A stretch of 64,000 bases of DNA from Notolepis coatsorum (Eukaryota > Chordata > Actinopteri > Aulopiformes > Paralepididae): positions 80,731,184 to 80,795,183 of the forward strand of contig OZ020589.1 in NCBI GenBank assembly GCA_963971535.1. The letters run 5' to 3'. Numbering within the stretch: the first letter of the stretch is position 1; the number at the start of each line of letters is the position of its first letter. Made by a program: the position numbers and the translations under genes. Shown piece by piece: positions 1 through 64,000 of the stretch. The notes under the pieces were generated by a model. The model worked only from the letters and a program-made list of their open reading frames with translations, was not told where the DNA came from and ran no database searches.

Positions 1-2
1 GG

Positions 3-785
3 GGGTTGGGGTCGAATAAGGCGATAGGTTTTGGGGGTCTGAAGGACACTAGCCCCATTCCGGTGGCGTTTAGGGCGGCTGGGTTTGAGATGTGCGTGGA
101 GGGGAAGTCTGGTGGTAAGGACGTGGGATATTTGGACGGCTGCATGGGTGAGAGTGGAGTATGGGGTAAGGATTCGGAGGCGCCGGCCCCTAGGGGGGCG
201 TTTTGGATTTGTGGTGAGTATGCGTACGCGGCGTTGCCTATTAAGTGGAGGGGTAGGTGTGCGTTGGGGTATTTGGTGCCAGCTATGAGGGTGTCAGATG
301 TTTTGCCGACGATTCCCAAGTCAAGGAGGAGGAGGATGATGGATGCGGACCATTTTTTCAGGGTGGCGTTTCCCTGGTGGGGGACGTATGCAAACATGGG
401 TGAACTGGACCATCTAGCTCGCGTGTTTGAGGATATGACGGCTACGACCGCGAGAGGTATGGCCCTGGAGGCTCAAGAGTTACGGTCCTTAAGACTGATG
501 GAGCTGCAGTCAAGGACGGGTTTGGACTTCCTGTTGGCGAGTTCAGGAGGCACGTGTGCATTGATTGGTCAGGAATGCTGCACATTTATCCCCGAAAATG
601 ACATAGGCGGCATACAGGAGGTTATAGAGCATTTGAAGAATATTACTAGGGAGATGCAGCCCACGCGGGAGGACTCGTGGGAGGGCTGGGGCCAAAGTTG
701 GTTGGGTTATATAGGATGGACGATTGCTAAGTATTTGCTGTGTGCTGTAGTGAAGTTTGCGGTTGCGGACGCGGGCTGGCATTGA
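3..785 (+). CDS. env: Retroviral envelope (Env), C-terminal part, partial
   Basis: The frame is open from the window edge, so the true start lies outside. It encodes the end of the surface subunit and the transmembrane subunit of a class I retroviral fusion glycoprotein that acts at the membrane. Visible parts: a WICGEYAY-type surface motif near residue 68, a basic furin-type run (RRRR) near 107-110, a hydrophobic stretch after it, a heptad-like helix, then a CX6CC motif (CALIGQECC, about 185-193) preceded by the immunosuppressive-domain-like LQSRTGLDF, and a C-terminal hydrophobic membrane segment near 230-252. The cytoplasmic tail is very short. The stop is at 783-785, only 10 nt before the gag ATG. 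Family recognition is strong; the placement upstream of gag is odd. Confidence 0.8.
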   Translation, partial: GLGSNKAIGFGGLKDTSPIPVAFRAAGFEMCVEGKSGGKDVGYLDGCMGESGVWGKDSEAPAPRGAFWICGEYAYAALPIKWRGRCALGYLVPAMRVSDVLPTIPKSRRRRMMDADHFFRVAFPWWGTYANMGELDHLARVFEDMTATTARGMALEAQELRSLRLMELQSRTGLDFLLASSGGTCALIGQECCTFIPENDIGGIQEVIEHLKNITREMQPTREDSWEGWGQSWLGYIGWTIAKYLLCAVVKFAVADAGWH

Positions 786-795
786 GGGAAAGCAA

Positions 796-1974
796 ATGGC
801 CCTGCAAGACAAAAGAGGAGAGAAGCAAGAGGCCCTCTTGCAGGTACAAGAGCGTGTAAGGGAGAGAAGACAGACAAGATCACAGACGAAAAACAAGCAA
901 GCCCCTATCCGCATGGCTCCTATAATAATAAGAGGACAGGACCTGGAATATCACCCCCTGAAGGTGTCGGACATGACACAGGTGACTGAGAAATTGCCGC
1001 CCCTCCAGAATGGGGCCAATCCTTGGATTGCCAAACTGGAGGAGGTGATGGTTGGCACAGAAATGGCAATGGGGGATGTCAAGAAGATATTGACAACCAT
1101 GATGGGAAAAGACGGCATGGAAAGGATACTGGAGACGGCTCGCCTGCATGGCCATGTGGGGACTGGAGCGCATGATGCGGACCTGTTCACAGCGTACAGG
1201 GGAGTAACGTGGGCGGCCCTACGAGAAGCCTATCCAATGAGACTGCACGCAGACCAAATTCCGATTGGTACTTTGGAGACAACAGGGCACCCCAGGCAAT
1301 ACGTACAACAAGCCTATTCCGCGTGGAAGAACACAACTGGTCAGGAGGCGGGACTTGACCCTATGCATGAAGCCCAGTTAAGAACCAAGATTGAAAACGG
1401 CCTCCCCATAGAGGTAAGACAGAAATTGGCCGAGGTGGTGTCATTGTCAAAGATGGCGCTGGAATTATATATAGATCAAATAGAGCATTACGTTGAACTG
1501 TATCGGAAAAAAGAGCAAAGAGCAAAGGAGAAGGATACAGAGCAACAACGTAAGATCATGTACCAACAGCCAACCGAGGTAGTAAAGGTAGTGGAATACC
1601 TTCAAGCCTTAGTCCAGGCCCCACAACCAAGAGATGGGACAGGCTATGAAGGGGAACCACAGGGACAGAGACGGGCTCAAGTGGGAACACAAGGGGGTTA
1701 TGCGCCAGACCAACAACAGAGGTCGAGAGGGTGGCAACCACGACCGAAAGGTGGAGGCAGAGGCCGGAATCCGAATGGATTCCCGGTGCGGAAGATGGTG
1801 TGTTGGACGTGTGGGGAGACTGGTCATATCTCACGGGAGTGTGGACAGGCTTGTCAACCCAGAGAGGGAGACCAGGAAAGAACTTGGCAAGGCCAAGGTC
1901 AACCCCGAGTCCAAGACCGGAATGAGAACAATGGCCCGGTAAATCCAGCAAGAGGGCCAGATGAACCACTATGA
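796..1974 (+). CDS. gag: Retroviral Gag (capsid and nucleocapsid)
   Basis: Gag forms the particle and packages RNA. The frame is open from 754, upstream of the first in-frame ATG at 796. The N-terminus is short, basic and Gln-rich, so no clear matrix domain is seen. A capsid-like region follows (from PWIAKLEEVM to about HYVELYRKKEQ), resembling fish gammaretrovirus-type capsid. A Gly/Arg-rich stretch precedes one CCHC zinc knuckle (CWTCGETGHISREC, near 1801-1842). It ends in TGA at 1972-1974, and the same frame stays open into the protease, an arrangement like retroviruses that make Gag-Pol by stop readthrough. Readthrough itself is inferred. Confidence 0.8.
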   Translation: MALQDKRGEKQEALLQVQERVRERRQTRSQTKNKQAPIRMAPIIIRGQDLEYHPLKVSDMTQVTEKLPPLQNGANPWIAKLEEVMVGTEMAMGDVKKILTTMMGKDGMERILETARLHGHVGTGAHDADLFTAYRGVTWAALREAYPMRLHADQIPIGTLETTGHPRQYVQQAYSAWKNTTGQEAGLDPMHEAQLRTKIENGLPIEVRQKLAEVVSLSKMALELYIDQIEHYVELYRKKEQRAKEKDTEQQRKIMYQQPTEVVKVVEYLQALVQAPQPRDGTGYEGEPQGQRRAQVGTQGGYAPDQQQRSRGWQPRPKGGGRGRNPNGFPVRKMVCWTCGETGHISRECGQACQPREGDQERTWQGQGQPRVQDRNENNGPVNPARGPDEPL

Positions 1975-3045
1975 AGAGGCCCAGAGAGTCCAATGGGGAG
2001 GTGTCAGCTGTCAGTGTCGTCTTTAAGGGAGGAGCCTATTGTGTGCGTAACGGTGAATGACAAATCTGTCGAGATGATGGCAGACACCGGCGCGGCCTAC
2101 ATGGTAGTACAACCCCAAGACGCGACGCACCTAACCTTGTCCGGTCGATATGTACGGACAATTGGATTTGAGGGAGTAAACCAGCTGACGGCTGTTACCG
2201 AACCTGTGACTCTGAGATATCAAGGCAGGGAAGCGACTCTCCTTGTGCTGGTCTCGGAGAGCACACCTATTAACTTGCTCGGCCGAGATGGGCTGGGGTT
2301 ACTGGGGATGGACATTAAATGTACTGCGGAGGGTTGCGTGATAGCCGAACGAGAAGACCAGTACTATCAGATGGTACAACGAATTGACAGTCAACCACCA
2401 GAGATCTATTGTCTAGGGGGATTGGACCAAGAGCTACTTGGCCCCGCCTTACAATGGGAGAAATTTATCACTGCCAATATGCCTGAAGCAAGGGATCCAA
2501 AGACCCCCTATCACTGCACTCTGCAGTATCATAGAGATGCAAACTCGTCACAGACTAAGGAGTGGCTGAGGGTGCAACCTGACAAAGTACAGCTGAATGC
2601 TACCAATATCATATTGGGGCCACAGGGAGCAGCGTTACGTATTGCACGGAGCGACTATCTGCGTAAAGAGCACGGCATAATGGATAGTGTTCCCCATGTG
2701 ACTTTGAAGGTAATCAGCTCATGTGATCAACAACACATAGGCGAAATGATGAAAAAAGCTGAAGGGATAGAATTTGAACAGATGAAAGAAAACAAACGGA
2801 TCTGGATGAGCCCTGATAAAAGGTTTATTAAGATCATGGTTCAAGGCACAGGGATGGGTCGTCCCCAAACTGTGCAATTATCCCAAGAGACACTGGGAGA
2901 ACTCCCTAATGCATCAAGCCTCCAAGAGGACATGATGGAGGCGGTGCCTGAGACGCTGTGGGCAAAGAACAGCACTGACATTGGACTAATCAAGTCCGCT
3001 CAACCTGTGAAGGTGGAGCTTAGACCTGGGGCCACCCTGCCTTAG
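1975..3045 (+). CDS. pro: Retroviral aspartic protease plus 2H-phosphoesterase-like linker
   Basis: In frame with gag after TGA. The first in-frame ATG is at 1993, but translation by readthrough is more likely. It has the retropepsin catalytic DTG (DTGAAYM, about 31-37 from that ATG) and a later LLGRDGLGLLG typical of retropepsins. Between protease and RT is an extra region of about 170 residues with two histidine motifs, HCTL (174-177) and HVTL (235-238), spaced 61 residues apart. Paired H-x-T/S motifs are the signature of the 2H phosphoesterase superfamily, which acts on cyclic or 2'-5' phosphodiesters. Function here is inference from two motifs. The segment ends in a TAG at 3043-3045 just before a typical RT start, which is likely a nonsense mutation. 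Confidence 0.65.
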   Translation, partial: RGPESPMGRCQLSVSSLREEPIVCVTVNDKSVEMMADTGAAYMVVQPQDATHLTLSGRYVRTIGFEGVNQLTAVTEPVTLRYQGREATLLVLVSESTPINLLGRDGLGLLGMDIKCTAEGCVIAEREDQYYQMVQRIDSQPPEIYCLGGLDQELLGPALQWEKFITANMPEARDPKTPYHCTLQYHRDANSSQTKEWLRVQPDKVQLNATNIILGPQGAALRIARSDYLRKEHGIMDSVPHVTLKVISSCDQQHIGEMMKKAEGIEFEQMKENKRIWMSPDKRFIKIMVQGTGMGRPQTVQLSQETLGELPNASSLQEDMMEAVPETLWAKNSTDIGLIKSAQPVKVELRPGATLP

Positions 3046-6000
3046 AAGAAACAGTATCCATTGAAGGAGAAAGCAGTGGCTGGAATCGAGCCACAAATTA
3101 AAGGACTTTTAGCTGCAGGAGTCTTACGGAAAACAACTGATCCCCGGAGCAACACGCCGTTGCTACCCGTGGAGAAGCCGGATACCTCTTACCGGCTGGT
3201 GCATGATCTAAGAGCTATCAACGAGGTGTTACTTGACTATCCGTCCGATGTCCCCGACCCCCATGTGCTATTGACATTTATCCCGTCGAAAGCTGAGTAC
3301 TATACAGTTATAGATTTGTGTAGTGCATATTTTAGTGTGCCCTTGAGCGAGGAGTGCCAGCATTTTTTTGGGTTTACTTATAAGGATGAATATTATGAGT
3401 ATACTAGGATCCCGCAGGGACTAAAGCATTCGCCACACATATTCAACAAAATCCTAAGGGAGGATTTAGAGGGGTTGGATAAAGTCATGACCTCTAGGGT
3501 CATTCAGTACATGGATGATCTGATACTGTGCGCGGACGATCAGGAAACATGTCATCGCGATTCCGTGAAACTGTTGCAACGGTTGGCGGAAAACGGCCAT
3601 AAAGTGTCGTTGAAAAAGTTGCAATATTGTAAACCTAAAGTGATCTATTTAGGACAAACAATTTCACAGGGCCATCGGGCTATTTCAGAAGAACATTTGG
3701 TGGCCATAAGGACGGCACCCAAGCCTGTGACGGTACGACAGCTAATGGGATTTCTGGGTATAATGGGGTACAGCTCTCCGTGGGTCGAGAACTATACGGA
3801 AATAGTGAAACCATTGAGAGAGATGCTGAAAGAAACGGTCGTTGATAGACTGAGCAGTAAAGTGGTATGGACCGAAGAGGGCTCACGGGCATTCGAAACA
3901 ATCAAGTCCCGACTGTTAGAGGCGCCGGCCTTGGCGTTGCCTAACTATACCAAGAAATTCATACTATACGTCTCTTCTTCACCAGATCAGAAGCAGGCGT
4001 GTGCGGTGTTGGCCCAGAACACAGGGGTGGGGGCGCGACCGCAGCCGATGGCGTACTACTCAATTGCCTACTCGGAAGTAGAGATGGGGATGGCTCCATG
4101 CTACCGAGAAATGGCTGGAGTGTATACGATGTACGAAAAAAGTATTATGATGGGATATCCAGTGGATATCATGGTGAGGCATGACTTAAAGAGTCTGTTG
4201 GAGTCCGGTAAATATGCACTAACGATGCCTCGCATTAAACACTACTACAGACTTTTGGAACAGGAAGACGTGACGCTGGTCAGGTGTTCCATAACGAACC
4301 CGGCAGCTGACATCCCTACGCCTGAGGATGGAGAACCCCACGACTGTTTAGTCGAAGTCGAGAGGTACTCTAAACTCAGAGCAGACTTGCTGGCATTTCC
4401 ATTTGACAGTCCAGATCTGGAGTTGTGGACTGACGGCTCTTGTTATCGTGTTGGCGAGGGACTAAAAGCAGGTTACTCCGTGGTAAGGTCACAGGGCGAA
4501 GGATTTGTGGTAGAAAAAGCCGAAGCATTATCACAACCTTGTTCGGCCCAATTAGCAGAGTTGGTCGCACTGACGGAAGCATGTAACATGGCAGAGGGCA
4601 GAACTGTGAATATTCATACCGATAGCAGTTATGCTCACGGTACCGCATTTTTACATGGAACAGTGTGGAAAGGGCGAGGTTTTAAGAAAGCTGACGGAAG
4701 CGCCATAAAACATTGTAGTCAGATTAAACGATTGTTAGAAGCAATTATGAAACCAAAGCGGATTGCGATAATCAAGTGTGCTGCCCACCAGTCTGACGAG
4801 TCAAAGATATCTCGAGGAAACAGAAGAGCAGACGAAGCTGCCAAGGAAGTGACAGGTGCTGACAGAGCAGGCAAGGTATTGGTTATCACACACGGAGTTG
4901 AGTTAGAGGACAAGATAACCTACAAAGATGTTTTGACTTTCCAGGAGGAGGCTAGTCAGGTAGAACGGAACCTCTGGATAACCAGGGGAGCTTGTCAGGA
5001 TGATTCAGGTTTGTGGCGCGACGCCGGTGGATTTGTGGTGGCTCCTGCTGGCCTGGTCGGACTGCTGATCCACACGGCGCACGACTTTTGCCATGCGCAT
5101 AAAGGAGAGGTAAGGAGAAAAATCAGAGAATATGGCTTTTGGGCGCCAGATTTGATCAGTCAAATTGATCATGTGTTACAGAGGTGTGTAATATGTTTGA
5201 AAAACAATATACGTAAGGGGATTAGTGTGTCACCAGGACATATCCCCACGCCCAATGGCCCAATGCGAGACCTTGTAATTGATTACATTGACATGATTAA
5301 GCCCATTAATCAGAAGAGATATATTCTTGTCGTTGTCTGTCGTTTTTCAAGGTGGGTGGAGGCGTGCGCCACCCGGCACAAGGATGCAGCATCTGTGGCT
5401 AAGTTCCTATGCCAGGAGGTATGTCCCCGGTTTGGTTTAATGGACAGGATCAGCAGCGACAATGGAAAAGAGTTTGTCGACAAAACTGTACGTTTAATAC
5501 TCCAACACTTAGGCATAAAACAGCGATTGGGGGCCGTTTATCATCCGCAGAGCCAGGGGTTGGTGGAACGCATGAACGGGACACTAAAAAACAAATTGGT
5601 AAAGATCTGTCAACACACAGGCTTGAATTGGCTAAACGCTCTCCCTTTAGCTTTGATGTCGTTCGAGCGAAATTCGCGGTCTGCGTCTGACACCGCACGA
5701 AATGATGTTAGGTCGCTGCATGGTACTACCAGGTTTGCGCGCGACAGGCAAAGGTCCGAGTTTGGACATCCTGGACAACAACATGCGTGAGTACGTAAAA
5801 TACATGTCAAAGATACACAAAAGTATTCTGGTTCATGTCTCCAGTAGACAGGAGCATGAAACCGGGGAGGAGGTGAATAGGCAGACTACACCTCAAATCA
5901 TACCAGGCGACTACGTTTATGTAAAAGTATTTAGACGCAAGTGGTTTGGCGCGAGACGAGAAGGGCCATACAAAGTCGTTCGAGCCACCGAGAGGGCTTT

Positions 6001-6406
6001 ACAAATTCAAGGATCGCCTATGTGGTTTCACGTTACTCATTGTGTAAAAGCAAGTAATACGGACCAAGAATGGGAACCTGAACCACAAGACCTTGACGGT
6101 AAAACCGGGGCGTTGCAACCGTTACACGAAGGCGAAGTGAAGGCGGCGCTAACCCCAAACGATGGGGAAGACCCGGATGATTATGGCGAGCCAGACCGAG
6201 GGGGCCACGATTGGCCACCAGTAGAAGATGAAGGTTTTTTACAGGAACCAGACAGAGGAGAAGATTATGAATTGGAACATAATAATTTCTCCTCTGTGGA
6301 CTTGGAGAAGGTACCAGAAGAACCGGAGGAACCAGTGCTTAGCACAAGCCCGGAACCAGATACTCGACCAAAACGAGTCATCCAGAAGCCTAAACGGTAT
6401 ACATAG
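3046..6406 (+). pseudogene. pol: Retroviral pol: RT, RNase H, integrase (frameshifted)
   Basis: The reading frame continues in phase after the TAG at 3043-3045. RT has the YMDD active site (3508-3519). RNase H begins near the WTDGSC motif, with DSS and a late His/Asp (ADEAAKE). Integrase has an HHCC zinc site (HTAHDFCHAH to CVICL), a catalytic core with the DD(35)E residues (VIDYID, SSDNGKEF, VERMNG) and a C-terminal GPYKVV module. Near 5660 the coding frame shifts by one base: sequence up to that point reads in frame 1, and the conserved TPHEMMLGR block and everything after it read in frame 2 to the stop at 6406. The C-terminus is a long acidic tail ending in Lys/Arg. One nonsense and one frameshift make this copy defective as it stands. 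Confidence 0.85.
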
Positions 6407-7133
6407 GCGAAAGAAGGGATAGTGTAACTGATAGGCCTTGGAGAGGGCGTGTACATATACATTTTTCATTTTTCATTAGCTGAGCTCTCTCCTTTTTTAG
6501 AAATGTTTAGATAGTAAATGCAATGTAAGGTCTTTTCTTTCAGAGTGAATTGCACAAAACAGACACATTTGGTTAAAAAACACATAAGTATAGTCTAAAC
6601 CTGGTAATTGGTACGATCATCTTTTTGTATAAAGGGACGGACCTAGGCTGAAGTGAAATTGATATAACTGATACATTGTGTATAACCGGCAAATGAGTGG
6701 AAATTGTTAAACGGTGTGAGTGAATAGAGAACTGTGTAAACAAAAATGGATTCATAGTCGGTCAGTGGAGGAGGGAGCTAATGTGGGTGTTGAAAGCAAT
6801 TGATACTAACAAATATGGAAAATGAGTCAGAAGGATTCTGGAAAGGTTTGGCTCTGAGGAAATTAGGCTAAACAGTAAGGTTAAGGTAATTGTAAACAGT
6901 TTGTTTGAGAAAATACTAACAAGTATATTGGGGATCATTAATCCCCAAACCGGGGAACTGTGGTCGATTTCCGTCAGAAAGCAAACTGTGTATATGTACA
7001 ACAAAGCAGAATGGCAAAAACACCAACAGGTAAAATACATTCACTATTTTCCCTTGCTCCTCTACCTCTATAAACAAAAGAAACGAGACGCATCGCTGAT
7101 TTGAAAACGCAGCTGCTTGGCTCAAGACTTCCT
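6407..7133 (+). other. Untranslated region between pol and 3' LTR
   Basis: AT-rich stretch with no open frame longer than about 90 codons and no recognisable domain. In standard retroviruses env would lie here; I see none. Confidence 0.5.
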
Positions 7134-7141
7134 AAAAGGGG
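7134..7141 (+). other. Polypurine tract of the endogenous retrovirus
   Basis: AAAAGGGG lies immediately before a TGTTGAAG start, which is what is expected at the U3 edge of a 3' LTR. It supports the left LTR boundary. Confidence 0.55.
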
Positions 7142-7817
7142 TGTTGAAGCAGGCAGATGCTGATTGAGTGAGAGATAGTGTCTCGTCTGATCTTCCTGGG
7201 AAAGTCAATAAACATGGGTGATTTTACAACCCAGGGCCCTAGGCAAATGGTCCAACCAAATTGAATACAAAGAAACTGCCTTGAGAGACGCCAGATTGTC
7301 TCTGCTAAAAACAAAGCAGCAGTTGATCAAAGAGAAGACCATTTGGCCACTCCGTGACCTAAATTAGTTCAAAACGTCATGGTAGTGAGTCAGCCAATGA
7401 GAGCTGAGAAGAAGTGTTCTCCAATAGAAACGCTCGAGGCGAGTTTTGGAAACGCCCGCTTGCCGTAAAATTAGAGGCGGAGCCTAAATTGGATATAGCC
7501 AAAACTCCTCGCCAGGAGAGACACAGAAACAACCCACAGACCCAGGAAGCAACAAACACACCCTTTTTCTCCACTAGATATTGAGGGCCCTGCAGCAGAG
7601 AGAGACGGACGCAGCAGATCGGAGACGAGACACGAGACATGTTTTTAGACAGATCTTTTTATTGAGAATTTAGCCTGAAATTCTACGAACCTCCGGCATA
7701 GAGGATGCAACTCGTATATTTCATTGCACATTATTTCTTTTGTAACATCTAATTGAAATCCTTTTTCATTAAAAACTGGTTCTTTTCAAACTGCTCAGAT
7801 CTCGCTTCATTTCAACG
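7142..7817 (+). repeat. Probable 3' LTR of the endogenous retrovirus
   Basis: Begins TGTTGAA after a polypurine tract and ends near a TTCAACG, a near-inverse of the start with the final CA lost. It contains CCAAT boxes near 7394 and 7421 and an ATTAAA polyadenylation-type signal at 7768, in plus-strand order. No second LTR is in the window to confirm it, so the right edge is uncertain. The 140 bp between it and the next element hold nothing I recognise. Confidence 0.45.
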
Positions 7818-7958
7818 GCCGCGCCGTATTTTCTCTCTGGGTAAGCAGAAACCAGATTAAACAGTGGTTATCTGCATTTGGAAAGAGTAGTTCTTCTAAG
7901 AAGCTTTGTAAGGTTTAAATCACAACGCAGAGTAGGAGTTAAAGCTAGGAAGTTACTA

Positions 7959-8575
7959 CATAAGCCAGCAGGGGTAGAGGATCTGTCGGTAGTAGAGCCT
8001 GGGTCAACGATGATAAGGAGACTCCGAGTACGGGAGACGGTGCAATAAGATCTTGATCCACAGACGAATACAGCTGTTCTCCGTAGCCTGTAGATCCACA
8101 GGGAAGAAAGCTAGCCTGCCTCAGGCTCTCTGAGGCGCAGACTCGACGTGGCTCCTCACAGGGTAAATCCCACACACGTGTAGGCGTCGGCGATTCTCCG
8201 CTCCATTAATCACAGGAACAAAAGCAAATATAATCCAGCCGCAAAGGGCTATGTAGTCGTCGGGTAGATTAATCCAGTGTACATGTCCACACGGTTCTCG
8301 TCTAGGGCTCCTCGGGTGAAAGCGCCATGAAAGCAGCCCAGCCTGGATAAGCTCTCTAGCTGATACGAGGAAGCTGACTCTGGAGGCATGGCCTTGGCGC
8401 CTGTAGACCGCTGTCCAATAGGAGAATGAAATATTATGGTCTGTACTAGGCTAAAGGGATATTCCGTGTATATGTACAAGGAATATACAAGGGATATCAA
8501 ACGATATACAAATATTATGCGATATATATCAATCAATAAATATATATATTCGGTTTAATCTGATCCTTGTTAACA
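7959..8575 (-). repeat. BEL/Pao 3' LTR
   Basis: 617 bp. Matches 15314-16279 apart from scattered substitutions and a missing block: after GAGGAAGC (near 8376) this copy goes straight to TGACTCTGG, where the other LTR has about 350 extra bases. Its outer end reads CATAAGCC instead of TGTAAGCC. Confidence 0.85.
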
Positions 8576-8592
8576 GCCGCCTCCTAATTAGT
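8576..8592 (-). other. BEL/Pao polypurine tract
   Basis: On the minus strand a purine-rich AGGAGGCGGC directly precedes the TGTTAAC edge of the 3' LTR. Confidence 0.5.
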
Positions 8593-8669
8593 CCCACCTA
8601 ATTAGCTAAGCAGAGACAGATTAACCGCACTGTCCACTACTCAATGTCTGTTGTGAGGGGTCGGGCAGT

Positions 8670-11600
8670 TCACAAAGTCATGGGGTCATGGTCGTCATCG
8701 ATAGTATCGGGGAGCCTTGGCAGTTCTATTAGCCTCGCCACGGGTCGGGTGTAGATCCGTCCTTGGACGAGCACTTCGGCTGCTCGGACCTTTCCGTCGG
8801 CACCGGTGATCACTTTGCTTACGCGGCCAGCCGGCCACATAGCTCGGGGTAGTGACTGGTCGATAATCATGACGACTGTTCCTTCTGTCAAATTGTCTCT
8901 CTCTTTCACCCATTTCTGGCGGGTCTGTAGAGACGGTAGATAGTGGAGTAGGAAGCTGTTCCAAAACTTGTCAGCCAATACTTGACTGTACCTCCACATT
9001 CTTCGGCCGTTCGCTTCTTCAGGCCTGTACATTGTCTGTGGTAGCGCGGGGTCCAGCCGCCCCATCAAGAGTGTGTTGGGGGTGACTGGGTCGACATCTG
9101 CTACATCACTTGAGACGTAACCGAGGGGCTTTGAGTTCAATACTCCCTCGATCTCCGTGAGGACTGTCATTAGGACTTCTTCCGCCACGGTCTGGGCCCC
9201 AAGCACGGCGTACAGGGCTGTCTTTATTGAACGTACTTCTCGTTCCCAAGTTCCACCGAAGTGAGGTGCATTCGGGGGATTAAACTGGAAGTCAATCTGG
9301 GATGGAGCGAGGTGGGTCTTAAGTTCTGGGCCCATAGCTTGGAAGCTCTCTCTCAGCTCTCTTTCTCCGCCTTTGAAGTTTGTCCCGTGATCAGACAATA
9401 GTATAGACGGTTTGCCTTTCCGCAATGTGAATCTTCGGAAGGCCATAAGGAATGAGTCTGTGCTCATGGTTGGAAGGAGTTCTATATGCATCACTCGGGT
9501 GGTCATGCATTTGAATACAATACCCCACCGCTTCTCGGTTCCTCTTCCTTTCTTTATATACAGCGGGCCGAAACAGTCCATACCGGTGGAGTGAAAAGGC
9601 TTGTCGCCGAGTCGGAGGCAACAGGGAGGTAGGTCAGCCATCCGGGGTATACTGGGCTGCGCTCGCCACTTACGACAGTCTAGACAGGTTCGCTGGAAGC
9701 GCCGCACTGCTTCTCTCCCTTGCAGTATCCAATAACGACGTCTGATCTCCGCGAAGACTCTCTCTGCCCCGGCGTGATGCACATCCTCGTCGTATTTCTT
9801 TATGATCAGCTCTGTGACCTTGTGTCGGCTGTTTAAGACTATCGGGTACTTGACGTCATCCGGTAAGTCTGGAGCTCTCCGCAGACGACCACCCACTCTG
9901 ATGAGACCATGGGCGTCGCTCTCGGGGGCTAGGTGGAGCAGTCTGCTGTCTGATGGGACGGGCTTTGCTCCCTGTAGACAGTCTAGCTCATCGGGAAACG
10001 AGTCTCTCTGGGCTCGTTGTAGTAGAAGAAGTTCTGCTTCTTCGTAGTCAGCTGCTGTAATGTCAGTAGTGAGCTGAACCTCTGGGTGGTGCCACAGGAA
10101 TGTCTTTAGCTGCGCACTCTCTAGGGTGAGGCAATCGTCTATGTCGGGGTCTGTGGAGACGAGTGTGTTCAATCCACAGAACATAGATTTCTTGTTTTCG
10201 GCCTCCTCTTTACTCGCTTCCCGTGGGGTGGGTGTAGGCCACTCTTCTTCCGGGAGCTTGAGGAACTCTGGCCCGTCACTGTATAGGTTGTGACGGGTGA
10301 GGTCATCCAGGGACATTCCCCGGGTGATGACGTCAGCTGGGTTGTGTTTTGTGTCCACATACCTCCAGCTTGCTACTTCTGTTAAATCTTGAATCTCTGT
10401 GACTCTGACTCCCACGAAGACCTTGTATCTGCACGAATCAGACCGGATCCATGTGAGTACTGTCGTGGAGTCTGACCACAAGATTGTTCTTTGCACCGGA
10501 ATGGTGAGTTCACGTTGGATTAACGTGGCGAGTTGCGCTCCTGCTAGGGCTGCGCAGAGCTCTAGACGCGGGATAGACTGTTGCTTGCGTGGGGCTATTC
10601 TTGAGCGAGCCAGGATGAAAGCAGTATGTATTTCTCCTCCCTCCTCTTGGGCACGCAAGTAGGCCACTGAACCGTAGGCTACTTCGGAGGCGTCGCTGAA
10701 GACGTGCAGGTCCACCTGGCACGTCTCCGGCCTCACTGTGGGTGGGAAGTAGCTGCGGCGTATGTTGACACCTGGGAGTGAGCTGAGTTCCGTCTCCCAC
10801 TCTCTCCATGTGGACGCAAGGTGCTCGGGTATGGGGTCGTCGCAGCCCTGGTCCTTGTCCCATAGCGCTCTTACAATCATCTTTGCCCTGGTGGTGTAAG
10901 GTAGAATACATCCCAACGGGTCATATTGTCTGGCGAGTGTTCTGTATACACTCCGTCTGGTGGTCTGTAGTGCAGTCGACCTTCCCTGCTCCTTGGTCAG
11001 GGGTGTGTGTTTATAATGGAGCGAGTCTGTTTTGAAGCGCCAGACTAGTCCTAATGTAATTTCTTGGGCTTCTCGTGGGATGGTCGCCATCCAGGTCTCG
11101 CTGCTTGCTGCCTTGTCCTCGGGGGAGAGGCTGCGCAATACTTGCGGGTCGCTGCTGGCCCACTGCCTGAGATCAAAGCCGCCTTTGATCAGGGAGGCGC
11201 GGAGCTTGAGTAGAAGGGCCTCGGCTTCTTCTGGCGTCGAGATGCTTTGCAGACAGTTGTCCACGTAGAAACTATTTCCTACACTTTGTCGGACCTCTTC
11301 ATCAGCTGCTGGGTCCTCTGCGACGTGCTTTTGCAGTGCAAACGTAGCACAGCATGGGCTGCATGTGGTTCCGAAAGGGAGGACTTCCCATTGATAGATG
11401 GCTGGTTGCTCATCCCCGATCCTCTCTCTCCATAGGAACCGCAGCAGGGGCTTGTCCTCCTCCACTAGTCTCACCTGCAGGAACATCCCTTTGATGTCGC
11501 CGCTGATGGCCACCTTGTCTTGGCGGAAACGTAGTAACACGCCTAGTAGAGAGGGGCCGAGTGTTGGGCCGGGCAAGAGCTCTTTATTCAGATTTTGTGA

Positions 11601-12506
11601 TCCGATCTGGTAGCTGCAGTTGAACACAATACGATCCTTGCCGTTGTGGTGGACTTTGTGGTGCGGCACGTACCATGATTCGGTCGTCTGATCGGCCTCT
11701 TTAATGTCAATTTTCTTTATGTGTCCCGCTGTGATTAGCTTGTTAATCTCAGCGCGGTACACAGTCTCTTGAGCGGGGTCTCTGGCTAGGCGCCGCTCTG
11801 TGTTCAATAGATACCGCTCCGTCGCTTCTTTTGGGGCGTGGAAGGTAGGCATACCCTCTCGCCTCAGGAGTGGAGTTGCGTATCTCATCACTCCGTTGAC
11901 TTTGACTCTCTTTGTCCCCTGCTCGAGGAGGGCTATAGCGTAAATGTCTTCCTTGGAACGAATGTCTTTCTTTTCGTTCTTAAAGGGCATTGTCTCTAGT
12001 GTCCATAGCCTCTCGACATGCTGTAGGAGGGTGGTGTCTTCTTCTGTCACTCTGGAGTGGAGGCAGTTAGTGGCTGCTGTTCGGTTAAGAGACTTAGCGA
12101 GGGGGCCTTGTAATGTCCATCCTAGGCGGGTCTCGACTGCTGCAGGACAGCCTCTGGGCCCTGTGTGGACCCGGTCTATCGGGACGATGAGGTCTGCATG
12201 GTCGGAGACTATCAGCAGGGTCGGGGTGGCACCGTCTATGAGCGGTATAGGTAGTTGACGCAGGTGCACATATTTATCCATCAGCTTGGCGATGGGGTAG
12301 GTGTACTGCGACAGGCCTATTTCTTGGCTGGTGAAAGCGTTAGTAATCCTATACCGTCTCTCTGGCTGCCCGCTTGCTGCGATAGTAAAGGAGACATTCT
12401 CGCCCTTTATCGTCTTTAGATCTCTTCTTATTGTCCGAATCGTCATCTGGTTTTCGCTCCCCCGCAGCCCCAGCTGGGCCGCAGCGGACGCGAGGAGAAG
12501 GGTCTT
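8670..12506 (-). CDS. pol: BEL/Pao Pol: protease end, RT, RNase H, integrase
   Basis: In frame with gag and separated from it only by TAG at 12507-12509, which falls right after the protease DDGS active-site motif. The first ATG after it is at 12446 (1258 residues). Domains in order: remainder of the A17-type protease, RT with GDIKGMFLQV and a YVDN version of the YxDD box, RNase H (DLHVFSDAS, then LWSDSTTVL), an integrase zinc region (HHAG to CLDCRKW), an integrase core with D, D and E (GMDCFGP, LLSDHGTNF, GTWEREV), and a C-terminal DUF5641-like region (WRYSQVLADKFW, PRAMWPAGRV). The frame is open over the full length, as in a recently active copy. Confidence 0.9.
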   Translation of the reverse strand, partial: KTLLLASAAAQLGLRGSENQMTIRTIRRDLKTIKGENVSFTIAASGQPERRYRITNAFTSQEIGLSQYTYPIAKLMDKYVHLRQLPIPLIDGATPTLLIVSDHADLIVPIDRVHTGPRGCPAAVETRLGWTLQGPLAKSLNRTAATNCLHSRVTEEDTTLLQHVERLWTLETMPFKNEKKDIRSKEDIYAIALLEQGTKRVKVNGVMRYATPLLRREGMPTFHAPKEATERYLLNTERRLARDPAQETVYRAEINKLITAGHIKKIDIKEADQTTESWYVPHHKVHHNGKDRIVFNCSYQIGSQNLNKELLPGPTLGPSLLGVLLRFRQDKVAISGDIKGMFLQVRLVEEDKPLLRFLWRERIGDEQPAIYQWEVLPFGTTCSPCCATFALQKHVAEDPAADEEVRQSVGNSFYVDNCLQSISTPEEAEALLLKLRASLIKGGFDLRQWASSDPQVLRSLSPEDKAASSETWMATIPREAQEITLGLVWRFKTDSLHYKHTPLTKEQGRSTALQTTRRSVYRTLARQYDPLGCILPYTTRAKMIVRALWDKDQGCDDPIPEHLASTWREWETELSSLPGVNIRRSYFPPTVRPETCQVDLHVFSDASEVAYGSVAYLRAQEEGGEIHTAFILARSRIAPRKQQSIPRLELCAALAGAQLATLIQRELTIPVQRTILWSDSTTVLTWIRSDSCRYKVFVGVRVTEIQDLTEVASWRYVDTKHNPADVITRGMSLDDLTRHNLYSDGPEFLKLPEEEWPTPTPREASKEEAENKKSMFCGLNTLVSTDPDIDDCLTLESAQLKTFLWHHPEVQLTTDITAADYEEAELLLLQRAQRDSFPDELDCLQGAKPVPSDSRLLHLAPESDAHGLIRVGGRLRRAPDLPDDVKYPIVLNSRHKVTELIIKKYDEDVHHAGAERVFAEIRRRYWILQGREAVRRFQRTCLDCRKWRAQPSIPRMADLPPCCLRLGDKPFHSTGMDCFGPLYIKKGRGTEKRWGIVFKCMTTRVMHIELLPTMSTDSFLMAFRRFTLRKGKPSILLSDHGTNFKGGERELRESFQAMGPELKTHLAPSQIDFQFNPPNAPHFGGTWEREVRSIKTALYAVLGAQTVAEEVLMTVLTEIEGVLNSKPLGYVSSDVADVDPVTPNTLLMGRLDPALPQTMYRPEEANGRRMWRYSQVLADKFWNSFLLHYLPSLQTRQKWVKERDNLTEGTVVMIIDQSLPRAMWPAGRVSKVITGADGKVRAAEVLVQGRIYTRPVARLIELPRLPDTIDDDHDPMTL

Positions 12507-14876
12507 CTATGACCCGTCGTCAAGGACGGCGTAAGTGTCCATGACCTTATCTTGGTAACTCAGTGTTACGCGGACCACCTTTAAGAGCACCCGGGCGCCC
12601 CCGCTGCTGGCGGGGTCAATGTACATAACACTTGCCTTTGTGCTGCTTGAGGGTGCAGGCTTTCTTCTGTTACTGTCGTGTAGGACATCTAGGTGGGCTC
12701 CGTCACACCGACTACACCTCTTCTTTAAGCGGCAATCGGCTGCCATGTGACTGCGCGCACATCGGTAACAGCGTCGGTTGGACTTTATCCATTGACTCAC
12801 CTCGTCGGCGGTCATCTTCTTGAACGTGTCACATTGTGACAACCAGTGTTCCTTTTCGCAGTACGGGCACACCATCTTCCACTTCTCTTTCATCGAGGGG
12901 GTACTGTGGTTCTTGCTGCTCGGTACTGATTCTGATTGGTGCATGACGGTCACCAATCTGCGGCCATCGTTTGCTCTCCTAGGTCCCTCTCTGGAGCTTG
13001 GTGTGCTCCGCATGAACGTATCCAACCGTAGGCTGTTGACTTCTCTCGCCAGGAAGTCGGCTAGGTCTAGGAGGGATGGCTCGGGACCGTTAGGATCACG
13101 GTGGTCTCTTTGCCGCCTGAAGCGCTCTTGTCGGGCGGGCGGAAGCTTCTCTAAAATCCTCTCGACATTAGAGTTTGCGTACAGTTCGTGCATACCCTTT
13201 TCTCTTTGCGCCCCCAGCATCCCTACCAGGGATTGTACCTTGATAGACAGGTCATCTAGTGAGCGATTGTCTGTGGCTGGGGGTAGGCGGTCAATATGCC
13301 TTATCTCTTGTATTACGTAGTCCCATATGCGTCCATATCTTTGGTCGAGTGCTGCTAGAGCCGCTGTGTATGGGGTAGTAGAGGTGGCATAGGCCAGCGC
13401 TATATTGTGCGCTCGGGGCACCTTGAGGTGCTTCAGTAGGATAGCATACTTGTACGGTTCATCAGCTACATCGGACATCATTGTCTCTAAGCACATTCGT
13501 AGCTCCGTGTACTGTGCTCTGTTCTCGTGGGTGAAGTCCGGAAACGTCGGTGTGCCAATGTATGATGCCATGGATGGCTGGCACATCGGTGAGCGTTGGA
13601 AGAGAGGCCTCCTAGGCGAGTCTCCTCTTACGCCTCTTGGTGGGCTGGTACCTGCTGGGTACCATGGCCCGCGTATTCAGGTGCTGTTCCTCGGGGCTGG
13701 TTGTGCGTCAAGCTCACCCGTGAATTGAGTCGGGGGTCTGTAGCGCAGAGCCGTGGGGGTAGAGCCTGGGCTGTACTGGACCTCCTGGTCCTGTGGAGTA
13801 CTGTGCTGCTGTCGGGCTTGACTCTCCTCCTCTCCCTCTTCTTCTTCCTCTGGCAGGTCCTCTAGATCCTGTAGTCGTCTATTTAGCCTCTCCGCGGTGT
13901 AGACCGTTTCTTCCTTGTAGCTGGGTCTCACTTGGACCGGTCGGGGAAGGGGTTCGGAGGGGGGTATAGGCTCTCTCTGGTGGTCGGGCTCAGGGTTGCT
14001 TGATCGGGTAGGGGAGGGTGCCCTTGACCCTTGTCTTGACGAGGCCCTGGAACCCCGTGCGGAGGGAGGGGGTGTTGCCCTGGTGATCAGCTGCTCCATT
14101 ATCTGCGCTTGTAATCGGTCGCGCTCGGCTTCGCGCTTGGTGAGAGCGAGGTCGCGCTCTGCTTCTCTTTGGGCACCGGCAGCGGCGCGCTGGGCTTCGG
14201 CGGCGGCGCGCTGGGCTTTGGCCCGGTCCCTTACCATATTCTCTTCCGTCTGAAGGCGTCTAATCTCTAGACGTATACGATCTTCGTCGCTCCGTTGCTG
14301 CGCTTGAAGGCGTTCTCTTTCCATGGAAGAATGTTCGCGCTCACTAAGCGTCTGTGCTTGGAGTCGATCGCGCTCTGTTGAGGCTGCTAGACTGGCGAGG
14401 AATGCCTGTGCCAGCATCTTGTCCGCCTCGCTGGGGGAAGACGCTGGTTGGGGTGATCCGCTCCTGGCAGTACTCGTTGGAGATCTGTTCTCCTGTGGCG
14501 AGTCCTGGAGATCCATCTCCGGGGTGCTCGCCTCTTCTTGTAGCGGGTCGAGTTCCATCCCTGGAGGGCTGTCTTTATCCTGGAGCTCTCCGGGGACTAC
14601 TTCTTCGGTCTTGGCGGGGGGTAAAGTCATGTCGGGTCCCTCCTGGTCCCTACCGTGAGCTTGGTCAGTTACGTTAGAACCCACTAGGGCCTCTATTGGC
14701 GGGGTAGCCTGGTCGATAGGGTCGGACATAATTTTACGATCTACTTTTTCCGCGTTTACCGTCTGTAGAAAGCTAGGTAGTATATTGGCAACGTAATCCT
14801 CTAAGTACTGAGGTGTCTGCCGTCTACGCTGCGGGCGATCTACTTTAGGAGAACCGTTTTGTGGAGTGTTCATCAT
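12507..14876 (-). pseudogene. gag: BEL/Pao Gag with internal stop, up to protease active site
   Basis: First in-frame ATGs are at 14876 and 14873; upstream only a GTG. The N-terminal part (to 13677) is Ser/Pro-rich and then a long charged coiled coil built on ERxxLQAQ and AQRAAAEAQR repeats, ending in an acidic patch. TGA at 13677-13679 interrupts the frame, which continues in phase into a DUF1759-like gag core (FTHENRAQYTELRMCLE) and three Cys/His zinc clusters (CPYCEKEHWLSQC, CYRCARSHMAADC, CSRCDGAH). It closes at the protease DDGS motif and a TAG. Both stops could be single C-to-T changes, so they look like decay rather than programmed signals. Confidence 0.85.
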
Positions 14877-15311
14877 TGGCCATGTCAATATTAATACCAC
14901 TATATTAATATTACACTAGTTACCCTCCGGCTCGAAGGACCAATTGTAACTGAGGGGTACAATTCCCTGACTGTATTGATAAGTATGGTATCATTAAACC
15001 ACTACCGTCTTATGTACTTTAATTACTGGCCATACAGTACATGATATATAAATATGATGAACACTTCCCACAATGAATCGGTTCCACACAAAGTTGTAAT
15101 TAAGTATTTATTGCAGCAAAAGGTACATAATATACTTCTCTATTTTACTTTGGATGCGCTTATAAGGCAAAGGAATGTGCGTAGGCAAATCAATAATGAA
15201 TGTCCATTCTCTGGTTACGCAGGAGGTAATTATACAACCTGAATCTTAGGGAATTATATCTATGGTACACTAGTAATATATAGCGGGAGATACTGGAAGG
15301 GTCCCCCCGGT
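14877..15311 (-). other. BEL/Pao 5' leader
   Basis: About 435 bp between the 5' LTR and gag. On the minus strand it begins with a run of C and G (ACCGGGGGGACCC) that could hold the primer site; I cannot assign a tRNA. A short hairpin-like pair, TGTAACTGAGGGGTACAATT, lies near 14945. No gene is seen. Confidence 0.4.
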
Positions 15312-16279
15312 TGTAAGCCAGCAGGGGTAGAGGATCTGTCGGTAGTAGAGCCTGGGTCAACGATGATAAGGAGACTCCGAGTACGGGAGACGGTGCAATA
15401 AGATCTTGATCCACAGACGAATACAGCTGTTCTCCGTAGCCTGTAGATCCACAGGGAAGAAAGCTAGCCTGCCTCAGGCTCTCTGAGGCGCAGACTCGAC
15501 GTGGCTCCTCACAGGGTAAATCCCACACACGTGTAGGCGTCGGCGATTCTCCGCTCCATTAATCACAGGACCAAAAGCAAATATAATCCATCCGCAAAGG
15601 GCTATGTTGTCGTCGGGTAGATTAATCCAGTGTACATGTCCACACGGTTCTCGTCTAGGGCTCCTCGGGTGAAAGCGCCATGAAAGCAGCCCAGCCTGGA
15701 TAAGCTCTCTAGCTGATACGAGGAAGCGTTGGTGATGCTGGTCACTGTAGAACTTTAGCCGCACGATACACTATACACAAATAGACTATTACTGACTTAA
15801 TAGAAATATGTCGCACTCGACGGTATAGCGCCAAACTCTGACAATTCAGTTATTAATTCGCACGCGGTCTCAATGCTCTTATTTGGGGCCAAACAGGGCA
15901 TACTTCACCGCACGGAGTATCGTGGGTGAGGCTTCAACTTATTGGGTAACATACTTCTGTATTCACCTGCGCCATATTTATATGCACGGCGAACAATCTA
16001 GTGCCAACCTCATTTCTGTCTCGTATTCTTGGGCAAGGCCGGGCATGTACAGACATGTCTTGACGGTGGCTTTGAACCTGACTCTGGAGGCATGGCCTTG
16101 GCGCCTGTGGACCGCTGTCCAATAGGAGAATGAAATATTATGGTCTGTACTAGGCTAAAGGGATATTCCGTGTATATGTACAAGGAATATACAAGGGATA
16201 TCAAACGATATACAAATATTATGCGATATATATCAATCAATAAATATATATATTCGGTTTAATCTGATCCTTTGTAACA
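15312..16279 (-). repeat. BEL/Pao 5' LTR with about 350-bp extra block
   Basis: 968 bp, TGTAAGCC...TTGTAACA on the plus strand (so TGTTACAA...GGCTTACA on the minus strand). It has a block at about 15728-16078 absent from the other LTR. On the minus strand that block contains CATATAAATATGG, a possible TATA box, so the 3' LTR may have lost its promoter rather than this one having gained sequence. Confidence 0.85.
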
Positions 16280-16400
16280 GAGGCCTTATCTGTAATGCAA
16301 AGTGGTAAGGCTCCTGGACGGGACGGTATCCCACCAGAAATGTACCTATCATGCTGGGATGTAATAGGACCCCTATTACTTAATATGATGTTATACTCAA
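16280..16400 (+). mobile_element. L1 LINE fragment, RT start (part 1)
   Basis: Translates without stops to an L1-type RT segment around SGKAPGRDGIPPEMY, the conserved GKAPGxDG box. It begins exactly at the BEL LTR edge, so its 5' part was lost or displaced there. It stops at a TTAA and resumes at 28222 in the same reading frame. Confidence 0.85.
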
Positions 16401-17187
16401 TTAACACTTTGAGTGCCGGGACCCGTCTTTAGACGTCTTTGCTGGCCATGCTAAAGTTGCCAGAGGACGCGTTACGTCGTCCTTATATCAATATTTCAAA
16501 AATCTGCGATCGGATTCATATGTCCCCTCCGCTGGCCTGAGATCCACCAGCAGGACCCACTGAGCTCTCTGGCGGTTCAGGAGCGCCACCTGGTGGCCGA
16601 TCGGCGCAATCGCCAAACAGGATGTTGAATAGAGGTTGTCATGACGACCGTAGTACTTCCGGGCGCTCGCTATAGTTCATGGGACTCTGGCTCGTCACGC
16701 TACACGTGATCGATTGGCAATAACTCGATAAACAACATGATTTGGACGTATATACCATTATACAAGCTGGAGATGGACCGGGTAAAAATATATCCCATAA
16801 TGATAAGATTTCTACTCGACGATGATCGCCCAATGGCGCGCGGAGACTGGGGTGAGTTTCAGCGTGTAACGTTACCGTCTTCGATACTAACTGCTATTAT
16901 CAACATTTGACCCACATTAGATGATTGGTATAACGCTGCCCACGGAATTATAAACGCCCCCTCGCCCATCCGGTCAACATCAGATGACGTGTAGTAACTT
17001 CTAGAAGTACGTCTAGTTGGAATTTTTTATATCGCGCTGATTGCCATCAAACTGTATTTCATCATCAATATAATGCATTTGGGGCTATATATCACGTTCT
17101 GGAGAAAGCTGCAGAAAGAGATGAAAACATACTTATACATTAGACCATACTTTACTATGAATATGTGAATGAAAAAGTTTAACGTTG

Positions 17188-18949
17188 TGTTGAAAGCTAC
17201 AGGTCGCCTCTATATATCTCAATCACCTACTCGAGATATAAACCTGCGGCCGCTCGATATCCCCCGGCGAGGTGCTAAACTCGCCAAGTTCTCGAGTCAT
17301 TTTACTATTTCTGTCTAGATTACTTCAAGTCACTGGTCTTGTGATATCCAGTTGATATGAAATGTAATCATGAAGAGTTGTTAATCTCTTCTTGTTTGAA
17401 ATAAACCGAATATATGTCTAGGAGAACCATTATCGCCTGTAATAAAAATAATATTATTATTATCATCATTTTACGAAAAGGCTTGTAATACTGCTCATTT
17501 GAAAGCTTGGTTGTATTACTACTTTTTTAATAAGTATTACCACTGTACTAACACGTAATCATTGTTTGCACTCCCCGGCGACTCCTGTCCTCCTCCTCCT
17601 CCTCCTCCGTCAGCGGAACCGACCGTCTTGAACCCTGCAGTGATTCAGACGGTCGAGGTCCCACATAAGACAGAGTCCGTCTGGACACAGAGACACCGGA
17701 ACCCGCAAACAACACCCATCTACATGCATAGTATTTCTTATCAGTACATAGCATATACATATATATATATTTTTTTTTTAGCTGAAAAGCATTAACCAGT
17801 CAATTGATTCAATCTGTATTTCAGGACATAGTCACCTCAGAGGAAATCAGGGCACGGCTGGTATTTGCTGGCATTGCTGGCAGGAATCAGTCCAAGAACT
17901 CAATGGATTATAAAAAGTCATTTTTATTTCAATGAAGTTACAGAAAAAGACTTGAGCTAAAATATCCATTACAGCTTAAAAGAAGTATAAAACAAAAAAC
18001 ATCTCATCTGGCACGGCTTGTGCCCGCAAGCAACATCTTGTCTTCCAATTCACACAATGGTAAAAACTTCAAAATCTCTCAAAAAAGTCTCTAAGCACCA
18101 TTCTTCTTCTCTCTCCAGCTCAGTGTAAAAATCCTGCCTGTGATCTCGCCAGTTGGCCCTTATAAAGGGCCCCATGGTCTCTTCTGCTTATTGGTCCAAA
18201 TACAGCGCTGTCACCGTGATGTCATTTCACCAGCCAGTCAATGCACGGCTCGTGGGGACTGGCTCTACTCCCATTTTACTCCACTAGGCCGTAACTCGAA
18301 AAAGTAATTGTAACGTTTTTGCTGGAACAGAGCATGTCTGTTCTGCTGGCTCACTGTAAGGGTTAACTTCCTGACTCCCCTTCTTCCTCCCTCTGTCTCG
18401 GCTCTGGAAAGTCCCTTCTTGAACAGAGAGGCCCCCGTACATTCCTCTGGGCTGTAGTCATTATTGAGAGGGAATAACTGGCCTGTGTTCCTACAATACA
18501 CCATATGCCTGTACTGCATACTACATACCTGTAATACATCAATATACTATTGTATATTGCATTGTATATATTGTATATATATATATATATATAAATATAC
18601 AATACACCTGTACCAATCATTGGTTTTATTCTATGCAAACAGGACAGGTTTAAACTGTGCCGACTTGCTCTCAGCTCAGGCCTGCTTGTCACTCCGACTG
18701 CACATTAACTGTAACATAGTTTTATAAGTGTATAAAGAGTATACAGGTCATATACATAGCTTCAATCATATATAATAAACATATGAATTTTATACAAAGT
18801 GTCACTCGTCGACTTGTGGCACTTAAAATGTGTTTACACATAACGTGTTTCTATTCCATTGTCCAGGAAGAATCTACAGACATTCCCCTTAATCATATAA
18901 GATCAGGATGTCATACCCAGTGTCACTTAGTTGGCTGTGACACTTTACA
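17188..18949 (-). repeat. 3' LTR of the zinc-finger retroelement
   Basis: 1762 bp, TGTTGAAAGC...CTTTACA on the plus strand. Near-identical to 26286-28045. On the minus strand it carries a CCAAT and TATA-like pair near 18165-18200 and an AATAAA at 17923-17928. It contains a short CCT-repeat, an AT run and a T run that vary in length between the copies. Confidence 0.92.
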
Positions 18950-18961
18950 CCCCCTCTGTCA
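18950..18961 (-). other. Polypurine tract of the zinc-finger retroelement
   Basis: Minus strand reads GACAGAGGGGG directly before TGTAAAGTGTC, the U3 start of the 3' LTR. This is the expected plus-strand primer and fixes the orientation. Confidence 0.75.
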
Positions 18962-19543
18962 TCCTGGTCGGTCATTTTCCATTGTCTTAATAGCGTCTGT
19001 ACTGGGGAACGAGATGGCGATTGTGGGGTCACGTGGCTGTGACTCTCCACACCCCCTCTGCCATCTTGGTGCCTTGTTACCCTGGTAGCCGGCGGGAAGA
19101 CTTGCATCTGTTGTTCCCTGGCAGGACGGCTCGACAGGATAGGGGTCACGTTGTTGCTTGGTATCCGGCGGGAAGACTTGCATCTGTTGTTCCCTGGCAG
19201 GACGGCTCGACAGGATAGGGGTCACGTTGTTGCTTGGTATCCGGCGGGAAGACTTGCATCTGTTGTTCCCGGCCGATGCACCCAGGCTGTTGTCGTCTTG
19301 GTCATCTTGGTCACCTTGGTCATCTTGGTCATCTTGGTCACCTTGGTCATCTTGGTCATCTTGGGGTCGCCCCCTCTGACCTCTTGGATCTCTCCCATAG
19401 TTTGAGGTAGGTTGATTTGTCACTTCTCGGGCGACCCCCACGGGTCCCCGAGAATTGTAGCAGCAGTCCTCTATTGACGTGTGGTTGGCCTGGTCATGTG
19501 ACCCTGTCCGTAGGTCTCGCAGGACATCACAGATACAGTCCAC
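18959..19543 (-). CDS. Low-complexity ORF near the 3' end of the zinc-finger retroelement
   Basis: 194-codon open frame, rich in Asp/Gln/Gly (DDQDDQGD repeats from a 9-bp tandem repeat) and in three copies of a 76-bp repeat that encode Arg/Gln-rich segments. No domain recognised. It may be only an open stretch of tandem repeats, or a downstream exon. A second short frame at 19579-19809 encodes repeated RPP units. Confidence 0.2.
   Translation of the reverse strand: MDCICDVLRDLRTGSHDQANHTSIEDCCYNSRGPVGVAREVTNQPTSNYGRDPRGQRGRPQDDQDDQGDQDDQDDQGDQDDQDDNSLGASAGNNRCKSSRRIPSNNVTPILSSRPAREQQMQVFPPDTKQQRDPYPVEPSCQGTTDASLPAGYQGNKAPRWQRGCGESQPRDPTIAISFPSTDAIKTMENDRPG
19085..19370. repeat. 76-bp and 9-bp tandem repeats
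   Basis: A 76-bp unit starts at 19085, 19161 and 19237 (about 2.5 copies). It is followed by about nine copies of CTTGGTCAT/C (19285-19365). Confidence 0.85.
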
Positions 19544-19629
19544 AGAGGACTCATTTCTTTTCTCTCTTTCAGGTCCATTCAGGGCTCTCGTCGCCCTGTA
19601 ACCTGGGTCCAGGCCGATGTCTCTCTGTC

Positions 19630-19700
19630 CGGTCTGGGAGGTCTAGGAGGTCTGGGAGGTCTGGGAGGTCTGGGAGGTCTGGGAGGTCTGGGAGGTCTAG
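19630..19700. repeat. 10-bp tandem repeat GTCTGGGAGG
   Basis: About seven copies of a G-rich 10-bp unit. On the minus strand it encodes Arg-Pro-Pro runs. Confidence 0.85.
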
Positions 19701-20081
19701 ATGAGGACCCTGAGGATGCTCTGTAGCTTGACCTATCCCGGTCTTCCTCCATTTCCGATTTCTGACCTGAGTCAGTATATTCCTTCTTGCCATTCGCTGC
19801 GTCGTCCACTGACTTCGGGGGACAGCCCCCCCTGTCTAAGAATGCGGCACTGGTTCAGGTTTTGTCCCTTTACCAGCGCACCTTTACCAGCCCACATTGT
19901 TCACAGGCCTTTCGGACTGTTATCGCTCTTTGTTTGGCTTTATGTATGAGAATGTTGTTAGTTCTCAGGTATACCAACATCCTCCTACTTCCGGCATGTC
20001 CAGGGTTATCATATACCTGTCTGATCATGTGAGTAGCCTCGTCCTGTTAGCAATGGCTAGTTAGCCTGCTATTCGCTCCTA

Positions 20082-20290
20082 TTTGCAATGGCTATTTCAG
20101 CCTGCTCGCAATGGCTATTTCAGCCTGCTATTCGCAATGGCTATTTCAGCCTGCTATTCGCAATGGCTATTTCAGCCTGCTATTCGCAATGGCTATTTCA
20201 GCCTGCTATTCGCAATGGCTATTTCAGCCTGCTATTCGCAATGGCTATTTCAGCCTGCTATTTGCAATGGCTATTTCAGCCTGCTATTCA
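20082..20290. repeat. 26-bp tandem repeat
   Basis: About eight copies of a CGCAATGGCTATTTCAGCCT-starting 26-bp unit (starts at 20107, 20133 and so on), with degenerate first and last units. No function visible. The 20291-21240 stretch that follows holds no gene. Confidence 0.9.
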
Positions 20291-21247
20291 CAAAGTAGAG
20301 TTTTTTCTACTTAAGTTCTGACTTTAAGTAAGCATTTAGTTACTTCAAGTCATGAGTAAACCTTTTTACCGTATTTCACAAAAATATACTTTAATTGTGA
20401 TTCTTTCTTTAAGTAGAACCTTCTACGTTTTTGACTGTAAGAAAACATTACGTAACTTTTTAGTCATGAGTAACCGCTACTTCAAGTCGTTACTTATCAA
20501 CCCTCTCTTGTTCCTGATAGATTTTTTACCAATATACTTTTGGCTGTCTGCTGCGCTCTGCAGACCATCTACGTCACCAGTGTTCCAGATCTCGAACATT
20601 AGGAAGAGTCTTGGTTGGAGAGGTTCTGCCGATAAGACCAATCTTGAGTAAGGTTGACTCAAATCTGTAACTAATTCTACTCCAGAGACACCTGACAGCA
20701 GTTATTTCAGTTAATATTCTTTCGGCTGTTGATACCTATTTAATTAGTATACAGCCCAACTCACTTGAACTCATGTTCTAAGCCCCGGAACCTCCAATCC
20801 GTTTTGACAGACCTATAAACCAGTGACTTGGCCGCCTAAGCACCACAGCGTCCTGTATGCTGAGGCTTCCAAGTCTCCACAAATCTGATAGGCCCGTCGG
20901 ATACAGAGACCCTGATGCTCGCTCTGTCCCCCCGCGTCAAGGTGCTAAGCTCGATGAGAGTTTGCAGAGTCTCAATTTGTTACCCATAGGCGCTGGTGAG
21001 TGTACATCTCATGCAGCTGATATGGTTGGTAGGGTGCTAACCTACCAAATGGTTGCTGTCAGGAAATCCCTTCTGAATGAAATAGATTACAAATTCACTT
21101 TACTTTACTCTGGGTTTAGAGCAAGGACGGACATCTTTACATATTATACTTAAAATATATACAAAATGCATGTAGTATTCTATGTCATGTTCCTTCCTAA
21201 ATGACAATAACACTACATATTCTTCCTCTTGACAGATGAGCGGTATG

Positions 21248-21471
21248 TCAAGTGCAGTTTGCACTTGCTTGAGTGTCACGTGTCAGGGCCCCCGAAGGTA
21301 ATTTCTCCCTTTGTTGCCCTCATCTCTGCTTGCTGTTCTGGGGTTAGTTTCTCCCCCATGTTTCTCCCGTCAAGTGCAGGTTGCACTAGCTTGAGTGTCA
21401 TGTGTCAGGGCCCCCGAAGGTAATTTCTCCCTTTGTTGCCCCTATCTCTGCTTGCTGCTCGGGGGTTAGTG
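21248..21471. repeat. 122-bp direct duplication
   Basis: TCAAGTGCAGTTTGCACT at 21248 recurs at 21370 (with GG for TT), and the rest follows nearly identically, just past the end of the tail ORF. Confidence 0.85.
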
Positions 21472-21475
21472 CGGC

Positions 21476-22246
21476 CTACTCGTCTGGAGGTAGGTATAGG
21501 TAATTCTTCTTCCTTGTTCTCTCCTTGGTTGTTTTCGGGGGAGGCTCCTGGGAGGCCCCCCTTTTGTCAGATAGCATTATGACTTGGTCATACAGCCTAC
21601 ACTCGATACGTAGCTGGTCTTGTGACCATGCTGCGCATCGGGCTGCCAGTAGGTTACCCCCTGGGACTCCTCCGAATAGCTTTTCAAGCAGAAAGCATGA
21701 TCCTTGCATAGGTGTTCCATTCATGACTGATCCTGCTGCATCATTGAGAGACATGCTCCCGCCTCGCACCTGTGGGATTAGTTTCTCCACCATCTTATAC
21801 CCTGGATCTTGACCGGGGGTCCTTACTTCTCTTTCCATCAGTTGGTCCATTGAGGCCCTTTCGGGGATCTCTAGTCCTTTGAGATGTCTCAACATGCGAG
21901 CTAGCGTCTCGTGTGCTTGTATCTCCTGAGCGAGCATCTGCTGCGCCAGCTTCTCATGAGCTAGCATCTGCTGCGCCAGTTTCTTCTGAGCTACCCGTGC
22001 CAGCTTCTCCTGGGCTAGCATCTCCTGGGCTGGCTTCTCTTGTGCTAGCTCCTCTTGAGCTAGCTTCTCTTGTGCTGGCTCCTCCTGAGCTGGCTTCTGG
22101 CGTGCCAGCTCCTCCTGAGCTGGCTTCTCTCGTGCTGGCTCCTCCTGAGCTAGCTTCTCTCGTGCTAGCTCCTCTTGAGCTAGCTTCTCTCGTGCTAGCT
22201 CCTCCTGAGCTAGCTTCTCTTGTGCTAGCTTCTCTTGAGCTATTAC
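21476..22246 (-). CDS. In-frame extension after the zinc-finger ORF stop (unknown protein)
   Basis: 257 sense codons in the same frame as the zinc-finger ORF, separated from it by a single TGA (22247-22249). The first 95 or so residues are about 20 copies of a pentapeptide of the form L-A-Q/R-E-K/E, encoded by a 15-bp tandem repeat; it is charged and probably helical or coiled-coil. The rest is a non-repetitive domain with no family that I recognise (near GLEIPERASMDQLME, GGVPGGNLLAARCAAWSQDQ) and a basic end (KTTKERTRKKN). The first in-frame ATG is at 22021, inside the repeat. It could be a readthrough extension, a separately spliced product, or part of one longer ORF cut by a recent nonsense mutation. 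Confidence 0.5.
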   Translation of the reverse strand, partial: VIAQEKLAQEKLAQEELAREKLAQEELAREKLAQEEPAREKPAQEELARQKPAQEEPAQEKLAQEELAQEKPAQEMLAQEKLARVAQKKLAQQMLAHEKLAQQMLAQEIQAHETLARMLRHLKGLEIPERASMDQLMEREVRTPGQDPGYKMVEKLIPQVRGGSMSLNDAAGSVMNGTPMQGSCFLLEKLFGGVPGGNLLAARCAAWSQDQLRIECRLYDQVIMLSDKRGASQEPPPKTTKERTRKKNYLYLPPDE

Positions 22247-24805
22247 TCAATATGTTGAGTAATCAGAACTGTGTTCAGTTTCAGAGGTATTTAGCTCCCC
22301 ATCTTGTTCAGGCTCAGACTCAGTTTCACCTGAAGGTGTCATCTGTGGCCTCGGGTTCTGATCCTTGATCTGAATGTCGCCATCCTCCTCTTCTGAGCCA
22401 TAGAAAATGGAACAGTGCTCATAATTGATGTTTTTGGCCTTTAGGTACTCGTCTAGAGAGTTGAACGCCTCTATGTCAGTGGAGGGAGATACTCGTTTTG
22501 AGGTGGAGCCTGGCGCCTCAGAAAGAGGAAGAATGACTACATCGTCTTCTTGGTTTTTTCCATTTCCACACTCATCTTCGATAGTGCGTCGCAGTGTTCT
22601 TGAGCGAGACACATCACCCCTTACTGCCCCCGTTAAGCAGGTTGGCACCTTGCATGGCTGCCTCCGCCGTCTGTGTCTCTTAAGCCCTTGCAGGTTCCGG
22701 AAGCTCATGTAACACTGGTCACAGTAGTATGGTTTCTCTCGTGTGTGTACCATGTGGTGTAGTGTAAGGTTACGCTTCGCCTTGAAGCTCTTTCCACACT
22801 GGTCACAGCAGTAAGGTTTCTCTTCTGTGTGTACCGTGTGGTGAATTTTAAGCTCTCTCTTCGTCTTGAAGGCCTTCTCACACTGGACGCAACCGTAAGG
22901 TTTATTTTCTGTGTGTACCACGTGGTGACGTCTAAGGTGATCCTTCGTCTTGAAGCTCCTTCCACACTGGTCACAGCAGTAAGGTTTCTCCTCTGTGTGT
23001 ACCGTGTGGTGTTGTTTAAGTTCTGCCTTCGTCTTGAAGGTCTTCCCACACTGGTCACAGCAGTAAGGTTTCTCTTCTGTGTGTACCACGTGGTGTCGTT
23101 CAAGATCTGCCTTTCTCTTGAAGCTAATGTCACACTGGTTACAGCAGTAAGGTCTCTCTCCTGTGTGTACCACGTGGTGACTTTTAAGATCCCCCTTCGT
23201 TTTGAAGGTCTTTCCACACTGGGCACAGCAGTAAGGTTTCTCTTCTGTGTGTACCATGTGGTGTATTTTAAGATGTGTCTTCGTCTTGAAGCTCATGTCA
23301 CACTGGTCACAACAGTAGGGTCTCTCTCCTGTGTGTACCATGTGGTGACGTTTAAGATCCGTCTTCGTCTTGAAGCTCATGTCACACTGGGCACAACAGT
23401 AAGGTTTCTCTCCTGTGTGTACCAAGTGGTGTCGTTTAAGCTCTCCCTTCGTTTTGAAGGTCTTTCCACACTGGGCACAGCAGTAAGGTTTCTCTTCTGT
23501 GTGTACCATGTGGTGTATTTTAAGATGTGTCTTCGTCTTGAAGCTCATGTCACACTGGTCACAACAGTAGGGTCTCTCTCCTGTGTGTACCATGTGGTGA
23601 CGTTTAAGATCCGTCTTCATCTTGAAGCTCATGTCACACTGGGCACAACAGTAAGGTTTCTCTCCTGTGTGTACCAAGTGGTGTCGTTTAAGCTCTCCCT
23701 TCGTCTTGAAGGTCTTCCCACACTGTGCACAGCAGTAAGGTTTCTCTCCTGTGTGTAACATGTGGTGTATTTGTAGGTTTTTCTTTCTCTTGAAGCTCTT
23801 CCCACACTGGCCACAGCAGTAAGGTTTCCCTTCTGTGTGTATTAGGTGGTGATGTTTAAGGTGATCCTTCGTCTTGAAGCTCCTTCCACACTGGTCACAG
23901 CAGTAAGGTTTCTCCTCTGTGTGTACCGTGTGGTGTTGTTTAAGTTCTGCCTTCGTCTTGAAGGTCTTCCCACACTGGTCACAGCAGTAAGGTTTCTCTT
24001 CTGTGTGTATCATACAGTGATTTTTAAGCTCTCCCTTCGTCCTGAAGGTCTTCCCACACTGTGCACAGCAGTAAGGTCTCTCTCCTGTGTGTAACATGTG
24101 GTGTATTTGTAGGTTTTCCTTTCTCTTGAAGCTCTTCCCACACTGGCCACAGCAGTAAGGTTTCCCTTCTGTGTGTATTAGGTGGTGATGTTTAAGGTGA
24201 GTCTTCGTCTTGAAGCTCCTTTCACACTGGACGCAACCGTAGGGTTTATTTTCTGTGTGTACCGCGTGGTGACGTCTAAGGTGATCCTTCGTCTTGAAGC
24301 TCCTTCCACACTGGTCACAGCAGTAAGGTTTCTCCTCTGTGTGTACCGTGTGGTGTTGTTTAAGTTCTGCCTTCGTCTTGAAGGTCTTCCCACACTGGTC
24401 ACAGCAGTAAGGTTTCTCTTCTGTGTGTATCACACAGTGATTTTTAAGCTCTCCCTTCGTCTTGAAGGCCTTTCCACACTGGGCACAACAGTAAGGTTTC
24501 TCTCCTGTGTGTACCAAGTGGTGTCGTTTAAGCTCTCCCTTCGTCTTGAAGGTCTTCTTACACTGGGCACAACAGTAAGGTTTCTCTCCTGTGCCAATTA
24601 CTGCTTGCTGTACAGCCGGCAGCTCTGGATATTGTGATTTGCTTGGTTCTGTGAATTCCTTACTTCCCGCAAACGTTTCAGGGGACTCTGGGTGTTCCTC
24701 CCGTTCTCCTAGGTAGTCTAGACCCAGGTCGGGTATGGACACTCCCAATCCCTTATCCGAGGGTGATTCCTCCTCTATGATGTGGGAATGATTGTGAGAC
24801 ATCAT
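22247..24805 (-). CDS. Multi-finger C2H2 zinc-finger protein encoded in an LTR element
   Basis: 852 residues from ATG at 24805. The N-terminal 70 residues are acidic and Ser/Pro-rich, with no KRAB, SCAN or BTB motif. Then come 22 clear C2H2 fingers and one degenerate last finger (H-x3-R in place of the final His), each 28 residues, of the form YCCxQCGKTFKTKxxLKxHHxxH joined by HTGEKPY/HTEEKPY linkers. The doubled CC before QC is distinctive. Blocks of fingers are duplicated (fingers 11-13 with 14-16; 2-6 with 7-10). The C-terminal 150 residues are acidic, with a Ser/Glu-rich end. Such proteins bind DNA in the nucleus; the target is unknown. It is coded in the sense direction of the surrounding element, downstream of its 5' LTR, so LTR-driven expression is likely. 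Confidence 0.9.
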   Translation of the reverse strand: MMSHNHSHIIEEESPSDKGLGVSIPDLGLDYLGEREEHPESPETFAGSKEFTEPSKSQYPELPAVQQAVIGTGEKPYCCAQCKKTFKTKGELKRHHLVHTGEKPYCCAQCGKAFKTKGELKNHCVIHTEEKPYCCDQCGKTFKTKAELKQHHTVHTEEKPYCCDQCGRSFKTKDHLRRHHAVHTENKPYGCVQCERSFKTKTHLKHHHLIHTEGKPYCCGQCGKSFKRKENLQIHHMLHTGERPYCCAQCGKTFRTKGELKNHCMIHTEEKPYCCDQCGKTFKTKAELKQHHTVHTEEKPYCCDQCGRSFKTKDHLKHHHLIHTEGKPYCCGQCGKSFKRKKNLQIHHMLHTGEKPYCCAQCGKTFKTKGELKRHHLVHTGEKPYCCAQCDMSFKMKTDLKRHHMVHTGERPYCCDQCDMSFKTKTHLKIHHMVHTEEKPYCCAQCGKTFKTKGELKRHHLVHTGEKPYCCAQCDMSFKTKTDLKRHHMVHTGERPYCCDQCDMSFKTKTHLKIHHMVHTEEKPYCCAQCGKTFKTKGDLKSHHVVHTGERPYCCNQCDISFKRKADLERHHVVHTEEKPYCCDQCGKTFKTKAELKQHHTVHTEEKPYCCDQCGRSFKTKDHLRRHHVVHTENKPYGCVQCEKAFKTKRELKIHHTVHTEEKPYCCDQCGKSFKAKRNLTLHHMVHTREKPYYCDQCYMSFRNLQGLKRHRRRRQPCKVPTCLTGAVRGDVSRSRTLRRTIEDECGNGKNQEDDVVILPLSEAPGSTSKRVSPSTDIEAFNSLDEYLKAKNINYEHCSIFYGSEEEDGDIQIKDQNPRPQMTPSGETESEPEQDGELNTSETEHSSDYSTY

Positions 24806-24995
24806 GTTAGCACTGGTTTGTTAGCCGATGGTGAGCTAGTTAGCTTCCGTCTGGCTAAAGCCAGCTCATGGGTGTTAGCACTGGCTTGTTAGCCGATGTA
24901 GTGCTAGTTAGCTTCCGTCTGGCTACGGCCAGCTCATGGGTGTTAGCACTGGCTTGTTAGCCGATGTAGTGCTAGTTAGCTTGCAGTTCTGTGAA
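24806..24995. repeat. 68-bp tandem repeat before the zinc-finger ORF
   Basis: About 2.7 copies (starts 24806, 24874, 24942) of a unit beginning GTTAGCACTGG and rich in GCTAGTTAGC. It lies immediately upstream of the ATG in the mRNA leader. Confidence 0.85.
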
Positions 24996-25008
24996 TTCTT
25001 TTTGACTT

Positions 25009-25998
25009 CGCTTCACATCCAGTCTCCCCTCCTTACAAACAGTGTCTTTGGGCTAGGGAGCCCTCGCCTTTCTGTGAACGGCCGTTTTGGCTCGCTTCAC
25101 ATCCACACTCCGCTCCTTACAGGGTGTCTCTGGGCTAGGGAGCCCTCGCCTTTCTGTGAACGGCCGTTTTGGCTCGCTTCACATCCACACTCCGCTCCTT
25201 ACAGGGTGTCTCTGGGCTAGGGAGCCCTCGCCTTTCTGTGAACGGCCGTTTTGGCTCGCTTCACATCCACACTCCGCTCCTTACAGGGTGTCTCTGGGCT
25301 AGGGAGCCCTCGCCTTTCTGTGAACGGCCGTTTTGGCTCGCTTCACATCCACACTCCGCTCCTTACAGGGTGTCTCTGGGCTAGGGAGCCCTCGCCTTTC
25401 TGTGAACGGCCGTTTTGGCTCGCTTCACATCCACACTCCGCTCCTTACAGGGTGTCTCTGGGCTAGGGAGCCCTCGCCTTTCTGTGAACGGCCGTTTTGG
25501 CTCGCTTCACATCCACACTCCGCTCCTTACAGGGTGTCTCTGGGCTAGGGAGCCCTCGCCTTTCTGTGAACGGCCGTTTTGGCTCGCTTCACATCCACAC
25601 TCCGCTCCTTACAGGGTGTCTCTGGGCTAGGGAGCCCTCGCCTTTCTGTGAACGGCCGTTTTGGCTCGCTTCACATCCACACTCCGCTCCTTACAGGGTG
25701 TCTCTGGGCTAGGGAGCCCTCGCCTTTCTGTGAACGGCCGTTTTGGCTCGCTTCACATCCACACTCCGCTCCTTACAAGGTGTCTCTGGGCTAGGGAGCC
25801 CTCGCCTTTCTGTGAACGGCCGTTTTGGCTCGCTTCACATCCACACTCCGCTCCTTACAGGGTGTCTCTGGGCTAGGGAGCCCTCGCCTTTCTGTGAACG
25901 GCCGTTTTGGCTCGCTTCACATCCACACTCCGCTCCTTACAGGGTGTCTCTGGGCTAGGGAGCCCTCGCCTTTCTGTGAACGGTCGTTTGACTGCGCT
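25009..25998. repeat. 82-bp tandem array in the 5' leader
   Basis: Ten or more near-perfect 82-bp units plus degenerate ends. Each holds the palindrome AACGGCCGTT and a short GGGCT...AGCCC stem. One unit differs by a single base (near 25780). It lies between the primer site and the ORF, where retroelements usually keep packaging signals. The short ORFs it creates in every unit are by-products. Confidence 0.95.
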
Positions 25999-26268
25999 TC
26001 TGTCTCTCTAAACTGCCAGACATTTTAGAGAGAGGGTTTTCTTTACCCCTTTTTTTTTTTTTTTTTTAATCCAATTTTGCGGGCTCAACCGCTCCACCAG
26101 CAATGCCCCCACTATGCAGATGCCTTTAATTTGCCACTGCTCTCCATCGAGGGCCCTACAGATCAATATCCTTTGACTGGTGTATTCTAAAACTCGGTTC
26201 TCCGTTTTTTTTTTTTTTCCAATATTTCTATTTTATTTTATTTTGGCTGTTATCTTACCGATCTCAGC

Positions 26269-26285
26269 CCTAACCAGGGACGCCA
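26269..26285 (-). other. Primer binding site, tRNA-Asn-like
   Basis: Minus strand right after the 5' LTR reads TGGCGTCCCTGGTTAGG. The first 12 bases match the complement of the 3' end of vertebrate tRNA-Asn (GTT) including CCA, as I recall that tRNA; the match then breaks. The interval 25999-26268 holds only T-rich leader. Confidence 0.75.
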
Positions 26286-28045
26286 TGTTGAAAGCTACAG
26301 GTCGCCTCTATATATCTCAATCACCTACTCGAGATATAAACCTGCGGCCGCTCGATATCCCCCGGCGAGGTGCTAAACTCGCCAAGTTCTCGAGTCATTT
26401 TACTATTTCTGTCTAGATTACTTCAAGTCACTGGTCTTGTGATATCCAGTTGATATGAAATGTAATCATGAAGAGTTGTTAATCTCTTCTTGTTTGAAAT
26501 AAACCGAATATATGTCTAGGAGAACCATTATCGCCTGTAATAAAAATAATATTATTATTATCATCATTTTACGAAAGGGCTTGTAATACTGCTCATTTGA
26601 AAGCTTGGTTGTATTACTACTTTTTTAATAAGTATTACCACTGTACTAACACGTAATCATTGTTTGCACTCCCCGGCGACTCCTGTCCTCCTCCTCCTCC
26701 TCCTCCGTCAGCGGAACCGACCGTCTTGAACCCTGCAGTGATTCAGACGGTCGAGGTCCCACATAAGACAGAGTCCGTCTGGACACAGAGACACCGGAAC
26801 CCGCAAACAACACCCATCTACATGCATAGTATTTCTTATCAGTACATAGCATATACATATATATATATATATTTTTTAGCTGAAAAGCATTAACCAGTCA
26901 ATTGATTCAATCTGTATTTCAGGACATAGTCACCTCAGAGGAAATCAGGGCACGGCTGGTATTTGCTGGCATTGCTGGCAGGAATCAGTCCAAAAACTCA
27001 ATGGATTATAAAAAGTCATTTTTATTTCAATGAAGTTACAGAAAAAGACTTGAGCTAAAATATCCATTACAGCTTAAAAGAAGTATAAAACAAAAAACAT
27101 CTCATCTGGCACGGCTTGTGCCCGCAAGCAACATCTTGTCTTCCAATTCACACAATGGTAAAAACTTCAAAATCTCTCAAAAAAGTCTCTAAGCACCATT
27201 CTTCTTCTCTCTCCAGCTCAGTGTAAAAATCCTGCCTGTGATCTCGCCAGTTGGCCCTTATAAAGGGCCCCATGGTCTCTTCTGCTTATTGGTCCAAATA
27301 CAGCGCTGTCACCGTGATGTCATTTCACCAGCCAGTCAATGCACGGCTCGTGGGGACTGGCTCTACTCCCATTTTACTCCACTAGGCCGTAACTCGAAAA
27401 AGTAATTGTAACGTTTTTGCTGGAACAGAGCATGTCTGTTCTGCTGGCTCACTGTAAGGGTTAACTTCCTGACTCCCCTTCTTCCTCCCTCTGTCTTGGC
27501 TCTGGAAAGTCCCTTCTTGAACAGAGAGGCCCCCGTACATTCCTCTGGGCTGTAGTCATTATTGAGAGGGAATAACTGGCCTGTGTTCCTACAATACACC
27601 ATATGCCTGTACTGCATACTACATACCTGTAATACATCAATATACTATTGTATATTGCATTGTATATATTGTATATATATATATATATAAATATACAATA
27701 CACCTGTACCAATCATTGGTTTTATTCTATGCAAACAGGACAGGTTTAAACTGTGCCGACTTGCTCTCAGCTCAGGCCTGCTTGTCACTCCAACTGCACA
27801 TTAACTGTAACATAGTTTTATAAGTGTATAAAGAGTATACAGGTCATATACATAGCTTCAATCATATATAATAAACATATGAATTTTATACAAAGTGTCA
27901 CTCGTCGACTTGTGGCACTTAAAATGTGTTTACACATAACGTGTTTCTATTCCATTGTCCAGGAAGAATCTACAGACATTCCCCTTAATCATATAAGATC
28001 AGGATGTCATACCCAGTGTCACTTAGTTGGCTGTGACACTTTACA
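26286..28045 (-). repeat. 5' LTR of the zinc-finger retroelement
   Basis: 1760 bp, near-identical to 17188-18949. It directly abuts the TSD CGTTG at 28046-28050. On the minus strand: about 780 bp of U3, a TATA-like box, an R region to the AATAAA at 27021-27026, then a long U5. Confidence 0.92.
27256..27292 (-). promoter_or_regulatory. CCAAT box and TATA-like box in the 5' LTR
   Basis: Minus strand: CCAAT (27288-27292) and, about 28 bp downstream, TTTATAAGG (27256-27265). The TATA region is almost palindromic (GGCCCTTATAAAGGGCC), so it could also fire on the plus strand. Confidence 0.45.
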
Positions 28046-28221
28046 CGTTGCTACACAATGAACAATACATATAGGACTTTGAATGGGCCCTAATAATGGC
28101 AATGTAGCAATAGAATTAAAAAAGTTATAGCCCTGCAAAGAAGGGGACTTTCTCCATAGACAAATAGCGCTGGCAATCTATGGTATATCATGAATTTAAC
28201 CTTAGGCAGCCAAAGTGTTAA

Positions 28222-30705
28222 GGAGGAGAATTTCCATAAGATTGACAATATTGCACTCATAACAGTCCTCCTTAAAAAAAGACAAAGACCCCACCGATTG
28301 CGGTAGTTATGGACCCTTGAGCCTCCTCGGAACCGATATCAAGCTGTATTCCAAGGTATTAGCCATCAGACTTCAAAAGCATATGACGTCTTTGGTTCAT
28401 CCTGATCAGACTGGCTTCATAAGAGGCCGCTTGATCACGGATAATATAAGACGGATATTACACGTGTTAGATGCCAGCAAGGATGACACCCCACCTATAG
28501 CGATGTTGTCCCTGGATGCGATGAAAGCCTTTGATAGGTTGGAATGGTCTTATTTATGGGCAGTACTAGAAAGGATGGGATTAGGAAAAGGATTCATTGA
28601 TATGATTAAAGTATTATACAAAGACCCATCGGCCATGATTACAACAGGTATAATCACCTCCGAAATCTTTCCGGTATCGCGCTCTGCCAGACAGGGTTGC
28701 CCTCTTAGTCCCGGACTATTCGCTTTATCACTAGGGCCTTTAGCACAATATATAAGACAATCCCAATCCATAGAACCAATAGAAATCAAGGGCACACAAC
28801 ATCATATTAGTTTATATGCGGACGACGTAATATTGTTCATGCAAAACCCGATCACTTCAATGCCTCAGCTTCTCAAGTTGATTGATGACTTTGGTAATCT
28901 ATCGGGATTTAGGATACATTGGCCAAAGTCGGCCTTCCTTCCACTTAATGCCCCTGCAAAGAATATACTCCCTCCAGAAAAAATACCAATGGTTAAACAC
29001 TCCAGATGTTTAGGAGTTGAAGTATTTCCTACTATAAGCCAAACGGTGAAGTACAATTACATAAAATTCCAAGATAAGATCAAATACGACTTTGACAGGT
29101 GGTCCAAACTTAAAAACTCAGTACAGGCACGGGTATCAATAGTTAAGATGGATGTTTTACCTAGAATCAACTTCATTAGCTCAATGTTACCGTTACCCCC
29201 TCCTGATGGTTACTGGAAAAAATTACACTCCACCGCATACAAATTTATTTGGAATAACAAACCTCCACGTATAAAAAGATCCTCCGCACAGAGAAACAAA
29301 GCCGACAGAGGTATGGCATTTCCAGATTTTTACCACTATTTTAAAGCGTACTCTTTAAGACCACTGACAGCCTGGTTTGATTCACAAGCATCTGTATCCT
29401 GGAGAAACTTAGAAGAAAATATAGTAGCACCACATAGACTGCAGGACATAGTATACGCCATATTATCAATTAAGCAATGCGAATTGAAATTTGGCCCCAT
29501 TATTACTCATGTGATCCGGATATGGCGTGAAACACAAAAAAAATATTCTAACCAACATAAATGACATAGTCATACTCCCCTATTCAATAACAATGCACTC
29601 CTGATTGGAAAACGACCTATAAGATACCCTAAATGGGAAAAGCAGGGCATACACACATTAGGAGATGTTTTCAACAAACAGGGTTTTTGTAGCTATAAAG
29701 ACATACATAAAAAAATGTATCTCACCAGTTCCACATATTATTTTTACGCACAGTTATTGTTTTTTTTTGTTTGAAGGCTCATGGAGTCCCATTAAGGATA
29801 CCAATTGAGCACCACAGATATCACAAATTCTTCTATGAAAGAGAGACATCGAGAGGTTTCGTATCTGATTTTTATCATCACTTACTAATGTCCTCGTATG
29901 GAATCCTCCCCCTAGACTCAGTCTGGAGGAGGTATATACCAGACTTGGAAATAAATTTTGATTGGCAAGAAGTGTGGGCAAACGTTCTAATTGCGTCACG
30001 TAACCCGGACCATCAACAAATGAATCTTAATTATATTCATAGGACATACCTGACTCCTATAAGATTGAACGGAATGGGACTTAAACAAGACTCCAGATGT
30101 TCCTTATGTACAAATGGGGATGAGGGTACATTCATGCACATGTATTGGGATTGTCCAGTTAAGATATTCTGGAAAGAAGTGTCCCAGCAATTATCAAATT
30201 TCTTATTTCTGAACATACCTGTACACCCCTCTGTATTGCTGTTGAATGATGTTTTTCAGTTTGCAGCCCCTATACAGCTAAAGAGACTAGTTTTATCTGG
30301 TCTCACAGCGGCTAAAAAGATGATAGCATCACAATGGTTTCAACCGGAAAAAATGTGTCGGAAGGTATGGGTTCTTACATATCTCGATGTGATTTATCTA
30401 GAAATATCTACACCAAGAATTTTAGGTGTCAGTGAAACCAAAATTGCAATCTGGTTAGAAGTGGTGGAGAGAATAAAAGCTAGCATATGAATTGTAGTGC
30501 CTGGTTAGGAACGAATGATAATGGATGGATTATCCAAGTGGGGGTCCGGGGGGGGTGAGCGAGCGAGAGCATATGTATGTAGGGTATTAGATAGCAAGTA
30601 TTAGGTATATATCTCGTATACTACATTTATTTAAATGGTGATTTCATTGGATGTTTGTGTCTAATTTTATGTTATGTTTAAAAAATAATAAACAAATAAA
30701 ATACA
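28222..30705 (+). pseudogene. L1 LINE, RT to 3' end (part 2)
   Basis: Continues the RT from 16400 after the TTAA. A frameshift lies in an A-run near 28272. The long frame to 29564 holds L1 RT landmarks: QTGFIRGRLITDN, SLDAMKAFDRLEW, ARQGCPLSPGLFAL and the active site YADD. A second frameshift lies in the 29540-29770 stretch, also A-rich. The frame 29771-30490 holds the L1 C-terminal Cys motif (CSLCTNGDEGTFMHMYWDC). A 200-bp 3' untranslated part ends in an A-rich tail with AATAAA near 30686. Dead copy. Confidence 0.9.
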
Positions 30706-32448
30706 AAGAAAGTGAGGAACACCATCAACTTCAACATTTCCAACTTCAAACAAATACGGCCCTCCCTAACACTTGAAGCCGCGAAGACATACCTACACTG
30801 TATGGTCTTCTCCCACATTGAATATTGCCTTCTAAACTGGTCATTTACTGGGGCCACAGCCATGAAACCCATAGAACAACTTTACAACAGAGCATTGAAG
30901 GTATATGACAGGAAACAGTACTCATACCACCACTGTAAAATTCTGGATAAGCATCACATTTTAAATTTTGAAAACCTCAGACATTATAAAAGTTCCTGCT
31001 TTGTATATAAATGCCTGCACTGATTAGCCTCTCCCCCTCTCAAGGAGTTTATCCACGAGAAAAAGAACACTGGATTAGCCACTAGGTCAAACACCAGAGG
31101 GGATTGTGAGGTCCATTTTAGAAAGACCGCCTTCAGCAAAAATGTTCTATCGATAAAGGGAAGTGGAACATGGAACAGCCTTCCGGTCCCCTTAACACTT
31201 TGATTGCCCAACCGGAGTTTTATCGGGTTTACCCCCCGCGGGTTGAATGCCCAACCCGATAATATTCGTTTTTTCTCGTTTTATTTATTTATTAGCGATC
31301 TGAAATCATATTGCATCAAGCGAGCTTACCGTTGGATATCCAGTCACCCCAGGCTCTCAGATGTGAAAAAAGCGCCCCCTATCGTCTCCCAGATGGTAAA
31401 TCACCCTTTTGGATTGGACTCAATGAAAGTGAATGGGAGAAAGGATTCTGATTCCACATTTTACTTCTCACTGATGTAACCGGGGTCTACCAGAGTTCAT
31501 TCTGGAGCCGCTGAGCCGCGAGGATTATGTGTTCTACTGTATACACGGTTGATCAATACAATTATCGATTTTTTCGAATGGTGATCAGGAATTGGAATAT
31601 ACCATTTGGATACCATCTGATGTCAGGTAAGGAATCTATGTTATCAGTCTTAGGATAATCAGACTCGTTTTCACGGAGATATAAGCTTTTATGTGATTAT
31701 GTGATATGGCTGATTGACTGTAAAAGCCATCAGGAAATAAGAACATCGATTATCAGCGCGCGGCATGAGCGTGCGTGCGCACAGATATACTATCGATCAT
31801 CTAGCGTTTATTTGAAAATGATTCATAAATAGGCAGACAAATGACAACGTTCTGGAATATTCCAGTAAAAGACGATTATCATAGAATGGGTTGCTTTTTC
31901 CGCGAAACCGAGTGATTTTCAAAATGCTATCAAACGGAAATGAAGCGATAAAAAAACAATCTGCCTTGACAATGTTGACTGGAAAATGAGTCTTTGATAA
32001 GCGACGGGCAGATTAGACACATAGCCATAATTTAAAACATAGATTAGGCGATATTAAGTTAACATTGGAGCGGATTTGGGCATTCAAGGGACTAATACGG
32101 AATTAACCTCTGGCGCTCAAAGTGTTAAGGGAATGTACCACCCTGTCCACCTTTAGGGGCCAACTCAGGAAATGGCTGTTACACAGCCAAATATGCACTC
32201 ATTAGGGATGTTAGTGATGTTGTACTGACTGAATGTCATGTTAGTGTGGTCATATCAGTGATGTCAGTTTTTATGAATGAACGTTGTATGGTCCGTTTTG
32301 TGTTTGTTTTATGTTAGGACTACGGGTGGAAATTAGCCCTGTGCTATTCCCGGCATATTTACGTCCTTATCATGCTGTGATGTTATGCATACACTCATGT
32401 AAATCATGTTCATTAATTTGCATTGTCCTTAATAAACAAATCTTAATC
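30706..32448 (+). pseudogene. L2/CR1-type LINE fragment, 3' part
   Basis: 5'-truncated. Encodes the end of a jockey-superfamily ORF2 (SHIEYCLLNWSFTGAT, GTWNSLPVPL). It is cut by a piggyBac-like element and then continues in frame with LSTFRGQLRKWL and a stop. The 3' tail has the ACTACGGGTGGAAATTAG segment and ends near AATAAACAAATC. It abuts the next LINE directly. Confidence 0.8.
31192..32128. mobile_element. piggyBac-like miniature element (second)
   Basis: TTAA at both ends (31192-31195, 32125-32128) and inverted ends CACTTTGATTGCCC and GGCGCTCAAAGTG. The core is 929 bp with no transposase. It shares terminal bases with the one at 16401 but its interior looks different. Removing it with one TTAA joins the LINE frame precisely. 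Confidence 0.88.
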
Positions 32449-33767
32449 TTATTTGACACAGTGGACCACACCATCCTCTTAAGGAAGTTAACAGCGATAG
32501 GTTTGAATGATATGGCCACAACCTGGGCCAGCTCATACTTGAGGGGAAGGGAACAACGTGTAGAGGTGGGAGGGGTCCTTTCAGATCTGAGGACGGTGGA
32601 CTGCGGGGTCCCCCAGGGAAGTGTGCTGGACCCTTGTTCTTCCTCCTTTATATAAATGACATGTAGTCAGCCTGCTCATGTGATCTCCTGCTCTACGCGG
32701 ATGATTCGGCTCTCATGGTGTCAAATAAAAGTAAAACGGATATTGAAAGCAGACTTAGCATGGAGTTAGGGAATGTCACTCAGTGGCTGTCAGAAAACCG
32801 GCTGTCTCTCCATTTAGGTAAAACAGAATCCATTTTATTTACTACCACTAGGAAACAGAAAACACAGGAAGGTTTCAAAATACAGTTAGGTAGCTCAATG
32901 GTCACCAGTACCAAATCAGTGGTCTAGGGTGTACTTTAGAAAATCCACTCTCAGGGGAAAGCATGGTGAAAAAAGTAATAGCCAAGGTCAACAACAGAAT
33001 ACATTTCCTAGCTAGAAACTGAAAATACCTAGACAGGAAAGTTCTTAGAGCACTTGCAGGGGCACTGGTTCAGTGTCATTTTGACTGTGCTTGCTTGTCC
33101 TGGTATGCCCCCAGCAACTTGAGAACTAGACTTCAAACTGCCCAGAACAAGCTAGTTAGGATAGTCCTGCAGCTCCCCACTCATACTCAACTAGACCAGC
33201 CCCACTTCAACAGCCTGGGGTGGCTCAGGGTGGAAAAAAGAGTATCAATGATAAAGCTATGCCTAGTATATAGAGTTTATAAAGGGGAGGTGCCAAGCTA
33301 CCTTCAAGATTACTTTCAGTATGTAAGGAACAACCATAGCCATGAAACCAGAGGTAGAGACACAAACATAGTTCCATTTAGATTTAGACTAATTTCATAC
33401 GGCCAGCAGACCTTCCTTTACTCAGCTGCAGTTCTGTGGAACAGCCTGCCCAGCAGCATTAAACAGGCCCCCGGGTTAACTGGCTTCAAAAAGCATTTAC
33501 GATCATGGCTATCGGCATAGGAAAGAGAGGGTAGCATTTTTATTTATTATTCTTTTATCTTCAACTGTATACATATTGTATCTTAATGTTTTATGATGTT
33601 GTTTTTATGTTGATGTTTTTATGATGTTGCTTTATGTTGATGTATGTCCTGTTTTTTAATACCAGGGACCATGATGGAAATAAGTGCTTGCATTTTATCA
33701 TGTTTTTATCCCTTGGATGATGTCTCTAATCCACAATAAAATCAATCAATCAATCAAACTGCAGAAA
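32449..33767 (+). pseudogene. L2-type LINE fragment, RT to 3' end
   Basis: Begins inside RT (TVDHTILLRKL), with CGVPQGSVLD, the active site YADDSAL, LSLHLGKTESILF and the C-terminal LWNSLPSSIKQA. It has frameshifts near 32640 and 32925 and a stop near 33021. The 3' tail is (CAAT)n near 33740-33762. Confidence 0.88.
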
Positions 33768-34005
33768 GACTGGTGAATGGAGGAAACGGAGACGGCAGAA
33801 TTTGTGTAGATAATGACTCTTTACTGAGGTTCACTAAGCACTACACGAAACAGACAATAACAACACAGCCTTGCTGGTATGATAATAAAAAGACTAGAGC
33901 ACAAACAAATGAAAGTAAATGAACGAAAGTAAATGGCACAAACAAACTGACATAAGAATAATAAACTGGAGAACGTAAAACAAATAGGCAAAAACAAACA
34001 CTACA
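33768..34005. other. Unclassified sequence left of a hAT element
   Basis: A-rich, no gene seen. It continues at 34927 after the hAT insertion, with GGGAGGAAATTACGCCACGACGAG-like content, and may be an old LTR or MITE that I cannot name. Confidence 0.3.
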
Positions 34006-34013
34006 CTTACTAG

Positions 34014-34918
34014 TAGGGGTGTAACGATATGCGGATACGTACTGTACCGCCTCAATGTGGTCCTCCGGTATAGTACGCGCTGTGCACCGAACGATTGCAA
34101 TGGTATGGAACCTTTTTTTGCGGAACTTAAATCCCCCCGGCCCTAATATAACGTGCACAACTAACCGGATGTTGTTTGTTCCTCCCACGCAGCACGCAAC
34201 TACACTGAACGATAGCTGTAATTCAGCATATTAGCCCGTATGTCGAGTGCAATACTAACTGACCAGCCAGAGCCATGTCATTGTTCAACTTTATCGCAAA
34301 CTTTATCGGCATCACCCGAATGTGAATATCACTGGTACACGGAAGAAACAGATCCTAGTGCAAACCCAGCTCCCCGCTCCCCGCTCCAAAGCAGCATCTC
34401 GCTATTAATTCAGACCTGGCCAAAGCAATAACAAACTCCATAGGTGTTTTTATAGCAGCAGATCTGTGACCATACTCCGTTGTCGAGAACACTGGGTTTA
34501 AGCACATGTTAAAAGTAATATAGCCCCGCTACCTAGTTCCCTCTCGTCCGTATTTCAGCCAGCAAGTCATACCAGCTCTATAAACTAGCCCCTTTCGTGA
34601 CTGTAGCAAGCCCTGCCCCTGTATTCAAGCAGGGCTTGCTCATGAAAGGGGCTCTGTATAAACAAACACACGCTACAGTTGTCCAAGGCATCTGCTATAT
34701 AATAATCTTCAGATTTACTTTAAGTGGTATTAGTAGGTTACAGCACTAAGCATTAGTTTGCTCAGTAAATTATGGCCAATTTGTTTTATATTGTTTAATA
34801 CAGTTAAATAAATAAATAGATAAATGAAAAGCAATTTGTTTTATTCCCCCCCCCGAACCGTGACTTCAAAACTGAGGTACGTACCGAACCGTGGATTTTG
34901 TGTACCGTTACACCCCTA
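34014..34918. mobile_element. hAT-type miniature element
   Basis: 905 bp with ends TAGGGGTGTAACG and CGTTACACCCCTA, flanked by the perfect 8-bp TSD CTTACTAG (34006-34013 and 34919-34926). Subterminal sequences also pair (ACGTACTGTACCG with GTACGTACCGAACCG). No transposase. Confidence 0.92.
34588..34652. repeat. Hairpin-forming inverted repeat
   Basis: GCCCCTTTCGTGA pairs with TCATGAAAGGGGC, and inside it AGCAAGCCCTGC pairs with GCAGGGCTTGCT. It lies within the hAT element. Confidence 0.75.
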
Positions 34919-34926
34919 CTTACTAG

Positions 34927-36313
34927 ACAACCAAGGGGGAGCAACGACGTGGGCAGGAAACAGGTAACGGGAGGAAATTACGCCACGACGAGGAGAGAGA
35001 GACACACACATAATATACCCTGACTAATTAACATTGGCAACACCTGGCCAGGCCAGTCTAACACAATATAATATTAACAAACTAAACACAAGCAAAGATT
35101 ACAACAACACCAGACAGGAGAAAACATCACACCAGGGAAGGGAACGACAACAATGACAACACACACCACGAAATCACATTAATCAGACTATTAATTATAT
35201 GAATTACATTAGTCAACATGTTTATTGTGACAGTCTGCACCATCTGCTGGTGACCACTAGAGGGTGGTATGATATCATTGAAAAGAGGTAGAGAGTGTCC
35301 GGTGTTATTGTTCTCCTTAACCCAGGCCCCCAGGACCTGGGATTGTTACAGTGTCCGGTGTTATTGTTCTCTTTAACCCCGGCCCCCCAGGACCTGGGAT
35401 CGTTACAGTGAAATATACAATTATAGAAATATTGACCGGCGCATATTGACAGGAGGAAGTGGCGCAGCCAAAAGTGAGTGTAGTCTTTTGAAGGAAGAGA
35501 CCCAGGGCTTTCGAATTTCGAAAAACTACACTACCCAGCACACGCCAGCCCCTGTCAATCATCTGACTTCTGGATTCACTTTTTTATTTCTCTTATTTTT
35601 CGGGATTATCTCCCACAAACCTGAACCTAATTGCCATCAAATACAACAGTTAGGTTCTCTACCTTTCTGTGAACGTCTAGCAAAACAGTTTGTGTACAAG
35701 TGATCTCAAGGAGGGTGCTGAATGAGCTCAGTGGCAATTATTCATGTCTGGTCAATTTTAGCATGGTGTTATTCACTGTCCGAAATAAAATAAAAAATTT
35801 AAAAACATTTGAATTGATATTCTCCTTTGGTTCATTACAATTTACTCAAGCCCAGTAACAGACACACTATTTATGACACTGGTAATACATTCCCTGAGAT
35901 CCATAGATGTCCCTAGATACCAACAACATGCAAATGGACCTTGTAGAAGTGGAGCAATCTTCCATTTACTTAGGTATGTATTTTTAGGCGGATTTTCTGA
36001 AAATAGGGCTAGGGCGGATAATTAGGCTTGACATTGTTATTATTAGTATATTAATAGTCTTCCACTATTATAATAATATTATAAAATAAATAAATAAAAC
36101 TGTGGTAGAGTAGCGCATCTTACAATGACTGCTCCTCATAGATCTAGCCTGCTTTGAGTTCAGAGCTGTAGTACTTTACAGAGGAATACCTCTGTAATAC
36201 CATTGGATCCCAATTAAGTCGATTCCTCTCTCAACATTCAAGCTCAGCACATTATTAACTGTTTTGGTTGCAGAACTGCAGCTATGGACCATTAATGCAT
36301 TGGGAAAGGGCTA
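34927..36313. other. Unclassified sequence with a 56-bp duplication
   Basis: No gene recognised. A two-copy 56-bp repeat starting AGTGTCCGGTGTTATTG lies at 35294-35408. The rest is AT-rich. Confidence 0.4.
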
Positions 36314-36321
36314 CTTGTCAC

Positions 36322-37638
<1,317 letters not shown>

Positions 37639-37646
37639 CTTGTCAC

Positions 37647-39156
37647 AAGCCTTATTACAATGATGATAGCCTTTGGAAACAATTATGTTCATCTGGGCAG
37701 CCAGTGACTTGGATTGAAATTTAATATTTCTGGGTTCAAAGAGTCAATTCAATGGCATTTCAACTCTCCAGAGTCACTAACCAGGAGTCAGAGTACTGTC
37801 GATGTCAAGGAGTTGACACTTTGCAGTCGACTTTCCACCACTACTTCCAAAACCAGAAACCAGAGACTGTCATATCATCAAGACGTTAATGAATGACCTT
37901 TGAAAGAAACATCCATCTCAAGTTCATTCTTTGACATCACATCCTTGTTTTCCTGTTTCCTGACCTGGGAGCAAGTTCACACAATTTGTATAATATTTGC
38001 TTGTTCTAATCCGTCTTCTCCTTTAGTGCTCCATACTCTTAGAACGCCTATTTCCCGTTTTTACTGTATTTTAACTTGCTTCTATCGTGCTGTGATTACT
38101 TGTTTTTATCTGTGTTTTTTCTTTGTGTTATTACAATTGTAATTGTATACTCAACATCACTGTAAATGAGGGAAAGTGGTCAAAAAAGTTTTTGTGTAAC
38201 TAATGGTATCAACCCAAAAATGGCTGCAGCAAAAAAGAGACATAATTGAGCATGGAAATTACTATCATTAGGCATATATGTAATGTCCCAAGCCCCTGTA
38301 CACTCAGACTAATTTGAATAGGTGAGATTCAAATAGAATGTTTATTGCATATTAATAGACACAGAAGATTAACAGTATTGAGCTGCATCTCAAATGATTC
38401 ATTTGGGTCCCAGCTTTCCAATAATCCATACAAGCACTGTACTGTATGTGGCTCCTGAACCCCCCCCCCACACACACACACACAAAAAGCACAAAAAAGC
38501 TGTAAGCTGAAGATCATAATATGTGGAAATATTGGTTGTCTTAATATGTTCACATAGGAATAACATATTAATTATTAGTATAGCTCATTCATTTTAAATG
38601 GCTGCCAAATATTTCCTTGGTTGACTTTAACTGATTGACATAACTTTGAGTTATGGCAGTCTTGTTGTTGTTGTTTGTTGTTGTTAGTGTGAATCCTCTG
38701 TGACATGCTCACAATCAGTAAAATCAATAAAGCTGTGTTACAGGCAGAGCAACCAATTGCCACAAGATACCAGCTTGTTACTTCAGAAGAAAAGGAGAGA
38801 TCAGTGAACCCAGGGACTACATCACCCGTCCTATTTTATGGAAAGCCCATTACTCTTGGTACACTTGTACAATACTTGCCCATTACCAGCTCCACACAAT
38901 TCATATCTTTCCCCTGTGGGCCCTCGCCGTAATAGTTTTCCAAATGTTGCCAATATTGTTTTCCATCTGCCATCGATTGAAGTGTAATTTGAGCCAATAC
39001 CCCCAGACATTCCATTTGCAATATGCACAAATATTGATATTGTACTAAGCATGCTACGCTCACCTCACGTCGCGCTGATCTGTCTCCGTTTGCTCTCTCT
39101 GTAATGATCAATTAGACTTCATTTCCCAGGGGAACAGTAACTTACTCCTACGGTGT
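37647..39156. other. Unclassified AT-rich sequence
   Basis: About 1.5 kb without a convincing ORF. Holds a C-run plus CA repeat (38461-38484) and a GTT repeat (38664-38685). Nothing else recognised. Confidence 0.4.
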
Positions 39157-39873
39157 GTGATTGATTGATTGATTGATTGAACATTTTATTAACAGATTGC
39201 AGAATGGGTACAATACAGTACAGCTCAATACACACAATTGTTAAGGGGATGCAGACCAGAGAAAGACTTTCGTCTTGTTTACATCAGGGTCCCCCATTTT
39301 CAATTCATCATAACATATATGACATAAATGACATACCAGATTTACAAATACAGTACTGTTTGTGATACAAAAAGAGTCTAATTTGACAAAGAAACTGTAC
39401 ATTGGAGGAGGTTGGTAGGTAGGAGTTTGGAAGGTGGGGTGGAGGGGGGGTTGGGTAGGTGGGGTGGGGGGAGGGAAACTGTACATCAGAGGTGGTGGGG
39501 TGGGGGGGGGGGTTGGGTAGATGGGTGGGGGGGGGGGTAACTGTACATTGGATTACCGACTAAACCTTACTTGGTCCCAAGAAGAGGGTCTCGTGTATTA
39601 TTGGGTTTAATAGGACATTTATTGTACATTGGAGGGGGTTGCGTTAGGACATTTACAGGGGCCAGTTTTGAATTGCAGTCTCTCGGTGCTCTTTGAGAGT
39701 GGTTTTGAAAGTGGGTAGTGATTCACATTCCTTTACAGCTGTGGGTAGGGCGTTCCACATTGTTGTGGCATAATTGCGAAACGTGTTTAGTCCCTTTTTT
39801 GAGCCGAATCTGGGTTTAACATGATTTGTGGAGCTCCCTCTGGTGTTGTGGTCGTGGTATTCACTGACCTTTA
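39157..39873 (-). pseudogene. L2 LINE 3' end (part 3 of a split copy)
   Basis: Minus strand. The L2 C-terminus (EYHDHNTRG, MWNALPTAVKE) ends near 39653, followed by a G-rich minisatellite region (39400-39540 on the plus strand) and an (ATTG)n-type end at 39157. It joins 45413-45492 in frame when the LTR element is removed. Confidence 0.85.
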
Positions 39874-41710
39874 TGTAGCAGGGTGGATTATCCCTGCTTC
39901 GTGGGAACGGTTGCTGGCAGTCACGAGGTAGCTGGACACAGTAGAACTCTGTCTGACTGCACCCTCGTCTTTGGGCCTGGGGCGTCGACTGGAGGCTGGT
40001 AGTGTGAGTGGATGGGGCCCGGGATTTACCAACCTGGTCTGGTACTCTGGTCTTCCTTCCCTGCAGCAGGGCGGTCAGCAGTACTCCCCAACACGCTCCC
40101 ACTCCCCCCAGTTGCTCCTTAAACCCTCCCACACCTCGTGACTGAATTGTAATTAAATACTCTGAGTTTCTCCAGCAAGCAGTACCCTCCCTCAATGACC
40201 CTAGAAACCTTACAATGAAGAGGGAAAGGTGGAATAGGAAAGGGTTAATTATATTAACGTTACCCACACCAAAATAGTTAATACTGGGCACAAGAATGGA
40301 CACGCACACAGAACCCCATTGAAGTCTTTATATTAATTGTACTGTTCAGTTACAATTATTTAATAGGAGTGGTCGAATGGACTGAAGTCCTACTATAGCT
40401 CCTGTGTGTAACTCAATACCTCATAAACACGTATATCATACACCCACCTCTGGGTTAATATCAGGGATAATATACTTCACTGTGTTTGACTCATCACCCA
40501 CGTCTGGGTCTTCACCCTGTATAATACCTCAAAAGGCTTTAATTATACGGCCAGAATAATACCTCAAAAGGCTTTAATTATAATGCACCAGGTCTGTAAC
40601 TTCCCCACAGGGAAAGGGTTAATTGAATGGGAAAATATTATTAAACACACATGTTATCACACTTAAAGGAAAGGAAAGAAAACAAAAGTGTGGGCCCACT
40701 AATACCTTGCAAAAGTCCTATTCTAATGCCGGCATATATTGTCTGGGGTTCCCCTTATGAACGGTAGTTAGCAACGTTAACTTCGCCCGCGGCCTGCACC
40801 ACACTGTGTACGGTGTAAAGCTCCGGAGCATAGACGCTCGTTTATACTCATCTAAAATGGCCGCCTCGCCGCGCCACTGTTGTCCGGAAGGCAAGATGGC
40901 GTCGAGCACTCTCGGCGAGGACACTAGCAGGCGGAGCTGGAGCAGAGAGGCAGTGCTGGCTGAGAGCGTGTGCGGGGCGACGACGACCTCTGCTGGACGG
41001 GGCGAACTCTCGTATCCTGCAGGCAGCCTGGTGCAGATCTAGTCGCAGGTAGCCGGGGCAGACTGGTTGCAGGCAGCCGGAGCAGACTGGTTGTAGGTCC
41101 ACGCGTGTATCTGGGCTCGCACTCTATACCGTCACACTGCTACTGTAACCCGACTACTATGGACTCAGATATGCTGTTAGCCGCACGCTACTTATACCGC
41201 TACACTACTACTGTAACCCGATTGTTAGTGCTTGGCTCTGCACTGTTTTCTCACACACTATCGCTGGTACTTCTAGGATATCGCGTCAACTAGCAAGTAC
41301 TTCCTATCACCCGTCGCTATCCCACAGGGCTCTCCAGCTTCACTTCTTCAACGGGGCTATTCCAAAGCACACGCCCGTTGTGGCTGCGACCGTTCACAGT
41401 CAAGTCCAAAGCCGAAGGGAACGTCTCTCTCCTTCCGCTCCCATATATCTCCTTCCACCTCTCCCCGACACTCTCTGCCTGCCACCGCCCCCTGCTGGTC
41501 GCCCACTAGCTCCACAGGGAAAAAGGACTGCAGAACAGAATCCAGTAATGCCGTTTATAATCCATATTCCAGCGATAGAAGAAGAAGACGCTTGTGTCAT
41601 TGTTCGTGCGAATATCAATGAAACTAATTAGAATGTCTTGGTGCAGAAAGGGGAGACAAAAAGGCAAGTCAGCAGTTCTGAATAATAACCAATATTTTCA
41701 GGCTGCTACA
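39874..41710 (-). repeat. 3' LTR of the gag-only element (long form)
   Basis: 1837 bp, TGTAGCAGGG...GGCTGCTACA. It has about 554 bp (about 39950-40503) that the other LTR lacks. The rest is almost identical. Confidence 0.88.
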
Positions 41711-41722
41711 TTTCCCCCCACT
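41711..41722 (-). other. Polypurine tract of the gag-only element
   Basis: Minus strand AGTGGGGGGAAA directly precedes TGTAGCAGCC. Confidence 0.8.
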
Positions 41723-41791
41723 TTGAACTTGCTAAGTCCTCTGCAAGTTAACACAATAAAACACCAACCAACGCATGCATGAAAACGGTCA

Positions 41792-44074
41792 TTAGACCTG
41801 CAGGTGCACCACTCGTCTCATTCCCACACACCTTCGCACATGGTCCTGGAAACACAGAGCGAGTGGCTCACCTCTGTTATTCAGCTGGGGCCGGGTTCGC
41901 TCAACCCCCCTCGCGTCTGACTCCGTGTCAGATTCGTCCGTCTCTGTTGGCGGGTCCTCGGCCACGGCTTCGCCCTCCGAGGCCTCTGAGGGGCCCCTCG
42001 CGGCGCCCTCCTCGCCCCTGTCTCCGCCGTCTTCGCCGCCCTCCCCAGAGGGGACCAACTCTACCTCTCCTCCCTCGTTCGGCGCTGCTTCAGCGACGAC
42101 CCGCAGGACCCTGGGTGGGTTACACGCCCTAGGGTGCGGTTTTCGAGGGTAAACGGAGGCACCCCCCACGTCTGCTTCGGATGAGCTCCGCGCTCTCCTC
42201 GGGGTCCTTCGGGGAGCTCTCGTCCGCTCTTCCGGGTCGGAGGCCGGGAAGGAACAGATCTTGCTCTGATCTCTCTGCACGGTCCTTTCGGGGCCCCCTC
42301 TTTCGGGACGAACCGTGAACACTGACGTCCTCTTGACGTTTCCATCGCCGCCCTCTGGGCCCGGCTTGTCGCCGGCCGGCGAGCGTCTGCGGCAGTAGTT
42401 GAAGTTGCGGCGGTAGCGGCGCCGACGAGGCCCCTGGTCCGGGCCGTCCTCGCCCCCTTGACTTCCTTCCGACCTGTTCCCCTTGTTCTCCTCTCGGTCT
42501 CGCACCAGCCTGGGGCGGGGGAAACCCCTTGGTCGGAAGCCTCCGTAATAGTTCTGTCTCTTGGGTACAGCCTCCGGTTCTGACCGCATCGGGATGCGCA
42601 GCCGGGCGCCATCGCTTTCGTCTGGCCGGCCGCAGTGGTATCGAATCCTACGGCACACTACCACACCTCCCCCTCCAGACCATGGTCTGGCGGTCGCCAG
42701 GTCGGGCGACCCGCCTGCTGCTGTGTGGGTGGCGTCCTGTACTGGTGGGAGAGGGACCTCACCGCCCGGTGCTTCCGCCAGGCGTGAATCTTCCATCGCG
42801 CGGGGGCACTCGCGGCCGATATGGCCGGGCTGTTGACAGGTGTAGCAGATCAGCCTCCCATCCTCGCTCCGGCGGGGTAGTCTGCGCGGGGTAGAGGGCC
42901 TGTCTCCCCTCCGTCGGCTTCCGGCGAAGCCTCTCGGGGCCATGTCTCGCTCCTGTTGAAACGCCTGGAGGAGCTGTTCCATGCGCGCGCCCAACCGCTC
43001 CTGGCCGGTGAAGAGCTGTCGGATGGATTCCTGGAGTGCGGCTATGTCCAGAGATGGCTCGTGTCTTTCCACGACGATGCCGCGTATCATGCCCCCGCCG
43101 GCACCCCTTGTGGTGGGCAGGACCATCTCCTCTTCGGACCAGTTTATCGCCGCCTGCAGTACCTGAGGAAACGGCCGCGTACTGTCCTCCCTCATGTACT
43201 TCCGCATTTCTCTCTTCAGGGCCTCGTCTCTGAGGCCCACCACAAACTGCTCCTGCAGCAGGGCGGTGGCGTCGGCGACCAGTGTAGGCGCCCGACGTCG
43301 TAGGCGACGGATCCTTTCCTGCAGGTCATAGGCGAACCGGCGTACGGTCTCGCCGGCGGCCTGTCTTCGGTCGAAGAACTCCCCCAGCCGAATGCTGACC
43401 AGAACCTTGTCCCCATAGGTTTCTTCGAGTATCTTGAACAAGGCTTCCGTGTCGGGGGCAGTTCCCACCGTCAGGAAGCGTACCGTCTGCTTCGCCTCGC
43501 CTTTGAGGTGGAGCTGTACGACCTCCGCTTGCTCCTCCGCGGGCACTCGACTGGCACGGAGGTGGGTCCTCATTGCCTGGATCCAGTCCTCCACAGGCAG
43601 TTCCCCCCTCTCTTGTTCACCTCCAAATCCGCTGCACTTCCGCTCTCGTTGGACGTACACCACCGGGAGGGGCGCTGGAGGGAGCTGTTGGATCACGGCC
43701 GGTGCCAAGGCAAGCGGTGCTCGGCGTCCGGCCTGCTCCCGCTGTTCGTGCTGGGTCTTTTCCAGGGCCAGCGCCTGTCGGTCCAGGAGGCCGGCGTGTG
43801 TGTGGGTTCTGTTCGCCAGGGCCTCCACCTGTGCGGTCAGTTTCTCCATGCGTTCGGCCTCCTCTTTCTTTACCTCGGCGGCGGCGTCCTCGCCGTCTCG
43901 TTGCTCCTTTAGGGCCGCCTGAGTGTAGCGCTTCTCTAGGAGTGCCTGGTTGATCAACTCCTTGATCGCTTCGGCCTGCTGCTTTAGCAGTGCCGCCTGA
44001 GTCTGACACTGCTCCTGCAGCTGCTCAAACTTCGCCGCCATCTCTTGCGCGGCGTGGGTCTCCTTCCTTGACAT
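41792..44074 (-). CDS. gag: Retrotransposon Gag
   Basis: 760 residues, intact, from ATG at 44074. The N-terminal 130 residues are a coiled coil (Gln/Glu/Ala-rich). Then comes a Ty3/gypsy-type capsid region (about 150-330: GELPVEDWIQAMRTHL, LKGEAKQTVRFL, RFAYDLQERIRRL, LLQEQFVVGL), a CCHC zinc knuckle (CYTCQQPGHIGREC, about 415-428), and a long Arg/Gly/Glu-rich tail of about 300 residues with basic then acidic blocks. It forms particles and binds RNA. A Gag with no linked pol suggests that it supplies structural protein while using another element's enzymes. GC content is far above its surroundings. Confidence 0.88.
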   Translation of the reverse strand: MSRKETHAAQEMAAKFEQLQEQCQTQAALLKQQAEAIKELINQALLEKRYTQAALKEQRDGEDAAAEVKKEEAERMEKLTAQVEALANRTHTHAGLLDRQALALEKTQHEQREQAGRRAPLALAPAVIQQLPPAPLPVVYVQRERKCSGFGGEQERGELPVEDWIQAMRTHLRASRVPAEEQAEVVQLHLKGEAKQTVRFLTVGTAPDTEALFKILEETYGDKVLVSIRLGEFFDRRQAAGETVRRFAYDLQERIRRLRRRAPTLVADATALLQEQFVVGLRDEALKREMRKYMREDSTRPFPQVLQAAINWSEEEMVLPTTRGAGGGMIRGIVVERHEPSLDIAALQESIRQLFTGQERLGARMEQLLQAFQQERDMAPRGFAGSRRRGDRPSTPRRLPRRSEDGRLICYTCQQPGHIGRECPRAMEDSRLAEAPGGEVPLPPVQDATHTAAGGSPDLATARPWSGGGGVVVCRRIRYHCGRPDESDGARLRIPMRSEPEAVPKRQNYYGGFRPRGFPRPRLVRDREENKGNRSEGSQGGEDGPDQGPRRRRYRRNFNYCRRRSPAGDKPGPEGGDGNVKRTSVFTVRPERGGPERTVQRDQSKICSFPASDPEERTRAPRRTPRRARSSSEADVGGASVYPRKPHPRACNPPRVLRVVAEAAPNEGGEVELVPSGEGGEDGGDRGEEGAARGPSEASEGEAVAEDPPTETDESDTESDARGVERTRPQLNNRGEPLALCFQDHVRRCVGMRRVVHLQV

Positions 44075-44105
44075 CGTGGGTCTCTCTACGGGAGTAAGTT
44101 AGGAT

Positions 44106-44129
44106 GTTGATCCTGTTCGTGACACCAAA
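44106..44129 (-). other. Primer binding site of the gag-only element
   Basis: Minus strand, 2 nt after the LTR end: TGGTGTCACGAACAGG. It begins with TGG as expected for a tRNA 3' CCA complement; I cannot name the tRNA with confidence. Confidence 0.65.
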
Positions 44130-45412
44130 TGTAGCAGGGTGGATTATCCCTGCTTCGTGGGAACGGTTGCTGGCAGTCACGAGGTAGCTGGACACAGTAG
44201 AACGTCTGGGTCTTCACCCTGTATAATACCTCAAAAGGCTTTAATTATACGGCCAGAATAATACCTCAAAAGGCTTTAATTATAATGCACCAGGTCTGTA
44301 ACTTCCCCACAGGGAAAGGGTTAATTGAATGGGAAAATATTATTAAACACACATGTTATCACACTTAAAGGAAAGGAAAGAAAACAAAAGTGTGGGCCCA
44401 CTAATACCTTGCAAAAGTCCTATTCTAATGCCGGCATATATTGTCTGGGGTTCCCCTTATGAACGGTAGTTAGCAACGTTAACTTCGCCCGCTGCCTGCA
44501 CCACACTGTATACGGTGTAAAGCTCCAGAGCATAGACGCTCGTTTATACTCATCTAAAATGGCCGCCTCGCCGCGCCACTGTTGTCCCGAAGGCAAGATG
44601 GCGTCGAGCACTCTCGGCGAGGACACTAGCAGGCGGAGCTGGAGCAGAGAGGCAGTGCTGGCTGAGAGCGTGTGCGGGGCGACGACGACCTCTGCTGGAC
44701 GGGGCGAACTCTTGTATCCTGCAGGCAGCCTGGTGCAGATCTAGTCGCAGGTAGCCGGGGCAGATTGGTTGCAGGCAGCCGGAGCAGACTGGTTGTAGGT
44801 CCACGCGTGTATCTGGGCTCGCACTCTATACCGTCACACTGCTACTGTAACCCGACTACTATGGACTCAGATATGCTGTTAGCCGCACGCTACTTATACC
44901 GCCACACTACTACTGTAACCCGATTGTTAGTGCTTGGCTCTGCACTGTTTGCTCACACACTATCGCTGGTACTTCTAGGATATCGCGTCAACTAGCAAGT
45001 ACTTCCTATCACCCGTCGCTATCCCACGGGGCTCTCCAGCTTCACTTCTTCAACGGGGCTATTCCAAAGCACACGCCCGTTGTGGCTGCGACCGTTCACA
45101 GTCAAGTCCAAAGCCGAAGAGAACGTCTCTCTCCTTCCGCTCCCATATATCTCCTTCCACCTCTCCCCGACACTCTCTGCCTGCCACCGCCCCCTGCTGG
45201 TCGCCCACTAGCTCCACAGGGAAAAAGGACTGCAGAACAGAATCCAGTAATGCCGTTTATAATCCATATTCCAGCGATAGAAGAAGAAGACACTTGTGTC
45301 ATTGTTCGTGCGAATATCAATGAAACTAATTAGAATGTCTTGGTGCAGAAAGGGGAGACAAAAAGGCAAGTCAGCAGTTCTGAATAATAACCAATATTTT
45401 CAGGCTGCTACA
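44130..45412 (-). repeat. 5' LTR of the gag-only element (short form)
   Basis: 1283 bp. Same ends as the other LTR but lacks the 554-bp block; the break has only a 2-bp overlap. Confidence 0.88.
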
Positions 45413-45492
45413 TTTAGGAAGCATTTTGTGTACATGGGTACCTTAGTCGTGTAGTGTATCTTGTAGACCAGGCCCATTGCAAGTTGCTGCAC
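45413..45492 (-). pseudogene. L2 LINE fragment (part 2 of a split copy)
   Basis: Encodes AMGLVYKIHY and connects in frame on one side to 39873 and on the other to 46612. Confidence 0.8.
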
Positions 45493-46611
45493 GTGCCCCA
45501 GTGTTGATCAGTTGTGCCCCAGTGATCAATAAATGTCCCCATAAAAGAAAAAAAAGTGAGCGCCGTCATGCTGGTGGTAGCGCGCAGATCTTGCGGTGTT
45601 ACCAGGGCTACTAGATCCAGTAGCAGCGGCAGTGTTCAGATGACGTTGTTGCGGGAATGCGGAAGTGGAAGTGCGCACAGACCAGATGGATGGGGCCGAA
45701 TGGAGAACTGCTAGGCAGGAGAAGATCCACAGCATGACAAGAGGAGGCGGGTAGCGATCAAGCACAAAGCCCAACTGTACTGGTGAAGCCGGGAGGCTAT
45801 CCGAGAAAAATAGCAACACAGCCGTGGTGCTGGCTGGACGGGAGTATCCGGGTGATGTCTCGCTGACGGCGGGAGCTTGAGCAGATGTGCCGGTGTTGGA
45901 GGAGATGGAAGCAGGTAGGTACAGACAACCACCAGTTCAATTCCGACTCGGTAGCTCAAAAAAGTTTAAAAAAACCCGATACAAATATGCATAGGGTTAA
46001 GCTGAGATAAACAGTAAGGTAGCTAAGAGAACCACAACTGTAAACAGCATGCATAAAAGCTCAATAGTATAATACTACAGTTAGTTTCAAGTAAACATGA
46101 TAAATATGAAGCGAAAAGGTTCACTGTGTACCTTCACTGTCTGCCCCACCTTGTTTCATTCATACTGTTTTACATTTTTTATCACACAAAACAAATAGCA
46201 CTTGTATTTATAAATGTGATCTAGCTGAGATAAATGGCTAATATTAACCATACTGTTTATGCTGTCTATATTGGTTGTAATTGAGATAACAGTTAACATA
46301 TGTTAAGTATTAAGTATTTTTACATAAATGGTTATGGCTTTATTGTTTTAAATGAATGTTGTGGGTTCACCAGACACACACATATTGGGTGAGTAACCAA
46401 AACGCGTACACCACACAAGTATGAATATTACTTGTATGGCATGTATCAGCATGTACACATCAAATTAAAACGAATAAAGAACTGGCTAAAAATCAAATAG
46501 TTACAAAATCCGCCCATTTTCGCCCAAAAAACGTCCAAAACCGGCACCAAAAAAAATCCTGCGTGCCCCCCTGTGCCCCAGTAGAGTGCTTGGTCTAGAT
46601 ACGCCCCTGAC
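45493..46611. mobile_element. DNA-transposon-like insertion in L2, ends uncertain
   Basis: Interrupts the L2 frame between LRVDNRV and VQQLAM. The right end GGTCTAGATACGCCCCTG resembles hAT-type termini. GTGCCCCAGT occurs near both ends in the same orientation. The left end lacks a clear inverted partner and no TSD is obvious. No gene inside. Confidence 0.45.
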
Positions 46612-47225
46612 TCTGTTGTCTACTCTAAGCCACCCTAGGTTGTCAAAGTGGGCAGGGGTGAGGTGGGTTCTAGGAGTAAGGTCAAGCAGTAGTCTGACCA
46701 GTTTGTTTTGAGATGTTTGTAATTTTGTTTTTAGCACCTTTGAGGTGCTTTGGTACCATGAGGTGCAAGCATAGTCGTAGTACCCTTGAATGAGTGCTCC
46801 TGCCAGAGTCTTCAGGGTATTCTTGTTTACCAGAGAGGAGATCCGGTACAAGAATTGAGTTTGTTGGTTGACTTTTTTTATTACATTGGATGCCATTTTG
46901 TCACAGGAAAGATTTACCTCTAGGATGGAACCTAGGTATGTAATTTCATCTTTCCTTGTGACAATATTGTCACCCACTGTAACTGAGAAGCCGTCAGTCT
47001 TGCTGAGTTTGTTATTTGAACCGAAGAGAATGGACTCTGTTTTACCCAGGTGTAATGATAGTTTGTTATCAGCGAGCCAGATGCAGATTTTGCCTGGTTC
47101 CGAGCTGAGGGTTTTTTCAACGTGTAACTTGTTCTTGTCAGAGACCAGCAGCGCTGAGTCGTCGGCAAACAGGAACAAGTTGCAGTCACAAGCCAGGTGT
47201 GTGTGCGCATGTGTGTGTGTGTGTG
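46612..47225 (-). pseudogene. L2 LINE RT fragment (part 1 of a split copy)
   Basis: Minus strand from the RT active-site region (FADDSALLVS) through LSLHLGKTESILFG to TPAHFDNLGWLRVDNRV. It begins at a GT repeat (47197-47224). Confidence 0.88.
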
Positions 47226-47296
47226 ATGATAGATCTTGATCCGCCAGTTGCCTGTGCTGACTAGAGCACGATCTGATGGTATAGGTGTGATGCGAG

Positions 47297-49328
47297 TGTA
47301 ACCCAGGTTTCAGATTCATAACTATTTAGTCATAGGGACATAAATAGTTAATGCCATTCAATAAGAACATAAATAGTTAATGTTATTATGTAAGAACATA
47401 AGTAGTTAATATTATTGGGTCATATGTATATTCGTATGAGATTAGCAACTTTGACCAAATCCTTTGAATTGCTCCACTGCCCTTTAAATTACTTCATGAC
47501 GTAGATAGATGTCACGACAGCCATGCCTTGCTTTACGGCAGGTGAGTCTTGCACTACGCAGATGAGATTCCAGATTGACGGAGATAGCCGCAGCTAAATG
47601 TTGCTGGATAACGAGACGAAATAGCATGATAAGTTATCAAATAGTTATAAAAGATTCCCCCAGTTGCAAAACCGAAGAAGCGTTTCAGTTAAAGTAGCCT
47701 GCGGTTTTGGTTTTTCTAGCACCCCATTCCACCCTGGGAGCAGTTCCAGGAGTCCCGGTCGACCACCATTCACCATGTGTGCCCACGCGGGACGAGGCAG
47801 TGTGCCGGACCGATACAAGATGGCGAGCCAACCCACTGAACCTCTGATATAGCTCAAGGCTAATGCTAGCCCCTTACGTGACTGCGATCTGCAAGCCAGG
47901 GGCTTTTCGTATCCGCAGTCACTCTCAGCTATGCCGCCAGCCATCATATTAAGTACCAAGCGCTGAATTCTGAGCTGGGGGTGGGTCAAAAATATATCAG
48001 ATATGAATTTCAAAGATACCCAGCGTACAATATGGGTTTAACACAGCTTTACGGTGGGGTCTGGAAGCTCGGAGTGGTACTTACAGACCGAACGTCCATT
48101 TCCGCCGTTGGTGTCACAGCGCATGCGCACCAGGCAGCCAAATATGCCAACGTTCGCTCTGTGAGTACCACTCGTTTTGTAACAATGATTTAAACTGTTT
48201 ATTAGCAACTCTGAGCTTCCAGACCCCACCGTCTGGCCAGCCTGATGTGAATACCCCTGTTGCTCAACTCCTGTTACACCAACAGTCTGGTAGGATTGAA
48301 CTGATTGAACTTGAATCATAAGAACTTCCAAGGATTGAACTGACCTATATCCTTTTCTGATACACGAACTGATTGAACGAGAATACAAGGACTTCCAAGG
48401 GCTTCGACCCCGTTCACCTTTTGTTATTTTGATATTGTATTTGATTTGATTTAATTTGATATATGGGTATTGATATTTCTCCTATAAGAAGGGAGAATTA
48501 AAGGGTAAATACACCCAGTAAGATACTTGAACCATTGATATTTCTCCTATAAGAAGGCAGAATTAAAGGGAAAATACGCCCAGTAAGATACCTGAACTAC
48601 TGATGTTCTCTTGTAAAGAGGACGAGTTAAAGGGTCAATGTACCCAATAAGATACTTGAATCCCATTGATGACATATTGACTATAGTTGAATCACTGATG
48701 GTTCTCCTGTAAAGAAAGATGGTTTAAAGGGTAAATTCACCTAATAAGGTATTTGCATTCCTATAACCTGGAATATTTCTATTGGTACTTTGTTTGTGTT
48801 ACACCTTCAAAGGAGGAGTTTAAAGGAGCATTTCACCTAATAAGGTATTTGCATTCCTTGCACACTTAAAGGTTTAAATTAATATGTTTAAACATTTACC
48901 TATTGAAATGATAAACTGATATAGTGTTTACTAATGATAAACTGATATAGAGTTTACTGACGATAAAAGGATACATCCAATATCCAACCTTGAACCTAGC
49001 TTTTAGCTAGAGATAACCTCAGAGACGTCTGAACCAACCCTAATGTGTTGATCCAATCAACCTAGGACTTGATATCGAACTAACCCTCCCGAAAGGAGAG
49101 GTTACTGAAAGAAGCAAAAAGGGATACTTCAAACCACTACTTGTACTTCACGTCTGTATGTATTATTACTGTCTAGCTAGCGCGCTTTTAATTAAAACAC
49201 TGGTCATTGTTATAACTCTGTCTCTGGTCTACTATTCTTTTAATTGGGCATATTACTCCTCTCCTCATTCGAACCTAGAACTGTGCCTGTGGCGAACAGC
49301 TGTTACTGTTAGTGACACAAGTGCTACA
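47297..49328 (+). repeat. Gypsy 5' LTR with 370-bp insertion
   Basis: TGTAACCCAG...GTGCTACA. Carries 47866-48235, absent from the 3' LTR. It has two copies of a roughly 64-bp repeat (near 48470-48600) where the 3' LTR has three. Confidence 0.88.
47866..48235. mobile_element. Inverted-repeat insertion inside the gypsy 5' LTR
   Basis: Contains a perfect 20-bp inverted repeat, ACGGTGGGGTCTGGAAGCTC at 48051-48070 and its reverse complement at 48212-48231, plus a second pairing GTGACTGCG/CGCAGTCAC near its left end. No ORF. Similar sequences around both breakpoints (GCTAGCC/GCCAGCC) make a TSD possible. Confidence 0.5.
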
Positions 49329-49411
49329 TAAATTTGGCGAGCTAGCCAGGAGGAGTATATCACAGTTAACTGGACCAGTCTTTAAGTCAGAAACTTAAAT
49401 AGCGTGTAGCG
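49329..49411 (+). other. Gypsy primer site and leader
   Basis: TTTGGCGAGCTAGCCAGGAG lies 4 nt after the LTR end; the tRNA is not assigned. Confidence 0.5.
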
Positions 49412-50600
49412 ATGGACGTAGTTCAAACTAGTGGCGTGAAAATCCCTAATTCAGTCATAGTCAGCGGTATAATCGATAATACTGTCACATAGCAATGTCA
49501 CAAGACAATATATAATATAAGCTGGAACGGGCTGTATGTGAAAACCAGCCCGTCCAGTAGTGCTTTAAGCAAGGTCCCGAGCAGGTAATAAAGTGAACAC
49601 AAGACGTTGATCCAAAATAGTAAATTATATTTATTACACAGGGTAGGGCTTTAAACCTCCTCTGATTGATGATGCAACACAGGGAAAAGACAACCCACAA
49701 ACATGTAACAAATAGGGAAAAAGGTAATTGGAGAACAGACAACGTGATATATGGGATATATTAAATAAGCGCCCACAGACACCTCGAAGGTACCAAAGGT
49801 ACAATTCCACACTCAGTGGAAGATAGGCCTAAAGCCAACAAGAGAGAAGTGGCGCAGAGGGCACTTCTCTATATATATATATATACTTAGTACTTAGTCC
49901 ACACGAAGCAGTAGACAAGCACAGTATCGTTCCACAATGGTCAATAAATGGCAACCTCACGAAACTCTGATCAGTAGCACTGACAGAGTGAGGCGCCCCG
50001 ATGTGTGTCATCTCCACTCTATTAACCACCCATCTCCACTGCCTGTTCCAAGGTGCACCAATCAGATGCAACCAATCCAATCAGGGAGATGAGTGGCATC
50101 TGTGAATAGAAACAGCAATTAGGAGATGACACAACACCACATATAACAGACAACACAAATAATATATTACCCTGATGTTACATGGTGTTAAAATATATGG
50201 CAATAATAATAATGAACAACCCACGTACGTGACAAATACCACTGACGATGAACTGAATGATTTTCTGATGAAACACGGCTCCATTCGGAGAAAGCTCCTC
50301 GTAGCCCCTTCCGACTTAGAGCCAGAACCACGTGTTATTATAGAATACGACAGTGGCAAAGCCGCGCAAGCACTTTTCCATTACCGACTAGACACGGCCA
50401 ACGCTAGTTACCTCATTAGAGACTTAGCCAGCGTTCATGTACCTGTAGTCAGCAACACGGCTACACAGACTTATCTCTCAGACCTAAAGGAGATAGCGAA
50501 ACAGAGTGGCGTAAACCTTGCAGAAGTCCTCAGGAGAGTATCTGAAAGAGTATGGGCTAAGTATGACCCGAAAAGTGCAAATTCTTCCAGACCTCCATAA
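49412..50600 (+). pseudogene. gag: Gypsy Gag N-terminal part, split by a solo LTR
   Basis: ATG at 49412, then about 24 codons (VKIPNSVIVSGIID) to 49482. The frame resumes at 50235 (DDELNDFLMKHGSIRRKLL) and runs to TAA at 50598-50600. It is similar to the RNA-binding-like N-terminal domain of fish gypsy/PNMA-type Gag. The capsid, zinc knuckle, protease and RT start are missing: sequence jumps from Gag to the RT thumb around 50575-50600. Confidence 0.75.
49483..50234 (-). repeat. Solo LTR inserted in gypsy gag
   Basis: 752 bp, TGTCACATAG...GTACGTGACA, flanked by the 5-bp TSD AATAC (49478-49482, 50235-50239). Removing it restores the gag frame exactly. On the minus strand a TATA-type run (near 49870) precedes AATAAA (near 49630), favouring minus orientation. 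No internal coding, so it is a recombination remnant of a full element. Confidence 0.82.
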
Positions 50601-53394
50601 GGTATCTAGGCCACATAGTGTCTGAGAAAGGAGTCGAAACCGACCCAGAAAAGACAACCGCACTCAAAACCTGGCCAAAGCCAACCAAACTGAAAGAACT
50701 GAGAGCATTTCTAGGATTCTGCGGTTACTACCGTAGATTCGTCAAAGACTATTCAAAGATAGTGAAACCCCTCAACGCACTTACTGCCGGATACCGTCCA
50801 ACGAAGAAGCACGGAAAAGCTACAGTGAACACCAAACAGTCCTACATATTGCACACAGATGCAAGCACACTAGGTCTCGGCACCACCCTCTACCAGGAGC
50901 AGCAAAGACAGAAGCCGTCAAGATGTGAAACCAGGTACCCTGCCCATAAATTGGAGTTCCTTGCCTTAAAATGGTCGGTAACTGAGAAGTTCCAGGATTA
51001 CCTCTACGGAAGACCATTTCTCGCTGTCACTGATAGCAACCCAATTACATATGTCCTTACCACTGCTAAGCTTGATGCCGCAAGCTACAGATAGTTATCC
51101 GATCTATCAACCTTTGATTTCCAGCTGCAATACAGAGCTGGAAAACAGAATCAAGATGCTGATGGGCTGTCCAGACGACCACACAGCAGACCAGCTAATG
51201 ACCCAATATCGAGAAAAGAGATGGAAAGAATACAACAGTTTGCGAAAAGACACCTCCCTGAACCAGAGCACGCAAACATGAGTGAAGACATCATTAGAGC
51301 CATCTGCGAAAGACACTTAGTTCGAGAAGTGATCGACAGCTCTAAAGAGACACCATCCATTGCATCGGTGGTATCACTTGCCCTCCACCCAAGTGCAATC
51401 CCAGACAGCTTCCAAGGAGAAGATCAGCTGGGTGGCCTACCCGTCGTTCCGCTGATAACTCCAGCCGAAATGAGAGAAAAGCAAAGAGCCGACACCTGTA
51501 TCCGTCAAGTACTACAGCTTGTGGAGTCAGGGGAGAAACCTCCACCGACACTCAGAAAGGAAATCCCCAAACTTTACCTTCTACTAAGAGAGTGGAACTG
51601 GTTAGAAGTATTGGACGGAGTCCTGTACCGGAAGAGACAAGAAGGCGCACAGACCCACCATCAACTTGTGCTGCCTGAAGACCTGAGACCTATGGTCTTA
51701 AAGAGCCTTCACGATGACATGGGCCACATGGGCGTGGACCGAACCCTAGCCCTCGTCCGAAAGCGATTCTATTGGCCCAAAATGTCAGCTGAAGTAGAAA
51801 CAAAGATCAGGACCTGCAACCGATGTGGTTGCAGGTGTAAAGTTCGGCGTAAAGTTCCACAAGAGAAAGCTGCCCCGTTGGTGAACATCACAGCCACACG
51901 ACCACTCGAGTTGCTGTGCATGGACTTTCTCAGCCTGGAACCAGACTCCAGTAACACAAAAGACATCTTGGTCATTACGGACCACTTTACAAAATACGCA
52001 ATAACGATCCCTACCGCAAATCAAAAAGCACGGACAGTCGCTAAATGCCTATGGGACCACTTCATTGTCCACTATGGTATCCCGGAGAAGCTCCACAGCG
52101 ACCAAGGTGCGGATTTCCAGTCCCGCACAATTAAAGAGCTGTGTGAGCTAGCCGGCATCAAAAAGATACAAACTACCCCGTACCATCCAAGGGGAAACCC
52201 AGTTGAACGCTTCAACAGGACCCTGCTTAATATGCTAGGCACTCTGGAGAATCAGAAGAAAAGCCATTGGCGAAACTACGTCAAACCTCTAGTACACGCC
52301 TACAACTGTACTAAGAATGACACTACTGGATTCCCCCGTATGAGCTGATGTTCGGGCGACAGCCAAGATTGCCTGTGGACATAGCCTTCAACTTAGCTGT
52401 CAACTACCAGCCAGGCTCACACTCGCAGTACGTCTGCAGTCTGAGATCCCACCTTGAAGCAAGTTACAGAGTAGCTACAGAAAATGCAAAAAAGACGGCG
52501 GACCGCAACAAAGCAAGATTCGACAAACGAGTTGTTGAGTCTACCCTGTGGGAAGGTGACAGGGTTCTCGTCAGAAACGTCCACATCAGAGGCAAGCACA
52601 AGCTAGCAGACCGGTGGGAAGCAGATATCTACATTGTAGTGAAACAAACTGGAAATGTCCCAGTCTATGTAGTGAGACCTGAAACCAGAGATGGTCCACT
52701 ACGAACGCTCCACCGAGACCTACTGCTACCTTGCGGATTCCTTCCTACTACCCCTGTGGAAGATGGACCTACTGTAAAAGACAAACCTAAGCGACCAAGA
52801 ACTCGACAGAGCCCAAGAGAAGGAAGCTCGAATGAATCAGAGGGAGAAGACCCAGATGATGACTATCTTGATCTCACTTATCACTATGACCATGGAGGTC
52901 TAGTAGTGGAAACACAACCCTTTCCAGTGTCCACTGTCGAGCAAGACCCCTCAGACGCAGTCATTCTTCCTGAGGGAGTTCCAGGGACAACTGATTACCC
53001 GACGACACTGAACAAGACTATCCCATCCGCAGTGAGACCTACTGAAGGCAGTTTACCTGACCCAGATACAGCGGATCAGGAAAATTACTTACCTGACATG
53101 GATCAGGAAGAGAACAACCTACCTGAAAAGACCTTACCAGTTATGAGTTCAGAGGGGAACAATACTAACATGAATGAACCAGAAACCGAACCAGATGAAC
53201 AGGATAGTGTCCAAGACAATGTGGAAAGAGAAGAGGAAAGAGATGTCAGGGATGGACAGGAGAATGTCCAAGACGATGTGGAAAAAGAAAAGGAAAGAGA
53301 TGTCAGAGATGAACACCCAAGAAGGTCGACAATACATAGAGAACCTCCAAAAGTCCTGACTTATCCCCGACTAGGAAACTGTCGAATAATATAA
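50600..53394 (+). pseudogene. pol: Gypsy Pol: RT thumb, RNase H, integrase
   Basis: Begins in RT after the catalytic region (RYLGHIVSEKG, LRAFLGFCGYYRRF), so the YxDD box is absent. RNase H follows (LHTDAST, LTVTDSNPITY-like), with TAG at 51092-51094 in place of a conserved Trp. Integrase has HHCC (HDDMGHMG to CNRCGCRC), and D, D and E (LCMDFLSL, HSDQGADF, PVERFNRTLLN). A one-base loss in a C-run near 52335 shifts frame; the frame 52348-53394 then carries MFGRQPRLPVD, a basic C-terminal region, repeated acidic GQENVQDD-type blocks and an end with YPRLGN. Non-functional. Confidence 0.88.
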
Positions 53395-53858
53395 TGATTC
53401 CCCAACTCCCTCATGCAAAGACATTTCCCTCCCCTTTCTCCCCTATCCTGTGTCCCCCCCCACCCATTTGACCTATCAAATGGGACCACATCCCCCCCCT
53501 TTTAACTATATAAGGCTCCTCCCAACAACATTCCAGTTCGCTACCTGAGTCATTCAGCTGATCACCTGGGGCGCGAGCCTCAGCCATTCTCTCTATGTAC
53601 TATGTATATTTCTATCTATCCAGTTAATAAACCTTGTTATTAACTGAACCTCGGTTGACTGAGAACCTTCCTCTTCAGGATATCCACAATATCCCACAAA
53701 ACCCACTAGTAACGATAATCCAGTCACTATTCCAGAATCTAAGCTCAGTAATCACAGACTCTTTAGATGACTCCAACTCCCAAGAACCCCATAGGATTGT
53801 GATAATGTAGTCCTGGGATAATATGCACAGGGACGTGCATTAGGATAGAAGGGGAGTA
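53395..53858 (+). other. Gypsy 3' untranslated region and polypurine tract
   Basis: C-rich at 53395-53500, a TATA-like CTATATAAGG near 53507, AATAAA at 53626. Ends with AGAAGGGGAG before the 3' LTR. No gene. Confidence 0.55.
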
Positions 53859-55586
53859 TGTAACCCAGGTTTAAGATTCATAACTATTTAGTCATAGGGA
53901 CATAAATAGTTAATGCCATTGAATAAGAACATAAATAGTTAATGCTATTATGTAAGAACATAAGTAGTTAATATTATTGGGTCATATGTGTATTCGTATG
54001 AGATTAGCAACTTTGACCAAATCCTTTGAATTGCTGCACTGCACTTTAAATTACTTCATGGCGTAGATAGATGTCACGACAGCCACGCCTTGCTTTACGG
54101 CAGGTGAGTCTTGCACTACGCAGATGAGATTCCAGATTGACAGAGATAGCCGCAGTTAAATGTTGCTGGATAACAAGATGAAATAGCATGATAAAAACAG
54201 TTATCAAACAGTTATAAAAGATTCCCCCAGTTGCAAAACCGAAGAAGCGTTGCAGTTAAAATAGCCTGCGGTTTTGGTTTTTCTAACACCCCATTCCACC
54301 CTGGGAGCAGTTCCAGGAGTCCTGGCCGACCACCATTCACCACGTGTGCCCACGCGGGACGAGGCAGTGTGCCGGACCGATACAAGATGGCGAGCCAACC
54401 GACTGAACCTCTGATATAGCTCAAGGCTAATGCCAGCCTGATGTGAATACCCCTGTTGCTCAACTCCTGTTACACCAACAGTCCGGTAGGATTGAACTGA
54501 TTGAACTTGAATCATAAGAACTTCCAAGGCTTGAACTGACCTATATCCTTTTCTGATACATGGACTGATTGAACGAGAATACAAGGACTTCCAAGCGCTT
54601 CGACCCCGTTCACCTTTTGTTATTTTGATATTGTATTTTGTATTTGATTTGATTTAATTTGATATATGGGTATTGATATTTCTCCTATAAGAAGGGAGAA
54701 TTAAAGGGTAAATACACCCAGTAAGATACTTGAACCATTGATATTTCTCCTATAAGAATGGAGAATTAAAGGGTAAATACACCCAGTAAGATACTTGAAC
54801 CATTGATATTTCTCCTATAAGAACGGAGAATTAAAGGGTAAATACGCCCAGTAAGATACCTGAACTACTGATGTTCTCTTGTAAAGAGAAAGGTTAAAGG
54901 GTCAATGTACCCAATAAGATACTTGAATCCCATTGATGACATATTGATTATAGTTGAATCACTGATGGTTCTCCAGTAAAGAAATATGGTTTAAAGGGTA
55001 AATTCACCTAATAAGGTATTTGCATTCCTATAACCTGGAATATTTCTATTGGTACTTTGTTTGTGTTACACCTTCAAAGGAAGAGTTTAAAGGAGCATTT
55101 CACCTAATAAGGTATTTGCATTCCCTGCACACTTAAAGGTTTAAATTAATATGTTTACCTATTGAAATGATAAACTGATATAGTGTTTACTAATGATAAA
55201 CTGATATAGAGTTTACTGATGTTAAAAGGATACATCCAATATCCAACCTTGAACCTAGCTTTTAGCTAGAGATAACCTCAGAGACGTCTGAACCAACCCT
55301 AATGTGTTGATCCAATCAACCTAGGACTTGATATCGAACTAACCCTCCCGAAAGGAGAGGTTACTGAAAGAACCAAAAAGGGATACTTCAAACCACTACT
55401 TGTACTTTACGTCTGTATGTATTATTACTGTCTAGCTAGTGCGCTTTTAATTAAAACACCGTCATTGTTATAACTCTGTCTCTGGTCTACTATTCTTTTA
55501 ATTGTGCATATTACTCCTCTCCTCATTTGAACCTATAACTGTGCCCGTGGCAAACAGCTGTTACTGTTAGTGACACAAGTGCTACA
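53859..55586 (+). repeat. Gypsy 3' LTR
   Basis: 1728 bp. Near match to 47297-49328 without the 370-bp insertion and with three rather than two copies of the 64-bp ATTGATATTTCTCCTATAAG repeat. Confidence 0.9.
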
Positions 55587-55590
55587 CGAG

Positions 55591-57454
<1,864 letters not shown>

Positions 57455-57597
57455 ACTTACTACTTAGGCCTTTTATTTCTTTCGGAACATAGGCCATTAA
57501 TGAAAAGTTTCCACCCCGTCTGTCTTGAGCCATCCCATCCAGCTGTTTCCACGTCAGTCACCTCGTCTTGAGTTCCTGCTCAGTGTCTCTTCTCCAG
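57455..57597 (-). pseudogene. RTE-like LINE, 3' end (part 4)
   Basis: Minus strand RRDTEQELKTR and LTWKQLDGMAQDR, the usual end of this LINE type, followed by a stop and a TAAG/TAAA-type tail. It joins 59151 in frame when the inserted element is removed. Confidence 0.7.
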
Positions 57598-58095
57598 GGC
57601 CCTCATTTATCAACGTGGCGTACGTACAGATATGTGCGTAACCCGTGCGTACGATCATTTCTAAGCAAAGTGTGGGATTTATCAATTTGAACTTGTGCTT
57701 GACTTTGTGCGTATATTTAAGCACAGGTCAGACCATGCGTACCGGCGCCCAGCGGTAGAATATGGGGACTGCAGACGGACGGCATAGCTCTCATCAGTTG
57801 CATGCATTAGTTTCAACGCGAAAATAAGCTTGACTGACGTGTTCTGTATGACCCCCGTAATTCATTATAGTTCATTGTGAAATAGCGATAGTAGTGTAAT
57901 TATTGTCAAACCCTAAATAGCATGTGGAATAGGTCTTTCTCTCCGAATGAATGCAGCATATGGTTTATATATAGCGTTATCGGATGCACTTACTGCGCTT
58001 GCAGGAACTGTTTTCAGAGATAGCATCAGATAGGGATGAATGAATGAATGAGGGGCAGTCTAATTGCAGAGAGAACATAATATTAACTAGAGTCC

Positions 58096-58676
<581 letters not shown>

Positions 58677-58687
58677 ACACTGTTCCA

Positions 58688-58689
<2 letters not shown>

Positions 58690-58721
<32 letters not shown>

Positions 58722-58833
58722 CTACTAGTCTCCTAGTAGAGACCCCCCCCCCCCCCCCTCTCGACCACCTCCTAGTAGAGACCCCCCCCCCCCTCTCGAC
58801 CACCTCCTAGTAGAGACTCACCCCCCCCCCCCT
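58690..58833. repeat. GT run and C-run repeat cluster
   Basis: (GT)n at 58690-58720, then three copies of an approximately 45-bp unit, CTCCTAGTAGAGAC plus a C-run. Confidence 0.85.
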
Positions 58834-58869
58834 CTAAATTCTAAATTCTGTGCTTAAGAACGAAAATAG

Positions 58870-59102
58870 AGGGGAGCTCCAGTAGCTCACCGCGTACTTC
58901 GAACGCTATTTCGGCGTCAGGGACAACCGTGCGCGTCACGGATCTGGGGTAGCGAGTTCGACTCCCGGACAAGCCGTACTTTCTCAGAGTGTCTTTCCCC
59001 CGATCTATACCCCCATTCAACCTGTTTCTGTCGGTCATGCTTGACCAGAAAAAAGCGATAAACGCTAAAAGAACCAGCTGACTGGTCAAAGTTTAAAAAA
59101 AA
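58870..59102 (+). mobile_element. tRNA-like SINE
   Basis: About 233 bp with an A-box-like AGTAGCTCACCGCG near 58880, a B-box-like GCGAGTTCGACTCCC near 58952, an unrelated body and an A-rich tail, flanked by the perfect 14-bp TSD AAGAACGAAAATAG (58856-58869, 59103-59116). The A-to-B spacing (about 70 bp) is longer than in a tRNA, so the head may be degenerate. Confidence 0.75.
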
Positions 59103-59150
59103 AAGAACGAAAATAGAATACTTTCTAAGAAAACTTGATAAATGAGGGCC

Positions 59151-59890
59151 CAGGTGTTTTTGGGTCTTCCTCTACCTCGCTTGCCTTGTGAGTTCCAGGT
59201 TAATGCCTGTTTGGTTATTGTGGTTTTGTGTCTTCGAAGTGTGTGCCCAATCCAGCTCCATTTTCTCCTGGTCAGCTGGACCTCCATTGATTCTTGCTTG
59301 GTGTATTCCCACAGCTTGATGTTGGTGATTGTGTTTGGCCAGAAGATCCTGAGGATACGTCTCAGACAATGGTTGATGAATGTCTGCAGTTTATTAATGA
59401 TGTTAGTGGTGGTTTTCCAGGTTTCAGAGCCATATAGCAGTACGGATTTGACGTTGGAGTTGAAGATTTTGAGCTTGGTGTTGAGTTTGATGTTTCGGGT
59501 TTTCCATATCTTGTTTAACATGTTGAATGTTGCTCTTGCTTTTCCTATTCTTGCCCTTACGTCTTCCTCAGACCCGCCATCCACAGCTATAACACTACTC
59601 AAGTATGTGAATTTGTCAACCTCTTCCAGTGTCTGGCCCCCAATGGTTAAGGGGTTTGTGCTTTTATTATTGACTCTGATTACTTTAGTTTTTGGTCTAT
59701 TTATTTTGAGCCCAAGTCCAGCTGCAGTTGTTTCTAGCAGCTGGGTTTTGTCTTGCATCTGTTGATGGTTGTGTGAGAGTAGTGCGATGTCATCCGCAAA
59801 GTCCAGGTCTTCGAGGTGCTCCGTTAGACTCCACTGGATGCCAGTCTTTGTATTGGTTGTGGTTTGTCTCATGATCCAGTCGATGCATAG
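59151..59890 (-). pseudogene. RTE-like LINE, RT end (part 3)
   Basis: One open frame: the RT active site FADDIALL, then VDKFTYLSSVI, NVKSVLLYGSETW, WIGHTLRRHK and GKRGRGRPKNTW, the hallmark end of this LINE group. Confidence 0.88.
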
Positions 59891-61922
59891 GAGGAAGAGT
59901 TAACATTCTCCAAAACCATTACTAATGCCAAAGCTTCTTTCTTTCACCATAGGATCGAGGCCTCTGCCAAGAATCTTCGCAAACTGCATGCTACCATGTC
60001 CTCCCTCCCCACTCCCCCCCACCCCCTCCTCCCTCATCTTTTTCTGCAGAAGACTTTGCGATCTTCTTTGAGGAAAAAGTGGACAACATCCGCAGCTCCT
60101 TCTCCCAACCCCTACCCATTCCAAACACTGAATCGAGAACCTCATCCTTCACTCTGTCATCTTTCTCTCCCATTACAGAAGCCGAGACCCTGACACTGGT
60201 AACGTCGAACCGTCCGACTACATGCCAGCTGGACCAGCTACCCTCCCCACTCCTCCAGACCATAGCACCGGACATCCTCCCATTCCTAACTGCAACCATC
60301 AACTCCTCACTCAACTCGGGGGTGGTCCCCACCTCCCTAAAACAAGCCAGAGTCAAGCCCCTCATAAAAAACCAACCCTGAACCCCACCGTCATAGGCAA
60401 CTATCATCCTGTCTCTCTTCTCTCCTTCCTTTCTAAAACACTTGAACGTGCTGTATCCAACCAACTTACTGCTTATCTCTTACAGAATGGCTTCCTAGAC
60501 CCTAACCAGTCTGGCTTCCGGACTGGCCACTCCACAGAAACGGCCCTCATTGCGGTCACAGGGGCTTAGCAAAAGCGAAAGGCCTGTCCTCTGTCCTGAT
60601 TCTCCTAGATCTATCTGCAGCCTTCGACACAGTCAACCATCAGATCCTCCTCGCGGCCCTCGCATGAATGGGAGTGGCTGGCTCTGCGCTGACATGGCTG
60701 ACATCATACCTCAATGACCGCTCCTACCAAGTGTCATGGAGAGGGTCTCTGTCGGCCACCCGCCCCCTGCGGAGGGGTGTCCCCCAGGGCTCGGTCCTAG
60801 GACCCCTTCTCTTCTCCCTCTACACTAAATCACTGGGTAACATTATCACGTCTCATGGCTTCTCATATCATTGTTATGCCAATGATACTCAACTCTTCTT
60901 CTCCTTCCCTCCCTCAGATATCCACGTCTCTGAGCGGATCTCGGCCTGTCTGTCTGACATCTCCACCTGGATGACGACCAACCACCTCAAACTGAACCTA
61001 AGCAAAACAGAATTGCTCCACCTGCCGGCCAAATCCTCCCCCCTGACCGACCTCTCCATCACAGTCGAGAATGCAGCTGTGACCGCGTCCCCGACCGTTG
61101 TCCTCGACGACCAGTTGAACTTCTCTGCTCACATCGCAGCGACAACCAGAACCTGCAGATTCCTCCTGAGCAACGTCAGAAGGATCCGCCCCTTCCTGAC
61201 AAAAGAAGCCACCCAACTCCTCGTCCAATCAACAGTCATCTCCCGCCTCGACTACTGCAACGCACTGTTAGCTGGCCTCCCGGCCACTGCCAACAAGCTT
61301 CTTCAACTCATTCAAAACGCAGCGGCCCGCCTGATCTCAAACCTACCGAAGTCGGCCCATGTCACCCCACTTCTTAGGGACCTGAACTGGCTCCCCATTG
61401 CTGCACCTATCCGCTTCAAGGCCTCGACCTAGCATACCGTGCGGCAAAGGGAACCGCTCCCGCCTACCTCCGGTCAATGGTCTCTAACTACACACCCTCA
61501 AGACCCCTACGCTCTGCATCTTCTGGCCGCCTCAGACCTACTCCTATCCAAGCTCTGGGACGGTCATCAAAGAGAAGCCGCCTATTCTCAGTCCTTGCCC
61601 CACAATGGTTGAATGAACTACCCACCCCAGTTAGGACAGCCGAATCCCGTCCAATCTTTCGCCGTCGACTAAAGACGCACTTCTTCAACCATTATCTGAA
61701 ATTAAAAGAAAATTTAAAATACAAAAAAATCTAACCCTAACTAACCTTACTGTCATGCACTTGTCCTAATAAACTAACCTACACTGTAACACGCAACACT
61801 TTAATAAATATTGTTACTCAGCTGATAGAATTGTACCCTTCCTGATGACCTGTCGTACAGAACTTGTAAGTCGCTTTGGATAAAAGCGTCAGCTAAATTA
61901 CTAAATGTAAATGTAAATGTAA
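59891..61922 (+). pseudogene. L2 LINE with (ATGTAA)n tail, inserted in the RTE-like LINE
   Basis: 5'-truncated. RT pieces: GNYHPVSLLSFLSKTLE, NQSGFRTGHSTETAL, RRGVPQGSVLGPLLFSLY, CYANDTQLF (YADD changed to YAND), then DYCNALLAGLP and LNWLPIAAPIRF. Frameshifts near 60040, 60380, 60570 and 61430. The 3' end has the GTCGCTTTGGATAAAAGCGTC hairpin segment (61870s) and ATGTAA repeats. The LINE host frame is restored without it, with a TSD of about 7 bp (GAGGAAG). Confidence 0.9.
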
Positions 61923-62638
61923 AGAGGAAGGGGGAAAGTAGGCAGCCCTGTTTCACGCCGGTGAGCACTTTGAAGTGTTCTCGTGCACATCCATTATGTA
62001 ACACTTGGCATTTCATGTCCTGATACATGTTCTTGATTATGCTGATATATTTTTTAGGGATTCCATAGTGTGCCATGAGTTTCCAAAGCAGCTCGCGGTC
62101 TACACTATCGAATGCCTTTTCAAAATCAATACGAAATTGACATATACAGGTGCGTGCCATTCTATGGATTGCTCGATGATGATCCTGAGGGTGGCAATTT
62201 GGTCACTGCACAATCTACCGTTCCTGAAACCGGCTTGGTTTTCTCTCATTTCATCATCTACCCCTTTTCGCAGTCTGTCCAAGATAATGCGGTTGAACAC
62301 TTTGCCTGGTGTTGAGAGCAACATAATCCCACGATAGTTGTTGCAGTTCTTAAGGTCTCCTTTCTTGGGTATAATAGCAATGAGCCCGTCCTTCCAGTCT
62401 GTTGGTACATTTCCTTCTTTCTCGCAGATCCTTTTGATCAGCTGGTGTAGCATGGTGGCTGAGGTTTCAACGTCTGCCTTTAAAGCTTCTGCTGGAATGT
62501 CATCTGGCCCTGCTGCCTTGCCACGTCACAATGCATTGATGGCCATTTTCACCTCATATCTTGTTGGGGGGGCACAATTTATCTCCAGCATGTGTGCAGC
62601 TGGCGGAATCTCCACCTCTTGGACAGGGGGCTCTCTGT
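61923..62638 (-). pseudogene. RTE-like LINE, RT start and middle (part 2)
   Basis: Minus strand GKAAGPDDIPAEALK, IAIIPKKGDLKNCNNYRGI, ENQAGFRNGRLCSDQI, DFEKAFDSVDRELLWKL, GVKQGCLLSPFLF. A frameshift lies near 62110. Confidence 0.88.
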
Positions 62639-63316
62639 TAGAGCCATATGAAATCCGTTTTATTTTTTTCCAAATTCCATTTTATTTTTTTCCAAATTCC
62701 GTTTTTTCCGTTTTAATATTTCAGAATTCTGTATTTTGCTTTGTACGCTCATTTTACCATCAGAAATAGTGTCTAATAAGTGGGAATGAATAAATGTCCA
62801 CAATTTAATAAGATATAACAGTCCATTTAATAGGGCTGTCTTAAATACTTCGAAGCTTCGTTCGATGGGCATGGGATTCGAATATGAAAATAAAATTTGA
62901 TTATTAAAAAAAATAAAAAAAATAAAAAGGTATATATATTTTTGCAAAATCAACTCTGCCTCTTTGTTAACTACAACAAGCAATGCTGTTTGTTATTTAA
63001 GATGAGGTCGGACTCTGCACTGACAGATTTGTGTTCATTGTGCTGCTTTTATGAAGCCTCAAATGACTGCTTACAATATTTCATGAAAGCAAAGTGTTTT
63101 GTTTGTCTAAGATTTAAAAAGGTTTAAACTTTACAGCACTGACAAAGTTGAACAAAGTGCTGTACAAGTCCCACAACATAAAAAAAAAAAAAAAGTAAAA
63201 AAAAAAAAAAAAAAAACTTTTTTTAATTTTTTTTTTTTAATAGTTGATTCCATTTTTATTGCTCAATTCCGCGATTCCGTCCGCGATTCCGTGATCGCGG
63301 CTTCCATATGGCTCTA
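62639..63316. mobile_element. hAT-type miniature element in the RTE-like LINE
   Basis: 678 bp, ends TAGAGCCATATG and CATATGGCTCTA, perfect 8-bp TSD CTCTCTGT (62631-62638, 63317-63324). A/T-rich interior, no transposase. Confidence 0.92.
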
Positions 63317-63814
63317 CTCTCTGTTGAGGAGCTCCCTAAAGTGCTCAGTCCACCTTTGATGTTGTTCTTCCTTGGTGGTGAGGAGTCGTCCTTGTTTGTC
63401 ACGGATTTGTGTGTTTGTCTGTCTAAAACTCCCGGTTAGTTTCTTGGTGGTCAGGTAGAGTTCCTTGAGGTTATTCTTTCTCGCTGCTTCCTCTGCTTCT
63501 TGCGCCAAGTCTTCTATGTATTTCTGTTTGTCGCGTTTGATGCTTTTCTTCACCTCCTTGTTTGCTACTTCGTAGTCTCTGTGAGCTGTTCCCTTTTTTG
63601 CTCGAGTTTTGCATTTGTTTATTGTGTTATTATTGTTTTTTTGCCCTCCTCTCCTCTATTCTTTTCAGTGTCTCAGTGGATATCCAGGGTTTGTGGCTTG
63701 TTTTCTTTCTCCCTACCACTTCTAGGCATGTCTCCTTCCATACGGTTTTCAGGTTGTTCCAGTGCTCTTCCACTGGTTTTTGAGCTTGTTCTTGCAGGGC
63801 TTGGAACCTGTTCT
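63317..63814 (-). pseudogene. RTE-like LINE, region before RT (part 1)
   Basis: Minus strand KDKQKYIEDLAQEAEEAA-type and RWTEHFRELLNRE, the usual linker before RT. Further upstream it has a frameshift near 63555-63640. Confidence 0.8.
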
Positions 63815-64000
63815 GTAGGATTCAAGATTCAAGATTCAAGAGTTTTAATTGTCACGGCTTACAGGTATACAATGAAATGCGGCTGGTCTTGCCCGCAACG
63901 ATGTGCAATACAGTGGTACAACATATAATAGAATCCAATAAAAATACAGTGGTACAACATATTAATAGAATCCAATAAAACAGTGCAATAAACAGGTACA
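63815..64000. repeat. Dispersed repeat starting with TTCAAGA units, partial
   Basis: (TTCAAGA)n, then GAGTTTTAATTGTCACGGC and a duplicated ACAGTGGTACAACATAT. It resembles a common fish short repeat; it runs off the window. Confidence 0.45.

Follow-up and report, generated by a model that had tools for sequence, protein, structure and literature searches.

A probable non-autonomous LTR retrotransposon sub-family coding for a C2H2 zinc-finger cassette in Notolepis coatsorum

C2H2 zinc-finger arrays are among the main vertebrate host defences against retroelements. What is such an array doing between two LTRs in the genome of Notolepis coatsorum? We addressed this question in a window of 64,000 nucleotides, the whole stretch of DNA analysed (assembly GCA_963971535.1, contig OZ020589.1, positions 80,731,184 to 80,795,183). 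A sequence-only reading had described LTRs inside a target-site duplication (TSD), with a tRNA-Asn-like primer site and a polypurine tract, around an ORF of 852 residues and 23 fingers that is intact and sense-oriented. We confirmed all of these on the minus strand, where an LTR element spans positions 17188-28045 of the window with the following anatomy.

17183..17187, no strand assigned: target-site duplication CGTTG, left copy, read from the sequence
17188..18949, minus strand: 3' LTR, 1762 bp, by sequence comparison
18950..18960, minus strand: polypurine tract, sense GACAGAGGGGG, read from the sequence; precedes the 3' LTR
20080..20293, minus strand: 26-bp tandem repeat array
22247..24805, minus strand: 852-aa zinc-finger ORF with a ~70-aa N-part, 23 C2H2 fingers and an acidic tail (Pfam)
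24805..25008, minus strand: tandem repeats of 68 bp immediately upstream of the zinc-finger ORF
25042..25997, minus strand: leader array of 82-bp tandem repeats (repeat family D9)
26253..26261, minus strand: putative splice donor, TCGGTAAGA, in the leader, judged from sequence
26267..26285, minus strand: primer binding site TGGCGTCCCTGG, sense TGGCGTCCCTGGTTAGGGC, directly inside the 5' LTR
26286..28045, minus strand: 5' LTR, 1760 bp, by sequence comparison
28046..28050, no strand assigned: target-site duplication CGTTG, right copy, read from the sequence

Direct LTRs that both have TG...CA ends in the sense orientation, a short TSD, a tRNA primer site and a polypurine tract together identify the element as an LTR retrotransposon. 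The first 12 nt of the primer site are presumably complementary to the 3' end of tRNA-Asn, and the tRNA-Asn-like 3' pattern has one exact place in the host genome. We take the 5-bp TSD to fit Gypsy, although TSD size does not decide between Ty3/Gypsy and Retroviridae. Across 1763 columns the LTRs are 99.55% identical; the earlier count of about four substitutions becomes six, plus one 2-nt microsatellite indel. Read in sense, the 5' LTR contains TATAAG at 784 and AATAAA at 1020, among other such motifs.

Pfam recognised 23 finger stretches in the ORF (PF00096 and PF13465), arranged in tandem with TGEKP-type linkers as in C2H2 arrays, and found no KRAB domain in the 852 residues. With the whole ORF as query, a protein database gave generic C2H2 proteins in the thousands, and the 120 best ones listed show 29-51% identity. 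For the tail (residues 700-852), no hit reached E 10 or better. In the full-length RNA as proposed, 16 upstream ATGs precede the ORF.

The element is one of many. A genome search with the LTR (best 40 of 3447 candidates) recovered 26 full-length LTRs, including the window's two; among the matches listed, and again counting those two, 14 are at 99-100% identity and 20 reach at least 97%. Of 20 loci fetched next to further LTR copies, 14 have the zinc-finger ORF, which excludes chance. With the window included, it is uninterrupted in 10 of 15 copies and broken in the other 5. Duplications were checked in the three copies with both flanks to hand, and two copies other than the window's have their own 5-bp duplication, GTATG, each in different flanks.

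Parts of the ORF gave a similar picture. Its tail occurs at a minimum of 150 places in the genome, the best 150 at 93-100% identity and only 3 of these with a stop inside; for 78 of the 150 listed, the frame has a length that fits the 28n+17 series seen in intact ORFs, where ~5 would be expected by chance. The N-part yielded 587 candidates, the best 150 at 87-100% identity, and one frame length is common to 68 of the 88 N-part/tail pairs. These figures describe the best 150 matches ranked by protein score, so intact copies are over-represented. Among copies, the arrays range from 13 to 26 recognised fingers and differ in whole-finger (84-nt) steps, except for one 2235-nt gap, and the cassette falls into several diverged sub-families.

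Our data thus support the earlier proposal that the LTR element moved the ORF recently: copies are many, they sit at varied sites with 5-bp duplications, and their LTRs are near-identical. Two alternatives raised alongside that proposal fared poorly. The tail's presence at at least 150 places contradicts the idea that the ORF has no other copies. An assembly artefact, in which an ordinary host gene acquired misplaced LTRs on its flanks, is scarcely credible, given that the same structure recurs at many places and that two further copies have different flanks and duplications of their own; we found no point in its favour. A host parent gene was not found among the best 150 N-part and best 150 tail matches, but because all of these are of high identity, a parent of greater divergence would have been missed. 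Recent one-off capture of a host gene is not supported, given that the cassette has several diverged sub-families and that the tail is in frame with a gag-position segment in four copies, described below.

The element had also been described as having no gag or pol. We likewise found no pol gene, but a gag-position fragment and an integrase remnant are retained.

21476..22246, minus strand: 256-aa open frame with LAQEE repeats followed by the gag-position C-segment, following the TGA of the zinc-finger ORF and in frame with it
21539..21910, minus strand: gag-position C-segment, 124 aa, common to sister elements (homology)
19882..20028, minus strand: integrase zinc-binding (H2C2) remnant, 49 aa within a 58-aa frame (PF17921)

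The H2C2 remnant matches PF17921 at E 0.016, weaker than the Pfam cut-off, and the best 150 of 686 candidates genome-wide are 94-100% identical to it. It is the sole pol trace in the window element, in which we found no protease, RT or integrase gene. RT was likewise absent from the copies examined, and inspection by eye of frames of at least 150 codons revealed no pol in 20 fetched loci, including two incomplete ones (L036, L030) and one with 1829 N (L047). We rejected one pol candidate, a 570-base piece ~3.1 kb downstream of a copy with a 937-codon gag-position frame, which by eye reads like the family's 3' region. To find an autonomous partner, we searched with the integrase remnant, the gag-position mid domain and the region before the C-segment, and found none among the best matches listed.

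The C-segment is homologous to the sister elements' gag-position ORF, at 84% in DNA and 72-74% in protein, and we call it putatively gag by position only. Pfam found no gag, capsid or SCAN match in the segment. With E allowed up to 1 for the 256-aa frame and up to 10 for the 832-codon frame of sister elements, neither matched SCAN (PF02023). The 256-aa frame also lacked any protein database match at E up to 10, and the gag-position ORF had none among IMG/VR viral contigs. Two single-sequence structure models of the C-segment were of low confidence (mean pLDDT 62 and 65), and comparison of the first of these low-confidence models with the PDB gave nothing at E 0.001.

In sister elements, the 832-codon gag-position frame takes the place of the fingers. 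These finger-less elements are also numerous, with the 832 frame in 83 of the best 150 of 534 candidates. Their abundance, and the 5 broken copies among 15, are consistent with the fingers being passive cargo: a deletion derivative would once have acquired a host zinc-finger gene that benefits neither element nor host. We give this somewhat less than an even chance. It sits uneasily with the many open frames that persist in diverged sub-families among the best-scoring matches, and with arrays that vary by whole fingers. It must also accommodate four diverged fusion copies whose gag-position segment and tail are read in a single open frame.

This fusion order is found in 4 of the 10 members of one tail group, and a fifth member has the same order but is broken. 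Judging from the spacing, 10-13 fingers would fit between segment and tail. In some diverged copies the gag-position segment is thus followed, within one open frame, by the finger-tail end. On this ground our preferred reading, to which we tentatively give somewhat less than an even chance, has the finger protein working for the element: it would bind the element's own nucleic acid, in a Gag-like or self-regulating capacity. In a stronger form of this role, the array would be part of the element's Gag-like structural protein, with the reshuffling fingers acting as a replacement nucleocapsid that recognises and binds packaging repeats in the leader. Zinc knuckles usually sit downstream of the gag segment, as the array would in the fusion copies, and the tandem 82-bp array in the leader adjoins the primer site. 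If this were true, the element would be evolving its own sequence-specific packaging or targeting code. We nevertheless judge the stronger form unlikely: the fingers of the fusion copies are deduced from spacing, the segment has neither a Pfam capsid or SCAN match nor a confident structure model, and the window copy has the reverse order, fingers then gag-position segment, with a stop between the parts.

A comparison of dN/dS between copies had also been suggested earlier; our counts did not reach significance. Tail changes (49 nonsynonymous, 26 synonymous) yield a dN/dS-like ratio of 0.75 that does not differ significantly from neutrality (P = 0.10), and private finger changes (24 nonsynonymous, 6 synonymous, 1 stop) look neutral or relaxed. 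Constraint on the zinc-finger ORF is unproven, and both results favour passive cargo. The finger changes also bear on domestication, whereby the insertion now gives the host a transcription factor. The intact ORF and promoter-like LTR motifs would suit such a gene, but we regard it as highly improbable for a very young, multicopy insertion (LTRs 99.5% alike) with neutral-like private changes.

Taking identity, mobility and non-autonomy jointly, we conclude that the window very probably contains a recently inserted non-autonomous LTR retrotransposon from a sub-family that codes for a C2H2 cassette. We envisage that the LTR promoter makes a full-length RNA that would be primed by tRNA-Asn, with reverse transcriptase and integrase supplied in trans by a partner element. 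The finger protein may be translated from this RNA, perhaps after splicing past the 16 upstream ATGs. A retroelement that amplifies and reshuffles a C2H2 array turns the host-defence relation round, and could give rise to new zinc-finger genes by a direct route.

Maize Bs1 and similar elements are non-autonomous LTR elements with captured host genes. The element described here is like them in that LTRs, primer site and polypurine tract enclose foreign coding sequence, here presumably mobilised in trans; unlike them, its coding part is a tandem C2H2 array with whole-finger variation, open in many copies. Zinc-finger domains within endogenous retroviruses (ERVs) have already been reported: in the available text, a frog survey finds a zf-H2C2_2 domain in ~40% of SnRV-like elements (PMC4131045), and a zebrafish survey of 1119 gag genes has 45 predictions of Znf and 97 of SCAN (PMC8672886). 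As in our element, these domains lie within retroelements. That text counts domains but does not go into array structure, frames or the history of sub-families, and leaves the zebrafish Znf type (C2H2 or CCHC) unstated, whereas the element here is without pol and has a 23-finger ORF. In literature that included few subscription papers, we found no published LTR family in which many copies have an intact C2H2 ORF of multiple fingers. FiNZ-ZNF and KRAB-ZNF proteins, which repress retroelements (PMC10547256, available text), likewise form large copy sets with long tandem C2H2 arrays, but the copies here move as retroelements and have no KRAB in Pfam. The same source describes how retroelement and ZNF copy numbers correlate across animals; in genomes such as this one, some counted ZNF ORFs would be retroelement copies. 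Finally, SCAN derives from a Gmr1-like Gypsy capsid (Emerson and Thomas 2011, as cited in the available text of PMC4592553). Compared with SCAN-zinc-finger genes, the segment described here is in a mobile element rather than a host gene and has no Pfam SCAN match. The order in the fusion copies, gag-position segment and then, as spacing suggests, a C2H2 array, is nonetheless similar to that of SCAN-zinc-finger proteins, and these copies offer a living comparison for how such proteins may have arisen.

Around the zinc-finger open reading frame (ORF), the long terminal repeats (LTRs), 5-bp target duplication, primer site and tract before the 3' LTR described in the sequence-only reading were all located. 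The ORF encodes 852 residues with 23 C2H2 fingers and has no KRAB domain recognised by Pfam.

Features of the window element
17188-18949, minus strand, 3' LTR (pairwise alignment and sequence)
19882-20028, minus strand, integrase H2C2 remnant
22247-24805, minus strand, zinc-finger ORF (852 aa, 23 C2H2 fingers, Pfam)
26286-28045, minus strand, 5' LTR (pairwise alignment and sequence)

The two LTRs are 99.55% identical over 1763 alignment columns; six substitutions and a 2-nt indel in a microsatellite separate them. The 5' LTR carries, beside other motifs of the kind, TATAAG at position 784 and AATAAA at 1020 of 1760. CGTTG flanks the element on both sides. Directly inside the 5' LTR, in sense orientation, lies TGGCGTCCCTGGTTAGGGC, whose first 12 nt pair with the tRNA-Asn 3' end including its CCA; a genome search found one host site with a tRNA 3' pattern that fits. 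Immediately upstream of the 3' LTR is GACAGAGGGGG. The further claim that the interior has neither gag nor pol goes too far: besides the integrase remnant, the ORF's frame stays open for 256 aa past its TGA, through LAQEE repeats and into a 124-aa segment at the gag position (the C-segment). The leader contains an 82-bp tandem array (family D9), 68-bp repeats adjoining the ORF, 16 upstream ATGs and, 28 nt in, a splice-donor-like site. Given these ATGs and this site, it is plausible that the leader would be spliced before the ORF is translated.

Other elements and frames in the window
754-6406, frames of the LTR-retroelement type, gag-like (CCHC knuckle) and pol (RT, RNase H, integrase); comparing the window with itself gave no DNA match between them and the zinc-finger element
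7961-16280, BEL/Pao element whose terminal repeats are nearly identical (99.3% and 98.1%)
8670-12506, minus strand, long, open BEL/Pao pol frame with Peptidase_A17, RVT_1 and integrase H2C2 domains
28263-30490, LINE-like reverse transcriptase frame (RVT_1), starting ~210 bases past the right target duplication
40500-45415, 1.2-kb direct repeats (99.1%) enclosing a 768-aa frame in which Pfam recognises a CCHC knuckle and nothing else; may be a further young gag-only element
47297-55586, older LTR element, with 92-96% repeats around integrase-bearing frames
58083-58810, long (CTGT)n microsatellite with several frames open on both strands

Searching the 3.42-Gb host genome with the LTR returned 58 matches from the best 40 of 3447 candidates. 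Among the matches listed are at least 26 full-length LTRs, 14 of them 99-100% identical and 20 at least 97%, counting the window's two. We chose 20 loci beside these matches, 17 of them bounded by an LTR match on both sides and 3 on one side. The further ORF-bearing copies that this search was proposed to find do exist: the ORF is present in 14 of the 20 loci, all from the two-LTR set, and absent from L037, L042, L044, L046, L047 and L048. Locus L037 (G000:C46:66539200-66544899) holds 5.7 kb between two LTR copies, much of which looks like short tandem repeats (translated GEEVPSA/KRFLLLV). With the window included, the ORF is uninterrupted in 10 of 15 copies.

State of the ORF in the 15 copies
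Uninterrupted: window, L031, L032, L033, L035, L036 (scored from an 857 frame reported at both ends, its retrieved sequence being partial), L040, L041, L043, L045
Broken: L029 and L038, stop; L030, insertion; L034, frameshift; L039, altered start

Flanks beyond the window were compared for the copies on C46 (at 55.66 Mb) and C900. Both have their own 5-bp duplication, GTATG, in different flanks and are therefore separate insertions.

The family extends well past these loci. All 150 scored places for the 152-aa acidic tail of the ORF match at 93-100%, which gives at least 150 places; ordinary fingers will account for many of the search's 31,710 first-look candidates. Of these 150 best tail matches, 3 have an internal stop, and 78 have a stop-to-stop frame length in the series 28n+17 (~5 expected by chance), as expected of intact ORFs varying by whole 28-residue fingers. 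For the 68-aa start of the ORF (N-part), the best 150 of 587 candidates match at 87-100%. Among the matches listed, 88 N-part/tail pairs lie within 6 kb, the tail downstream in 86 and frame lengths equal in 68. These lists hold the best matches by protein score and so favour intact copies. N-part matches with no listed tail recur at lengths of 561 (ten times) and 589 (five times), perhaps a sub-family with a different C-terminal end. In some tail copies (for example G000:C1:156038529) the open frame is very long, the longest reaching 2038 codons.

The arrays themselves vary. Across 15 (L036 partial), 13 to 26 recognised fingers are drawn from a common set, spaced at 84 nt except for skipped units and one 2235-nt gap. 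Under a stricter pattern, 270 fingers reduce to 49 distinct sequences, 18 of them present in at least four copies, and some rare ones look like chimeras of two other fingers.

Sister elements place the cassette. The family's 3' part is common to L042, L049, L050 and L051 (L042 also has the leader), in which a long frame at the gag position replaces the fingers.

Example sister frame
L042:1300-3798 (host genome G000), 832-codon gag-position frame

Neither Pfam nor the PDB gave this ORF a noteworthy match (best PDB E 0.66), hence the name gag-position rather than gag. A search with its mid domain had 534 candidates; of the best 150, 83 keep the 832 frame and 16 show longer ones of 914-937. Elements with the 832-codon frame of no recognised domain are a burst in this genome. 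Loci L044, L046, L047 and L048 have neither fingers nor gag-position frame, the leader joining the C-segment over ~65-260 bp. These junctions give the finger cassette, internal positions ~1482-4369 of the window element, a defined place. Beside the short copy in L048, a 166-aa frame (6741-7241, minus strand of the locus; no Pfam match) resembles by eye the frame at window 50163-50600.

Cross-matching the C-segment, tail and N-part lists uncovered a second arrangement. At least 10 tails among the matches listed are 99-100% identical to that of locus L097 (one spans residues 8-152 only). In 5 of 10, the C-segment precedes the tail on the same strand, the two starts being 1212-1467 nt apart; four of these join C-segment and tail in a single open frame (1102, 756, 864 and 874 codons), and the fifth has unequal frames (396 versus 409). 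Two others of the 10 pair the tail with an N-part of equal frame (381, 633); for the remaining three, the matches listed include no C-segment or N-part. Since the tail query starts within the last finger and ~10-13 fingers would fit the spacing, we infer from places and frame lengths a finger array between C-segment and tail. The finger-tail module would then have two different upstream parts, in one form standing where nucleocapsid would follow. At least 13 other C-segment/tail pairs keep the window-like order, tail first.

Retroelement anatomy and separate insertions are shown, as is non-autonomy for the copies seen. Under our preferred scheme, a partner element would mobilise them in trans, the zinc-finger ORF would be translated and its product would bind the element's own nucleic acid. 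That the ORF is instead passive cargo is the main rival, and we consider it just as likely. The proposed dN/dS-type comparison between copies yielded ratios, but no count demonstrated constraint on the ORF. Sixty tails (46 retrieved, the window's and 13 from longer loci, L034 dropped; 45 distinct) gave 49 nonsynonymous, 26 synonymous and 0 stop changes, where the same spectrum predicts 52.2, 20.7 and 2.1 (ratio 0.75, P = 0.10). The lack of stops carries no weight, since the three stop-bearing tails lie outside this set. Shared (23 nonsynonymous/12 synonymous) and singleton (26/14) variants do not differ, and the last 72 codons give a ratio of 0.65 (P = 0.11). Private finger changes, counted with eight strongly different fingers left out, number 24 nonsynonymous, 6 synonymous and 1 stop (21.0, 9.0 and 1.0 expected; ratio 1.7). 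Over N-part plus tail, the window and L041, the most different copy, differ by 10 nonsynonymous and 3 synonymous changes. These counts are compatible with constraint on the few active lineages, without demonstrating it.

Zinc-finger domains in vertebrate retroelements are already known. In frogs, some 40% of SnRV-like elements are reported to contain zf-H2C2_2, and more than half of the Gmr elements SCAN (PMC4131045). Other work reports 45 Znf and 97 SCAN predictions among 1119 zebrafish gag genes (PMC8672886), the origin of SCAN from a Gmr1-like capsid (summarised in PMC4592553) and a correlation between ZNF and retroelement numbers (PMC10547256). Our literature search returned no description of a family in which, as here, no pol has been seen and an intact ORF of 13-26 fingers is both spread and reshuffled. 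The present family is such a variant of the zinc-finger-bearing retroelements already known.
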